Assembly: GCA_963575745.1 (NCBI GenBank)
Contig: CAUYUJ010001713.1
Span: 1 to 64,000 of the forward strand
Length of the DNA stretch: 64,000 bases
Reading direction: 5' to 3'
DNA from: Prorocentrum cordatum
Taxonomy: Eukaryota > Sar > Dinophyceae > Prorocentrales > Prorocentraceae
Shown here: positions 1-64,000 of the stretch, one piece after another
Layout of the letters: each line of letters begins with the position of its first letter
Numbering within the stretch: the stretch's first letter is position 1
Program-made: the position numbers and the translations under genes
Notes under the pieces: generated by a model
The model's database searches: none
The model's input: the letters and a program-made list of their open reading frames with translations, nothing else
Told to the model about the DNA's origin: nothing

Positions 1-175
1 CGGCGTCTCAGCGCCCCTGCGCGCTCCAGCGGCGCCCGCCAGTGCCCCCCCTCCGACCCCGCCCCGACCACTTATTTTCGGCAACCGCCCCCCCCCCCCC
101 CGCTCCTCCACATCCTCTCCCCCCCCCCTCCTCCTCCACATCCTCCTCCTCCCCCTTCCTTTTTGTGCAAGAGCC
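1..175. repeat. pyrimidine-rich low-complexity tract
   Basis: Long C runs and CTCCTC/CCACATCCT repeats dominate the first 175 bases. No coding potential is seen. It may be the decayed edge of a LINE 5' region, since the 5' ends of LINEs B and E are also GC-rich, but nothing proves this. Confidence 0.7.
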
Positions 176-780
176 ATGGCACACGTGCCACTTGTTTTTG
201 CATGTTTTGATGCGATTATGAAGTCGGTTCCAGGAAATGAACCGATAGTAAAACTCCCTCGGGAGAGCTGAGCTGCTCTCAGACCAAAGCCTGCATGCGA
301 ATGCTCAGCGCATTTCCATATTGTCCGCCCGGACCGGGCGGGTCAACTAGCTGCACCCGGCGCCCGAATTTCTCTAGCTCATCGATTGACCGTTAACCTG
401 GCTACCGTCGGGAACCTCGTAGAGCTCCTCGCACGCTCGAGAATGCTCGGAAAAGAAGCAGAGAGCTTCAAGAAGCATCTCAACAAAAAAAAAATGTCGA
501 CATGAATGAAGTTGGTTGCTCCAAGTGTTTTGATAATAAAAATGCGCCTACGGAGCTGATATTAAGAGGCAGAGGCACTAATGGTCTTTCACAGGTGCGA
601 AAAATCTGATATCTCAAAATAAATGGTTCAATATCTATCAAATCTTAGCAAAACCGACCCAACGCAACCACATTGTCCGCCTGGGCCGGCTGGGCCAACT
701 AGCTGCACCCCGCGCCAGAATGCCTCTAGCCCATCGATAAGGCGCGCAAGGAGCTCTACAGGCGCCGGCGGTGAACCGTC
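176..780 (+). repeat. two short hairpin-type modules (about 0.2-0.35 kb)
   Basis: Two partial copies of the short dispersed module found throughout the window. Landmarks are GAAGTCGGTTCC, GATAGTAAAA, a CTCGGGAGAGCTGAGCTGC block, a CCGCCCGGRCCGG block and CTAGCTGCACCCGGCGCC. A decayed hairpin at about 386-416 followed by CTCGTAGAGCTCC separates the copies. The second unit ends at the left half of an intact hairpin (about 762-788), where element X is inserted. No gene is present. Confidence 0.7.
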
Positions 781-788
781 AACCTGGT

Positions 789-1591
789 CTGCGATGTCTG
801 CGCTGGCCGATTCGAGCTCCCAAGGGAGCAGGCCAGGACACAGAGAACCTAAACAGCGAAGCCGCAAAGATTAAAGCAGAGATGCATCAAACAGCGAAGC
901 TGTACAGAAATGCACAAGACTGCAAGTACAGGAGAAAACAACTAACAATATAATGAGCGAAGCAATGCAGGCCATAGATATGGAAGCAAAGCTAGAGGCA
1001 GCGAGAGACCATACAGTAACCACTGGTTTATACAGCGATTGCCGTCTCAACACCACTGAGACAAACACGAAACTAAGAGAACTAAAATAGCGAGTGCGCT
1101 TCAAAGCAATGCGAGACCATGCAGAAACGATTCCAACCACCCCTCGAAGATTCCCACTGCGTTGTGAATAAGAGTACTCAGACTGCGACCAAAGTCAAAA
1201 TTGGATACGTGCTGAGAGCAACTCGTACTAGATAACCAATGCGGCAAGCACAACCACAAGCGGCCTGGAAGTACAAGCAGACAATGCAACAAGTACAAAA
1301 CAGGCGGCCTGGAAGTACAAGATAACAAATGCAACGAGTACGATCAAAGCAAGCGGCCTATGCACCTGCTCCAATAGGAGCTGTCTCACTTGACACAACA
1401 GAGAACCTGGCACCTATCGTCTGTAGGCCCACGGAGAGGAGGTCGTCGCAGCCGACGAAGTACCCGAAGATATGGGACGGCCCGTACACGAGATGCACAG
1501 TGGAGTACGATACGCGTGCGCACAGAAAACCTGTCCGCACAAGCGGCTTGAGCCAGGGAAAACCTGTCCGCACAATGCGGCTTGAGCCTGG
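789..1591 (-). mobile_element. non-coding element X, copy 1 (interrupted)
   Basis: The sequence closely matches 13073-14230. It begins directly after the hairpin-loop sequence AACCTGGT (781-788), as copy 2 does. Inside are short repeats containing GCGGCCTGGAAGTACAAG (about 1258-1360). No conserved protein is encoded; the open frames here are unrelated to the LINE proteins. The other end is broken by LINE A, whose 3' T-tract follows CCTGG at 1587-1591. It is probably a non-autonomous passenger of the LINE machinery, because it uses the same target site. Strand is inferred from that site only. Confidence 0.6.
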
Positions 1592-4058
1592 TTTTTTGCG
1601 GTTTTGCGGGCAGCGAAGGCTCCGTCGAAGCCTGCCCGAGCCAAACGCCCAGCAGGGCGCCTCGAGCTCTCTGTGAGCTCTCAGCACGCACTCGGCCGCC
1701 CCAATGAGGCGCTCCAGCGCCGTCAGTTCGGCATCAGTGACTGTACTATCTCTAGGCCAGAGAAGGGCCGCCTCCGCAACATCTCTCCAAACGAGACCGT
1801 CACAGGAGGCAGCAGGCTGAGGCGAGTCGGGGGCAGCGGAACGCCGCAGGCGCTTGGAGCAATGTTCAGGATGGGGGAGAAAGGCGGCCTCGAGAAAGAA
1901 ACCAATACCACAACCAGACGCATCCACTCCGCCGTCGAAACAACCGCGGAGGGCAACAAGCTCATGATACTCTAAAAGATCGGGTGGAACAGGCCTCATA
2001 GTGTAACACTCGCGGCCTTCCCGCGCACAATGTGCGAGGGCATCCGCCCTCTGGTTGTTCTCTCTGAGTTCATGTTTGAGGAAGTCACGACCAAGGAAAA
2101 TGGATCTGAGATGGTATCGATTTTCCAGCCACGCAATATTATCCACCAGCTTACCGACTCTCTTTTGATACACATTATTTCCCACCCTCCACTTCCCGCG
2201 GACCCAATTTATAATAAGAAGACTATCTCCGCAGAGCTCCACAGGGAGCCCATCCGAAACAACATCCCAGACCGTCGCCCTTTCATTTAGGATGGCTAAC
2301 CGTTTTGCTAACTTGTCCGCCTCCGCTCCAGACACCTCCTGAGACATCAACTCATCCCAAGACATCTTTTCCACCACGGAGTCGGTCCCCTTTCCAGAAT
2401 ACACGAAATACTCAAACGCTTTCTCATGGCCACAGTGTTTCAGGTAATCAGGCATCTTGTCGAGGAACGCTTTGCAGGAAAACCCACCGTCCTTCCACCA
2501 AGAGGCCCCAAATAGGATAAATGCCATGTAACTCCAAGGTCTTTCTCCTGATGCACCAGCTCCGACACGAATACGTTTCAGAGCACTAGCCTCCTTCCAC
2601 GATCCCTTCTGTCTGAGGACCTCACTGAAGTCTGAACGAGCACCCTCCCATGATGGACACGAGCACAGCAGCATCCTCCTGGCGCCCCTCCAGGCACGGG
2701 CACCATTGGGAGGAGCAATGGGGAGAGCCAGCCGACGACGTTTGCAATCTTCCCGGTTCGCATAAGCAGCATCCCAGTTAGTCGCATGATACTCCGCAAC
2801 ATCTTTTGCCAGCAACCATGAACGATGCAATACACGTTGAACCGAACTCTGAAACCCATGATCGTGAAATAGCTTTCGAACAACATGCAAACGAGCAGGG
2901 CGCCATATGTCCCAGGATACACTGGCGGGTTTCGGTTTATGACACATCCTCAACAAACATGTGCCCTCAAAGACGTGGATTTTGTGAATCGAGTCCTTTT
3001 CCCACGTCAGCCCTTCCGAGCCGAAGAGCAGGGTAGATTGCACGATGGACTGATAATGTTTGAACTTCAGATGCCAATGCACCGCACGGGATCGAAAGTA
3101 TTGGATATGCCCAAAGAATGCCTTGCGAGCAGCGTTGAGACGGCGGTCAACATCAACATGCGGCTCGCGAAAAGAAACCGCGATGTCATTCCCCAGTACG
3201 TTGAGGACGGAAACCTGCTGCAGCTCGACACTGACGTACTCATCAGCCCCATCGAGGCCGATATCCCCAGGCATATTAGAGCGATGGAGACTGGTAAAGA
3301 ATTTCCCAGGGGAGCAACCTATAGCAGCAAACTGTAGGCTATCCAACTTCCAATCAAACTTCCATTGATGCAAGGCAAGAGTAAAGTCATTCAACTGTTG
3401 TTGAAAAGCCTTGGGATTCAGGCCTGATCCAATGATGTACACATTGTCAGCAAAGATGAGATGGTTTACCACGGCGGTCTCAGTTGTCTAGTTCGGGTTG
3501 ATACACTCGTAGCCTAGGCCTCCCTTGTCCCAGTCCTGAACAATATCAGCCCACATGGCTGCCACAACAGCGTTCCAACATGCTGGGCTCTCGTTACCTC
3601 CCGTCCGAACGTGCTTGTCTACCTTGACCTCAGGGACCCCGAGACCCTCGAAGAGCACCGTGGAGACCTCGTCCGCCAGGGGTTCCAGTAGAGCCAGCTG
3701 GAGATACGGAGGAATACCGAGTCTTTCAAACGCAAGTGTGATCTTCTGAACCGTCATATTCTGGAAAGCTTGTTTAACGTCCAAACTGGCGATCAGCAGA
3801 GACCGATCCTTTCCCCAGACTGCCGCATGTTGGGCCGCACATTTGAGGGCCCCCGAGATCTCCCCACAGCAGCGCTCGGCCGCGAACCTGAAGAGCGAGA
3901 TATGGGGCAACACCTTGGTAAAGTAGGGCTCGAGGACGACAAGGACCGACGACGAGTACCACTTCTTGATAGCACTCTCCACGGCAATACTCCTAGTGGC
4001 CTCCGAGAGATGGGTGAGCACTTTCAACTTTTTCGGCATCAGGGTAATGAAGGTCTGA
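1592..4058 (-). pseudogene. LINE A ORF2 C-terminal part: reverse transcriptase + permuted RNase H
   Basis: One reading frame runs 4058 to 1592 with a single in-frame TAG at 3488-3490, between the INPN and TTETAVVNHL segments. Motif A is SLDVKQAFQNMTV and motif B is RTGGNESPACWN. Motif C is FADNVYII (ADN codons at 3443-3451), so the second Asp of the usual ADD is Asn. The RNase H region follows in the order GDSLLIINW, RENNQRADALAHCAR, GCFDGGVDASGCG, STVTDAELTALE, i.e. the second half precedes the first. No stop precedes the element end, so the frame runs into flanking DNA. Truncation plus the stop make it a dead copy. Confidence 0.85.
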
Positions 4059-4060
4059 CG
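1592..4060 (-). mobile_element. LINE A, 5'-truncated non-LTR retrotransposon
   Basis: A minus-strand LINE fragment. Its 3' end is the T-tract at 1592-1597 preceded by CCTGG, with the sense-strand terminal motif CGCAAAACCGCAAAAAA. Its 5' end lies near 4060, where the RT frame gives way to module sequence CGTAGAGCTCCTTGCACGCG. Only RT and RNase H survive; ORF1 and endonuclease are missing, as expected from incomplete reverse transcription. The left flank is element X rather than a full hairpin, so a target duplication cannot be shown. Confidence 0.85.
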
Positions 4061-4328
4061 CGTAGAGCTCGTAGAGCTCCTTGCACGCGTGAGAGTGCTC
4101 AGAGAACTTTGTAGAAGATTTTCTAAAATCTTCATTTGGCACTTTTTGATGTCAATATGAGGTCGGTTCCGGGAAGTAAACCGATAGTAAAAATCCCTCG
4201 GGAGAGCTGAGCTGCACTTAGAACAAAGCTCATATGCAAATGAGCAGCGCAAAAATCTGATCTCAAAATGAAAGGTTGAATATCTTTCAAATCCTAGCAA
4301 AACCGACCCAAAGTTACCACACTGGGAG
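4061..4328 (+). repeat. short hairpin module
   Basis: This stretch carries the short-module landmarks in order: CTCGTAGAGCTCCTTGCACGCG, AGAGTGCTCAGAG, GATGTCAATATGAGGTCGG, GATAGTAAAAATCCCTCGG, GCTGAGCTGC, and a closing AAACCGACCCAAAGTTACCACA. It abuts the hairpin at 4329. No coding sequence. Confidence 0.7.
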
Positions 4329-4363
4329 CCGGCGGTAAGCCGTCAACCTTGGCTACCGCCGGG
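4329..4363 (+). repeat. intact GC hairpin (unoccupied LINE target)
   Basis: An empty example of the hairpin: left arm CCGGCGGTA, loop containing GCCGTCAACCTTGG, right arm TACCGCCGG, then GAACTCGTAGAACTTCC. It shows what the LINE B target looked like before insertion, because LINE B is flanked by the two halves of the same sequence. Confidence 0.85.
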
Positions 4364-5308
4364 AACTCGTAGAACTTCCTCATGCAATGCGAGCGCGGCA
4401 ATCTCGCATGGCGCGCGCGGGTTGGCGCGGTCTCAGGGAGGAGGACGCGGGGGAGAAGAAGGAGTGAGAGAAAATCATCTCTGGAAAAAATTAAAATCAT
4501 ACCAGACCGAGTTCAGGCGTCTGCACACTTTGAGCTGGCGCACCTGTTGATTTCCTTCCGATTGCTGCGCCGAACAGCGCAAGGCAAACCCTCACTATCT
4601 CGAAAAAATCAGCAGGGTACGAATAGTTCTTCGGTCCCAGCGCTGATAGCAGACAGAGTTCAGGCGTCTAGATACTTTGAACTAGTGCGCCTGAGTATAT
4701 ATTTTTCCGATTGCTGTGCCGAACAGCTCTATAGCTTATCTGCAGCTCGATTGAAGTCCGGAAAACCATCAAAATCTCCAAAAAGATAGCAGAATACGAA
4801 AAGTTGTTCGGCTTCAGCGCTGATAGCAGATCGAGTCCAGGTGCCTAGTAGCGCGCCTGATGATTGCCTTCCGATTGCCGTGCCGAACAGCTATACAGCT
4901 CAGCTGCAGCTCGAGCGAAGTCAAGAAAAGCATCACCATATCGGAAAATAGAAAAGTGCGGATAGGTTTTCAGCCTCAGCGCTGATAGCAGACTTATTTC
5001 AGGCGTCTAAATACTTACAGCTATCGCGCCTGATGATGCCCTTCCGATTGCTGAGCCGAACAGCTCTGTAGCTCATCTGCAGATCGAGTTAAGTCAAGAA
5101 AACCATCACCATCTCCACAAACTTTGGAGAGTACAAATAGTTTTTTCGGCTCCAGTGCTGATAGCAGACCGAGTTCGGGCGTCTAGATATTTTAGACTAG
5201 CGCGCCTGATCATTGCCTTCCGATTGCTGTGCCGAAGAGCCCTTTAGCTCATCTGAGGCTCGAGTTAAGTCAAGAAACTCATCGTCATTTCAAAAACAAC
5301 AACAACAA

Positions 5309-5384
<76 letters not shown>

Positions 5385-5751
5385 TCGCGGACCTAGCTCG
5401 AGTAGCAGACCGAGTTCAGACCTCTAGATGCTTCAGACGAACGCGCCTGATCATTCTGAATCGACTAGGTGTGCGTACCAGCTCTGTAACTATCCTACAG
5501 CTCGAGTCAAGTACAGAAAACCGACAGCATCTGTCAAGATGACTCGAAACAGCCGATCCCGCCCACATGCTTTTTGGCAGTAATAGGTACCCGATCGAGC
5601 TGAGATTAAGACGGCAAGCGGGAATAAGATCGAATATCACGGGGATAAATATTAGAGCTCTACCGAATTATTGAATTTCGAAAACATAATTTTCAACCGA
5701 GCAAAAGTCACCAAAAGGTCCGTCGAGATAGGAGCCGGCGGTAAGCCGTCA
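4364..5751 (+). repeat. satellite array, subfamily 2, copy 1
   Basis: Tandem monomers of roughly 170-180 bp share GCTGATAGCAGACCGAGTTC, AGGCGTCTAGATACTT, GCGCCTGATGATT, CCGATTGCTGTGCCGAACAGC and CATCTGCAGCTCGAG. The array starts with a GCGCGCG-rich segment (4385-4460) and ends with the terminal segment GATCCCGCC...GAGCTGAGATCAAGA. Its order matches 11639-13064, so the two arrays are a duplicated pair now separated by LINE B. No protein-coding evidence. Confidence 0.85.
5310..5381 (+). repeat. homopolymer A tract (72 A)
   Basis: An uninterrupted run of 72 A preceded by a short CAA repeat (about 5294-5309). It lies inside a satellite monomer, with no adjacent element end, so it is not a retrotransposon tail. 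The paralogous monomer at 12599 carries an AT dinucleotide tract at about the same place. Assembly length of such a run is uncertain. Confidence 0.9.
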
Positions 5752-5827
5752 ACCTTGGTTTTTTGCGCATTGCGCGCCGCCACAGCAGGGTCGGGTCACC
5801 GCCCAGGCGATAGCCACACAAGGAGGC

Positions 5828-6934
5828 CTAGTATCCTGCCAAACGCAGGCATTCCTCCACTCCCAAAAGGAGTTGTCGGGCATACTCCAACTCAGCTGCA
5901 GCGATAGTGCTCGAGGGGGGAAGGAGGAAAGAGGAGGAAGCCACGTTGGACTCCCACACGCCACTCGGGAGAGTGACAGGATAGTCAGCAACAGAAGTGG
6001 AGCACAAATGGAAATCAATCTGCCAGCCACAGCCTACGCCCAGATAGGATCTTCCACCATCGAAGCTTCCCCGAATAGCGTCGATCAGAATAGCGTTAGC
6101 TTTAACATGGGATAGGAAATCATGCCTAAAACGTGTTCTACAAATTCCCTGTCGAGCTCTGTGTGTTAACTCATCCGCAGCAGTATTGGCCTCCCTGTAC
6201 ACCCACTTGAAGATGTGTCTCCCAAGAGAGGCCGCCTGTACACCACATCTCTTAGCTAGAGTGTCTAAAGTATTCTGAATACCGCCCACAATCTTGTCAT
6301 AATGCACATTAGCAGTAAAATACAAGCCTTGGATCCACCGCACAACACATTGAGAGTCTCCCTTCAGTTCAACGGCAAGCCTTCCCGCCTGGAACTCCCA
6401 CTCCGTGTAATCCTCTAATATCTTAGCATACCGTTTGGACAACACCTCCTCCTTCTTCCTGCTGAGCTCCTCCGAAAGTACCTCCTCCTCCCTCTCCTCC
6501 ATAGGCTTCCAAGGAATAGGATCTTTAAGAACCAGGAAATCAGAAACACCAGGAACCTGGAGAAGCGTAGAAACTTCGCGAGCAAACTTGACCCAGGCCT
6601 CCTCCGTCCATTCCAGAACATGGTACCAGTATTTCCCTCCCACGAGCTCAAAAGGTGTTCTCCACGGGCGCGTGCCGATAGGAACTCGGCCAGTCCTCGC
6701 ACGAGTCCCAGCACGTCCAGCCTGGCTTCCTAGAGATAATACCAGATCATCCCGCCTGGATTCCCACTCCCCTTCCACCGTGCAACATGGACAGTCGTGC
6801 CTGCAGGTAGCCATTGACAGCAGTGCCAGTGTCCACCACCGTAGGCTGATTGTAATAACGGGTTGGGTCCTCGAACCTGTCTCTGAGCCTCGCCGTATTC
6901 TGTGAAAGTTGGGTCCTCTGACGTTTGGCCTCAT
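5828..6934 (-). pseudogene. LINE B ORF2 part 3: permuted RNase H
   Basis: The true segment begins near 6790 (CPCCTVEGEWESRRDD). A connector (YWYHVLEWTEEAWVKF) leads to the RNase H region in the order AVELKGDSQCVVRW (Asp), YREANTAADELTHRAR (Asp), GSFDGGRSYLGVGCGW (Asp), STIAAAELEYARQLL (Glu). All four acidic residues are present, but the normal order would be Asp-Gly/Glu first and Asp-Ser/Ala-Asp last. The protein ends 5 residues after a leucine-rich helix, about 70 bp before the element end. Confidence 0.8.
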
Positions 6935-8816
6935 TCATGCACATCGTCTTTCTTCCCCGTCGGTTCATGGGCTCGGAGGGCGTCGTATTATCAGAGGAAG
7001 CACCAGGAGCATACAAAGGAGACGGCACCAACTGTGAGCCACCCACCACAGATACCTCCTCCACGCCACCACCGTCTCTGCCAAAACAAGACACTACAAT
7101 ATCCTTCGCCCATCTCCACTGCCGATGCAAGAAGACTTGCGCGAGTGGAGGTCTGCCAGCTTCACATAAAGCTTGCCCCCCTCTTCTGTACATGCGCGAC
7201 ATGAATACAGCCCACCCCTCCTCCTCCCTCTTTGCTCTCCACGTCATCCTGCTCAACATCTCCCCCTCCTCCTCATGTATAAATGCAATCGTAGAACTGT
7301 CAACCGTGGCTCCTTCCAAGCCAAAAAGAAACTTAGATCTCACTCTCGATTCATATCGCCTAAATTTGTTCTTCCAAGCAATTATCCTGGAGGTGTAAAA
7401 CGCACGATCATTCCAGAAAGCACGAACAGCTTTTCCCATACGATATCGCACATCATCATGATCCTTGAAATGCCTCGCAATCATAGTCCCGAGCACAATA
7501 ATCTCGTCCACCTGCGGAATGGTAATACTCTCAGGGAGAGACACATTGGGCCCCCTGGACATACCTGGCGGGAACAACGTCACCATGAGAGGCTCCGTCA
7601 CACCGGTGGTAGTTCCCACATCCATGAACTCAAGACTGCTCTGCTTCCAACGAAAGCCATGATCGTGGAGAGCCCACGTCAACTGCAAAATCATATTAGC
7701 CAGTGTGGGGCGATCAGGAGCCGTAAGAAGCACGTTGTCCGCCCATATGAAGTGACTCACAACAATACCTCCCGCCTCACTGGAGAGTTCAACACCGACA
7801 GCATCTCTCGCCCAAGCAGAAGTAATATCACCAAACATGACCAATGATTGAGCAGTCCACAGGTCAGGTCCTTCCTTGGAACCTGTCTTCACACACGTTG
7901 TCCAAGGGAGCGTATCAGTGCAGACACCCTCAAATTGAAAGACCGCCTCATTACCGACAGAGTTCTCAATAAGACCATACCGAAGCCCCACATCAACACA
8001 CAAACGCTCAAGCGTAGAAGAAGCAACTTGGACAGTGAGCGAATCAAACGCAGTAGCAACGTCCAAGGGAGCAAAAACAAGATTCTCCTCCTTCCCCCAC
8101 AACCTGGCATGTCTACACATCGCCTTCAATCCCGACGTCACCTCATGTGTCTTACGACCTTGCTGGAAACCATACAAGCACAGAGACGGAGCAACAACAG
8201 GAGCAATAGACACCAAGTGCAAATTGAGTAGAATACACAAGCAGCCCATATACCATGTGGTAACGACAGAATTCACAGCAAGAGTACGACTGTCATCAAA
8301 TCTCTTTTCCCTTCCGTTCTTCAACATAATAGATGCAAGAATGAACTTCCAAGACTCAGGTGCCTCTGCCATTCGCCAGAAGCGTCGCTGGAAGCAGTCT
8401 AACACCACACGTAGGGCTTCCCAGGACAAAGAACGTAACATGCGTGCACTGATACCGTCAGCACCTACAGCCTTGCCTTCACGAAGCCTCGAACGAGCAC
8501 GACAGAGAACATGCATGGTAATAGGAGAAGAAGTGTGAGTGCTGCACGCACGTGCCTCATCAGCTTGAACCCGAAGCTGCTCCAGAGTCGCCAAGTTCAT
8601 AGCAAGACGTTCCGACTTAGAGTACTTAGCCCTGACCACCCTCGTCATATCCTCCTTCCACTTACTGCGGTCTTCACACCATTCCCCGTCGATCATCATA
8701 GTTAGTAACAGTCTTAGTCTTGACCCCATCCCGATAACGATAAAGAAGTAGACGTTTCTTGAACTGCCTTCGAACACGATTCCAACGACGACGACTATCC
8801 TTGAACGTGGCCTCAT
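6747..8816 (-). pseudogene. LINE B ORF2 part 2: reverse transcriptase
   Basis: The true segment starts near 8700 (DGEWCEDRSKWKEDM). RT landmarks in order: RLREGKAVGADGIS, SWKFILASIMLKNG, motif A APLDVATAFDSLTV, motif B KTGSKEGPDLW, and motif C FIWADNVLL (ADN at 7734-7742), then GFRWKQSSLEFM (motif D). The second Asp of the ADD box is Asn, as in the other LINEs. The thumb region extends to about 6950. The frame is lost near 6770-6800, after which RNase H continues in a different frame. Confidence 0.85.
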
Positions 8817-10071
8817 CGATCTGACCAGATTTCCAGAGTTTGTGAACCCTGTAGTGGGCCTCTTTCACCTGAGCTTCCTCCTGGGTCAACTTCGGGACGA
8901 GTGAAGCCGATTTAAAGCCATAACAGCGTTTATCGGCAACAGCCCCCTCCTTCAATCGTGATTCCAGGTCGGCTAGAGAAATAGATCTCCACCTAGTATG
9001 CCAAATCACCCTTCCCTCAGACTCCTCCGTGCAGTACTGATTTTTGCGTTTGTTATTTTGGCCGCTCCCCCCTCCAGATTTCCACCCAGCAACCTGCGTT
9101 ACAGCCATATCGAACTCTCTGCACTGTTTCACCTCCTTACCCTCCTGCACAAACCACGAAGCGAACGATCGACTGCCAGTGGCCTTCGTCCTACCAGAGG
9201 ACTTTCCCTGCAGCAAACAAGGGAGATCAAAACCTATCATCTTGTGGTCACTCCATTCCGTGTCCCGAGAGCCAGGAGGATGCGCATACATAACGGGCAA
9301 CTTCGAACACATAACATGAGTCTCCCAAGTCACAGGGCACGCAACATAATCAATGATGTGTTTTGTCCTAGCACCTCCACCACACCAGGTAAACTCACGA
9401 TCCGTGAATGTGTTGATCAGCTTCAGACGTAGCTGGGCCATACAGACACACCAGGCACGCGCACATGCACCCTGCAACGCCTTCCTGCCAGAGCCCTCCT
9501 CCTCCATCACAGTACGCACATTCACACCACCACCAGAGATACGAAGTCGATCGATCTCAACATGAGGCTGCACTTCAACATTGGCGTCGGCACAAACAAC
9601 AACGTCACGGATACTGTACTTTTGACGCATGCGCACCACAGCACTCGATAATTCAAGAAGAACGTTCTGGTACAGATGGAACGTGGCCTGGTACCCCTCA
9701 GACGTTGTCCCAAAGAAGCCTTGCTGAGGAAGAAACACGCTAGCATAGATGAATGCGCCCACTTCTGGCCCACGGAAGGCACAGACCGCAAATCTTCTAC
9801 CAACAGCGTGCCCCAAGAAACCGGAGTTGAGAGTAGACGAGAGTAGTACACCTGCTTGGCCCTCCATCGAGCAACTGTCAAGCTTCACCTCAGCCGAGCA
9901 GCGATAGTGGAAACCAGCCTCATTCAACGTATCTCGTCTGAGGAACTGGCACTCCTGGAGCCCGACGAGTTGCACTCCAAGCTCACGCAAGTAAGGAAGA
10001 GCAGATAGAGCAGTAGCATCACTCATAATTCTGCCGTTCCAACTGGCCGCCCTCAGCGGGCGAGGACGTCG
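8674..10071 (-). pseudogene. LINE B ORF2 part 1: APE-type endonuclease
   Basis: The frame continues directly from the ORF1 stop. The endonuclease starts at AASWNGR, before any ATG. Catalytic landmarks of the APE/exonuclease III fold are present: LVGLQECQFL (Glu), VVCADANVEVQP (Asp-x-Asn), IIDYVACPVTWE, and WSDHKMIGF (Asp-His, near 9250). It would nick the target hairpin DNA. After the endonuclease come a basic linker and the start of the RT region, where the frame is lost near 8700 (the sequence around GTTACTAACTATGATG). The RT continues in another frame. Confidence 0.85.
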
Positions 10072-10074
10072 TCA
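10048..10074 (-). promoter_or_regulatory. candidate UGA stop-codon readthrough site, LINE B
   Basis: ORF1 stop UGA (10072-10074) is followed by CGA. The same frame then stays open into the endonuclease (RRPRPLRAASWNGR). Nine bases after the stop is a stem CGCCC / GGGCG with a 5-base loop (10048-10062). UGA-CGN plus a stem about 8-10 nt downstream resembles the class of readthrough signal known from some plant RNA viruses. Function here is inferred. Confidence 0.55.
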
Positions 10075-11268
10075 CACAGAGTCACCATTCAGCAGCGTCT
10101 GCCAGGGCCCAGAAAGGATCTTGTCATCGAACTCAATCACCGATTCTGGCCTCAGAGTCCAACCATGCCTGGGGCCCCAAGTACCCAAACAGATCTGCCC
10201 ACCATGTTCAGGATAGCCCCAAGCCCAAGACATCACAGGAGACCCATACTGAATACGTACACGATTGTTTTTCTTCAGCGGGTTCCTCACACGAAAGTAT
10301 GTAGCTGTAAGTTTACTGCCAGCACTCACCTGTCCCTCACGCCAAGGCCCACACTGCACACTAATGCCGATGTACGACTGGGTAGCTGCAAGAAGAGAAT
10401 CATCTTTCCAAAGAGAACCCGTGCGCGAGGAGATAGCCTTCCAGAACTCCTCCCTGACCTTCCAGACAGTATCCTTACTCGTGCCGTGTACGAAGAAAAT
10501 ACGCAGCCTAAAGACACCGAACGGCTTGCCCTGGCACTCTCTCTTAATGGCCCCACGATCAAAGATCTTCGCATGTACCTCAAACTGCGAGCCAACTTCA
10601 TCCAAGAGAATCTGGATGACTCTGGTGGCCCTGGCCTCAGACATGATGTTACTCGTACGAGCCTGGACATCTCGAGGGTCTCCCGAAGTCCAGCCCGAGA
10701 GCGTCAAGTATCCAGGGACAAATGGGGGTGTGTTCCTAGGGCCTGCATTGCCTCCAAGACTCACCCGAGTAGAAACAGAGGCAGCCTCACTGGCCGCACC
10801 ATCATTCCCTACCGTCGCTAACTGCTTCTGAACCTGAGCATTCACCGCCTCCTGCTGCTGCTGCTGCTGCCTCACCACCTCCTCAAGTTGTTCAAGGTCC
10901 GACTTCAAGGGTGCAACCTCCTGCTGGATCTCCTTCCTCACCTCCTCCTTATGTTCCGTCAGAGTACATTTGAGCATATCTGCCAAATTCTGGAACTCAT
11001 TACGCAATAGACCAATAGTGACATGTTCTTTGTCATCTGAAGCGCCCTTACCACCCATCCCAGCACGAGCCATCTTGGAAGACCTGGAAGCATCCCCCAC
11101 CTTGTCCCTCTCACTGATCTGCTTCATAGAGACATCAGCACAAGCGGCAGCAGCAGATGCAAAGGAATGAGCAGGGCCATGATGCATCACAAGTTGTGGT
11201 GGATGGCCAGCAGAAGAAGGGTCTGTCGACATCGAATATGCGATACGTCCTGCTTTCGAAGCCTCCAA
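10072..11268 (-). CDS. LINE B ORF1 protein
   Basis: About 398 codons. The N-terminal third is variable and polar. A glutamine-rich probable coiled coil follows (EEVVRQQQQQQEAVNAQ, residues about 125-150). After an SVSTRVSLGG linker comes the conserved part shared with LINE D and E ORF1: YLTLSGW, a DTVWKVREEFW helix, and a CGPWREGQ region. These proteins normally bind LINE RNA; that role is assumed from position. The frame stays open upstream to about 11360 without an ATG; the first ATG is near 11232, so the true start is uncertain. It ends with TGA (10072-10074) followed in frame by ORF2. Confidence 0.8.
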   Translation of the reverse strand: MEASKAGRIAYSMSTDPSSAGHPPQLVMHHGPAHSFASAAAACADVSMKQISERDKVGDASRSSKMARAGMGGKGASDDKEHVTIGLLRNEFQNLADMLKCTLTEHKEEVRKEIQQEVAPLKSDLEQLEEVVRQQQQQQEAVNAQVQKQLATVGNDGAASEAASVSTRVSLGGNAGPRNTPPFVPGYLTLSGWTSGDPRDVQARTSNIMSEARATRVIQILLDEVGSQFEVHAKIFDRGAIKRECQGKPFGVFRLRIFFVHGTSKDTVWKVREEFWKAISSRTGSLWKDDSLLAATQSYIGISVQCGPWREGQVSAGSKLTATYFRVRNPLKKNNRVRIQYGSPVMSWAWGYPEHGGQICLGTWGPRHGWTLRPESVIEFDDKILSGPWQTLLNGDSV

Positions 11269-11638
11269 CGCCGAGAATAGAGCACGTTCGTCCTGTGTCG
11301 TATGTTCGGGGATCTCGTCCCAGCCTTCAAAGTCCCAGTCGTCTTCTGAGATAACAGCCGCGATTACAAATCAACAAAACAACAAAGCAGCCCCAAGGGA
11401 AAAACTGGGATACAGTGTGCCAGCTAGCCACAAGATATCTGTAATAGGCCTGCCAACAAGTCACCAAGCAGAGAAGATGCCAGCCGCCAGGCGCCAGCAG
11501 CCGCCGCTATCGCGAGGGTGCCGAGGCCCGAGAGGAGAGAGATGGACGGGCGCGGCCGAGGGCGGGCGGGGCGCGGCGGGGGGGGGCCACCAAGGAGTCC
11601 CCAGCGGCACCCAAGGCCCCCGCAAGGAGACCTTGGTT

Positions 11639-12596
11639 ACCGCCGGGAACTCGTAGAGCTTCTTCGTGCAATGCGAGCGCGGCAATATCGCATTGCGCGC
11701 GCGAGTTGGCGCGGTCTCATGGAGGAGGACGTGGAGAAGAAGAAGGAGTGAGAGGAAAGCATCTCTGGAAGAAAAATTAGAGTCATACCAGACCGAGTTC
11801 AGGCGTCTGGACACTTTGAGCTGGCGCACCCGTTGATTTCCTTCCGATTGCTGCGCCGAACAGCGTAAAGCAAACCATCACTATCTCGAAAAAATCAGCA
11901 GGGTACGAATAGTTCTTCGGTCCCAGCGCTGATAGCAGACAGAGTTCAGGCGTCTAGATACTTTGAACTAGTGCGCCTGAGTATATTTTTCCGATTGCTG
12001 TGCCGAACAGCTCTACAGCTCATCTGCAGCTCGATTGAAGCCCAGAAAATCATCACAATCTCCAACAAATTCGCAGAGTACGAATAGCTTTTCGGCTTCA
12101 GCGCTGATAGCAGACCGAATCCAGGTGTCTAGTAGCGCGCCTGATGATTGTCTTCCGATTGCAATGCCGAACAGCTCTGTAGATCATCTGCAGCTCGAGT
12201 AAAGTGAAGAAAATCATCACCATATCGATTAAAAATAGAAGAGTACGGATAGCTTTTCAGCCCCAGCGCTGATAGCAGACTGATTTCAGGCGTCTAGATA
12301 CTGAAAACTATCGCGCCTGATGATTCCCTTCCGATCGCTGAGCCGCACAGCTCTGCAGCTCATCTGCAGCTCGAGTTAAGTCAAGAAAACCACCACCATT
12401 TTCCCCCCCCCAAAAAAAATGGAAAGTACGAATAGTTGTTCGGCTCCAGTGCGGATAGCAGACCGAGTTCGGGCGTCTAGATACTGTAGACTAGCGCGCC
12501 TGATTGCCTTCGGATTGCTGTGCCGAAGAGCCCTTTAGCTCATCTGAGGCTCGAGTTAAGTCAAGAAACTCATCATCACTTCATTGTGTCTTAAAC

Positions 12597-12634
<38 letters not shown>

Positions 12635-13064
12635 CAAGAATAATAATTACAAAACGAATAGCGTCGCGGACCTAGATCGAGAAGCAGACCGAGTTCAGAC
12701 CTCTAGATGCTTCAGACGAACGCGCCTGATCATCCTGAATCGATTAAGTATGTGCACCAGCTCTGTAGCTATCCTACAGCTCGAATTAAGTACAGAAAAC
12801 CGACAGCATCTGTCAAGATGACTCGAAACAGCTGATCCCGCCAACATGATTTTTGGCAGTGATAGGTACCCGATCGAGCTGAGATTAAGATGGCGAGCGG
12901 GAATGTAATCGAATATGACGGGAAAAATATTAGGAGTTCTAACGAATTGTTGAATTTCGAGAACATCATTTTCAACCGAGCAAAAGTCACCACAAGCTCC
13001 GTCGAGATTTTTCGAGCCAACTAGCCCTCCAGCGCGCCGGAACTGGCGCCGGCGGTGAACCGCC
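11639..13064 (+). repeat. satellite array, subfamily 2, copy 2
   Basis: The monomer order repeats that of 4364-5751, with high similarity including the GCGCGCG-rich lead-in (11660-11720) and the terminal GATCCCGCC...GAGATTAAGATGGCGAGCGGG segment. It ends at the hairpin left arm (about 13050-13064) where element X copy 2 is inserted. The upper array is interrupted by LINE B at its end, this one by X. Confidence 0.85.
12599..12633 (+). repeat. AT dinucleotide microsatellite
   Basis: About 17 AT units inside a satellite monomer, at nearly the same monomer position as the 72-A tract of the paralogous array at 5310. No gene is affected. Confidence 0.9.
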
Positions 13065-13072
13065 AACCTGGT

Positions 13073-14284
13073 CTGCGAGTCTGCGTTGGCCGATTCGAGC
13101 TCCCTGGAGAGCAGGCCAGGACACAGAGAACCTAAACAGCGAAGCTGCAAAGATTAAAGCAGAGATGCATCAAACAGCGAAGCTGTACAGAAATGCACAA
13201 GACTGCAAGTACACGAGAAAACAACTAACAATAAATTGAGTGAAGCAATGCAGGCCATAGATATGGAAGCAAAGCTAGAAGCAGTGCGAGACCATACAGT
13301 AACCACTGGTTTATACAGCGATTACCGTCTCAACACCACTGAGACAAACACGAAACTAAGAGGACTAAAATAGCGAGTGCGCTTCAAAGCAATGCGAGAC
13401 CATGCAGTAACCACATATAGCGATTACCGTCTCAGCACCACTGGAAGACCATGCACGTGAAACACAACGTCGAAATGTGGACTAGACAACGAATTAAACG
13501 CGCAACATACAGAGTGAGCCAAGACACCCACCACTACTTAGAGCGAATGCGGGCTCTTATCCGAACAAAGTGAAGATCAGGCGAAGCTCTTATTCAACAC
13601 ACGTGCATGCACGACAACACACACAGGCATGAATAAAGGCAACGCAATGACAAATCACAATAGTTCTAACTCGAAGTATGTGGAAATCCAGTGCAATGAG
13701 TTCTGAACTTCACTCGAGGCGACGTATGACCTCAATATCAAAGACCTCAATATCAAGTACAATGAATTCCTAACTTCACTCGAAGCGAAATATGAAAACG
13801 GATGCCCAAAGACCTCAATATCAAGATACTCCGATGTCACAGAACTGTCAAAGTACTCAAACTGCGACCAAAGTCAAAATTGGATACGTGCTGAGAACAA
13901 CTCGTACAAGATAACAAATGCAACGAGTACAATCACAAGCGGCCTGGAAGTGCAAGCTGACAATGCAACAAGAACAAACAAGCGGCCTGAAGTACAAGAT
14001 GACAAGTGCAGCAAGTACAATCAAAGCAAGCGGCCTATGCACCTGCTCCGCTAGGAGCTGTCTCACTTGACACCACAGAGAAGCCTGGCACCTATCGTCT
14101 GTAGGCCCACGGAGAGGAGGCTGTCGCAGCCGACGAAGTACCCCAAGATATGGGACGGCCCGTACACGAGATGCACAGTGGAGTACGATACGTGTGTGCA
14201 CGGAAAACCTGTCCGCACAACGCGGCTCGAGGAGGCCCCCGACGGGCCAGGTCACCGCTGAACTCCCCGAGGAGGGACAGCAGC
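13073..14284 (-). mobile_element. non-coding element X, copy 2 (complete)
   Basis: A 1,212-bp insertion in a hairpin loop, flanked by CAACCTGGT at 13064-13072 and 14284-14292. It has no T/A tail. It matches 789-1580 over most of its length, then carries a GC-rich end (GACGGGCCAGGTCACC, about 14238-14253) lacking in copy 1. Short internal repeats with GCGGCCTGGAAGT lie at about 13940-14035. No conserved protein frame is visible. The same target and duplication length as LINE E suggest LINE-mediated mobilisation. Strand is assigned by analogy with the LINEs. Confidence 0.7.
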
Positions 14285-14625
14285 AACCTGGTCACCGCCG
14301 GGAACCTCGTAGAGCTCCTTGCACGCGTAAGAGTGCCCAGAATCGAAGCAGAGAACTTCGCAGAAGATTTTCTTAAAAATCTTCAATTTTGCATTTTTTG
14401 ATGTCAATATGAGGTCGGGCCCCTGCCTTGGCACGGGAGAATTTGCCGACGGAATGAGCTGCTACGAATTCGGGGGGGACTTCTGTAATGCAAAGCTTCG
14501 CTCTGCGCAATTCGCAGCCCAAACGACTTGTTACAACTGCAAAATCGGCTGAGCAAGGCCGCGGAAGGTATGATCGCGTCCCTGTTCGAAATTTCGCCAA
14601 CTAGCTCCACCCTGTCGCCGAATGG
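14285..14625 (+). repeat. short hairpin module with diverged middle
   Basis: It starts with hairpin right arm TCACCGCCGG and CTCGTAGAGCTCCTTGCACGCG, continues with AGAGTGCCCAGAATCGAAG and GATGTCAATATGAGG, then enters about 200 bp (14415-14600) that does not match the other modules. It closes with GCCAACTAGCTCCACCC. The unmatched stretch has no gene that I can see. Confidence 0.6.
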
Positions 14626-14659
14626 GAGCCAGCGGTAAACCGTCAACCTTGGCTTTTGA

Positions 14660-14975
14660 GTTTGAGTCAGGGCGCGGACAGCTGTGACAGCTGAGCCCTA
14701 AGACTCCCAAACGGAGCACAGGGTAGCTAGAGAAGGCATCTCTTATCATCACACTGCCGAGCCACTGAGGCATAGGCATCGGAATAGGATGCAGGAACAA
14801 GGAAAAGGATACAGCACGACATGTGAAATTGCAAAGGTGTAGGAACAGGTTAGAGAAGAAAGAGGCTACCCAAAACGTGTTCCACGGCCATACAGAGCCG
14901 TCAATGGAGGCACATCCCTCCACAGAGCGCCCTCCGTCGAAGAATCCACGGAGGCCGTCTAGTTTTTGTTGTACT
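14660..14975 (-). pseudogene. LINE RNase H fragment, left palindrome arm
   Basis: The minus-strand frame reads KLDGLRGFFDGGRSVEGCASIDGS. It contains the FDGG motif that begins the second half of the permuted RNase H in the other LINEs. Upstream domains are missing because the copy is 5'-truncated. It mirrors the fragment at 15275-15595. Confidence 0.65.
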
Positions 14976-15274
14976 CGCATGCGCGGGACGCTGAGGAGCC
15001 ACGCATGGGATAAAATGGCCACCCAGCGAGTAAAAGCAATTTTCCATTTAAAGAAGGCTGCCCTGCACCGTTTATGCGAGGCTTTGCACCGTGATGGGGG
15101 GGGGGGCGCGGACATCCAGAGAACCTGTGGGCTGTGTCGGTTGGACAAGATAAGGATGCACCGTATTGCAGGGTGGTGCTTCGGACATTGGCGAGCAGCT
15201 CTCTTATTTACATAAGATGCTCGTGCACCGTATTGCACGAAGCTATGTTCATACCTCTCTTATTGCATATGCGA

Positions 15275-15595
15275 GTACAACAAAAAACTAGACGGCCTCC
15301 GTGGATTCTTCGACGGAGGGCGCTCTGTGGAGGGATGTGCCTCCATTGACGGCTCTGTATGGCCGTGGAACACGTTTTGGGTCGCCTCTTTCTTCTCTAA
15401 CCTGTTCCTACACCTTTGCAATCACATGTCGTGCTGCATCCTTTTCCTTGTTCCTGCATCCTATTCCGATGCCTATGCCTCAGTGGCTCGGCAGTGCGAT
15501 GATAAGAGATGCCTTCTCTAGCTACCCTGTGCTCCGCTTGGGAGTCTTAGGGCTCAGCTGTCACAGCTGTCCGCGCCCTGACTCAAACTCAAAAA
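15275..15595 (+). pseudogene. LINE RNase H fragment, right palindrome arm
   Basis: Plus-strand mirror copy of the left-arm fragment: the FFDGGRSVEGCAS motif lies near 15305-15345, followed by hydrophobic sequence and an A-tail at about 15591-15599. It starts abruptly inside the RNase H domain. It cannot encode an enzyme. Confidence 0.65.
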
Positions 15596-15625
15596 AAAAC
15601 AAGGTTGACGGTTTACCGCCGGCTC

Positions 15626-15925
15626 AAAGCAATTCCATTTCAAAAAAATTAGCAGAGTACGAATAGTGTTTCGGCTTCTGCGCTGATAGCAGCCCGAATT
15701 CAGGCGTCTAGGTACTTCAGACTATCGCGCCTGATGATTTCCTTCCGACTGCTGTGCCAAAGGGCTCTCTAGCTCATCTTCAGCTCGAGCTAAGTGAAGA
15801 AACTCAAAATCATCTCGAAAAATCGGTGGAGTACATACAGTTCTGCGGACCTAGCTCTGGTAGCAGACCGATTTCAGACCTTTAGATGCTGGAGACGAAC
15901 GCGCCTGATGATTCTGGATCAAGAT
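15626..15925 (+). repeat. satellite monomers, subfamily 2
   Basis: Roughly one and a half plus-orientation monomers: GCTGATAGCAGCCCGAATTC, AGGCGTCTAGGTACTTCAG, GCGCCTGATGATT and CAGCTCGAGCTAAG. It ends where orientation switches to minus modules at about 15925. Nothing else is seen. Confidence 0.75.
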
Positions 15926-16199
15926 TTGAAAGATATTTAACCATTCATTTTGAGAAAGCGGTTTCTTGGCGCTGAGCATTTGCATATAAGCTTTGTTCTG
16001 AGAGCAGCTCAGCTCTTCCGAGGGAGTTCTACTATCGGTTCACTTCCCGGAACCGACCTCATACTGACATCAAAAAATGCAGAAATCGAGATCTTAAGAA
16101 AAACTTCTGCGAAATTCTCTGCTTCGATTCAGAGCATTCTTACGCGTGCAAGGAGCTCTACGAGGTTCCGGGCGGTGACCAGGTTGACGGTTCACCGTC

Positions 16200-16390
16200 G
16201 GCGCACGTACCTCGTAGAGCTCTTCGGCATCGATGAGCTAGAGGACTTCCGGCGCGGGGTGGAGCCAGTACCTCGTAGAGCTGTTCGGCAGCGATGAGCT
16301 AGAGGAATTCCGGCGCGGGTGCAGCTAGTACGTAGAGCTCTTCGTTGTCGATGAGCTAGAGGAATTCTGGCGCGGGGTGGAGCTAGTTGG
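16200..16390 (-). repeat. triple module tail, about 62-bp tandem
   Basis: Three tandem copies of a tail with the minus-strand reading AGCTCCACCCCGCGCC, GGAATTCCTCTAGCTCATCG, GAAGAGCTCTACGAGGTACT. I read them as the closing ends of three nested modules rather than as a simple tandem expansion, because each is flanked by ACT or its decayed form. A similar pair lies at about 17470-17640. Confidence 0.6.
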
Positions 16391-17294
16391 TCGACCCGGC
16401 CAGAAAGGGCAATATAATGTGACGGCTTTGGGTCGTTCTTGCTGAGATTTGAAAGATGTTTAACAAGTCATCTTGTGAAATCAGATTCTTACTCCCAGCA
16501 TTCGTCTAAACTTTGCTCTGAGAGCAGCTCAGCTCTTCCGAGGGAGTTGGACTATCCGTTTACTTCCGGGAATCGACCTCATATTAGCATCAAAGAATGC
16601 AAAAATAAAGATTTAAAGAACATCTTTTATTTTAGTTCTCTGCTTCGATTCTGAGCACTCTCACGCCTGCAAGGAGCTCTACGAGGTTCCCGGCGGTGAC
16701 CAGGTTGACGGTTCACCGCCAGCGCCAGTTGGCCCACCCGACCAGAACGGACAATGTGACAACTTTGGGTCGGTTTTGCCAAGATTTAAAGGATATTTAA
16801 CAAGTCAGTTTGAGGACTATGATGGCCTTTGCGTCTTAATATGAGCTTCGTAGGCGCACTTTTACTATCAGGGCACTTGGCGGAACCAACTTCATGTCGA
16901 CAAGAGAAAACAATGTTTTTTTTGTTTTTTGAGAAATACTTCCAGAAGCTCTCTGCTTCTTTCCGCAGCAATCTCGAGCGTGCAAGGAGCTCTACGAGTT
17001 TACCGCCGGCGCCAGTTGGTCAACCCGGCGCGGGCGGACAATGCGGTGACTTTGGCTCGGTTTTGCTAAGTTTTGAAAGATGTTTGACAATTCAGAGAAA
17101 TCTTTTCTTTCGCCTGTAAGAAGACTATGAGAGCCTCTGCGTCTTAGTACGAGCTCTGTAGGCGCACTTTTTCTTTCAAAAAATTTGGAAGAACCAACTT
17201 CATGTCGACTTGAAACTGAATTTTGATTCGTTAGAAATGCTTCCAGAAGCTCTCTGCTCTTTTCTGAGCACTCTCGAGCGTGCGATAAGCTCCG

Positions 17295-17395
17295 AGGTCC
17301 CCGGCGGTAACCAGGTTGAAGGTTTACCGCCGACGCCGGTCGACTGGGGGCCGGCGGTCTACCGTCAACCAGGCTGCCGCCGGGGACCTCGTAGA
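17295..17395. repeat. two hairpins head to head
   Basis: A minus-orientation hairpin (about 17298-17335) directly meets a plus-orientation hairpin (about 17347-17382), with CTCGTAGAGCTC following the second. The pair marks the orientation switch inside this array. Confidence 0.65.
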
Positions 17396-17950
17396 GCTCT
17401 GTGCCGTGCAGCGCTTCTCGGAACACATGGAAGGAGCTCCCTCAAGCGTGAGCTGAGAATCCCTCGAGCTCTTCGGCATGAGCTCTTCGGCATCGATGAG
17501 CTGGAGAAATTCCAGCGCGGAGTGGAGTTAGTTGGTCGACCCGACCACAAGGGGCAATGTGACGACTTGCGCTCAGTCCCTCGCAGAGCTCTTCGGCGTC
17601 GATGAGCTAGAGAAATTCTGGCGCGGGGTCGAGCTAGTTGGTCGACCCGTCCAGAAAAGAAGATCTGGTAACTTGGGCTCGGTTTTGCTAAGATTTTAAA
17701 ATATTGAATCACGTATTGAGACATCAGATTTTTACGTCCAGCATTAGTGATTAAACTTTATTCTGGGAGAGAATCAGCTTTCTAGATGAGTTTTACTAGT
17801 CGTTGACTTCAGGGAACCGACCTCATAATGACATCAAAAAATGCAATACTATAGATTTTTAGAAAAACTTCGGAGAAGCTCTCTGTTTTGATTTTGAACA
17901 CTTTTACGCATGCAAAGACTTCTACGGGGTTCCCGACGGTGACCGCGCTG

Positions 17951-19358
17951 TTCCACCACATGCATGGAGGCGTATCCTTGTCAGTTTTATGGTAAAAAAG
18001 GACCGAGAGCGCGTAGCTTCGACGAGACTCGTGCTCTGGTTATTAGGATGTCGGTCTTCGGGAAACGGTTCAGTTGGTGTCTCACTATTCTGTTTGAAGC
18101 TCACATCAAGACGTTCCGCCGAGGGGGTGTCAACTGTATGTTTTTGTTGTGGGCCATAAGTGTTATGAGGTTACCGCACCTTTGAAGCATCTTGCACGGC
18201 ATGCTGTTCTATGGAAGGAGGAAAACTGCCATAATGTCAATTGTGACATCAAGCAAGCTTTTGATTATCTCACGGTACGGTCGGCTGTTGAGTCCCTGCT
18301 TGAATTGGAAGTGAATCTATGCTATCTTTGAGGGGTACGCGCGCAATGTTGCAGAGCTATCTTTCCAGCAGTGTACCGTCGAGGGCATCAGATGGGACAC
18401 CTGTCTTCGCACGGGCCCCATGGAGGCTCCTGCACTATGGGTGGCAAAACCATCGTGCATATTGGCGCCCATTCTTACACGGTGGTGCGATCGTGGCTAT
18501 GGAGCAACTTTCTCTTGAGGCATCCGAGTTGCTGGTCAATCATTGGCTCTGGGCTAACCATGTTATCTTAGTTGCACCCCGTCGGTCAGATATGCTGCCC
18601 ATGCTCACTGACCTGACCATGGCAATCCGCCGACACGGCTTCAGGTGGAAGGAGAGCTCCTTCGAATACCTTGCTTGTGGTTGTGCTGGACCTCTCAGTG
18701 CACTTCACATCTCTGTTTCTTGAGGCGATGATGAGAAGTCTTGCAATCCCAAGGGAGAGGTCGTCAGGCCACAGGAACACACACTTCTCTGAGCCTATTT
18801 CGCATACTATTCCGCGGGTTACTCAGACGATTGTTTTGGGCACATTATTGGATATTCAGTTCTCAGATCATGCCGATATACTTCATCGACTGAAGAAAGC
18901 ACGACAGCGTTTTTGGAATGATGCTGATTTCTATACAAGCGCTGTCATCCCCATGGGCCGAAAGCTTGCACGGTACGACGCCCGATCTCGCCCTGCTTCC
19001 TCTACGGCATCGAGGGTACCACATGTGATGCGAACAGTCTGATGATGATTCACCAGGAGGAGGGGAAGTTTCTCTCTGCGATGCGTCGCCGACGTAAGAG
19101 GGTGAACGAGACGTGGGGTGACTATTTGAGTTCTCGGATCAGGCAAGCACGTATGTTGATGCTCAATTCTTCTCGTCCTTCACACGTGCAGCTCACCTTG
19201 TATCGGCAGTGGTTGTTTGCGAAGCATGTGGTTTGCACGGCTTTCGGTAATCTTGCTCAGCCTGATCGCGGTGACCTCAGCCAAGGGATCTTATCTCGTG
19301 AACCTGTGTTGCCTCATGCACTGTGTGACTCGCCTGTCCCTCCTACCCCCTCTCCTGT
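17951..19358 (+). pseudogene. LINE F, decayed RT fragment (plus strand)
   Basis: Plus-strand fragment most like LINE B ORF2, with several frameshifts. Recognisable pieces: GHKCYEVTAPLKHLARHAVLW with motif A CDIKQAFDYLTV (about 18150-18280), the motif C region WLWANHVILV (ANH at 18553-18561, further decayed from ADN), GFRWKESSFEYL, and the thumb segment MMIHQEEGKFLSAMRRRR with YRQWLFAKHVV (19039-19235). The left boundary follows hairpin arm GGCGGTGACC-like sequence in minus orientation, which fits the LINE target. The 3' end is lost before the hairpin at 19367, with no A-tail. Endonuclease and RNase H are absent. Confidence 0.75.
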
Positions 19359-19413
19359 GCACTGGGCGCCGGCGGTAAACCGTCAACCTTTGTTTTTCGT
19401 TTCGCGGACACAC

Positions 19414-19427
19414 GGGCCCTAAGGCCC
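19414..19427 (-). promoter_or_regulatory. 3'-UTR stem-loop of LINE C
   Basis: Sense strand GGGCC-TTAG-GGCCC, a 5-bp stem with a TTAG tetraloop about 20 bases from the A-tail. LINE D has TGGCC-TTAGT-GGCCA at a similar place. It may be the RT recognition structure; this is an inference. Confidence 0.45.
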
Positions 19428-19607
19428 AGTCCAGTCCGAAGCGGGCGGGCACGCCAAACGCGGGCCACCGAGCGGCTAAGGCGAAAGCCTCACCACGCCA
19501 AGCACGTGGGGGGCGGCTTAGGCGGTAGCCTCTGGCAGCTCTTATAAGGAGTGTGTACATCAACACAATGTGTGCACGCATGAGAGCAACAACACAAAAG
19601 AGAATCA

Positions 19608-21305
19608 TCAATCACACAACTTATCGCTAAAATAGGCCTGCAATACCCGTGGGAGTGCTGCAATAACGCACTCTGCAGCGGAGAGTTCCGCATCCGTCAC
19701 CGTGGACCCGTCTTGGAGAGCAAAGGAGCAAATATAAACGTCCTTGAAGATAATACGTGGGGATTCACAGAAAGAAGAGGTGGGCGATAGATGGGAGAAT
19801 CGAGATCGCAATCCAATCTGAATCCAAGCTCCGCTTCCAGCTCCCAGGCTGCACACACCACCATCAAAGCCCGCTTTGATGAGGCAAGGTTCGTAGCATG
19901 ACTGTTCATATGGCTGCAACTGGTACTGTTCGTTCGTGTATTGGTGGCCCTCGCGGGCCTGGTGGGTAAGGAGGTCGGCTTTCTCGTTCCATTCCCGAAA
20001 CTCATGCTTGAGAAGATCGCGTCCTGCTTCAGCAGGTCTGACACCATACATACAACACATTCCTTCTAAAGCATTTATCATATTATCAACACGTGTCTGG
20101 TACAAGTGATTATCAGCCTTCCAGAGGCCGCAAAGCCAGCAAATGATAAGAAGAGAATCTCCTGTGATCTCCAACGGCACGCCTCCAGAAGTCACGTCCC
20201 AACAAGTGCTCTTCATATTGTGGATAGCTAATCTCTTACTGAATCGCAGGCGTGCAGCAGGAGAATCGTCATCTGTAACAACATACTCCTCATTTCGTTC
20301 AGCTAGAAAGACGGGGGAGTTACCATCATGGATACCTTTGCATTTATTCTGGAAAAGCTTGAGCATAGAGGGTGTACAATGATGAGCTGCAAACTGCATG
20401 AAGGCATGAAGGCCCCCCTGGAATACTTCCCACCACCGTGGGCCAAAGAACTCATGAAAGGGTGTCTGCCAGCAACGTTGTCCAATCGCTTGCCCTCCTG
20501 ACCTCCAGCGTTTCATAACTCCGCATTCCCTCCACTTGCCGAAAGCACGAAGGGCTTCTCCCTCAAGTGTGCGCTGCGTGTCATAACTTATACCAAAGGC
20601 AATCAAACACATGCGTGCATCACTCCATGCTCTGTGCTCGTCCGTCATGTCCTCTCCCTGATACAACCTCTGCGCGTATGCCGAGACATCCTTCGCCAGC
20701 AGCCACTGAGCCCGAAGGAATCTCTGGACCAAGCTGTGGTACCCAGCCTCTGCGAACTTCGATCTGGCGGCGTTGTATCTTCTCTCATTCCATGTAGCAT
20801 AGGATTCGTCTGGTTCTCGACGGCATCGAAGCATGAAGCACAAACACTTGCCCTCAAACGCGTGCAAGGCATGGAGGCTGTCCTTGTCGGCCGTGCAACC
20901 GTCCGCACCGAAAAGGGCAATACTCTGAACCTTTTGCTGGTACCGTAGGAACTTATCCTTAAGAGGCGTGCTATTGTTCCGAAAATATCCTGCCTGGGAA
21001 TAAAATGTCCGACGAGCCGCCTCAATTCTAGAGTCAACGTCAAGGTGTGAGGAGTACTTATAGTCAGAGAACAGCTGGATGCCTAGAACCGTCATCTCCG
21101 TAACACGTCTGAACCTCATTACGTCATTCAGGAAGGGAACAACCAAATCGGCTGAAGATAGGATCTGCCCCTCAGCATCCCTCGCAGCGTCGGCTCCGAA
21201 GACCATGTAAAGCAAGCTTGAGGGTTTCCAGCGCATGCCGAAATCTTGGAGTCTAACAGTAAGGTCGTGAATCATGTGCGCCAATTCTTCCCTGCTTCGT
21301 GCGGG
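19608..21305 (-). CDS. LINE C ORF2 C-terminal fragment: RT thumb + permuted RNase H
   Basis: An uninterrupted frame of about 565 codons, truncated just after RT motif C. It begins ARSREELAHMIHDLTV and GMRWKPSSLLYMVFG (motif D). The thumb contains RRTFYSQAGYFRNN and the conserved LHAFEGKCLCFML. RNase H order: GVPLEITGDSLLIICW, FREWNEKADLLTHQAR, AGFDGGVCSLGAGSG, STVTDAELSAAECVIAAL, then stop at 19608. It is the cleanest example of the permuted order in the window. Not functional alone because the polymerase core is missing. Confidence 0.85.
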   Translation of the reverse strand, partial: PARSREELAHMIHDLTVRLQDFGMRWKPSSLLYMVFGADAARDAEGQILSSADLVVPFLNDVMRFRRVTEMTVLGIQLFSDYKYSSHLDVDSRIEAARRTFYSQAGYFRNNSTPLKDKFLRYQQKVQSIALFGADGCTADKDSLHALHAFEGKCLCFMLRCRREPDESYATWNERRYNAARSKFAEAGYHSLVQRFLRAQWLLAKDVSAYAQRLYQGEDMTDEHRAWSDARMCLIAFGISYDTQRTLEGEALRAFGKWRECGVMKRWRSGGQAIGQRCWQTPFHEFFGPRWWEVFQGGLHAFMQFAAHHCTPSMLKLFQNKCKGIHDGNSPVFLAERNEEYVVTDDDSPAARLRFSKRLAIHNMKSTCWDVTSGGVPLEITGDSLLIICWLCGLWKADNHLYQTRVDNMINALEGMCCMYGVRPAEAGRDLLKHEFREWNEKADLLTHQAREGHQYTNEQYQLQPYEQSCYEPCLIKAGFDGGVCSLGAGSGAWIQIGLRSRFSHLSPTSSFCESPRIIFKDVYICSFALQDGSTVTDAELSAAECVIAALPRVLQAYFSDKLCD

Positions 21306-23666
21306 GGGGCTCGTAGAGCTTCCTGACAACATATAATGTCGAAGAGAATTAAACAGAAAAATAGTTATTCAGCCCAACCAATTTCAGACCTCTCGGATGC
21401 AACAGCTGAACGCCTCCGATGCTTCTGGAGTGTCTTCTATACGAGCTCTGTAGCTCTCCTACAGCCCGAGTTACGTGCGTAAATCGACAGCACCTCTCAA
21501 GATGACTCGAACAATACGAATAGTTTCGAACACCTAGCTTGAGTATCAGACCGAGTTCAGACCTCTCCATGCGAGAGGCGGACGCGTCTGATGTGTCTGA
21601 ATCGATTCCTGTGATTACCAGCCCTGCAGGCTCCCTACAGCCCGAGTTAAGTGCAGGAAACCGACAACACCTCTTAGGATGACTCGAACAATACCAATAG
21701 TTCTGCGAACCTAGTTCGGGCAGCAGACAGAGTTCGGAGCTCTGGATTCGAAAGGCGGACGCACATGATGTCTCCGAATCGATTCCAGTGATTACCAGCC
21801 ATGCAGCCTCCCCTACAGCCCGAGTTAAGTGCAGAGAACCGACAGCATCTCTCAAGATGACTTGAACAATACAAATAGTTTCGCGATTCTAGATCGGGCA
21901 GCAGACCGAGTTCAGAGCTCTGGATTCAACAGACAATGGCCACTGATGATTCTGAATCAGATTCTGTAAGTACCAGCTCTGTAGCTGTCCTGTAGCTCGA
22001 GTTGAATACAGAAAACCGAGACAGCTCGAGTTAAGTACAGAAAACCGAGAGTTCCTGTCAAGATGACTCGAATAATACGAATAGGTTTGCGGACCTAGCT
22101 CGGCTAACAGACCGAGTTCAGACCTCTGGATTCAACAGGCGAACGCGTCTAATCATTCTACATCGATTAGCTGTGCTTACCAGCTCTGTAGCTGTCCTAA
22201 AGCTCGAGTTATGTTCAAAAAACCGTCAGCGCGTATCAAGATGACTCAAAACGGCCGATCCCGCCACAGTGCTTTTTGATAGTAATGTTCACCCGATCGA
22301 GCTGAGATCAAGATGGCGAGCGGGAATAAGATCGAATATCACGGGAAAAAATACTAGAGTCAAACGAAATGTTGAATTTCGAGAACAAAACTGGGCGCCG
22401 GCGGTAAACTGTCAACCTTCGTTACCGCCAGGGGACTCGTAGAGCTTCCTGACAACGAAAAAAAAACACTGAAAAATAATTCAGCCCAAGCAATTTCAGA
22501 CCTCTCTGATGTAACAGCTGAACGCCCCCGATGCTTCTGGATTGTCTTCTGTACGAGCTCTCCTACAGCCCGAGTTACGTGCGTAAATCGACAGCACCTC
22601 TCGAGATGACTCGAACAATACAAATAGTTTCGCAAACCTAGCTCGAGTATCAGACCGAGTTCAGACCTCTGCATGCGACAGGCAGACGCGTCTGATGTCT
22701 CTCAATCGATTTCTGTGATTACCAGCCCTGCAGCCACTCTACAGCGCGAGTTGCAGGAAACCGACAGCACCTCTCAGGATGACTCGAACCATACAAATAG
22801 TTTTGCGGACCTAGTTCGGGCAGCAGACAGAGTTCGGCTCTGGATTCGAAAGGCGGACGCACATGATGTCTCCGAATCGATTCCAGTGATTACCAGCCAT
22901 GCAGCCTTCCCACAGCCTGGCAGAGAACCGACAGCATCTCTCAAGATGACTCGAACAACACGAATGGTTTCGCGATTCTCGATCGGGCAGTAAACCGACA
23001 ACCTCCACTGATGACTCTGAATCAAATTCTGTACGCATCAGCTCTCTAGCTGTGCTGTAGCTCGAGTTAAGTACAGAAAACGGAGAGCGTCTGTCAAGAT
23101 GACTCGAATAATGCGAATAGGTTTATGGACCTAGCTCGGCTAGCAGACGGAGTTCAGACCTATAGGTTCAACAGGCGAACGCGGCTGATCTTGAGAAAAC
23201 TGGCAGCGCGTGACAAGATGACCCGAAACGGCCGATCCCGTCCGTGTGCTTTTGGCAGTAAAAGGTACCCGCTGAGATCAAGATGGCGAGCGGGAATAAG
23301 ATCGAATATCACAGGAAAAAATAATTGAATTTCGAAAACAAAACTGACGCCGGCGGTGAACCGTAAACCTGATCACCGCCGGGAACCTCGTAGAGCTCAT
23401 AGCACGTGTGAGAGTGCTCAGCATCAAAAGGAAGGGCTTCTCGGAGCATTTCTCAAAAAAGAGAAACATGATTTTTTTCATGTCGACATAAAGTTGTTCG
23501 GCAAGTGTTTTGATAAAAAGGGCAATATTAAGATGCAGAGGCCCTCATAGTCGTATACAGGTTCGAAAAATCTGCTTTCTCAAAATGAATGGTCAAATAT
23601 CTTTCAAATATCCACAAAACCACCGAAAAGTTGTCACATTGTCCTTTTTGGCCGGGTCGGCCAACT

Positions 23667-25891
23667 GGGCGCCGGCGGTAAACCGTCAACCTTGGTTACC
23701 GCCGGGAGACTCGTAGAGCTTCCTAGCTCGACTTAAGTTGAGAAAACCGACAGCACCTACCAACATTCCGACGTGAAAATTTTTTGACCTCTGAATGCGA
23801 CAGGCGGACGCGTCTGATGTCTGCGAATCGACTCCTGTCATTACCAGCCCTGCAGCCCCCCTACAGCCCGAGTTAAGTGCAGAAAACCGACAGCACCTCT
23901 CTCGAACAATACAGTAGTTTTGCAGACCCAATTCGGGCAGCAGACCGAGTTCCGAGCTCTCGACTCGACAGGCGGATGCGCCTGATGTCTTCAAATCGAT
24001 TCCTGTGACCACCAGCACTGTAGCCCCCCCTGAGCGCGAGTTGAGAGCAGAAAAGCGAGAGCACTTCTCAAGATGACTCGACCAATACGAATAGTTTCGC
24101 GATTCTAGATCAGGCAGCAGACCGAGTTCAGCTCTGGATTCGACAGACAAACGCAACTGATGATTCTGAATCGGTTTCTGTAAATATCAGCTCTGTAGCT
24201 GTCCTACAGCTCGAGTTAAGTACAGAAAACCGAGAGTTCCTGTCAAGATGACTCGAATAACACGAATAGGTTTGCGTACCTAGCTCGGCTAACAGACCGA
24301 GTTCAGACCTCTGGATTCAACAGGCAAACGCGCCCAATCATTCTACATCGATTAGCTGTGCTTACCAGCTCTGTAGCTGTCCTAAAGCTCGAGTTATGTT
24401 CAGAAAACCGTCAGGGCGTGTCAAGATGACTCGAAACGGCCGATCCCGCCACAGTGCTTTTCGATAGTAATATTCACCCGATCGAGCTGAGATCAAGATG
24501 GCGAGCGGGAATAAGATCGAATATCACGGGAACAAACACTAGAGCTCTAACGAATGGTTGAAATGGGCGCCGGCGGTAAACCGTCAACCTTTCTTACCGG
24601 CGGGGGACTCGTAGAGCTTCCTGACAACATATAATGTCGAAAAAAATTACACCGAACAAATAATTTTTCAGCCCGAGCAATTTCAGACCTCTCGGATGCA
24701 ACAGCCGAACGCCCCCGATGCTTCTGGATTGTCTTCTGTACGAGCTCTGTAGCTACAGCCCGAGTTACGTGCGTAAATCGACAGCACCTCTCAAGATGAC
24801 TCGAACAATACGAATAGTTTGGCAAACCTAGCTCGAGTATCAGACCGAGTTCAGACCTCTGCATGCGACAGGCGGACGCGTCTGATGTCTCTGAATCGAT
24901 TCCTGTGATTACCAGCCCTGCAACCTCCTCTACAGCCCGAGTTAAGTGCAGGAAACCTAGAGCACCTCTCAGGATCACTCGAACAATACGAATAGTTTTG
25001 CAGACCTAGTTCGGACAGCAGACCGAGTTCCGAGCTCTCGATTCGACAGGCGGGCGCGCCTGTTTTCTTCAAATTCATTCCTGTGGCTGCCAGCACTGTA
25101 GCTCCCCTACAGCCCGAGTTGAGTACAGAGAACCGACAGCATCTCTCAAGATAACTTGAACAATACGAATAATGTCGCGATTCTAGATCGAACAGCAGAC
25201 CGAGTTCAGAGCTCTGAATTCAACCGACAACGGCCACGGATGATTCTGAATCAGATTCTGTACGCATCAGCTCTGTAGCTGTCCTGTAGCTCGAGTTGAA
25301 TACAGAAAACCGAGAGCGTCTGTCGAGATGACTCGAATACTACGAATAGGTTTACGGACCTAGCTCGGCTAGCAGACCGAGTTCAGACCTCTGGGTTCAA
25401 CAGGCGAACGCGCCTGATGATTCTGCATCCATTAGCTGTGCTTACCAGCTCTGTAGCTGTCCTATAGCTCGAGTTATCTTCAGAAAACCGACAGCGCGTA
25501 TCAAGATGACTCCAAACGGCCGATCCCGCCCGCGTGCTTTTTGGCAGTAAAAGATACCCGATCGAGCTGAGATCAAGATAGCGAGCGGGAATAAGATCGA
25601 ACATCACGGGAAAAAATACTGGAGCTCTAACGAACGGTTGAATTTCGAGAACAAAATGTTCAACCGACCAAAAGTCACCAAAAGTTCCGTAGAGATTTGT
25701 CTTGCCAACTGGCTCTCCAGCGCCCCGGAATTACTCTTAAGCTTCTAGCAACTTGCTAATGGAAGCTCTACGAGTTATTTCGAGAACAAAATTTTCAAGT
25801 TCCGTCGAGATTTTTCGAACCAACTAGCCCGCCAGTGCGTCCGAATTACTCTTAAGCTTCCAGCTGCTAGCTTAGGGAAGCTCTACGAGTC
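23667..25891 (+). mobile_element. hairpin module, second level
   Basis: Inserted in the outer module at GGTCGGCCAACT (23655-23666). It closes with GGGAAGCTCTACGAGTC at 25891, followed by ACTAGCTCCACCCC, exactly the outer continuation seen in uninterrupted copies such as 29331. Three-base duplication ACT. It contains satellite monomers and the third-level module. Confidence 0.75.
24565..25776 (+). mobile_element. hairpin module, third level
   Basis: The host sequence CTCTAACGAATGGTTGAA is cut near 24562 and resumes after 25776 as ATTTCGAGAACAAAATTTTCAA, restoring the usual satellite-end segment. About 1.2 kb, with hairpin, CTCGTAGAGCTTCC, about five monomers, end segment, and tail GGAAGCTCTACGAGTT. 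Confidence 0.75.
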
Positions 25892-27467
25892 ACTAGCTCC
25901 ACCCCGCTCCGGAATTCCTGTTGCTCATCGATGCCGAAGAGCTCTACGAGGCACTGGGCGCCGGCGGTAAACCGTCAACCTTTGTTACCGCCGGGGGACT
26001 CGTAGAGCTTCCTGACAACATATAATGTAGAAAAAATACACAGAAAAAATAGTTTTCAGCCCAAGCAATTTCAAACCTCCCGGATGCAACAGCCGAACGC
26101 CCCGGATGCTTCTGGATTCTCTTCTGCACGAGCTCTGTAGCTCTCCTACAGCCCGAGTTACGTGCGAAAATCGACAGCACCTCTCAAGATGACTCGAATA
26201 ATACGAATAGTTTCGCAAACCTAGCTCGAGTGTCAGACCGAGTTCAGACCTCTGCATGCGACAGGTGGACGCGTCTGATGTGTGTGAATCGACTCCTGCG
26301 ATTACCAGCCCAACAGCCCCCCCTACAGCCCGTTAAGTGCAGAAAACCGACAGCACCTGTCAGGATGACTCGAACAATGCGAATATGTTCGCAGACCTAG
26401 TTCGGGCAGCAGACAGAGTTCGAAGCTCTGGATTCGAAAGGCGGACGCGCCTGATGTCTCCGAATCCATTCTAGTGATTACCAGCCATGCAGCTGCCGAG
26501 TTAAGTGCAGAGAACCAACAGCATCTCTCAAGATAACTCGAACAGTACGAATAGTTTTTGCGATTCTAGATCGGGCAGCAGACCGAGTTCAGAGCTCTGG
26601 AGTCAACAGACAAGGGCTACTGATGATTCTGAATCAGATTATGCACGTATCAGAAAACCGAGAGCGTCTATCGAGATGACTCGAATACTACGAATAGGTC
26701 TACGGACCTAGCTCGGCTAGCAGACCGAGTTCAGACCTCTCGGTTCAACAGGCGAACGCGCCTGATTATTCTGAATCGATTAGCTGTGCTCACCGGCTCT
26801 GTACCTGTCCTGAAGCTCGAGTTATCTTGAGAAAACAGTCACCGCGTGACAAGCTGATCCGAAACGGGCGATCCCGCCGCAGTGCTTTTTGGCAGTAAAA
26901 GGTACCCGATCGAGCTGAGATCAAGATGGCGAGCGGGAATAAGATCGAATAGCACGGGAAAAAATACTAGAGCTCTAACGGATGGTTGAAGTTTGAGAAC
27001 CAAATTTCAACCGACCAAAAGTCATCAAAATGTCCGTCGAGATTTTTCTTGCCAACTAGCTCTCCAGCGCCCCGGAACTGGCGCCGGCGGTGAACCGTCA
27101 ACCTGGTCACCGCCGGAAACCTCGTAGAGCTCCTTGCATCCGTAAGAGATCTCAGGATCAAAGCGAGAGCTTCTGGGAGCTTTTCTACAAAAACTTGAAG
27201 TTAAGATTTTTCGGAGTTAACCTGAAGTCGGTTCCTTCAAGTGAACTGATACTAAAAATGGTTCTAGAAGGCTGAGCTGCTCAGGGAACAAAGTTAATAT
27301 GTCAATGCTCGGAGTAAAAATCTGCTCTCAAAATGAATTGTCAAATATCTTTCAAAAAATCGCAAAACCACCCAAAAGCTGTCACATTGTCCGCCTCAGC
27401 CGGGTGCGCCAACTAGCTCCACCCCGCGCCGGAACTGGGCGCCGGCGGTAAACCGTCAACCTTTGTT

Positions 27468-27845
27468 TTTTTTTTGCGGTTTGCGGTCCGCCACTAGAAT
27501 CCGAATCCGAATCGGCGGAGCAGTGCAACTGAGCCCCCACCATCTTAGGTAGGTCGCAGCAGAGCGCACGCCACCTTAGCAGCAGCTCTCGTCAGGGCAG
27601 CGCAGGCAGCTAGTTCACAGCAGGTTACCGTGCTACCAGGAGGCAAGCTCATCGCCTCCTCGGCCACATCGTGCCAATGGAAGCTGTGCGAGCTGGTGCA
27701 GGAGGAGGAGGAGGAGGAGGAGGAGGAGGAGGAGATGGGAAAATCAACCTGCACGCTGGAACCCCTACCTACAACGCCAATCTGAAGCCACCACCCACCT
27801 CCACATCCTTCATTACTGACACCCCCATCGAATGCACCACGAGAG
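27468..27845 (-). mobile_element. LINE G, 378-bp 3' stub
   Basis: Target duplication CAACCTTTGTT at 27457-27467 and 27846-27856 inside a hairpin loop. T-tract up to 27475, sense 3' motif CGCAAACCGCAAAAAA. The hairpin right arm TTACCGCCGG resumes after the duplication. It is the best-defined short insertion in the window. Confidence 0.9.
27545..27844 (-). pseudogene. LINE G RNase H C-terminal fragment
   Basis: The frame reads GAFDGGVSNEGCGGGWWLQIG, a serine run encoded by a GGA/TCC repeat (about 27700-27733), then FHWHDVAEEAMSLPPGSTVTCCELAACAALTRAA and stop at 27545. It starts just before the FDGG motif, so only the last half of the permuted RNase H is retained. The Glu of the CCELAA motif is present. 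Confidence 0.8.
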
Positions 27846-30800
27846 CAACCTTTGTTACCGCCGGGGGACTCGTAGAGCTTCCTGAGAATATATAATGTGC
27901 AAAATAAATTGCAGAGAACGAATAGTTTTTCAGCCCAAGCGATTTCAGACCTCTCGATGCAACAGCCGAACGCCACCTGATGCTTCTGGATTGTCTTCAG
28001 TACGAGCTCTGTAGCTCTGCTACAGCCCGAGTTACGTGCGCTAATCAACAGCACCTCTGAAGATGACTCAAACAAAACGAACAGTTGCGTAAACCGAGCT
28101 CGAGTATCAGACCGAGTTCAGGCCTCTGAATGCGACAGGCGGACGCGTCTGATCTCTCCGAATCGATTCCTGTCATTACCAGCCCTGCAGCCCCCCTACA
28201 GCCCGAGTTAAGTGCAGAAAACTGACAGCATCTTTCAGGATGACTCGAACAATACGAACAAGTTCGCGGACCGAGTTCAGGCAGCAGACCGAGTTCGAAG
28301 CTCTGGATTCCACAGGCGGACACACCTGATGTCTCCAAATCGATTGCTGTCGCCACCAGCACTGTAGCCTCCCTAAAGCCCGAGCTTTGTGCAGAAAGCG
28401 ACAGTACCTCTCGAGATGATTCGAACAATACGAATAGTTTCGCGATCCTAGCTCGGGCAGCAGGGCGAGTTCAGAGCTCTCGATTCAACAGACGCACGCG
28501 CCTGATGATTCGCAATCGAACTCTGTGACTATGAGCTCTGTAGCTGCCCTACAGCTCGAGTTAAGCACAAAATACCGAGAGCGTCTGTCAAGATGACTCG
28601 AATAATACGAATAGGTTTGTGAACCTAGCTCGGCTATCAGACCGAGTTCAGGCCTCTAGGTTCAACAGGCGAACGCGCATGATCATTCTGACTCGACTAG
28701 TTGTCCTTACCAGCCCTCTAGCTGTCCTGAAGCTCGAGTTATCTTGAGAAAACCGACAGCGCGTATCAAGATGACTCGAAACGGCCGATCCCGCCTGCCT
28801 GCTTTTTGGCAGTAAAAGGTACCCGATCGAGCTGAGATCAAGATGGCGAGTGGGCATAAGATCGAATATCATGGGAAAAAATACTAGAGCTCTAACGAAT
28901 GTTCAAATTTTGAGAACGAAATGTTCAACCGACCAAAAGTCAGCAAAAGGTCCGTCAAGATTTTTCTTGCCGACTAGCTCTCCACCGCCCCGGAACTGGG
29001 AGCCGGCGGCAAACCGTCAACCAGATTGCCGCCGCGAGCCTCGTAGAGCTCTTATCTCGCACGGCGCTGCTCAGAACATGTGGCAGGAGCTTCTCTGATC
29101 GCGAGCTGAAAACTCGAAAAAATAGGTTTTTTTAGTTGTCACCCAACGACGGTTCCGCCAAGTGTTTTGATCGTAATACTGCAGCTACGGACCTGAGAAT
29201 TCATTGAGAGACGCGTCACAACCACTGCAGGTGCGAAAAATACCGGTTCTCAAAACGAATGTTATCTCTCACAAAGTTCGTCCAACAGACCCAAAGTTCA
29301 TTGTCCGTCGGGGCCGGGTCGGCCAACTAGCTCCACCCCGCGCCCGAATTACTGGGAGCCGGCGGTAAACCGTCAACCAGGTTACCGCCGGAAGCCTCGT
29401 AGAGCTCTTGTCTGCACGACGCTGCTTGGAACACATGGGGAAGCTTTCTCATGCGTGAGCTGGGGAACCGACAGCTCTCAGATCACTCGTATAATACGAA
29501 CAGTTTCGAGCATCTAGCTCGAGTAGCAGATCGAGTTCAGACCTCTCGATCGAACAGACAAACGCGCCTGATGATTCTGAATCGGTTTCTGTAAGTAGCA
29601 GCTCTATACCTCTCCTAAATCTTGAGAAGGACAGAAAACTGTCGACGTGTGTCAAGATGCGGGAAACTGCCGACGGTTCCCTCAAGTCTTTCGATAGAAA
29701 TATTGCAGCTACGGACCTGAGAATTTCACTGGCAGACGCGGCACAACCCACTACAGGTGAGAAAAATACCGGTTCCGAAAAAGAACTTCAAAATTTTACA
29801 CCAAGATTGCAAAACCGACCCAAAGTTACCACATTGTCTCTTAAGATCGGGTCGGCCAACTGGAACCGGCGGTAAACCGTCAACCTGGTCACCGCCGGGA
29901 ACCTCGTAGAGCTCTTTCCTTGCACGGCGATCGTCGGAACACATAAACAAAGATTTTGGAGCGACACACAAAAAACTCGAAAAATCACGTTTTTCTGTTT
30001 TTATTCAACGTCGGTTCCGCCAAGTGATTTGATAGTAATAGTGCACCTATACACCTGAAAATTTTACTGCCAGGCGCAAAATAACCCACTACAGGTGCGA
30101 AAAAACTGTTTTCTCAAATCAATTGTCAAATATCTTTCAAATATTCGCAAAACCACCCAAAAGTCAGCACTTTGTCCTTTCTGGCCGGGTCGACCGACTG
30201 GGCGCCGGCGGTAAACCGTCAACCTTTGTTACCGCCAGGGGACTGGTAGAGCTTCCTGACAATATATAATGTGGAAAATGAATTGTAGAGAACGAAAAGT
30301 TTTTCAGCCCAAGCGATTCCAGACCTCTCGATACAACAGCCAAACGCCCCCTGATGCTTCTGGATTTTCTTCTGTACGAGCTCTATGGCTCTGCTACCGC
30401 CCGAGTTACGTGCGCTTATCGAGAGCACCTCTCAAGATGACTCAGACAAAACGAATAGTTTCGTAAACGAGTATCAGACCGAGTTCAGGCCTCTGAATGC
30501 GACAGGCGGACGCGTCTCATGTCTCCGAATCGATTCCTGTGATTACCCGCCCTGCAGCCCCCTACAGCCCGAGTTAAGTGCAGAAAACTGACAGCATCTT
30601 TCAGGGTGACTCGAACAATACGAACAGGTTCGCGGACCGAGTTCGGCAGCAGACCGAGTTCCGAGCTCTGGATTCCACAGGCGGACGCGCCTGATGTTCC
30701 AAATCGATTGCTGTCGCCACCAGCACTGTAGCTCCCCCCTACAGCCCGAGTTAAGTGCAGAAAGCGACAGTATCTCTCCAGACGACTCGAGCAATACGAA

Positions 30801-31390
30801 TAGTTTTGCGATCCTAGCTCGGGCAGCAGGGCGAGTTCAGAGCTCTCGATTCAACAGACGAACGGGCCTGATGATTTCCAATCGATTTCTGTGACTATGA
30901 TCTCTGTAGCTGTCCTATAGCTCGAGTTAAGCACAAAATACCGAGAGCGTCTGTCAAGATCACTCGAATAATACGAATAGGTTTGTGGACCTAGCTCGGC
31001 TAGCAGACCGATTTCAGGCATCTGGGTTCAACAGGCGAACGCGCCTGATCATTCTGCATCGATTAGCTGTGCTCACCAGCCCTGTAGCTGTCCTGGAGCT
31101 CGAGTTATCTTGAGAAAACCGACAGCGCGTAACAAGATGACTTGAAACGGCCGATCCCGCCCGCGTGCTTTTTGGCAGTAAAAGGTACCCGATCGAGCTG
31201 AGATCAAGATGGCGAGCGAAAATAAGATCGAATATCACGGGAAAAATACTAGAGCTCTAACGAATGTTCAAATTTCGAGAACGAAATTTTCAACCGACGA
31301 AAAGTCACCAAAAGGTCTGTCGAGATTTTTCTTGCCAACTAGCTCTCCAGCGCCCCGGAACTGGGAACCGGCGGTAAACCGTCAACCAGG
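27846..31390 (+). repeat. satellite and hairpin modules
   Basis: Two satellite groups of about 1 kb (27846-28990 and 30220-31365) flank several short modules (29003-30200). Hairpins start at 29003, 29359, 29866, 30203 and about 31370. The one at 29003 has the variant stem GGCGGCAA / TTGCCGCC. The satellite groups end with the GATCCCGCCYGC...GATCAAGATGGCGAG segment. No gene-like frame is supported. Confidence 0.85.
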
Positions 31391-31468
31391 TTTTTGCGGG
31401 CTTTGCGGTGGGGTCCTCCAGCACATGCAAGCAGCGGTGCTCCCCGCGGCCACCCAGTGCTCCCCGCG
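31391..31468 (-). mobile_element. LINE H, tiny 3' stub
   Basis: Inserted after GTCAACCAGG of a hairpin loop: T-tract 31391-31395, sense motif CGCAAAGCCCGCAAAAA, then about 70 bp containing the direct repeat GTGCTCCCCGCGGCCAC twice. Module sequence CTCGTAGAGCTC resumes at about 31473. It codes for nothing. Confidence 0.65.
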
Positions 31469-31469
31469 G

Positions 31470-31975
31470 CCACCTCGTAGAGCTCTGCATAGACCAGGTC
31501 GGTTCCGAGATAACAGCAGAAAAAATCTTCTGCATACTAGCTTCAAACATAAAGACATGTTTTTTTGGTCGTACACAAAAGTGGTTCCCTCTAGTCTTTA
31601 AATCGAAATAATGCAGCTAGGGCCCTGAGAATTGCACCATCGAAAGCGCCATGATTCACTGCATAGAATAAAAATTCAAATTTGCAAAACGAATTTCAAA
31701 ATGTCTCGTCATCTTCGAAAAACTGACCCCAGGTCATCATATTGTCCGCCCGGGCCGGGTTGGCCAACTAGCTGCACCCCGCGCCGGAATTCCTCTAGCT
31801 CATCGATGCCGAAAAGCTCCACGAGGTACTAGCTCCACCCTGCGCCCGAATTCCTCTTAGCTCATCTTGCGGAAGAGCTCTACGAGGTACTCTAGCTCAT
31901 CGATGCCGAAGAGCTCTACGAGGTATTACTCTTAGCTTCCAGCAACTGGGAGCCGGCGGTAAACCGTCAACCAGG
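31470..31975 (+). repeat. short module and three module tails
   Basis: A short module body (31470-31780) is followed by successive tails at about 31796-31832, 31858-31895 and 31896-31925, each ending AGCTCYACGAGGTA and followed by CT or TACT. It then meets the hairpin at about 31951 where LINE D sits. Serial tails are expected when nested modules close one after another. Confidence 0.65.
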
Positions 31976-32004
31976 TTTTTTTGCGTCTTTTGCTGGGACC
32001 GTCT

Positions 32005-32019
32005 TGGCCACTAAGGCCA
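32005..32019 (-). promoter_or_regulatory. 3'-UTR stem-loop of LINE D
   Basis: Sense TGGCC-TTAGT-GGCCA, about 22 bases before the A-tail. Compared with LINE C (GGGCC-TTAG-GGCCC) the outermost pair differs on both sides, and pairing is kept. Confidence 0.45.
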
Positions 32020-32235
32020 GGCCCAACAAAGTATCAGGCGAAACAGAGCCTCTTATTCATCACGCAAGCAGTCAGCTCTTATACCACACAGCGAAGCTGA
32101 AGGAATAAAGAGAATCACACGCCGCAATGACACAATCAAACGCAAAGCACACAAAGACAAACGAATGAGTCAGTGAACAGCGGAGCTGCTGGAATAAACA
32201 AGAACACAGATAAAGAAGAAACAATGCGTGGCATA

Positions 32236-32880
32236 TCACTGCGAATGATCAAAGAAGGTCTGCACAACCTGTGGGAGCACCTCGCACATGCGCTCCGCCG
32301 CTGATAGTTCCGCATCTGTAACAGTGGCGCTTGGTGGCAGACACCAAGCCGCGAGATACACATCCTTGAAAATGATGTCGGTCCGCGAGAATATATATTT
32401 GTTTCGCAGACCAATCTGTATCCATACACCACAGGCACTTCCGCGGCTACAAACGCCCCCATCAAAGCCGGCTTTGATAAGGCAAGGAATATAACACTGA
32501 GATTCAAAATCGTTGAGGTAAACGAAATCGGCGTACACGTGGCCCTGACGGGCCTGATGGGTCAGCAAGTCAGCTCTCTGGTTCCATTCCCGAAAAGAAT
32601 GAGAGAAGAAGTCACGGCCAGCCTCTGGAGGCCTCACCGAGTAAGTTTCCTGCATATCGTCCAACTTATTAATCAGAGCATCCACCCTTTTCTGATATAC
32701 CTGAGCTAATACTTTCCATTTCCCGCAGAGCCAGTTAATTACAAGCAGTGAGTCCCCCTGGATACCCAGTGGTATCCCGTCCGTATCGAGGTCCCACTGT
32801 GTACAACGCATGTTATGCAACGCAATACGTTTGCTGAGACGATCCCTATACGCTGGTGTATCCTCCCGATCCTGACCAAT
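32236..32880 (-). pseudogene. LINE D permuted RNase H segment
   Basis: Order of motifs: IPLGIQGDSLLVINW, FREWNQRADLLTHQAR, AGFDGGVCSRGSACG, SATVTDAELSAAERM, then stop at 32236. All four acidic positions are kept. It lies in a different frame from the RT, so no intact ORF2 protein can be made from this copy. Confidence 0.85.
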
Positions 32881-33146
32881 ATGAACCCTCCATCCTCATC
32901 CAAGTTCAAGAACACAGGCACCCCTGAGGACGCCAAACCTTTGCACTTCTTTTGGAAATACTTCAACATAGTACTAGAACAAACATTTGCAGCGAAATCC
33001 ATGAAATGTTCAAAACTTCCAGCAAAGAAATCCCACCAGGATAAACCATAAAACGATTCCAATGAATAGTACCACGGACGAAGTCCCACACTCTCCTGTC
33101 CCCCCCGATGTCGTTTCATTGAGCTGGCCTCCTTCCAATTCCCCCA
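32739..33146 (-). pseudogene. LINE D ORF2 connector after premature TGA
   Basis: Same frame as the RT, reading WGNWKEASSMKRHRGG, SVGLRPWYYSLESFYGLSWWDFF and FQKKCKGLASSG, the connector found between thumb and RNase H in LINEs A, C and E. A frameshift at about 32875-32895 moves the true sequence (IGQDREDTPAYRDRLSKRIALHNM) to the frame of the next segment. Confidence 0.75.
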
Positions 33147-36100
33147 TCATCTGAGAGCCTCGCTTGAATCTGTCCTCATTCTATCCCACAGTCGGCCAAA
33201 CGCCAGGCACGAGAAACGAGAATCTCTCCAAGCTCTCGTCGAGTTTGCCTCCAGCGCCTCCCGATCTGTGATCAGCCTATGGGCAAAATCATGAATGTCG
33301 ATTGCCCACATCCAGTGCACTCTGAGAAACATCTGTACAATACCCGCATAGTGAGCATCATGAAATTTTTGTCTCGCACGTTCATACCTCCTCGTATTCC
33401 ATTCCTGATAACTTTCCCCTTCCCTCCGTATACAACGAGACATAACAGACAGGCACTTACCCTCAAAGATATGAAGGGCACTCAATGAACTAGAATCGAC
33501 CGTGCATCCTTCCGCCGCGTATAGCACAATACTCTGAACTCTCTGAGCATACCTCTCATATTTATCTTTCAACGGGATGGCCGTGGAGCGGAAGAAGGTC
33601 GCCTGCCCCCAGAAGGCCCTGCGAGCAGAGTCAATACTAGCGTCCAAATCTGGATGTTCATTCACATGTAGTTCAGAACAAATATGAGCCCCAAGCACCT
33701 CCATCTCCGTCGCCCTTCTAAATCGACACACTCCCGACTCCTCCGACCCCATCGAGAGAACAAGATCAGCAGTGCGTAGTATTTCCCCTTCCGCATCTCG
33801 CGGAGGATCAACCTCGAACACCATGTACAATAGGCTGGACTCTTTCCATTTCATGCCATAGTCATGCAACTGTGTAGTTAGACCGTATAACATGCGCGTG
33901 AGTTCCTCCCGACTCCGAGCCAATACATAACAGTTGTCCGCCCACAGGAAGTGATTAATAATCGAAACACAGCTAGTCGAGCCAGTCGCAAACTCAATAC
34001 GATAACCTAGTCCTAGTACGTCCCATTCTCGAATCGTGGAGCCCCACATAGCAGCAACAATAAGGTTGAAAGCCAACGGGCCCTCAGGCCCTCCCGTCCG
34101 AATACATTTGCCCCACCTTACCTCCACCACCTCAATCCCATCATAATAGACAGTGCCTACACATTCGCACAAGGGGTTAACTAGAGCATACTGTAGGTAT
34201 AGGGGTACACTCGCATGATCCAACCCGCGCCTGACATTGGCCACCGTGCAGTGATCGAACGCCTGGAGGACATCAGCGTTCGCCAAGTGTGCCGTTTCCC
34301 CTTTTCCCCATTGTGCAGCATGTTGACCTATGTGTTTGATGCTAGCCGTGATTTCGTGTGTACGACGATGTTCCTGGAAACCATACAACCCTATATGACG
34401 AAACACTCCGTTTCTTTCAATATGACCCTCAACCAGGAGAACAATACAGGAACTGAACCATCTCGAAACAGCATTCTGCATACACAGCAAACGGCCGTCT
34501 TTTAACTTAGTAATCCCTGGAGTTTTTGGCATAAAAGAGACGAGAATCTCACGCCACGACTGAGGATACGGAATCGTGAGCTTGATGATCTTATCGAACA
34601 ACTTCTGGATCGCTCTGAGAGCACACCACGGCAAGCTCCTTAGAATCTCGCACGGTATCCCGTCTGGCCCAGTAGCCCTCTGGGTCTTCAGCCGAGCACG
34701 TGCTCTGAGAAGCAGCGCCATACTAATTCCCACAACTGATGTGGATCGTACTTCATGTACAGCCCTCATCCTGATCTCCTCCATCATACTGTTGGTGGAA
34801 TTGCGTATCTCTTCGGACGACACCTTGAAACGAACGAACTTGTCGAGCTCCTCCTTCCACTCCTCACGGTCCTCCGTCTCCCTCCCATCCACCACTAAAT
34901 GTTTGATAGTATATCTGACCTTACGCTTTGTTGGGGGGCATCTGCACATAATCATATCACGTCGATAACCTCTGCGTAGACGATTAGCCTCATTCTTTAA
35001 CCTCCTCAACCTCTCCACATCCTCCTTCGGACACATCTTAACCTCCTCCTCGGCTCTTGCGAGCTGCACCGGCCTGGACGGCTCTCTCGGTCTTCTCGCA
35101 CCCGTGGTGGAGTAGTCCACCGTCGGTGATAAGTACGCCTCCAGCATAGTACTCTGCAGACACTGTGGACAGGTCACAGACGGACACCTTGAACGAGCGA
35201 AGGCAGCACCGCCTAGATTCGAATCCACATGCTGTCGAGCCTGATGCTCATCAGCCCAAGTCGAACACTTGTATCCGACCAGAGACGGCCTAGACTTCTG
35301 ACCAGGCTGGGGGTCAGGGCGACGAACAATCACATTCCCAGGGTCAGTGAAACTCGCCGTGATGATTGCGTGATCGGATAATCTACTGAACTGCTTCTTC
35401 CCACCCCTCTTGAAACACCACTTCACCTCCAGATCCGAGAACTCCCAACGGTGAGGGACCAGTAGGAAATCCAGGACCCTCTTCGAAGTCAGAAACTTGT
35501 TCTCCCCCCACGACTCCCAGGTATGCCTCCTAGTACTGAAAGTGTTGGCGGCCTTCAGTCCATGTGATTCCATGAACTCTAAGAGCAGCTCCTTCAGCCT
35601 CCTCCTCCGACTCCTCCTCTCAATCTGCTGTGTACCGTCTCCTCCTCTCTCCCACCTTCTGTCCGTACGAGTACCCTCCTTTCCAGTAGCCTCATACTCC
35701 TCCCCATTATACGTAAACTTGCATCCAGGCGGAATCTCCACATTTGCATCGAGCAGAACACAAAAGCTGGCCTTAGGAAACTTAGTGCGGAGAACATTAC
35801 GAGCACGACTGATCTGCTCATAGACCTCCGCAGCTATCTCTACACAATCCTCCACATGAGGGTCTGGCAAATACGCTGACACAATAATAAGTGGTGACTT
35901 CTCTGACCCAAAGACACCGATAACGAACCTCGTGAAACAAGTCAAGAACATGCGGACGGCAGCCGCCCAATATCTGTCGAAGATGAGAGCTGCCTTGCTA
36001 CACGAACTAGTTTTGATGCGCCACCCCAAGCGTTCAAATTCACCATGCACAAGGTATTGAGTTTCCTGACATGCAAAGAGCCCACCACATGCCCTCATAT

Positions 36101-36194
36101 GATGGAGAATCTCAGCACATTTAAAATGAGCCTCACCTGCTTTGTTCAGGTTCCAGCTCGCCAAACGTATGCCTCGGACGAGGCGCCGCAAACG
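33147..36194 (-). pseudogene. LINE D ORF2: endonuclease + reverse transcriptase
   Basis: In frame with ORF1 after its TGA. APE endonuclease (residues 1-290): RLASWNLNKAG, LFACQETQYL, CVLLDANVEIPPG, RVLDFLLVPHRWE, LSDHAIITASF. A CPSVTCPQC segment follows at about residue 340. RT: RLKTQRATGPDGIP, motif A ANADVLQAFDHCTV, motif B RTGGPEGPLAFN, motif C FLWADNCYVL (ADN at 33933-33941), motif D GMKWKESSLLYM, thumb LHIFEGKCLSVM. An in-frame TGA at 33147-33149 ends it; the aligned residue is Gln or Ala in LINEs A and C, so this is a premature stop. The same frame continues to about 32880. Confidence 0.85.
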
Positions 36195-36197
36195 TCA
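36171..36197 (-). promoter_or_regulatory. candidate UGA readthrough site, LINE D
   Basis: The ORF1 UGA is followed by CGU. Ten bases downstream is a stem GCCTC / GAGGC with loop GTCC (36171-36184). The frame stays open straight into the endonuclease (RLRRLVRGIRLASWNLN). There is no ATG between the stop and the conserved ASWN start. Confidence 0.55.
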
Positions 36198-37670
36198 CTG
36201 CCTACGATTCACTTCCTGAAGTATATCATTCATGGGGACCGTCAGCGCAGGATAAATAGAAACAATACGAGCCCATGCATCAGCATGAAGAACCCAGGCC
36301 CCTGTGGTGTTCGTATACGTCGCAAAACAGACGGGTCGGAGATTCGGAACAGCTTGAGTCCAAATCTGACTCCTCGGTGGCCCCACCTCCCCACGGATCT
36401 CAATTTGAACATGAGCCGAGGTCATACTTCGCCAAGTCCCACAGAAACGAGCAACCGCTTTCACATGACCGCGCTTCCAGGGTGCACACTCCACTAACGT
36501 ACGAATCTTTCTGGGATCGATTGGCGTGTCCATAACTTGAATGAGAACATCGGCATTTGGATATGTATAACCTGGGGGCGGGGCAATACGATCGGCTGGT
36601 CCCCTACAGACCATATCAATCCATTTCTTTATTATCCACAGAGTGTCCCGTGGTGTCCCTTCTTTGGAACCGACCTTCACACTTCCGTACATATATCTTC
36701 CTCCGTTTAATCGTTCAGTTTTATCTTTGTCGTAAGCATTCCTTTCCTCCCCCTGAAGTGTTCCAATCATATTCGATATTAGCTGTGACGCATCCGCCCA
36801 GGGTATCATTTGATTTCCCCGATTCACTTGATTCGACCAATCTGTAACCCACCCTTTAAGTTCGAGATAAGTTGGTGTGAACTGGCTCGATCGCCCTTGT
36901 TGCACGTGAGGGATCGAACCTACACCTCCACCAGAGGAGCCACCAGGGCCCACACTAGTCGAAACCGAAGCTGCAGGAGATCCAGCCAAAATTTGCTTAA
37001 CCTGTTTCTCCAAAATATCTGTCCGTGCATCTGATTTGTCCATTCGCTCCGTATGCAACTTGAGTGTGTCATCAACTCTTTTGATGTCAGTCTTCGTCGA
37101 TTGAACAACATGGATGAGATCCTCATGGGCATCCTCCGTTTTCCAAACATGCTTCATCATCACCTGCTTGAATGGATCCTTCTCCTTAGCTAACATCACT
37201 TTCCTCTCCTCCTCAATCTCTGGGCCACGTGCACGATTAGATCGAATCTCACCATCCCCCGTCATCGCGGCATCCGCCGCTGCAGCAACATGAGTCATAT
37301 TCTCAAGAATAGTACCGTTCAATCCGTATTTATCTAACCAGCTCCTATCGTCCTCACGTTGACGTTTGTTTGATGCTGCCTCCAGTGCCTGCAAGTCTTT
37401 CTGATCCCACGGCTGGTATTCCTCAAGGTAATCGAAGTTGACCCTATCGTCCTGGTAATCTTCTGTGGGTATGTCCAGATTCCTTTGACGACGAAACCAC
37501 TCCTCAGTACTTTCACCCCAATGCTCGAGTCCGATCTCTCTCCTCAAGGCCAGCTGAGCCTCAGGACTGTCGTACGACGTTATGTCAACAACGATCCAGC
37601 ACACAAGGAACTTCCACTCGTTCAATAAGAAATAATATATGCAGACAGACAATAGACAGCAGTGCAGCAC
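36195..37670 (-). CDS. LINE D ORF1 protein
   Basis: Open frame of about 491 codons. The N-terminal part is acidic and aromatic (STEEWFRRQ, DYLEEYQPWDQKDLQALEAASNKRQR), with no ATG until ILENMTH, so the start is unclear. The middle is a probable coiled coil (HVVQSTKTDIKRVDDTLKLHTERMDK). An SVSTSVGPGG linker leads to the conserved C-terminal half: YLELKGW, ADASQLISNM, RDTLWIIKKWI, CAPWKRGHVKAVARFCGTWR and a final W-rich segment. The RFCGTWR core is shared with LINE E. It ends in TGA (36195-36197), in frame with ORF2. Confidence 0.8.
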   Translation of the reverse strand: MLHCCLLSVCIYYFLLNEWKFLVCWIVVDITSYDSPEAQLALRREIGLEHWGESTEEWFRRQRNLDIPTEDYQDDRVNFDYLEEYQPWDQKDLQALEAASNKRQREDDRSWLDKYGLNGTILENMTHVAAAADAAMTGDGEIRSNRARGPEIEEERKVMLAKEKDPFKQVMMKHVWKTEDAHEDLIHVVQSTKTDIKRVDDTLKLHTERMDKSDARTDILEKQVKQILAGSPAASVSTSVGPGGSSGGGVGSIPHVQQGRSSQFTPTYLELKGWVTDWSNQVNRGNQMIPWADASQLISNMIGTLQGEERNAYDKDKTERLNGGRYMYGSVKVGSKEGTPRDTLWIIKKWIDMVCRGPADRIAPPPGYTYPNADVLIQVMDTPIDPRKIRTLVECAPWKRGHVKAVARFCGTWRSMTSAHVQIEIRGEVGPPRSQIWTQAVPNLRPVCFATYTNTTGAWVLHADAWARIVSIYPALTVPMNDILQEVNRRQ

Positions 37671-37848
37671 ACCAGAAAGTATCTCAATACCACGAAGAAG
37701 AATTCAGCGTACAATACAGGAGATGTAGTGTAAGCAGACAAAAACCTCGAGGGAACCCAGGCAGGCCAGGCTCACACCCCGAGGCGAAGGCTCGCTAGAA
37801 CGTCTGGAGGTTACCCAGGCAGAGACGTTCTTGAGCAGAGACGTTCTT

Positions 37849-39880
37849 GAGCCGGGACCCTCGTAGAGCTCCGAATAGCGAATTCAGTTTCGAGAGCAGA
37901 AAACGCTGCTCAATACCAGCTTGAAAAATAAAGCAATATTGTTTTCGGTCGTACACAATGTTGGTTCCCCGTAGTGTTTTGATCGAAATATTGCAGCTAG
38001 GGCCCTCAGATTTGCACCATCGAAAGCGCCATGATTCACTGCATAGAATAAAAATTCGACTTTACAAAACGAATTTCAAAATCTCTCGCCATCTTCAAAA
38101 AACCGACCCCAGGTCATCACATTGCCCGCCCGGGCCGGGTTGGCCAACTGGCGCCGGCGGTGAACCGTCAACCTGGTGACCGCCGGGAAGCTCGTAGAGC
38201 TCCTTGCACGCGCAAGAATGCTCGGCATCCGAAGAGAGGGCTTCTGGAAGCACTTCTCGAAAAAGAGATAAGATAATATTTTTCATCTCGACATGAACTT
38301 GGTTTCGCCAAGTGTTTTGATAGTAAAAGGGAATCTAGAGAGCTCATATTAAGACGGAGAGGCCCTCATAGTCATTCACAGGTGCGAAAAATCTGCTTTC
38401 TCAAAATAAATGGTCAAATATCTTTCAAATATTCGCAAAACCACCCAAAAATTACCACATTGTCCGTTCTGGTCGGGTCGACCAACTGGCGCCGGCGGTG
38501 AACCGTCAACCTGGTCACCGCCGGGAACTTCGTAGAGCTCGTTCCACGGGTAAGAGTGCTCGGAGACTAAAGAGAGAGCTTCTGGAAGCATTTCTCGAAA
38601 AAGAGAAAAAATCATATTTTTCGTGTCGACATGAAGATTGTTGCTCCAACTGTTTTGATAGTAAAAGTGCGCCTACAGAGCTCATACTAAGACAGAGAGG
38701 CCCTCACAGTTGTTTACAGGTGCGAAAAATCTCCTTTCTTAACATGAATTGTCAACTGGGCGCCGGCGGTAAACCGTCAACCTTTCTTACCGCCGGGGGA
38801 CTCGTAGAGCTTCCTGACAACATAGAATGTCGAAAGAAATTACACAGAAAAAATATTTTTCAGCCCAGGCAATTTGAGACCTCTCGGATGCAAAAGACGA
38901 ACGCCGCCGATGCTTCTAGATTCTCTTCTGTACGAGCTCTGTAGCTCTCCTACAGCCCGAGTTACGTGCGTAAATCGACAGCACCTCTCAAGATGACTCG
39001 AACAATACGAGTAGTTTGGCAGACCTAGTTCGAGCATCAGACCGAGTTCAGACCTCTCCATGCGACAGGCGGACGCGTCTGATGTCTCTGAATCGATCCA
39101 TGCGATTACCAGCCCTGCAGCCCCCCCTGCAGCCGAGCTAAGTGCAGGAAACCGACAGCATCTCTCAGGATGACTCGAACAATACGAATAGTTTCCCGGA
39201 CCTAGTTCGGGCAACAGACCGAGGTCGGAGCTCTGGATTCCGCAGGCGAACGCGCCTGATGTCTTCGAATCGATTCCAGTGATTACCAGCCATGCAGCCC
39301 CCCTACAGCCCGAGTTAAGTGCAGAGAACCGACAGTATCTCGCAAGTGACTCGAACAATACGAATAGTTTCGCGATTCTAGATCGGGCAGCAGACCGAGT
39401 TCAGAGCTCTGCATTCAACAGACAACGGCCACTGATGATTCTGAATCAGATTATGAACGTAGCGGCTCTTTAGCTGTCCTGTAGCTCGAGTTAAGTACAG
39501 AAAACCGAGAGCGTCTGTCAAGATGACTCGAATAATACGAATAGGTTTGCGCACCTAGCTCGGCTAGCAGACCGAATTCAGACCTCTGGCTTCAACAGGC
39601 GAACGCGCCTGATCATTCTGAATCGATTGGCTGTGCTTACCAGCTCTTTAGCTGTCCTGAAGCTCGAGTTATCTTAAGAAAACCGATATCGCGTATCACG
39701 CTGACTCGAAACGGCCGATCCCGCCTGTGTGCTTTTTGGCAGTAAAAGGTACCCGATCGAGCTAAGATCAAAATGGCGAGCGGGAATAAGATCGAATATC
39801 ACGGGAAAAAATACTAGAGCTCAAACGAATTGTTGAATTTTGAGAACCAAATGGCGCCGGCGGTGAACCGTCAACCTGGT
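37849..39880 (+). repeat. short modules then satellite group
   Basis: Short modules at 37860-38150, 38186-38490 and 38526-38755 are separated by hairpins starting at 38153, 38492 and 38763. The hairpin at 38763 is followed by CTCGTAGAGCTTCCTGACAACATAGAATG and about six satellite monomers to 39840. The last hairpin (about 39854-39880) hosts LINE E. No coding sequence. Confidence 0.85.
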
Positions 39881-39912
39881 TTTTTGGTTTTCGCACCGTT
39901 CGTCCAGCAGGG

Positions 39913-40775
39913 TCAGCTGGCGGTGAGGATCTGTCGTGCCAAATGCACAACAGCGCTTGAGAGCGCCTCAGCAGCACTGAGTTCGGCATCGGTTATCGCA
40001 GCACCTTCCTCAAGGCACCACGCGGCTTCGCACACATCCCTCCAAACGAGGGGGGTATTGGAGGGCACAGAGTAAGGAGAGGAGGAAAGAAGAGGGGAAT
40101 AAGGAGTACTCTTATTACAATCGTAATCGAGATTCAAAAGCCCGATCTGAAGCCAGAACCCACATCCCGTCCCTTTGCTGCACACACCCCCGTCGAAGGC
40201 ACCACGACAGGCGATAGGTTGAAGATAGCTTTCAAAGTTGAATCTGTATTCATACTCATTGTAGAAGCAATGGCCCTCACGGGCCAGGTGTGTAAGCTCG
40301 TCAGCCCGTGTGTTATCCTCCCTATACTCATGTTTGTACAGATCTCTCCCCAGCCCAGAGCATCTAATCCCCAACTCATTAGCGTTTCGTTCCATGACAT
40401 CAATACATTGATCAATGCGGCGTTGATATTGTTTGTTTCGACACCGCCATCGTCCCGTCAACCATGCGTGTACTAACATGCTATCCCCTTTCATTTCAAC
40501 TGCAAACCCAGGGCTGATGATGTCCCACACGGTTTGTCTTTCATTGATCGTGGCCAGACGCTTGGCCATCCTCGCGGCCTCTTTCTCACTCTGTGCACGT
40601 CCCTCCTGTCCGATCTCCTCTGGCGGCGTACTCTGGATAGCGGTCCCTTTCCAATTCTGAACGAAATACTCAAAGGTCTTTGTTTTATTATATGTGCATA
40701 ATATATTCTGCCACATGTCGAGAAAAGCTCTGTATGAAGGAACCACAGCCTGCCACCACATAGTTCCGTATGATA
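39913..40775 (-). CDS. LINE E permuted RNase H segment (after frameshift)
   Basis: About 282 codons: WWQAVVPSYRAFLDMWQ connector, FEYFVQNWKG, then FAVEMKGDSMLVHAW, YREDNTRADELTHLAR, GAFDGGVCSKGTGCGFWLQIG, AAITDAELSAAEALSSAV, and stop at 39913. The motif order is second half first. The frame joins ORF2 only if the TA microsatellite (40776-40791) is corrected or frameshifting occurs. Confidence 0.85.
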
Positions 40776-43700
40776 ATATATATATATATATGGATACTGC
40801 CAGCTCCTCTGACCCACGCTCTCAGGTCCACTGCGTATTCTCTTGCCAGATGATGCCTGCGTGCGATTTGCATGCAGACGAAGACATTCACTCAGAGTAT
40901 CCCTGCGCGTAGTCCATTCAACATTATACATCAGAAGGCCTCTGCGAGAATCAACATATGCACGATTCTCCTGAGATTGGGCCATACTGCATGCAGGAGG
41001 CGGGGAGACGGAAGGCTCAGAAGCAAGCACAGAGGTCGCCGTCTGACTCCCCGATATTGTACCTCCAAAACCTAGCCTCAATCCTGAGAGCCTGCGTCTT
41101 TTGAGATTCTGTCTATTGATGTCCGTTCTCTGAATATTGATATGTTGTGCCAAGTTTTGAGAGATAACCTCCAGTCTATGTGTCAAAGAATCGGCATCCT
41201 GTGCAATATGTGTCATATTCTGCTCCAATGGTTGTGATGATGGTCCCTCAAATCGGACTCTTTTCTGTGAAGGCTCGGCCCCGTCGTCAGTCCTCGGTGT
41301 CGCCACGTCTGCGGTAGGTGAACACCGCGCACGTGGGTCAGAAAGAATATAATTGCGAACACTCAGCATCATCGTCCAGCTCTTCCACGCAATCATCTGC
41401 ACGGCCGAAGGGAAGCTCCCGCTGGCGAAGTGCGAGCGTACCTTGTGGAGCATCTGGGGTCTCCAAACACCCCATGTGACGTCGGATGGCTTGCGTCGGC
41501 ACCACATACGAAGCAAGCACATGCCTTCAAAAGCGTGAATAGCACGGACGGCCTCGGCATCTAGCGTGATGACTTCTCCCGCAAACAGGAGCCTCGACTG
41601 AACCTGATACTGATATCGTCGATATTTGTGCTTCAACGGCACAGCCCTGCATCCAAAATATGATATCTGAGCAAAGAAAGCGCCACGTGCACATTTGAGA
41701 CGATGTTGGAGATCTTCGTGGCCCTCATGAAAGCTGCTGGAGACTACACTGCCTAAGATATTGAGTGACTCAACCTGTTTGAACGATACCTGCCGGTCCC
41801 CAACCTGAGCCCAAATTGGTGTCCTGTCAGGAGTGCCACAACGGAGGACCTGCAAAGACGACGCCTTCCAACTCATCCCCCAATCATTTAGGGCCACAGT
41901 GAATACATTGACGATGTCCTGGATCTCCGTCGGGCCCCTTCCCACAAGATAAAGATTATCAGCCCATAGTGCATGATTGTATATATGATAGGTGCTGGGG
42001 TCATGAGGGCTGGGGATCTCATATCCTATCTTGCGGGCGTCAAGGGAGGCAACAACGCTGGCCCACATGGCCACCGTCACGATGTTGAAGGCCAGCGGAC
42101 TCTCTGTTCCCCCTGTTCTCAAGCTATTATCCCAAGACACACCACGAAGCTCGATACCCTCGAAGAGGATCGTGCAATTCGTTTCGACGAGCGGCTCGAG
42201 CAAAGCGTACTGCAGGCGTGCTGGTATCTCAAGCTTATCCATCGCCCGTGCAAGCGTGCTCAAAGTCACATTGTCGAATGCCCGTGCAATATCCGCCGAT
42301 GCAATCCACGCGCTCTGGTCCTTGCCCCAGATGGATGCGTGCTGGGCGATACCCTTGAGAGCAGCAGCGATCTCCCAAGTGTGTCTACCTCCTGCAAAGC
42401 CGTACAACCCGAGCTTGCCTTTCCAAAGAGCAATCCTCTCCTCAATCAACAGCGTCACTGATGTGAGGTACCATTTCCCCAGGGTGTTAGACACAATAAG
42501 ATTACGAGTATCCTCAAGAGAGTTCATCTCCGACATCTTTGGCATCAAATTCAAGTACACATCACACCACGAACTGGGGGTACGTCTTGCCCCTGAGAAA
42601 ATATCCTGAAATACTGCAATGATTCTGCGAACACAGCGCCAGGGCAATGCTTTCAACAGCTCAATACTGACCCCATCCGGCCCGCAGGCCTTGCCACTGC
42701 GAAGGTGTGCGCGCGCACGATAAACAATAGATGGCGTGAGTGTGAGAGCCTCTGCGTGGCTATGGAGAGCAGCGCGAGCACGAAGATTGCGTACAAGTAA
42801 TATGTTACGTTCACGCTCCGTGTTACATGTCATAGTGCGTGCCGCATGTGCCTTGACCTCCTCCTCCCACGCCTCCCTGTCCTCCGTCACGATACCCTCC
42901 ACCTTCAGCTTGCGCACTCTCGTCCTCCTCCCTCTCCTCGTAGGTTCCACCGAGAACTCAGCTTTCTGTCGATTGTATTCGGCCTGTAGGGGACGAAGCT
43001 GTCGTCTAACCTCACGACGTGCCTGAGGATCCCCTCTGAGCTCACGAACTTGTTTCTCAAGAAGGGCCTGCTGTGGGGCCCTCGTCGGGGGCGGCCTACG
43101 ATACCGCGGGGCACATAGGAGGGGGAGAGCATGATCCCTGATGGTTTGGGCGAGCTCCTCGGGGCGCTTGTGGGGAAACTGCACGTCAGTCATCACTCTG
43201 TACATGTCCCCCTCCCGATGTGTCTCGAACTGCTTGTGTGCACTGTGATGTCTAGGTGCTGGTCGGTACCGAGAGGGGGGCCTGGATTCCGCATCTATTT
43301 CCACGGAGAGCAAAGCGTGATCACTGAAGCGGGCATCTGGTGCTTCGCACAGCATGTCCACTTTCAGATCTACAATGGAATCGTGCCAGCAAGTTGGCAC
43401 CATGACATAGTCTAGTACTCGCTGAACTCTTGGCCCAACTCGTCTGCCGAGAGGTTCAAATGTGGGCATTCTCTGAGTTCCGAGCGTGTTGACTGCACAA
43501 AGCCGCATCGTCTGCATGAACCCCTCCATCTCCTCCCTCAGATGATCTTCCCTCCACCTTCTTTGCTCATGGTCCCCCTTCACTCCGTACCCTCTGTGCA
43601 TGGCAATGGACAAAGCTTCGCCTGTGTGGATGCCGAACCTGGTGTTCAGTCCAGGCGTGAGCTCCACATTCGCATCACATGCTAGCACGAGTTTGTATCC

Positions 43701-44144
43701 CGACCCGTGTGTAGAGGTGAAGCTTGTGAAAGCATTCCTAATATTGAGTAGCATCTCAGATTGGACCTCCAACGCATCCTCACGATCTGCATGTGGAAAA
43801 TACGCTGATACTAAGAAAACACACGGACGAGCAAGTACAACAATAGAAACCCGATTGTACTGGAAGCTAGCTTTGATGTTGTGCCTTTGCGGCCCCCTGA
43901 TGGCCACTCCAGCAAGCATGCAAGTTGAGAGATACGATTCCCATCTCAACTTTCTAAAAGACTCTGAATTATGTGCGAGATGCTGGCACTCCTGAAGACA
44001 TACGATATTGACCCCAAGTGTAGTAAGCAATCGCATGCAACTGAATCCCCTATCCTGGCTCTTTCCAAGTTTATTGATATTCAAAGTCCCAAGCTGCACG
44101 AGTAGGGAGCCAGGCGACCTACCTTTGGAACCCTTTGAGCCCCG
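40491..44144 (-). CDS. LINE E ORF2: endonuclease + reverse transcriptase
   Basis: It continues in frame from ORF1. Endonuclease (first ~270 residues from QLGTLNINKLG): VCLQECQHL, VLACDANVELTPG, RVLDYVMVPTCWH, RFSDHALLSVEI. A basic linker (RRGRRTRVRKLKVEG) leads to RT: HLRSGKACGPDGVS, motif A SADIARAFDNVTL, motif B RTGGTESPLAFN, motif C ALWADNLYLV (ADN at 41955-41963, about residue 713), motif D GMSWKASSLQVL, thumb IHAFEGMCLLRM. An extra segment (about 41330-40960) follows the thumb. Near 40790 a TA repeat shifts the frame, so the last ~100 codons of this frame (to 40491) are spurious. RNase H continues in the next frame. Confidence 0.85.
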   Translation of the reverse strand, partial: RGSKGSKGRSPGSLLVQLGTLNINKLGKSQDRGFSCMRLLTTLGVNIVCLQECQHLAHNSESFRKLRWESYLSTCMLAGVAIRGPQRHNIKASFQYNRVSIVVLARPCVFLVSAYFPHADREDALEVQSEMLLNIRNAFTSFTSTHGSGYKLVLACDANVELTPGLNTRFGIHTGEALSIAMHRGYGVKGDHEQRRWREDHLREEMEGFMQTMRLCAVNTLGTQRMPTFEPLGRRVGPRVQRVLDYVMVPTCWHDSIVDLKVDMLCEAPDARFSDHALLSVEIDAESRPPSRYRPAPRHHSAHKQFETHREGDMYRVMTDVQFPHKRPEELAQTIRDHALPLLCAPRYRRPPPTRAPQQALLEKQVRELRGDPQARREVRRQLRPLQAEYNRQKAEFSVEPTRRGRRTRVRKLKVEGIVTEDREAWEEEVKAHAARTMTCNTERERNILLVRNLRARAALHSHAEALTLTPSIVYRARAHLRSGKACGPDGVSIELLKALPWRCVRRIIAVFQDIFSGARRTPSSWCDVYLNLMPKMSEMNSLEDTRNLIVSNTLGKWYLTSVTLLIEERIALWKGKLGLYGFAGGRHTWEIAAALKGIAQHASIWGKDQSAWIASADIARAFDNVTLSTLARAMDKLEIPARLQYALLEPLVETNCTILFEGIELRGVSWDNSLRTGGTESPLAFNIVTVAMWASVVASLDARKIGYEIPSPHDPSTYHIYNHALWADNLYLVGRGPTEIQDIVNVFTVALNDWGMSWKASSLQVLRCGTPDRTPIWAQVGDRQVSFKQVESLNILGSVVSSSFHEGHEDLQHRLKCARGAFFAQISYFGCRAVPLKHKYRRYQYQVQSRLLFAGEVITLDAEAVRAIHAFEGMCLLRMWCRRKPSDVTWGVWRPQMLHKVRSHFASGSFPSAVQMIAWKSWTMMLSVRNYILSDPRARCSPTADVATPRTDDGAEPSQKRVRFEGPSSQPLEQNMTHIAQDADSLTHRLEVISQNLAQHINIQRTDINRQNLKRRRLSGLRLGFGGTISGSQTATSVLASEPSVSPPPACSMAQSQENRAYVDSRRGLLMYNVEWTTRRDTLSECLRLHANRTQASSGKRIRSGPESVGQRSWQYPYIYIYYHTELCGGRLWFLHTELFSTCGRIYYAHIIKQRPLSISFRIGKGPLSRVRRQRRSDRRDVHRVRKRPRGWPSVWPRSMKDKPCGTSSALGLQLK
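40776..40791 (+). repeat. TA microsatellite inside LINE E ORF2
   Basis: Eight TA units, translated as YIYIY in the broken frame. LINEs C and D have WQTPFHEFF and WYYSLESFY at this point. The repeat is therefore a local expansion that replaced or shifted a few codons. Confidence 0.8.
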
Positions 44145-44147
44145 TCA
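44099..44147 (-). promoter_or_regulatory. candidate UGA-CGG readthrough site, LINE E
   Basis: ORF1 UGA is followed by CGG, and the same frame continues through RGSKGSKGRSPGSLLVQLGTLNINK into the endonuclease with no ATG before the conserved start. UGA-CGG is a known leaky context in other systems. Unlike LINEs B and D, I find only a weak stem (GTAGG / CCTAC, large loop) downstream. Confidence 0.5.
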
Positions 44148-45263
44148 ACGGTTGAGTGCCGTTGTGAAATCCTCGTACGTGCACGAGATGTTGGTATTGT
44201 GTCTGATCGCACCGTCCCACGTATCACGATGAACAGTCCAGGTACCTGTGGAGATCCTGAATACGGCAACCTCCACCGGTCGGCGTGAAGGGTCCGAGGG
44301 CTTGGACCAGATGGAGCTGACCCCCAGGCCCGACCCCGTCTCTGCCTTGATGTCCATGTTGGGGTTGTTTCCAATCATCTCGCGCCACGTGCCGCAGAAG
44401 CGTCCGCAGGCCGCGATATGGTCCTTCTTCCAGGGGGGAGCCTCCAGTCTGACCTTGACCGTATCAGGCGCCGTGGCCAGGTTGACAAACATGGTGGCTC
44501 TCGGTGGTGGGGTACGGGCCAGCTGCGTGGTCGAGCGCTCCGCATCAGGCGTAAATGCATCCTCCAGGATCTGCTTGATTTCCCAAAAGACTGAGTCCTC
44601 AGTGCCTGCAACAAACTTCAGTTTAACAGAGCTCATCATGATGCGATTGCCATTGAGCCGCAGGGTTCCCAGGTCATCGAACTTGGCACTGATTTCCTGG
44701 GGAAGCATGGCCTTCACATTGATGATGAGTTGAGTGGCATCACTGTCACGCATCATCGATTGAGATCTCTGAAGTGTCGTGCCTTTCCAGTTGGTCCATC
44801 CAGTGAGCTCCACGAAGCTGCGATTCCAGTGAAGTCTTTGAGCACCACCAGGCCCCAGTGAGGCCCCTGCTGTGGTTGAAACACTGGCGTTGCTTGTCGG
44901 ATTGGAGCGCAGCGATTGAAACTGCCGTTCTAACTCCGTCATCCGTGTATCTGTCTTCTGCTGCTGATTGGAAATGCGGTTGATCTCTGATCTCATCACT
45001 CGTGCCTCTTCACGTGTGACTGCCTGCCCTGCAATCACTTCATTATGCATATTCTGAAACCAGGGGGGAGCTTCGCTGGCCGTCAACAGGCTCTGTGTCT
45101 TCGCTTTGTCGAGTGCCTGTCGTGCCGCCTGCAGTGCGTCATCGTCCTGCGTTCCCTGATCCCCCCGATGACGAACCGACCTCTCGAATTCCGCTTCCTG
45201 TCCATTCTTTGCTACATTTGCTGGTCCACCTGGCGCAGCTGGCGCAGCCACCTGAGTAGCCAT
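44145..45263 (-). CDS. LINE E ORF1 protein
   Basis: ATG at 45261-45263 (MATQVAAPAAPGG) is the likely start; the frame is open further upstream to 45311. About 372 residues. Alanine-rich N-terminus, then a probable coiled coil with heptad-like RMTELERQFQSLRS. An NASVSTTAGASLGPGG linker leads to a conserved C-terminal half: FVELTGW, SDATQLIINV, DSVFWEIKQILEDAF, APPWKKDHIAACGRFCGTWRE, SSIWSKP. Likely an RNA-binding chaperone for the LINE RNA, by position only. No zinc knuckle is visible. It ends in TGA (44145-44147), in frame with ORF2. Confidence 0.85.
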   Translation of the reverse strand: MATQVAAPAAPGGPANVAKNGQEAEFERSVRHRGDQGTQDDDALQAARQALDKAKTQSLLTASEAPPWFQNMHNEVIAGQAVTREEARVMRSEINRISNQQQKTDTRMTELERQFQSLRSNPTSNASVSTTAGASLGPGGAQRLHWNRSFVELTGWTNWKGTTLQRSQSMMRDSDATQLIINVKAMLPQEISAKFDDLGTLRLNGNRIMMSSVKLKFVAGTEDSVFWEIKQILEDAFTPDAERSTTQLARTPPPRATMFVNLATAPDTVKVRLEAPPWKKDHIAACGRFCGTWREMIGNNPNMDIKAETGSGLGVSSIWSKPSDPSRRPVEVAVFRISTGTWTVHRDTWDGAIRHNTNISCTYEDFTTALNR

Positions 45264-45779
45264 GCTTGTGTCTGTGCCAGAAAGAATGCTGGGAGGAAGC
45301 CTACCACTCACCCACGAGGGGCTCCACTGAGTATCGGATGCCGTTTTGCCGAAGATGTGTTCACCGACAATCAGACGGCCGGCAGAGCGAGGTAGATTTG
45401 TTTACCGGCCTGTTTGGCTCAAGGGAAAAGTGTCCAGTGTGCTCTGCTGCTGCCACAAGACGATGTGTTCACCGACAATCTGAACGAGGAACAGCGTCAA
45501 TGAGCAACAATGTGTTCTCGAGCGCAATCAGGTGCAGCTCCGTCGAGTCTGCACCTATGCACGATAATCTGGACAATCACTGTGCCCTCCGACAATACAG
45601 ACTGAAGAAGCAGTATGCACTCTGATAATGAATGAAAGCGTACGGTGCTCAGGCAGAACCAACACTGAGATACCGTGTACAGTATGGGGAACCAGAAGCC
45701 GCCTCTCTGCACGATGCAGCTCGAAACGAGGGGACCCCCAGCGGCGAGGCCAGGCAGGGCAGGAGGTAAGCTCTGCCAA

Positions 45780-48700
45780 AACCTGGTCACCGCCGGAAAC
45801 CTCGTAGAGCTCCTTGCATCCGTAAGAGAGCTCAGGATCAAAGCGAGAGCTTCTGGGAGCTTTTCTACAAAAACTTGAAGTTAAGATTTTTCGGAGTTAA
45901 CATGAAGTCGGTTCCTCCAAATGAACTGGTACTAAAAATGGTTCTAGGAGGCTAAGCTGCTCAGGGAAAAAAGTTAATATGTCAATGCTCGGAGTAAAAA
46001 TCTGCTTTCTCAAAATGAATTGTCAAATATCTTTCAAAAAATCGCAAAACCGCCCAAAAGTTGCCACATTGTCCGCCTCAGCCGGGTGGGCCAACTAGCC
46101 CCACCCCGCGCCGGAATTCCTCTAGCTCGTCGATGACGCAGAGCTCTACGAGGTATTTTCAACCGACCAAAAGTCAGCAAAAGGTCCGTCGAGATTTTCC
46201 TTGCCAACTAGCTCTCCAGCGCCCCGGAATTACTGGGCGCCGGCGGTAAACCGTCAACCTTGGTTACCGCCGGGGGACTCGTAAAGCTTCCTAGCTCGCC
46301 TGAAGTTGAGAAAACCGACAACAATACAGTAGTTTCGCAGACCTAATTCGGGCAGCAGACCGAGTTCTGAGCTCTCGATTCGACAGCCAGACGCGCCTGA
46401 TGTCTTCAGATCGACTTATCTAACCACCAGCACTGTAGCCCTCCTCAGCGCGAGTTGACTGAAGAAAACGGAAAGCACTTCTCAAGATCACTCGACCAAT
46501 ACGAAAAGTTCTGCGATTCTAGATCGGGCATCAGACCGAGTTCAGAGCTCTGGATTCGACAGACAAACGCAACTGATGATTTTGAATCGGTTTCTGTAAA
46601 TATCAGCTCTGTAGCTGTCCTGCAGCTCGAGTTAAGTACAGAAAACCGAGAGTTCCGGTCGAGATCACTCGAATAATACGAATAGGTTTGCGGACATAGC
46701 TCGGTTGTCAGACCGAGTTCAGACCTCTGGATTCAACAGGCGAACGCGCCTAATCATTCTACATCGATTAGCTGTGCTTACCAGCTCTTTAGCTGTCCTA
46801 AAACTCGAGTTATGATCAGAAAACCGTCAGCGCGTATCAAGATGACTCAAAACGGCCGATCCCGCCACAGTGCTTTTTGATAGTAATATTCACCCGATCG
46901 AGCTGAGATCAAGATGGCGAGCGGGACTGGGCGCCGGCGGTAAACCGTCAACCTTGGTTACCGCCGGGGAACTCGTAGAGCTTCCTAGCTCGACTCAAGT
47001 TGAGAAAACCGACAGCACCTACCAACATTCCGACTTATAGTAAATATGTTTTGACCTCTGTATGCGACAGGCGGACGCGTCGGATGTCTGCGAATCGACT
47101 CCTGTCATTACCAGCCCTGCAGCCCCCCTACAGCCCAAGTTAAGTGCAGAAAACCGAGAGCACCTCTCAGGATGACTCGAACAATACAATAGTTTCGCAG
47201 ACCTAACTCGGGCACCAGACCGAGTTCTGAGCTCTGGATTCGACAGGCGCACGCGCCTGATGTCTTTAAATCGATTCCTGTGACCACCAGGACTGTAGCC
47301 CCCCTCAGCGCGAGTTGAGTGAAGAAAACCGAGAGCACTTCTCAAGATGACTCGATCAATACGAATAGTTTCGCGATTCTAGATCGGGCAGCAGACCGAT
47401 TTCAGAGCTCTGGATTCGACAGACAAACGCAACTGATGATTCTGGATCGGTTTCTGTAAATATCAGCTCTGTAGCTGACCTAGAGCTCGAGTTAAGTACA
47501 GAAAACCGAGAGTTCCTGTCAAGATGACTCGAATAATACGAATAGGTTTGCGGACCTAGCTCGGCTAACAGACCGAGTTTAGACCTCTGGATTCAACAGG
47601 CGAACGCGCCTTATTCTACATCGATTAGCTGTGCTTACCAGCTCTGTAGCTGTCCTAGAGCTCGAGTTATGCTCAGAAAACCGTCAGCGCGTATCAAGAT
47701 GACTCAAAACGGCCGATCCCGCCACAGTGCTTTTCGATAGTAATATTCACCCGATCGAGCTGAGATCAAGATGGCGAGCGGGAATAAGATCGAATATCAC
47801 GGGAAAAAATACTAGAGCTCTAACGAATGGTTGAATTTTGAAAACAAAATTTTCAACCAACCGACCAAAAGTCAGCAAAAGTTCCGTCGAGATTTTTCTT
47901 GCCAACTAGCTCTCCAGCGCGCCGGAATTACTCTTAAGCTTCCAGCAACTAGCTTAGGGAAACTCTACGAGTCACTAGAGCTCTAACGAATGGTCAGATT
48001 TCGAGAACATAATTTTCAACCGAGCCAAAGTTGTGAAAAGTTCAGTCGAGATTTTTCGAGCCAACTAGCCTGCCAGCGTTTTCGAACTGGGCGCCGGCGG
48101 TAAACCGTCAACCTTGGTTACCGCCGGGAAACTCGTAGAGCTTCCAACATTCCGACTTAGAGTGAATATGGTTTGACCTCTGAATGCGACAGGCGGACGC
48201 GTCTGATGTCTGCGAACCGACTCCTGTTATTACCAGCCCTGCAGCCCCCCTACAGCCCGAGTCAAGTGGAGAAAACCGACAGCACCTCTCAGGATGACTC
48301 GAACAATACAGTAGTTTCGCTGACCTAATTCGGGCAGCAGACCGAGTTCCGAGCTCTGGATTCGACAGGCGGACGCGCCTGATGTCTTCAAATCGATGCC
48401 TGTGACCGCCAGCACTGTAGCCTCTTCAGCGCGAGTTGAGCGCAGAAAACCCAGAGCACTTCTCAAGATGGCTCGACCAATACGAATAGTTTCGCGATTC
48501 TGGATCGGGCAGCAGACCGATTTGAGAGCTCTGGATTCGACAGACAAACGTAACTGATGATTCTGATTCGTTTTCTGTAAATATCAGCTCTGTAGCTGCC
48601 CTACAGCTCGAGTTAAGTACAGAAAACCGAAAGTTTCTCTCAAGATGACTCGAATAATACGAAGAGGTTTGCGGACCTAGCTCGCCTAACAGACCGAGTT

Positions 48701-48811
48701 CAGACCTCTAGATCAACAGGCGAACGCGCCTTTTCATTCTACATCGATTAGCTGTGCTTACCAGCTCTCGAGCTGTCCTAAAGCTCGAGTTATGTTCAGA
48801 AAACCGTCAGT
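45780..48811 (+). repeat. short module and satellite groups
   Basis: 45787-46230 is a short module nearly identical to 27107-27420. Hairpins start at 46240, 46933 and 48093, each followed by CTCGTAGAGCTTCC or CTCGTAAAGCTTCC and satellite monomers. Small ORFs here are satellite translations. The last monomer is cut at 48811 by the inverted block. Confidence 0.85.
46929..47973 (+). mobile_element. closed hairpin module, 1.05 kb
   Basis: It starts after ACT (46926-46928) with the hairpin and ends AACTCTACGAGTC at 47973, followed by ACTAGAGCTCTAACGAATGG, the expected continuation of the surrounding satellite-end segment. About 28 bp of host sequence just left of the insertion is missing. It carries five or so monomers plus the GATCCCGCC end segment. 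Confidence 0.7.
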
Positions 48812-51756
48812 AACTCGTAGAGCTTCCCTTAGCAAGTTATTGCTGGAAGCTTAAGAGTAATTCCGGGGCGCTGGAGAGCTAGTTGGCAAGAAAAATCTCG
48901 ACGGACCTGTTGGTGACTTTTGGTCGGTTGAAATTTTTTTCTCGAAATTGAACCATTCGTTAGAGCTCTAGTATTTTGTCCCGTGATATTCGATCTCATT
49001 GCCGCTCGCCATCTTGATCTCAGCTCGATCGGGTACCTTTTACTGTCAAAAAGCAGGCAGGCGGGATCGGCCGTTTCGAGTCATCTTGATACGCGCTGTT
49101 GGTTGTCTGAACATAACTCGAGCTTCAGGACAGCTACAGGGCCAGTAAGCACAGCTGATCGATGTAGAATGATCAGGCGCGTTCGCCTCTTGAACCCAGA
49201 GGCCTGAACTCGGTCTGCTAGCCGAGCTAGGTTGAAAAACCTATTCGTAATATCCGAGTCATCTTGACAGACGCTCTCGGTATTGTGTACTTAACTCGAG
49301 CTGTAGGGCAGCTACAGAGTTCATAGTCACAGAAATCGATTGGAAATCATCAGGCGCGTTTCTCTGTTGAATCGAGAGCTCTGAACTCGCCCTGCTGCCC
49401 GAGCTAGAATCGCGAAACTATTCGTATTGTTCGAATCATCTGAAGAGATACTGTCGCTTTCTAAACTTAACTCGGACTGTAGGGGGCTACAGTGCTGCTG
49501 GGGACAGCAATCGATTTAGAGACATCAGGCGCGTCCGCCTGTGGAAGCCAGAGCTCGGAACTCGGTCTGCTGCTCGAATTAGGTATGCAAAACTACCGTA
49601 TTGTTCGAGTCATCCTGAAAGATGCTGTCGGTTTTCTGCACTTAACTCGGGCTGTAGGGGAGCTGCAGGGCTGGTAATCACAGGAATCGATTCGGAGACA
49701 TCAGACGCGTCCGCCTGTCGCATTCAGAGGCCTGAACTCGGTCTGATACTCGAGCTGGGTTTAGGAAACTATTCGTTTTGTTTGAGTTATCTTCAGAGGT
49801 GCTGTTGATTAGCGCACGTTTTTCGGGCTGTAGCAGAGCTACAGAGCTCGTACAGAAGACAATCCAGAAGCATCAGGGGGCGTTCGGCTATTGCATCGAG
49901 AGGTCTGAAATCGCTTGGGCTGAAAAACTATTCGTTCTCTGCAATTTATTTTCTACATTATATATAGTCAGGAAGCTCTACGAGTCCCCCGGCGGTAAGA
50001 AAGGTTGACGGTTTACCGCCGGCGCCCAGTTCCGGGGCGCTGGAGAGCTAGTTGGCAAGAAAAATCTCGACGGACCTTTTGGTGACTTTTGGTCGGTTGA
50101 AAATTTTTTTCTCGAAATTCAACCATTCGTTAGAGCTCTAGTATTTTTTCCCGTGATATTCGATCTTATTGCCGCTCGCCATCTTGATCTCAGCTCGATC
50201 GGGTACCTTACTGCCAAAAAGCAGGCAGGCGGGATCGGCCGTTTCGAGTCATCTTGATACGCGTTGTCAGTATTTTGTACTTAACTCGAGCTGTAGGGCA
50301 GCTACAGAGCTGGTCAGCACAGCTATCGCATTCAGAATCATCAGGCGCGTTTGTCTGTTGAATCCAGAGGTCTGAACTCGGTCTGCTAGCCGAGCTAGGT
50401 GTGCAAACCTATTTGTATTATTCGAGTCATCTTGACAGACGCTCTTGGTTTTCGGTACTTAACTCGAGCTGTAGGGTAGCTACAGAGCTCATAGTCACAG
50501 AAATCGATTGGGAATCATCAGGCGCGCTCGTCTGTTGAATCGAGAGATCTGAACTCGGCCTGCTGCCCGAGCTAGGTTCGCGAAACTATTGATATTCTCC
50601 GAATCATCTTGAGAAGTGCTCTCAATTTTCTGCACTCAACTCTTGCTAGAAGAGGGCTTGCTGCTGGTCACAGAAATTGATTCGGACACATCAGTCGCGT
50701 CCGTCCGTCGAACCAAAACTCAGAACTCGGCCTGCTGCTCGAACTAGGTCCGCAAAACTATTGTATTATTCGAGTCATCCTGAGAGTCGGTTTTCTGCAT
50801 TTAACTCGGGCTGTAGGGGGGCTGCAGGGCTGGTAATCACATGAGTCGATTCGGAGACATCAGACGCGTCCGGCTGTCGCATTCAGAGGTCTGAACTCGG
50901 TTTGATATTCGAACTGTGTTGCGAAACTGTTTGTGTTTTTTTTAGAGTCATCTTGAGAGGTCCGAAATCGCTTGGGCTGAAAAACTAGTCGTTCTCTCGA
51001 GTTTGTTTCCACATTATATACTGTCAGGAAGCTCTACGAGTCCCCCGGCGGTAAGAAAGGTTGACGGTTTACCGCCGGCGCCCAGTTGGCCGACCCGACC
51101 TTAAGAGACAATGTGACGACTTGGGGTCGGTTATTCTATCTTTGTGCAAAATTTGAAAATTGGTTTTACAAACAGGTATTTTTCCCACCTTTAGCGGGTT
51201 ATGCCGCGTCTGCCAGTTAAATTCCCAGGCTTGTAGCTGTAATATTACTATCAAAAGACTTGAGGGAACCGTCGGCCGTTTCGAGTCATCTTGACACGCG
51301 TTGACGGTTTTCTGTACTTAACTCGAGATTTAGGACAGCTACAGAGCTGATACTTACAGAAACCGATTCAGAATCATCAGACCCGTTCGTCTGTCCCATC
51401 GAGAGGTCTGAACTCGGTCTGCTGCTCGAGCTAGGCCCGCAAAACTATTCGTAATATATCATTTTGACGAGTGTTGTCGGTTTCCCTTGACTGAAGATTT
51501 AGAAGAGCTACAGAGCTGGCACGCATATAAACCGACCAAGTATCACCCGACGCGGTTTTTCTCGCATCGAGAGGTCCGAACTCGGTCTGGCAGCTAGGTC
51601 CACGAAGCGAAGATGCAAAGTTTTAAAAACATATGTTCCGATATTTCTTCTTCACGCTTGAGAAAGCTTCTTTCGTGTGCTTCGAGCAGCGCCGCGCCGG
51701 AATAGAGCTCTACGAGGCTCCCGGCGGTTACCTGGTTGACGGTTTACCGCCGGATC
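48812..51756 (-). mobile_element. 2.9-kb inverted block of modules
   Basis: All repeats here are in reverse orientation. The block is flanked by CAGT at 48808-48811 and 51757-51760. The outer sequences (GAAAACCGTCAG before, GTGCGTATCAAGATGACTC after) are adjacent halves of one satellite monomer. Read on the minus strand it begins with a hairpin (51753) and ends GGGAAGCTCTACGAGTTA, the module end. Internal hairpins are at 51078 and 50022. Inner tails are missing, so part of the nested content was lost. Confidence 0.8.
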
Positions 51757-54700
51757 CAGTGCGTATCAAGATGACTCAAAACGGCCTATCCCGCCACAGT
51801 GCTTTTCGATAGTAATATTCACCCGATCGAGCTGCGATCAAAATGGCGAGCGGGAATAAGATCGAATATCACGGGAAAAAATACTAGAACTCAAACGAAT
51901 GGTTGAATTTCGAGAACAAAATTTTCAACCGACCAAAAGTCAGCAAAAGTTCCGTCGAGATTTTTCTTGCCAACTAGCTCTCCAGCGCGCCGGAATTACT
52001 CAAGCTTCCAGCAACTAGCTTAGGGAAGCTCTACGAGTCAAGCGCAGAAAACCGACAGCATCTCTCAGAACAGGCGGACGCCCCTAGTGTCTTCAAATCG
52101 ATTCCTGTGACCACCAGCAGTGTAGCCCCCCTCCAGCGGTTGAGTGAAGAAAACCGAGAGCACTTCTCAAGATGACTCGATCAATACGAATAGTTTCGTG
52201 ATTCTAGGTCGGGCAGCAGACCAAGTTGAGAGCTCTGGATTCGACAGACAAACGCAACTGATGATTCTGAATCGGTTTCTGTAAATATCAGCTCTGTAGC
52301 TGTCATGCAGCTCGTGTGGAGTAGAGAAAACCGAGAGTTTCTGTCAAGATGACTCGAATAATACGAATAGGTTTGCGAACCTAGCTCGGCTAACAGACCG
52401 AGTTCGGGCCTCTGGGTTTAACAGGCGAACGCGCAAAATCATTCTTCATCGATTAGCTGTGGTTACCGGCACTGTAGCTGTCCTAGAGCTCGAGTTATGT
52501 TCATAAAACCGTCAGCACGTATCAAGATGACTCAAAACGGCCGATCCCGCCACAGTGCTTTTCGATAGTAATATTTACCCGATCGAGCTGAGATCAAGAT
52601 GGCGAGCGGCAATAAGATCGAATATCACGGGAAAAAATACTAGAGCCCAAACGAATTGTTGAATTTCGAGAACAAAATTTTCAACCGACCAAAAGTCAGC
52701 AAAAGTTCCGTCGAGATTTTTCTTGCCAACTAGCTCTCCAGCGCGCCGGAATTACTGGCGCCGGCGGTGAACCGTCAACCTGGCCACCGCCGGGAACCTC
52801 GTAGAGCTCCTAGCACGCGTAAGAGTGCTCAGCATGAAAAGAGAGGGCTTCTGGAAGCATTTCTCGAAAAAAGACAAAATATGACGTTTTTGATGTCGAC
52901 ATAAAGATGGTTGCGCCAAGTGTTTTGACAGTAAAAGGGCATCTAGAGAGCTCATATTAAGACGCAGAGGCCCTCGAAGTCGTTTACAGTTGCGAAAAAT
53001 CTGCTTTCTCAAAATAAATTGTCAAATGTCTTTCAAATATCCGCAAAACCACCCAAAAGTTGTCACATTGTCCGCCTCGGCCGGGTGAGCCAACTGGAAC
53101 CGGCGGTAAACCGTCCACCTGGTTACCGCCGGGAACCTTGTAGAGCTCTTTTCTTGCACAGCGATCGTCGGAACACATGGAGAAAGCTTCTGAGGCGAGA
53201 AACGGAAACTCGAAAAAACACGTTTTTCTGCTTTTATACAGCCTCGGTGCCTAAGTGTTTCGATAGTAATACTGCACCTATGGGCCTGAAAATTTTAGCG
53301 GCGGACGCGCCATAGCCCACTACAGGTGCGAAAAATCTGGTTTCTCAAAATGAATGGTCAAATATCTTTCAAATATTCACAAAAGCACCCAAAAGTTGCC
53401 ACATTGTCCGCCTCGGCCGGGTGGGCAAACTGGGCGCCGGCGGTAAACCGTCAACCTTTCTTACCGCCGGGGACTCGTAGAGCTCCCTGACAATATATAA
53501 TGTCGAAAAAAATTGCAGAGAACGAATAGTTTTTCAGCCCAAGCGATGTCAGCTCCCGATGCTTCTGGATTGTCTTCTGTACGAGCTCTGTAGCTCTCTT
53601 ACAGCCCCAGTAACGTGCGTCAATCGACAGCATCTCTCAAGATGACTCGAACAAAACGAATAGTTTAGCAAATCCAGCTCGAGTATCAGACCCAGTTCAG
53701 ACCTCTGAATGCGACAGGCGGACGCGTCTGATGTGTCTGAATCGATTCCTGTGATTACCAGCCCTGCAGCCCCCCTACAGCCCGAGTTAAGTGTAGAAAG
53801 CCGACAGCATCTTTCAGGATGACTCGAACAATACGAACAGTTTCGCGGACCGAGTTCGGGCAGGAGACTGAGTTCCGAGCTCTCGATTCCACAGGCAGAC
53901 GCGTCTCATGCTCCAAATCGATTGCTGTCACCACCAGCACTCTAGCCTCCCTACAGCCCAAGTTAAGTGCAGAAAACCGACAGCACCTCTCAAGGTGATT
54001 CGAACAATACAAACAGTTTCGCGATTATAGATCGGGCAGCAGACCGAGTTCATAGCTCTGGATTCAACAGACAAACGCGACTGATAATTCTGAATCGGCT
54101 TCTGTAACTATCAGCTCTGTAGCTGTCCTATAGCTCGAGTTAAGTACAAAACACCGAAAGCGCCTGTTAAGATGACTCGAATAATACGAATAGATTTGCG
54201 GACCTAGCTCGGCTAGCAGATCGAGTTCAGACCTCTAGGGTCAACAGGAAAACGCGGCTGATCATGCTGCATCGATTAGCTGTGCTTACCAGCTCTGTAG
54301 CTGTCCTGAAGCTCGAGTTATCTTGGTAAAACCGACAGCGCATATCAAGATGACTCGAAACGGCCGATCCCGCCTGCCTGCTTTTCGGCAGTGAAAGTTA
54401 CCCGATCGAGCTGAGATCAAGATGCTGAGCGAGAATAAGATCGAATATCATGGGAAAAAAAATACTAGAGCTCTAACGAATAGAAAAATTTTGAGAACAA
54501 AATTTTCAACCGACCAAAAGTCACCAAAAGGTCCGTCGAGATTTCCTTGCCAACTAGCTCTCCAGCGCCCCGGAATTACTGGGAGCCGGCGGTAAACCGT
54601 CAACCAGGTTACCACCGGGGGCCTCGTAGAGCCCTTGGCGCTGCCCACTAGACATTGAAATTTCTTTTCAAGATATCGCGAGTTCAGTACAGAAAGCGGA

Positions 54701-55062
54701 CAACACTCGTCAAAATGACTCGAAGAATACAAATAAGTATGCGGACCCAGCTCGAGCAGCAGACCGAGATCAGAGCTGTAGATCGAACAGATGAACGTGT
54801 CTCGTGATTCCCAATCGTTTTCTGTAAACATCAGATCTGCAGCTGTCCTATATCCCAAGATAAGTACAGAAACCGTTAATGCGTGTCAAGATGACTCGAA
54901 ACGGCCGCCGGTTCCAGCAATTGTTTTGATAGTAACTTGGTAGCGTCCACTTGGCAGCGTCCACTTGTAAGCGTCCAAAACCCGGATAGCGAGGCAAGGC
55001 GCGGAGCGCAGAGCGATCCAAAGCGCCGCACGGCGACCTCTGCCAGGCCGCCTGGAACGACT
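51757..55062 (+). repeat. satellite groups and short modules
   Basis: It resumes the monomer interrupted at 48811. A tail GGGAAGCTCTACGAGTC lies near 52020-52038. Hairpins start at 52761, 53100, 53437 and 54586, with short modules at 52794-53095 and 53133-53430 and a satellite group at 53470-54575. The interval 54900-55060 has a small direct repeat (TAGCGTCCACTTGGCAGCGTCCACTTG). No gene is seen. Confidence 0.85.
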
Positions 55063-56029
55063 GGGCGCCGGCGGTAAACCGTCAACCTTTGTTACCGCCG
55101 GGGGACTCGTAGAGCTTCCTGACAGTATATAGTGTGGAAAAAAATCCAGAGAACGACTAGTTTTCAGCCCAAGCGATTTCAGACCTCTCAAGATGACTCT
55201 AACAAAAAAAAAAAAAACAGTTTCGCAACCCAGTTCGAGTATCAGACCGAGTTCAGACCTCTCAATGCGACAGGCGGACGCGTCTGATGTCTGCGAATCG
55301 ACGCATGTGATTACCAGCCCTGCAGCCCCTCTACAGACCGAGTTAAGTGCAGAAAACCAACAGCATCTCTCAGGATGACTCGAATAATACAATAGTTTCG
55401 CGGACCTGTTTCGAGCAGCAGACCAAGTTCTGAGCTCTCGAATCGACCAACGAACGCGCTGATGTGTGCAAATCGATTTCTATGACCCGCAGCACTGTAG
55501 CCCTCCCCCAGCACGAGTTGAGTGCAGAAAATTGAGAGCACTTTTCACGATGATTCGGACAATACGAATAGTTTCGCGAATCTAGCTCAGGCAACAGGCC
55601 GAGTTCAGAGCTCTCGATACAACAGACAAACGCGCCCGATAATTTTCAATCGATTTCTGTGACTATAGGCTCTGTAGCTGCCCTACAGCTCGAGTAAAGT
55701 AGAGAAAACCGAGAGCGTCTGTCAAGATGCCTCGAAAAATACGAATAGATTTGCGGACCTGGCTCGGCTAGCAGACCAATTTCAGACCTCTCGATCCAAG
55801 AGGCGAACGCGCCTGATAATTCTGAATGCGATAAATGTGCTTACCAGCTCTCTAGCTGCCCTGCAGCTCGAATTTAGAAGAAAATACCCACCACGTGTAT
55901 CAAGTTCACTCCAATAATACAAATAGGTTTGCGGACCTAGCTCGGCTAGCAGACTGAGTTCAGACCTATGGATTCAACAGGCGAACGCGCCTGATGATTC
56001 TGAGTGCGATAGGTGTGCTTACCAGCACT

Positions 56030-58914
56030 GGGCGCCGGCGGTAAACCGTCAACCTTTCTTACCGCCGGGGGACTCGTAGAGCTTCCTGACAGTATATAGT
56101 GTGGGCAAAAATCCAGAGAACGACTAGTTTTCAGCCCAAGCGATTTCAGACCTCTCAAGATGACTCTAACAAAAAAACCAAACAGTTTCGCAATCCAGTT
56201 CGAGTATCAGACCGAGTTCAGACCTCTCAATGCGACAGGCGGACGCGTCTGATGTCTGCGAATCGACTCATGTGATGACCAGCCCTGCAGCCCCCCTACA
56301 GCCCGAGTTAAGTGCAGAAAACCGACAGCATCTCTAAGAATGACTCGAATAATACAATAGTTTCGCGGACCTCTTTCGACCAACGAACGCGCCTGATGTA
56401 TGCAAATCGATTTCTATGACCCGCAGCACTGTAGCCCTCCCCAGCACGAGTTGAGTGCAGGAAATTGAGAGCACTTTTCACGATGATTCGGACAGTACGA
56501 ATAGTTTCGCGAACCTAGCTCGGGCAGCAGGCCGAGTTCAGAGCTACAACAGACAAACGCGCCCGATAATTCCCAATCGATTTCTGTGACTATAGACTCT
56601 GTAGCTGCCCTACAGCTCGAGTCAAGTACAGAAAACCGAGAGCGTTTGTCAAGATGACTCGAAAAATACGAATAGATTTGCGGACCTAGCTCGGCTAGCC
56701 GACCGAGTTCAGACCTCTGGAGTGAAGAGGCGAACGCGCCTGATCATTCTGAATGCGATGGATGTGCTTACCAGCTCTGTAGCTGCCCTGCAGCTCGAAT
56801 CAAGTACAAAATACCCACCACGCGTATCAAGTTGACTCAAAAAATACGAATAGGTTTGCGGACCTAGCTCGGCTAGCAGACCGAGTTCAGACCTATGGAT
56901 TCAACAGGCGAACGCGCCTGATGATTCTGAGTGCGATAGGTGTGCTTACCTGCACTGTAGCTGCACTACAGCTCGAGTTAAGTATAAAATACCGACAGCG
57001 CGTATCAAGTTGACTCGAATAATACGAATAGGTTTGCGGACCTAGCTCGGCTAGCAGACCGAGTTCAGACCTATGGATTCAACAGGCGAACGCGCCTGAT
57101 GATTCTGAGCGCGATAGGTGTGCTTACCAGCACTGTAGCTGCCCTACAGCTCGAGTTAAGTAGAAAATACCGACAACGCGTATCAAGATGACTCGAAACG
57201 GCTCTTCCCGCCGGGACGCTTTTTGACCTTCAAAATTACCCGATCGAGCTGAGATCAAGATGGCGAGCGGAATAAGATCGAATATCACGGGAAAAAATAC
57301 TAGAGCTCTAACGAATGGTCAAATTTTGAGAACAAAATTTTCAACCGACCAAAAGTCACCAAAAGGTCCGTCGAGATTTTTCTTGCCAACTAGCTCTCCA
57401 GGGCTCCGGAATTACTGGGCGCCGGCGGTAAACCGTCAACCTTTGTTACCGCCGGGGGACTCGTAGAGCTTCCTGACAGTATATAGTGTGGAAAAAAATC
57501 CAGAACGACTAGTTTTCAGCCCAAGCGATTTCAGACCTCTCAAGATGACTCTAACAAAAAAACAGTTTCGCAATCCAGTTCGAGTATCAGACCGAGTTCA
57601 GACCTCTCAATGCGACAGGCGGACGCGTCTGATGTCTGCGAATCGACGCATGTGGTTACCAGCCCTGCAGCCCCTCTACAGACCGAGTTAAGTGCAGAAA
57701 ACCAACAGCATCTCTCAGGATGACTCGAATAATACAATAGTTTCGCGGACCTGTTTCGAGCAGCAGACCAAGTTCTGAGCTCTCGAATCGACCAACGAAC
57801 GCGCTGATGTGTGCAAATCGATTTCTATGACCCGCAGCACTGTAGCCCTCCCCCAGCACGAGTTGAGTGCAGAAAATTGAGAGCACTTTTCACGATGATT
57901 CGGACAATACGAATAGTTTCGCGAATCTAGCTCAGGCAACAGGCCGAGTTCAGAGCTCTCGATACAACAGACAAACGCGCCCGATAATTTTCAATCGATT
58001 TCTGTGACTATAGGCTCTGTAGCTGCCCTACAGCTCGAGTAAAGTAGAGAAAACCGAGAGCGTCTGTCAAGATGCCTCGGATAATACGAATAGGTTTGCG
58101 GACCTGGCTCGGCTAGCAGACCAATTTCAGACCTCTCGATTCAAGAGGCGAACGCGCCTGATAATTCTGAATGCGATGAATGTGCTTACCAGCTCTCTAG
58201 CCCTGCAGCTCGAATTTAGAAGGAAATACCCACCACGCGTATCAAGTTCACTCCAATAATACGAATAGGTTTGCGGACCTAGCTCGGCTAACAGACTGAG
58301 TTCAGACCTATGGATTCAACAGGCGAACGCGCCTGATGATTCTGAGTGCGATAGGTGTGCTTACCAGCACAGAAGCTGCCCTACAGCTCGAGTTAAGTAG
58401 AAAATACCGACCACGCGTATCAAGTTGACTCGAATAATACGAATAGGTTTGCGGACCTAGCTCGGCTAACAGACCGAGTTCAGACCTCTGACTGGAACAG
58501 GCGAACGCGCCTGATGATTCTGAGTGCGATAGCTGTGCTTACCAGCTCTGTAGTTCTCCTACAGCTCGATTTGAATACAAAATAACGACAACGCGTATCA
58601 AGATGACTCGAAACGGCCGATCCCGCCAGAGTGCTTTTTGAAAGTAAAAGGTACCCGATCGAGCTGAGATCAAGATGGCGAGCGGGAATAAGATCGAACA
58701 TCACGGGAAAAATACTAGAGCTCTAACGAATGGACAAATTTCGAGAACAAAATTTTCAACCGACCAAAAGTTGTGAAAATTCTTTTTTTTTCGAGCCAAC
58801 TAGCTCTCCAGCGCGCCGGAATTACTCTTAAGCTTCCAGCAACTAGCTTGGGGAAGCTCTACGAGTCACTCTTAAGCTTCCAGCAATAACTTGCTAAGGG
58901 AAGCTCTACGAGTT
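56030..58914 (+). mobile_element. hairpin module, second level
   Basis: The host monomer GTGCTTACCAGCACT (to 56029) is cut; after this module ends (GAGTT, 58914) the host resumes as ACAGTAGCTGCCCTACAGCTCGAG. Uninterrupted monomers such as 57121 read CCAGCACTGTAGCTGCCC, so the halves join in register, with one base different in the repeated ACT. Confidence 0.8.
57417..58867 (+). mobile_element. hairpin module, third level, 1.45 kb
   Basis: Inserted at GGAATTACT (57408-57416) of the second-level module. It ends GGGGAAGCTCTACGAGTC (58867), then ACTCTTAAGCTTCCAGC resumes the host tail. The first ~840 bp are almost identical to 55063-55925 apart from small indels, including two predicted peptides with no difference. 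Confidence 0.8.
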
Positions 58915-60430
58915 ACAGTAGCTGCCCTACAGCTCGAGTTAAGTAGAAAATACCGACCACGCGTATCAAGTTGACTCGAATAATACGAATAGGTTTGCGG
59001 ACCTAGCTCGGCTAACAGACCGAGTTCAGACCTCTGACTGGAACAGGCGAACGCGCCTGATGATTCTGAGTGCGATAGCTGTGCTTACCAGCTCTGTAGT
59101 TCTCCTACAGCTCGATTTGAGTACAAAATACCGACAACGCGTATCAAGATGACTCGAAACGGCCGATCCCGCCAGTGTGCTTTTTGGCAGTAAAAGGTAC
59201 CCGATCGAGCTGAGATCAAGATGGCGAGCGGGAATAAGATCGAATATCACGGGAAAAAATACTAGAGCTCTAACGAATGGTCAAATTTCGAGAACAAAAT
59301 TTTCAACCGACCAAAAGTTGCGAAAAGTTCAGTTCTTTTTTTTTCGAGCCAACTAGCTCTCCAGCGCGCCGGAATTACTCTTAAGCTTCCAGCAATAACT
59401 TGCTCAGGGAAGCTCTACGAGTTACTCGGCGCCGGCGGTAAACCGTCAACCTTGGTTACCGCCGGGGAACTCGTAGAGCTTCCAAGCTCGACTTAAGTTG
59501 AGATAACCGACAGCACCTACCAACATTCTGACTCATAGTGCATATTGTTTGACCTCTGAATGCGACAAGCGGGCGCGTCTGATGTCTGCGAATCGACTCC
59601 TGTCATTACCAGCCCCGCAGCCCCCCTACAGCCCGAGGTTAGTGCAGAAAACCGACAGCATCTCTCGGAATGACTCGAACAATACAACAGTTTCGCGAAC
59701 CTAGTTCGGGCAGCAGACCGAGTTCCCAGCTCTGGATTCGACCGGCGGACGCGCATGATCTCTTTAAATCGATTCATATGACAACCAGAACTGTAGCCAC
59801 CTCTCAGCGCAAGTTCAGTAAAGAAAACCGAGAGCACTTCTCAAGATGACTCGACCAATACGAATAATTTCGCGATTCTAGATCGGGCAGAAGACCGAGT
59901 TCAGAGCTCTGGATTCGACAGAAGAACGCAACTGACGATTATGAATCAGTTTCTGTGAATATCAACTCTGTAGCTCTCTTACAGCTTGAGTTAAGTACAG
60001 ACAACCGAGAGTTTCTGTCAAGATGACTCGACTAATACGAATAGATTTGCGGACCTAGCTCGGCTCAAAGACCGAGTTCAGACCTCTGCATTCAACAGGC
60101 GAACGCGCCCAATCACTCTGCATCGATTAGCTGTGCTTACCAGCTCTGTAGATGTCCTAAAGCTCGAGTTATGTTCAGAAAACCGTCAGCGCGTATCAAG
60201 ATGACTTGAAACGGCCGATCCTGCCAGAGTGCTTTTTGGCCTTCAAAGTTACCCGATCGAGCTGAGATCAAGATGGCGAGCGGGAATAAGATCGAATATC
60301 ACGGGAAAAAATACTACAGCTCTAACGAATGGTCAAATTTCGAGAACAAAATTTTCAACCGACCAAAAGTCAGCAAAAGTTCCGTCGAGATTTTTCGAGC
60401 CAACTAGCTCTCCAGCGCGCCGGAATTACT

Positions 60431-62764
60431 GGGCGCCGGCGGTAAACCGTCAACCTTGGTTACCGCCGGGGACTCGTAGAGCTTCCTGACACTATATAAT
60501 GTGGGGAAAACACCAGAGAACGACTAGTTCAGCCCAAGCGATTTCGGACCTCTCAAGATTACTCTAACAAAAACAACTAGTTTCGCAACACAGTTCGAAT
60601 ATCAAACCGAGTTAAGACCTCTGAATGCGACAGGCGGACGTGTCTGATGTCTTCGAATCGACTCATGTGATTACCAGCCCTGGAGCCCCCCTACAGCCCG
60701 AGTTAAATGCAGAAAACCGACAGCATCTCTCAGGATGACTTCAATAATACAATAGTTTCGCGGACCTACTTCGAGCAGCAGGCCGAGTTCCGAGTTTTGG
60801 GTTCGACGGGCGGACGCGCCTGATGTGTCTGAATCGATTTCTGTGACCAGCAGCACTGTAGCCATCTCCCAGCACGAGTTGAGTGCAGAAAATTAAGAGC
60901 AATTCTCAAGATTATTCGAAGAATAAGAATCGTTTCGCGAACCTAGCTCGGGCAGAAGACCGAGTTCAGATCTCTCGATTCAACAGACGAACGCGCCTGA
61001 TAACTGCCAATCGATTTCTGTGACTATGAGCTCTGTAGCTGCCCTACAGCTCGAGTTAAGTACCGAAAACCGAGAGCGCCTATCAAGATGACTCGAATAA
61101 TACAAATAGGTTTGCGGACCTAGCTCGGCTAGCAGACCGAGTTCAGACCTCTGGATTCAACAGGCGAATGCGCCTGATGATTCTGAACGCGATAGATGCT
61201 GGCCAGCTCTGTAGCTGCCCTACAGCTCGAGTTAAGTACCGAAAACCGAGAGCGTCTGTCAAGATGACTCGAATAAGACAAATAGGTTTGCGGACCTAGC
61301 TCGGCTAGCAGACCGAGTTCAGACCTCTGGATTCAACAGGCGAATGCGCCTGATGATTCTGAACGCGATAGGCGTGCTGGCCAGCTCTGTAGCTGCCCTA
61401 CAGCTCGAGTTAAGTACAAAATACCGACAACGCGTGTCAAGATGACTTGAAACGGCCGATCCCGCCAGTGTGCTTTTTGGCAGTAAAAGGTACCCGATCG
61501 AGCTGAGATCAAGATGGCGAGCGGGAATAAGATCGAATATCACGGGAAAAAATACTAGAGCTCTAACGAATGTTCAAATTTCGAGAACAAAATTTTCAAC
61601 CGAGCAAAAGTTGTGAAAAGTTCCGTTCTTTTTTTTCGAGCCAACTAGCTCTCCAGCGCGCCGGAATTACTGGGCGCCGGCGGTAAACCGTCAACCTTGG
61701 TTACCGCCGGGGGACTCGTAGAGCTTCCTAACTCGACTTAAGTTGAGAAAACAGACAGCACTTACCAACAATCTGACTTATAGTGAATAGTTTTTGACCT
61801 CTAAATGCGACAGACGGACGCGTCTGATGTCTGCGAATCGACTCCTGTCATTACCAGCCCTGCAGCCCCCCTACAGCCCGAGTTAAGTGCAGAAACCCGA
61901 CAGCACCTCTCAGGATGACTCGAACAATAGGAATAGTTTCGCGGACCTAGTTCGGGCAGCAGACAGAGTTCAGAGCTCTGTATTCGACATGCGGACGCGC
62001 CTCATGTCTTCAAATCGATCCCAGTGATTACCAGCCATGCAGCCCCCCCTACAGCCCGAGTTAAGTCCAGATAACCGACATTATCTCGCAAGCGACTCGA
62101 ACGATACAAAAGTTTCGCGATTCTAGATCGGGCAGCAGGCCGAGTTCAGAGCTCTGGAGTCGACAGACAAACGCAACTGATGATTCTGGATTGGTGCCTC
62201 TGAATATCAGCTCTGTAGCTGTCCTACAGCTCGAGTGAAGTGCAGAAAACCGAGCGTTTCTGTCAAAATGACTCGAATAATACGAACAGGTTTGTGGCCC
62301 TAGCTCGGCTAGCAGACCGAGTTCAGACCTCTGGATTCAACAGGCGAACGCGCCTGATCATTCTGCATGCATTAGCTGTGCTTACCAGCTCTGTAGCTGC
62401 CCTAGAGCTCGAGTTATGTTCAGAAAACCGTCAGCGCATATCAAGATGACTCAAAACGGCCGATCCCGCCACAGTGCTTTTCGATAGTAATATTCACCCG
62501 ATCGAGCTGAGATCAAGATGGCGAGCGGGAATAAGATCGAATATCACGGGAAAAAATACTAGAGCTCTAACGAATTGTCAAATTTTGAGAACAAAATTTT
62601 CAACCGAGCAAAAGTTGTGAAAAGGTCAGTCGAGATTTTTCGAGCCAACTAGCTGTGGGGCGCGCCGGAATTACTCTTAGCTTCCAGCAATAACTTGCTA
62701 AGGGAAGCTCTACGAGTCACTCTAAGCTTCCAGCTATAACTAGCTCAGGGAAGCTCTACGAGTT
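60431..62764 (+). mobile_element. hairpin module, second level
   Basis: Inserted at GGAATTACT (60422-60430). It closes GAAGCTCTACGAGTT at 62764, followed by ACTCTTAAGC. Its own tail hairpin is the AGCTA / TAGCT variant (62731-62745). Confidence 0.75.
61672..62718 (+). mobile_element. hairpin module, third level, 1.05 kb
   Basis: Inserted at GGAATTACT (61663-61671). It closes GGGAAGCTCTACGAGTC at 62718, followed by ACTCTAAGC. With the two outer modules it gives three starts (59432, 60436, 61677) matched by three successive ends (62718, 62764, 62808). Confidence 0.8.
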
Positions 62765-62811
62765 ACTCTTAAGCTTCCAGCAACTTGCTTCGGGAAGCTC
62801 TACGAGTCAGT
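62678..62811 (+). repeat. three serial tail hairpins
   Basis: Three copies of a 42-48 bp tail, each folding as AGCTTCC...GGAAGCT with an inner stem. The inner stem is AGCAA/TTGCT in the first and AGCTA/TAGCT in the second. Similar tails occur at 25741, 25850, 47938, 52004, 58830, 58871 and 59380. Confidence 0.75.
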
Positions 62812-64000
62812 GGGCGCCGGCGGTAAACCGTCAACCTTTGTTACCGCCGGGGGACTCGTAGAGCTTCCTGACAACATAGAATCTCAAAAAAAAAAATTGC
62901 AGAGGACGAATAGTTTTTCAGCCCAACTCGAGTATCAGACCGAGTTCAGACGTCTGAATGCAACAGGCGGACGCGTCTGATGTCTTCGAATCGATTGCTG
63001 TGATTACCCGCCCTACAGCCTCCCTATAGCCCGAGTTAAGTGCAGAAAGCCGACAGCAGCTCTCAGGATGACTGGAAGAATACGAACAGTTTCGCGATTC
63101 TGGATCGGGCAGCAGACCGAGTTCAGAGCTCTGGATTCGAACGCGACTGATGATTCTGAATCGGTTTCAATAAGTATCAACCCTGTAGCTGTCCTATAGC
63201 TCGAGTTAAGTACAGGAAACCGAGAGCGCCTGTCAAGATGATTCGAATAATACGAATAGGTTTGCGGACCTGGCTCGGCTAGCAGACCGAGTTCAGACCT
63301 CTGACTGGAACAGCCGGATGCGCCTGATCATTCTGAGACCATAAGGTGTGCTTACCAGCTCTGCAGCTGTCCTATATCTCGAGTTAAGCTCAGAATAACA
63401 GCAGTGCGAATTAAGATAACTCGAATAATACATATAGGTTTGCGAACCTAGCTCGGCTCACAGACCGAGTTCAGAGCTCTGGGTTCAACAGGCAAACGCG
63501 CCTAATCATTCTACATCGATTAGCTGTGCTTACGAGCTCTGTAGCTGTCCTAAAGCTCGAGTTATCTTCAGAAAATCGTCAGTGCGTATCAAGATGACTC
63601 GAAACGGCCGATCCCGCCACAGTGCTTTTCGATAGTAATATTCACCCGATCGAGCTGAGATCAAGATGGCGAGAGGGAATGAGATCGAATATCACGGGAC
63701 GAAATACTAGAGCACAAACGAATTGTTGAATTTCGAGAACAAAATTTTCAACTGTCCAAAAGTTGTGAAAAGTTCAGTCGAGATTTTTCGAGCCAACTAG
63801 CTGTGGGACGCGCCGGAATTACTCTTAGCTTCCAGCAATAAGTGGGAGCCGGCGGTAAACCGTCAAGCAGGTTACCACCGGGACCCTCGTAGAGCTCCGA
63901 AAGGCGAAGTCGGTTTCGAGAGCAGAAAACGCTGCTTAATACCAGCTTGAAAAATTCAGGAATATTTTTTCGGTCGTGAAAACTGTTGGTTCCCCGTAGT
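62812..64000 (+). repeat. module start, satellite group, next module
   Basis: A hairpin (62817-62850) with CTCGTAGAGCTTCC is followed by about five monomers and the GATCCCGCCACAG end segment (63605-63840). A new hairpin starts at 63849 with short-module sequence like the right flank of LINE D (GACCCTCGTAGAGCTCCGAA). The window ends inside it, so its tail would lie outside. Confidence 0.8.

Follow-up and report, generated by a model that had tools for sequence, protein, structure and literature searches.

Helitron2 transposons have a 5' T and an asymmetric inverted repeat, one copy of which lies in a 5' hairpin and the other just upstream of a 3' hairpin; complete copies lack target duplications. 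In the Chlamydomonas CRe families, copies are often 5'-truncated with intact 3' ends, and duplications of variable length are also described (PMC3627910). HINE/DINE-1 elements carry subterminal inverted repeats 2–4 bp from the 5' end and 38–60 bp from the 3' end, together with a 3' palindrome (PMC4067079), and the oyster element Cg_HINE has central satellite-like repeats, with monomers of ~168 bp in the SAT-2_CGi record (PMC7492417). Self-insertion is described for FoHeli of Fusarium oxysporum, copies of which can have several short 5' termini (typically <200 bp) and one 3' terminus, along with evidence for circular intermediates (PMC5148889). Targets of non-LTR elements include transposons (PMC4640811).

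We analysed 64,000 nucleotides of the dinoflagellate Prorocentrum cordatum (contig CAUYUJ010001713.1, positions 1 to 64,000; the window). Nested modules in this region, when read on the minus strand, are with a probability of about 0.87 non-autonomous Helitron2/Helentron (HINE) elements, a type of rolling-circle transposon, and very probably they strongly prefer their own 5' ends as targets. The layout of these elements is already known; what is new is the degree of self-targeting and the presence of LINEs in a hairpin loop.

Module structure

In reverse complement, a module consists of 5'-TRACTCGTAGAGCTTCC (a hairpin), satellite repeats of ~177 bp, GGAAGCTCTACGAGT, a GC hairpin and CAG-3', with termini 5' TRACTCGTAGAGC... 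and 3' ...GGTTGACGGTTYACC at the hairpin end. An earlier note on this DNA had read the modules backwards: its 'start', the GC hairpin plus CTCGTAGAGCTTCC, is the 3' end, and its 'end' comprises GGAAGCTCTACGAGT and its surroundings. We keep 'start' and 'tail' below for these 3' and 5' ends, respectively.

The A-type 5' end has the inverted repeat ACTCGTAGAGCTTCC directly after T(R), in line with Helitron2/HINE elements, where a repeat of 8–15 bp lies 0–4 bp from the 5' end. The second copy precedes the 3' hairpin; in 55063–55119 its distance from the 3' end was counted as 44 bp, which is inside the HINE range of 38–60 bp and beyond the ~20–30 bp of Helitron2. Most of the 36 hairpins that are complete carry this copy, and in a few it is degenerate. 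All three A-type 5' hairpins that we folded contained the whole inverted repeat (z −4.4, −4.9 and −5.7, the last being 58868–58914 at −12.5 kcal/mol). The one B-type 5' hairpin folded was no more stable than its shuffles (z −0.63), and two 3' hairpins gave z −1.35 (copy 55063–55119) and −3.22. Each of the 10 positions of the 3' stem was paired in 15 to 19 of 19 distinct hairpins, a count for which the arm position was picked to maximise pairing and in which the hairpins of a marine contig (L002, see below) were mismatched at the third pair. Several stem positions showed paired changes; in L002, for example, A-T replaces G-C and G-C replaces C-G.

The earlier note knew of no described family with this layout, but it matches that of non-autonomous Helitron2/HINE elements in the accounts cited above (PMC3627910, PMC4067079, PMC7492417). 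The repeat and two-hairpin arrangement, the 5' T, duplication-free complete copies and loss of 5' ends are all shared with Helitron2 as set out in PMC3627910, whereas the modules differ from it in the more internal 3' repeat (44 bp), the preferred insertion at 5' ends of the same family and the satellite core. Subterminal repeats, a 3' palindrome, a satellite core and the lack of target duplication are likewise shared with HINE and Cg_HINE (PMC4067079, PMC7492417). HINE elements, in those accounts, insert into T-rich DNA generally, whereas the modules insert beside a T, in many cases at a particular site within a further module. Canonical Helitron1, with 5'-TC, CTRR-3' and no 5' hairpin, was rejected, as the ends here are TRACTC and CAG and a 5' hairpin is present.

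Nested brackets and restored host sites

The earlier note had drawn six brackets from starts and ends said to close in strict nested order. Its coordinates were correct when checked against the sequence and profiles. For each bracket we joined the flanks and sought an uninterrupted match elsewhere, scoring it out of 44 with a threshold of 34. Four of the six restored uninterrupted host sequence at 38–43 of 44 (Table 1), including the satellite monomer that had been seen to resume in register across 56030–58914. The two outer brackets, 55063–59423 and 59427–62808, abut other modules and yielded no empty-site match; their scores of 35 are matches to other module starts. Random segment removal, the comparison that the note had proposed, reached 34 of 44 in only 3 of 393 trials.

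With a target site common to many modules, wrong pairs also obtained high scores: 159 of 585 start–tail combinations reach 34, and some wrong pairs equal right ones. The flanks alone therefore do not assign similar closers to starts, and a high score shows only that a site is restored; nesting order is fixed only by the contiguous innermost modules. Nor is strict nesting a rule. Across the window, profiles identified 46 starts, of which 39 are forward and 7 reverse; the hairpin is complete in 36, and in the remaining 10 an insert interrupts its loop. Set against the 39 forward starts are 15 complete forward tails and two fragments (31925–31949 and 63815–63839), counts that exclude weak partial profile hits and may miss diverged tails, the tail profile having been built from the 15. 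This shortage of 5' ends fits the 3'-intact, 5'-truncated CRe copies described for Helitron2 (PMC3627910). The next 10 kb of the contig add three starts and four tails, which with the start at 63845 make four ordered pairs; 64150–64729 restores an empty site at 40 of 44, and the other three score 0, 33 and 24.

By eye, the stretch 29862–31827 has one 5' end (31827) and three 3' ends (31364, 30201 and 29862). This composite may have moved as one unit, as if two terminators had been read through.

Table 1 Modules, module ends and LINEs in the window, with the evidence for each
Feature	Position	Strand	Evidence or remark
Composite module	55063..59423	-	3' hairpin end 55063-55119, 5' end 59423; contains 56030-58914
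Module in satellite monomer of outer module	56030..58914	-	Empty site CCAGCA^CAGTAGC; 43/44 to uninterrupted copy
Innermost module, in 5' end of its host	57417..58867	-	Site GGAATTA^CTCTTAAGC; 42/44
Composite module at 5' border of 55063..59423	59427..62808	-	Contains 60431-62764
Module	60431..62764	-	Inserted at GGAATTA^CTCTTAAGC; 43/44
Innermost module, 1.05 kb	61672..62718	-	Inserted at GGAATTA^CTCTAAGC; 38/44, one indel
Next module, to or past window end	62812..64000	-	3' hairpin end 62812-62868; at 5' border of composite 59427..62808
3' end: GC hairpin and 3' inverted-repeat copy	55063..55119	-	+ strand stem CCGGCGGTAA/TTACCGCCGG, loop ACCGTCAACCTTTG
5' end hairpin with whole 5' inverted repeat	58868..58914	-	Folding
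Uninterrupted 1.2-kb module	24565..25776	-	Empty site GGTTGAA^TTTCGAG; 42/44
Module in 5' region of short B-type module	23667..25891	-	Empty site CCAA^CTAGCTCC; 40/44
Short B-type module with 5.9-kb loop LINE, inside A-type module	39852..46154	-	Site GAACCAA^TTTTCAACC; 40/44
Composite in B-type tail	29354..31888	-	Site CGAATTA^CTCTAGCTC; 41/44
LINE with reverse-transcriptase ORF, in hairpin loop	39880..45787	-	RVT_1 E 3.6e-10; target duplication AACCTGGT
Short insert in hairpin loop, judged 5'-truncated LINE	27467..27856	-	Duplication CAACCTTTG(TT); no LINE coding match at E 1e-5
5'-truncated LINE in hairpin loop	13072..14293	-	Target duplication CAACCTGGT(C)
LINE in hairpin loop	5760..11638	-	Target duplication ACCTTGGT(T)
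LINE, 3' end in hairpin loop	31977..37850	-	5' junction without clear duplication
LINE C-terminal domain copies	32239-32844, 39916-40578, 19611-20249, 5831-6469, 1601-2320	all -	Motif order

Modules target their own 5' ends

The left flank of 37 of the 46 starts could be mapped to a reference module. The distance to the 5' end of that module was no more than 100 bp for 30 of the 37 and no more than 200 bp for 36. Positions 43, 46 and 60 bp from the host 5' end, and the border itself, were used repeatedly. In A-type hosts, 17 of 23 insertions fell within 100 bp of the 5' end against a uniform expectation of ~10% (p ~2.5e-13); composites may be copied together, so both this p value and the 30 of 37 count insertions that are not all independent. 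Seven loci elsewhere contained 16 starts, which gave 11 mapped flanks, 10 of them within 100 bp of the 5' end. The earlier note's proposal of a satellite-carrying, self-inserting mobile unit whose favoured target is its own tail is supported by these results.

One main target lies in other modules, at the 3' base of their 5' hairpin (GAG^TAATTCC or GAGTAA^TTCC), and the exact 5' border is also used. Self-insertion junctions would take the forms GGAATTACT|GGGCGCC, GGAACT|GGGCGCC and tail|start. GAG^TAATTCC is similar to CAG^TRACTCG, the junction at which the element's own two ends would meet, a likeness that may underlie the target preference. Self-insertion and the stacking of 5' ends are shared with FoHeli, for which one nested example and 'a number of' copies with several 5' ends are described (PMC5148889), compared with the 30 of 37 mapped insertions near a host 5' end seen here.

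LINEs in the terminator hairpin loop

A translated search revealed seven LINE coding segments in the window, six of which have their 3' end in a module hairpin loop, after CGTCAACCwwGG(T). In the seventh, 17997–19248 (forward), no 3' end is visible, and the 5' side is flanked by a degenerate hairpin half. In total, inserts interrupt ten hairpins, all at one position of the loop (761, 5731, 13045, 14625, 15625(−), 19365, 27438, 31364, 31949 and 39853): six of the inserts have LINE coding sequence, and four (14653, 15599, 27467 and 31392) were judged from their 3' sequence only to be pieces of LINEs. Among nine junction sets, one consists of two left halves placed head to head, and the other eight show an 8–11 bp duplication of the loop in four cases and none in four. 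At 14600–15630, two head-to-head inserts are each edged by a left hairpin half, forming an inverted repeat of ~1 kb.

Loci elsewhere contained four further LINE segments, two in the loop (L111 and L123) and two outside it with another 3' end (L112 and L125). The latter belong to a second LINE family (L112 5340–7784 and L125 1621–6188). The L112 LINE seems to lie inside a repeat (GTAAGCGTCC, AAAACCCGG), and by eye a relative of the L112 flank runs uninterrupted at 54965–55060 of the window.

In Xenopus, the Tx1L LINE sits inside the Tx1D transposon. The arrangement here is similar, in that an apparently site-specific LINE inserts into a transposon, with the target being the 3' hairpin loop of a rolling-circle-type element. 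A limited literature search did not find LINEs in a terminator hairpin loop in print as a target class.

In five window copies, the LINE C-terminal domain contains the motifs GDS, N..AD, FDGG and AEL, which we take to be those of RNase H in a permuted arrangement; one copy lacks the D of DAEL. AlphaFold2 predicted a compact domain (pLDDT 88, pTM 0.85), and the predicted order of its elements would suit a circularly permuted RNase H, a lead for which Pfam profile and fold searches gave no confirmation.

The LINEs also bear on whether the modules could be SINE-like retroelements moved by LINEs, their RNA terminating 3' in the hairpin, which we consider very unlikely. Hairpin ends do exceed the opposite ends (39 versus 15 complete tails), as in 5'-truncated retrocopies, and LINE 3' ends lie in the same hairpin. 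However, the 8–11 bp loop duplications at four LINE inserts indicate that the LINEs inserted into the hairpin rather than sharing its end, complete modules are precisely bounded on both sides without a duplication, and the hairpins at both ends fit Helitron2.

Insertion without target duplication

The earlier note had also seen in the ACT that usually flanks the modules a possible target duplication. ACT does occur to the left of 32 of 39 forward starts and to the right of 9 of 15 forward tails, as would suit a DNA transposon that moves by cut-and-paste and duplicates 3 bp, ACT, of its target. However, hosts without ACT still show it at the left (for example, 46930 and 38759), so the CT is part of the element, with the A common to module and host. 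At restored sites where the target is not A^CT, the two flanks differ: AAT/ATT at 24566–25776, AAT/ATT at 39853–46154 and ACT/ACA at 56031–58914. A constant ACT duplication was rejected on these flanks, and the asymmetric, hairpin-bearing ends also argue against a cut-and-paste element; we regard this explanation, too, as very unlikely.

For complete modules, the empty sites GGTTGAA^TTTCGAG, CCAGCA^CAGTAGC and GGAATTA^CTCTTAAGC need no duplication, with a 1-base ambiguity at the A. At all 15 complete forward tails, the right flank after GAGTY or GAGGY starts with A, or T in the Helitron orientation. A T adjoins the 3' end of the module; TT is not constant. A tyrosine-recombinase or IS200/605-like element integrating at a core site would also explain the absence of target duplication, the end hairpins and the strong target preference, but it is likewise very unlikely, given that the asymmetric repeat, two hairpins and 5'-end loss are together described for Helitron2 (PMC3627910).

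Genome-wide scale

An exact search of the 4.13-Gb assembly found the 25-base hairpin half 19,178 times and its reversed control 0 times. Neighbouring halves were on the same strand in 87 of 93 pairs, with a median spacing of 1,473 bp, in a small, unsystematic sample (99 of the first 100 places listed, from six low-numbered contigs, one of them mixed). Rep-domain genes are present in this genome: Helitron_like_N had at least 151 matches (150 of 1615 candidates scored), and the same search gave matches in 0 of 14 control genomes. No RepHel gene with module ends was found within the 10 kb taken at each of nine Rep loci, and membership of the modules in Helitron2/HINE therefore rests on layout.

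A marine contig filed under a Nitrospinota metagenome-assembled genome (L002, DUZG01000080.1) contains five hairpins with the same loop, together with stacked tails; the stems are changed in four of the five. This filing is probably wrong, as the contig has the look of eukaryotic DNA placed in a bacterial assembly.

Proposed mechanism and implications

For these Helitron2/HINE-type modules, we infer a rolling-circle reaction. A RepHel protein encoded elsewhere in the genome would nick the 5' end at N^TRACTCG and unwind the element as far as the 3' hairpin, and the 3' end would then be joined beside a target T without duplicating that T. The hotspot in another module's 5' hairpin would be chosen through its likeness to the element's own junction, CAG^TRACTCG. 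Repeated insertions in the same orientation would produce the brackets, the stacked 5' ends and the satellite-rich arrays.

More tentatively, and at somewhat below even odds, self-nesting may have two layers. In one, a transposon that targets its own 5' end would build large arrays, satellite-rich and of one orientation, throughout a 4-Gb genome; in the other, LINEs with a putative circularly permuted RNase H would form a lineage specialised on the loop of the transposon's 3' terminator hairpin, the arrays feeding both. The modules suggest a way in which a transposon, and not unequal exchange, can disperse and stack satellite DNA: the element takes its satellite along, and same-orientation insertions into its own copies add up to arrays. 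The hotspot yields a testable rule for target cutting by Helitron2-type elements, namely that the site resembles the element's own end junction.
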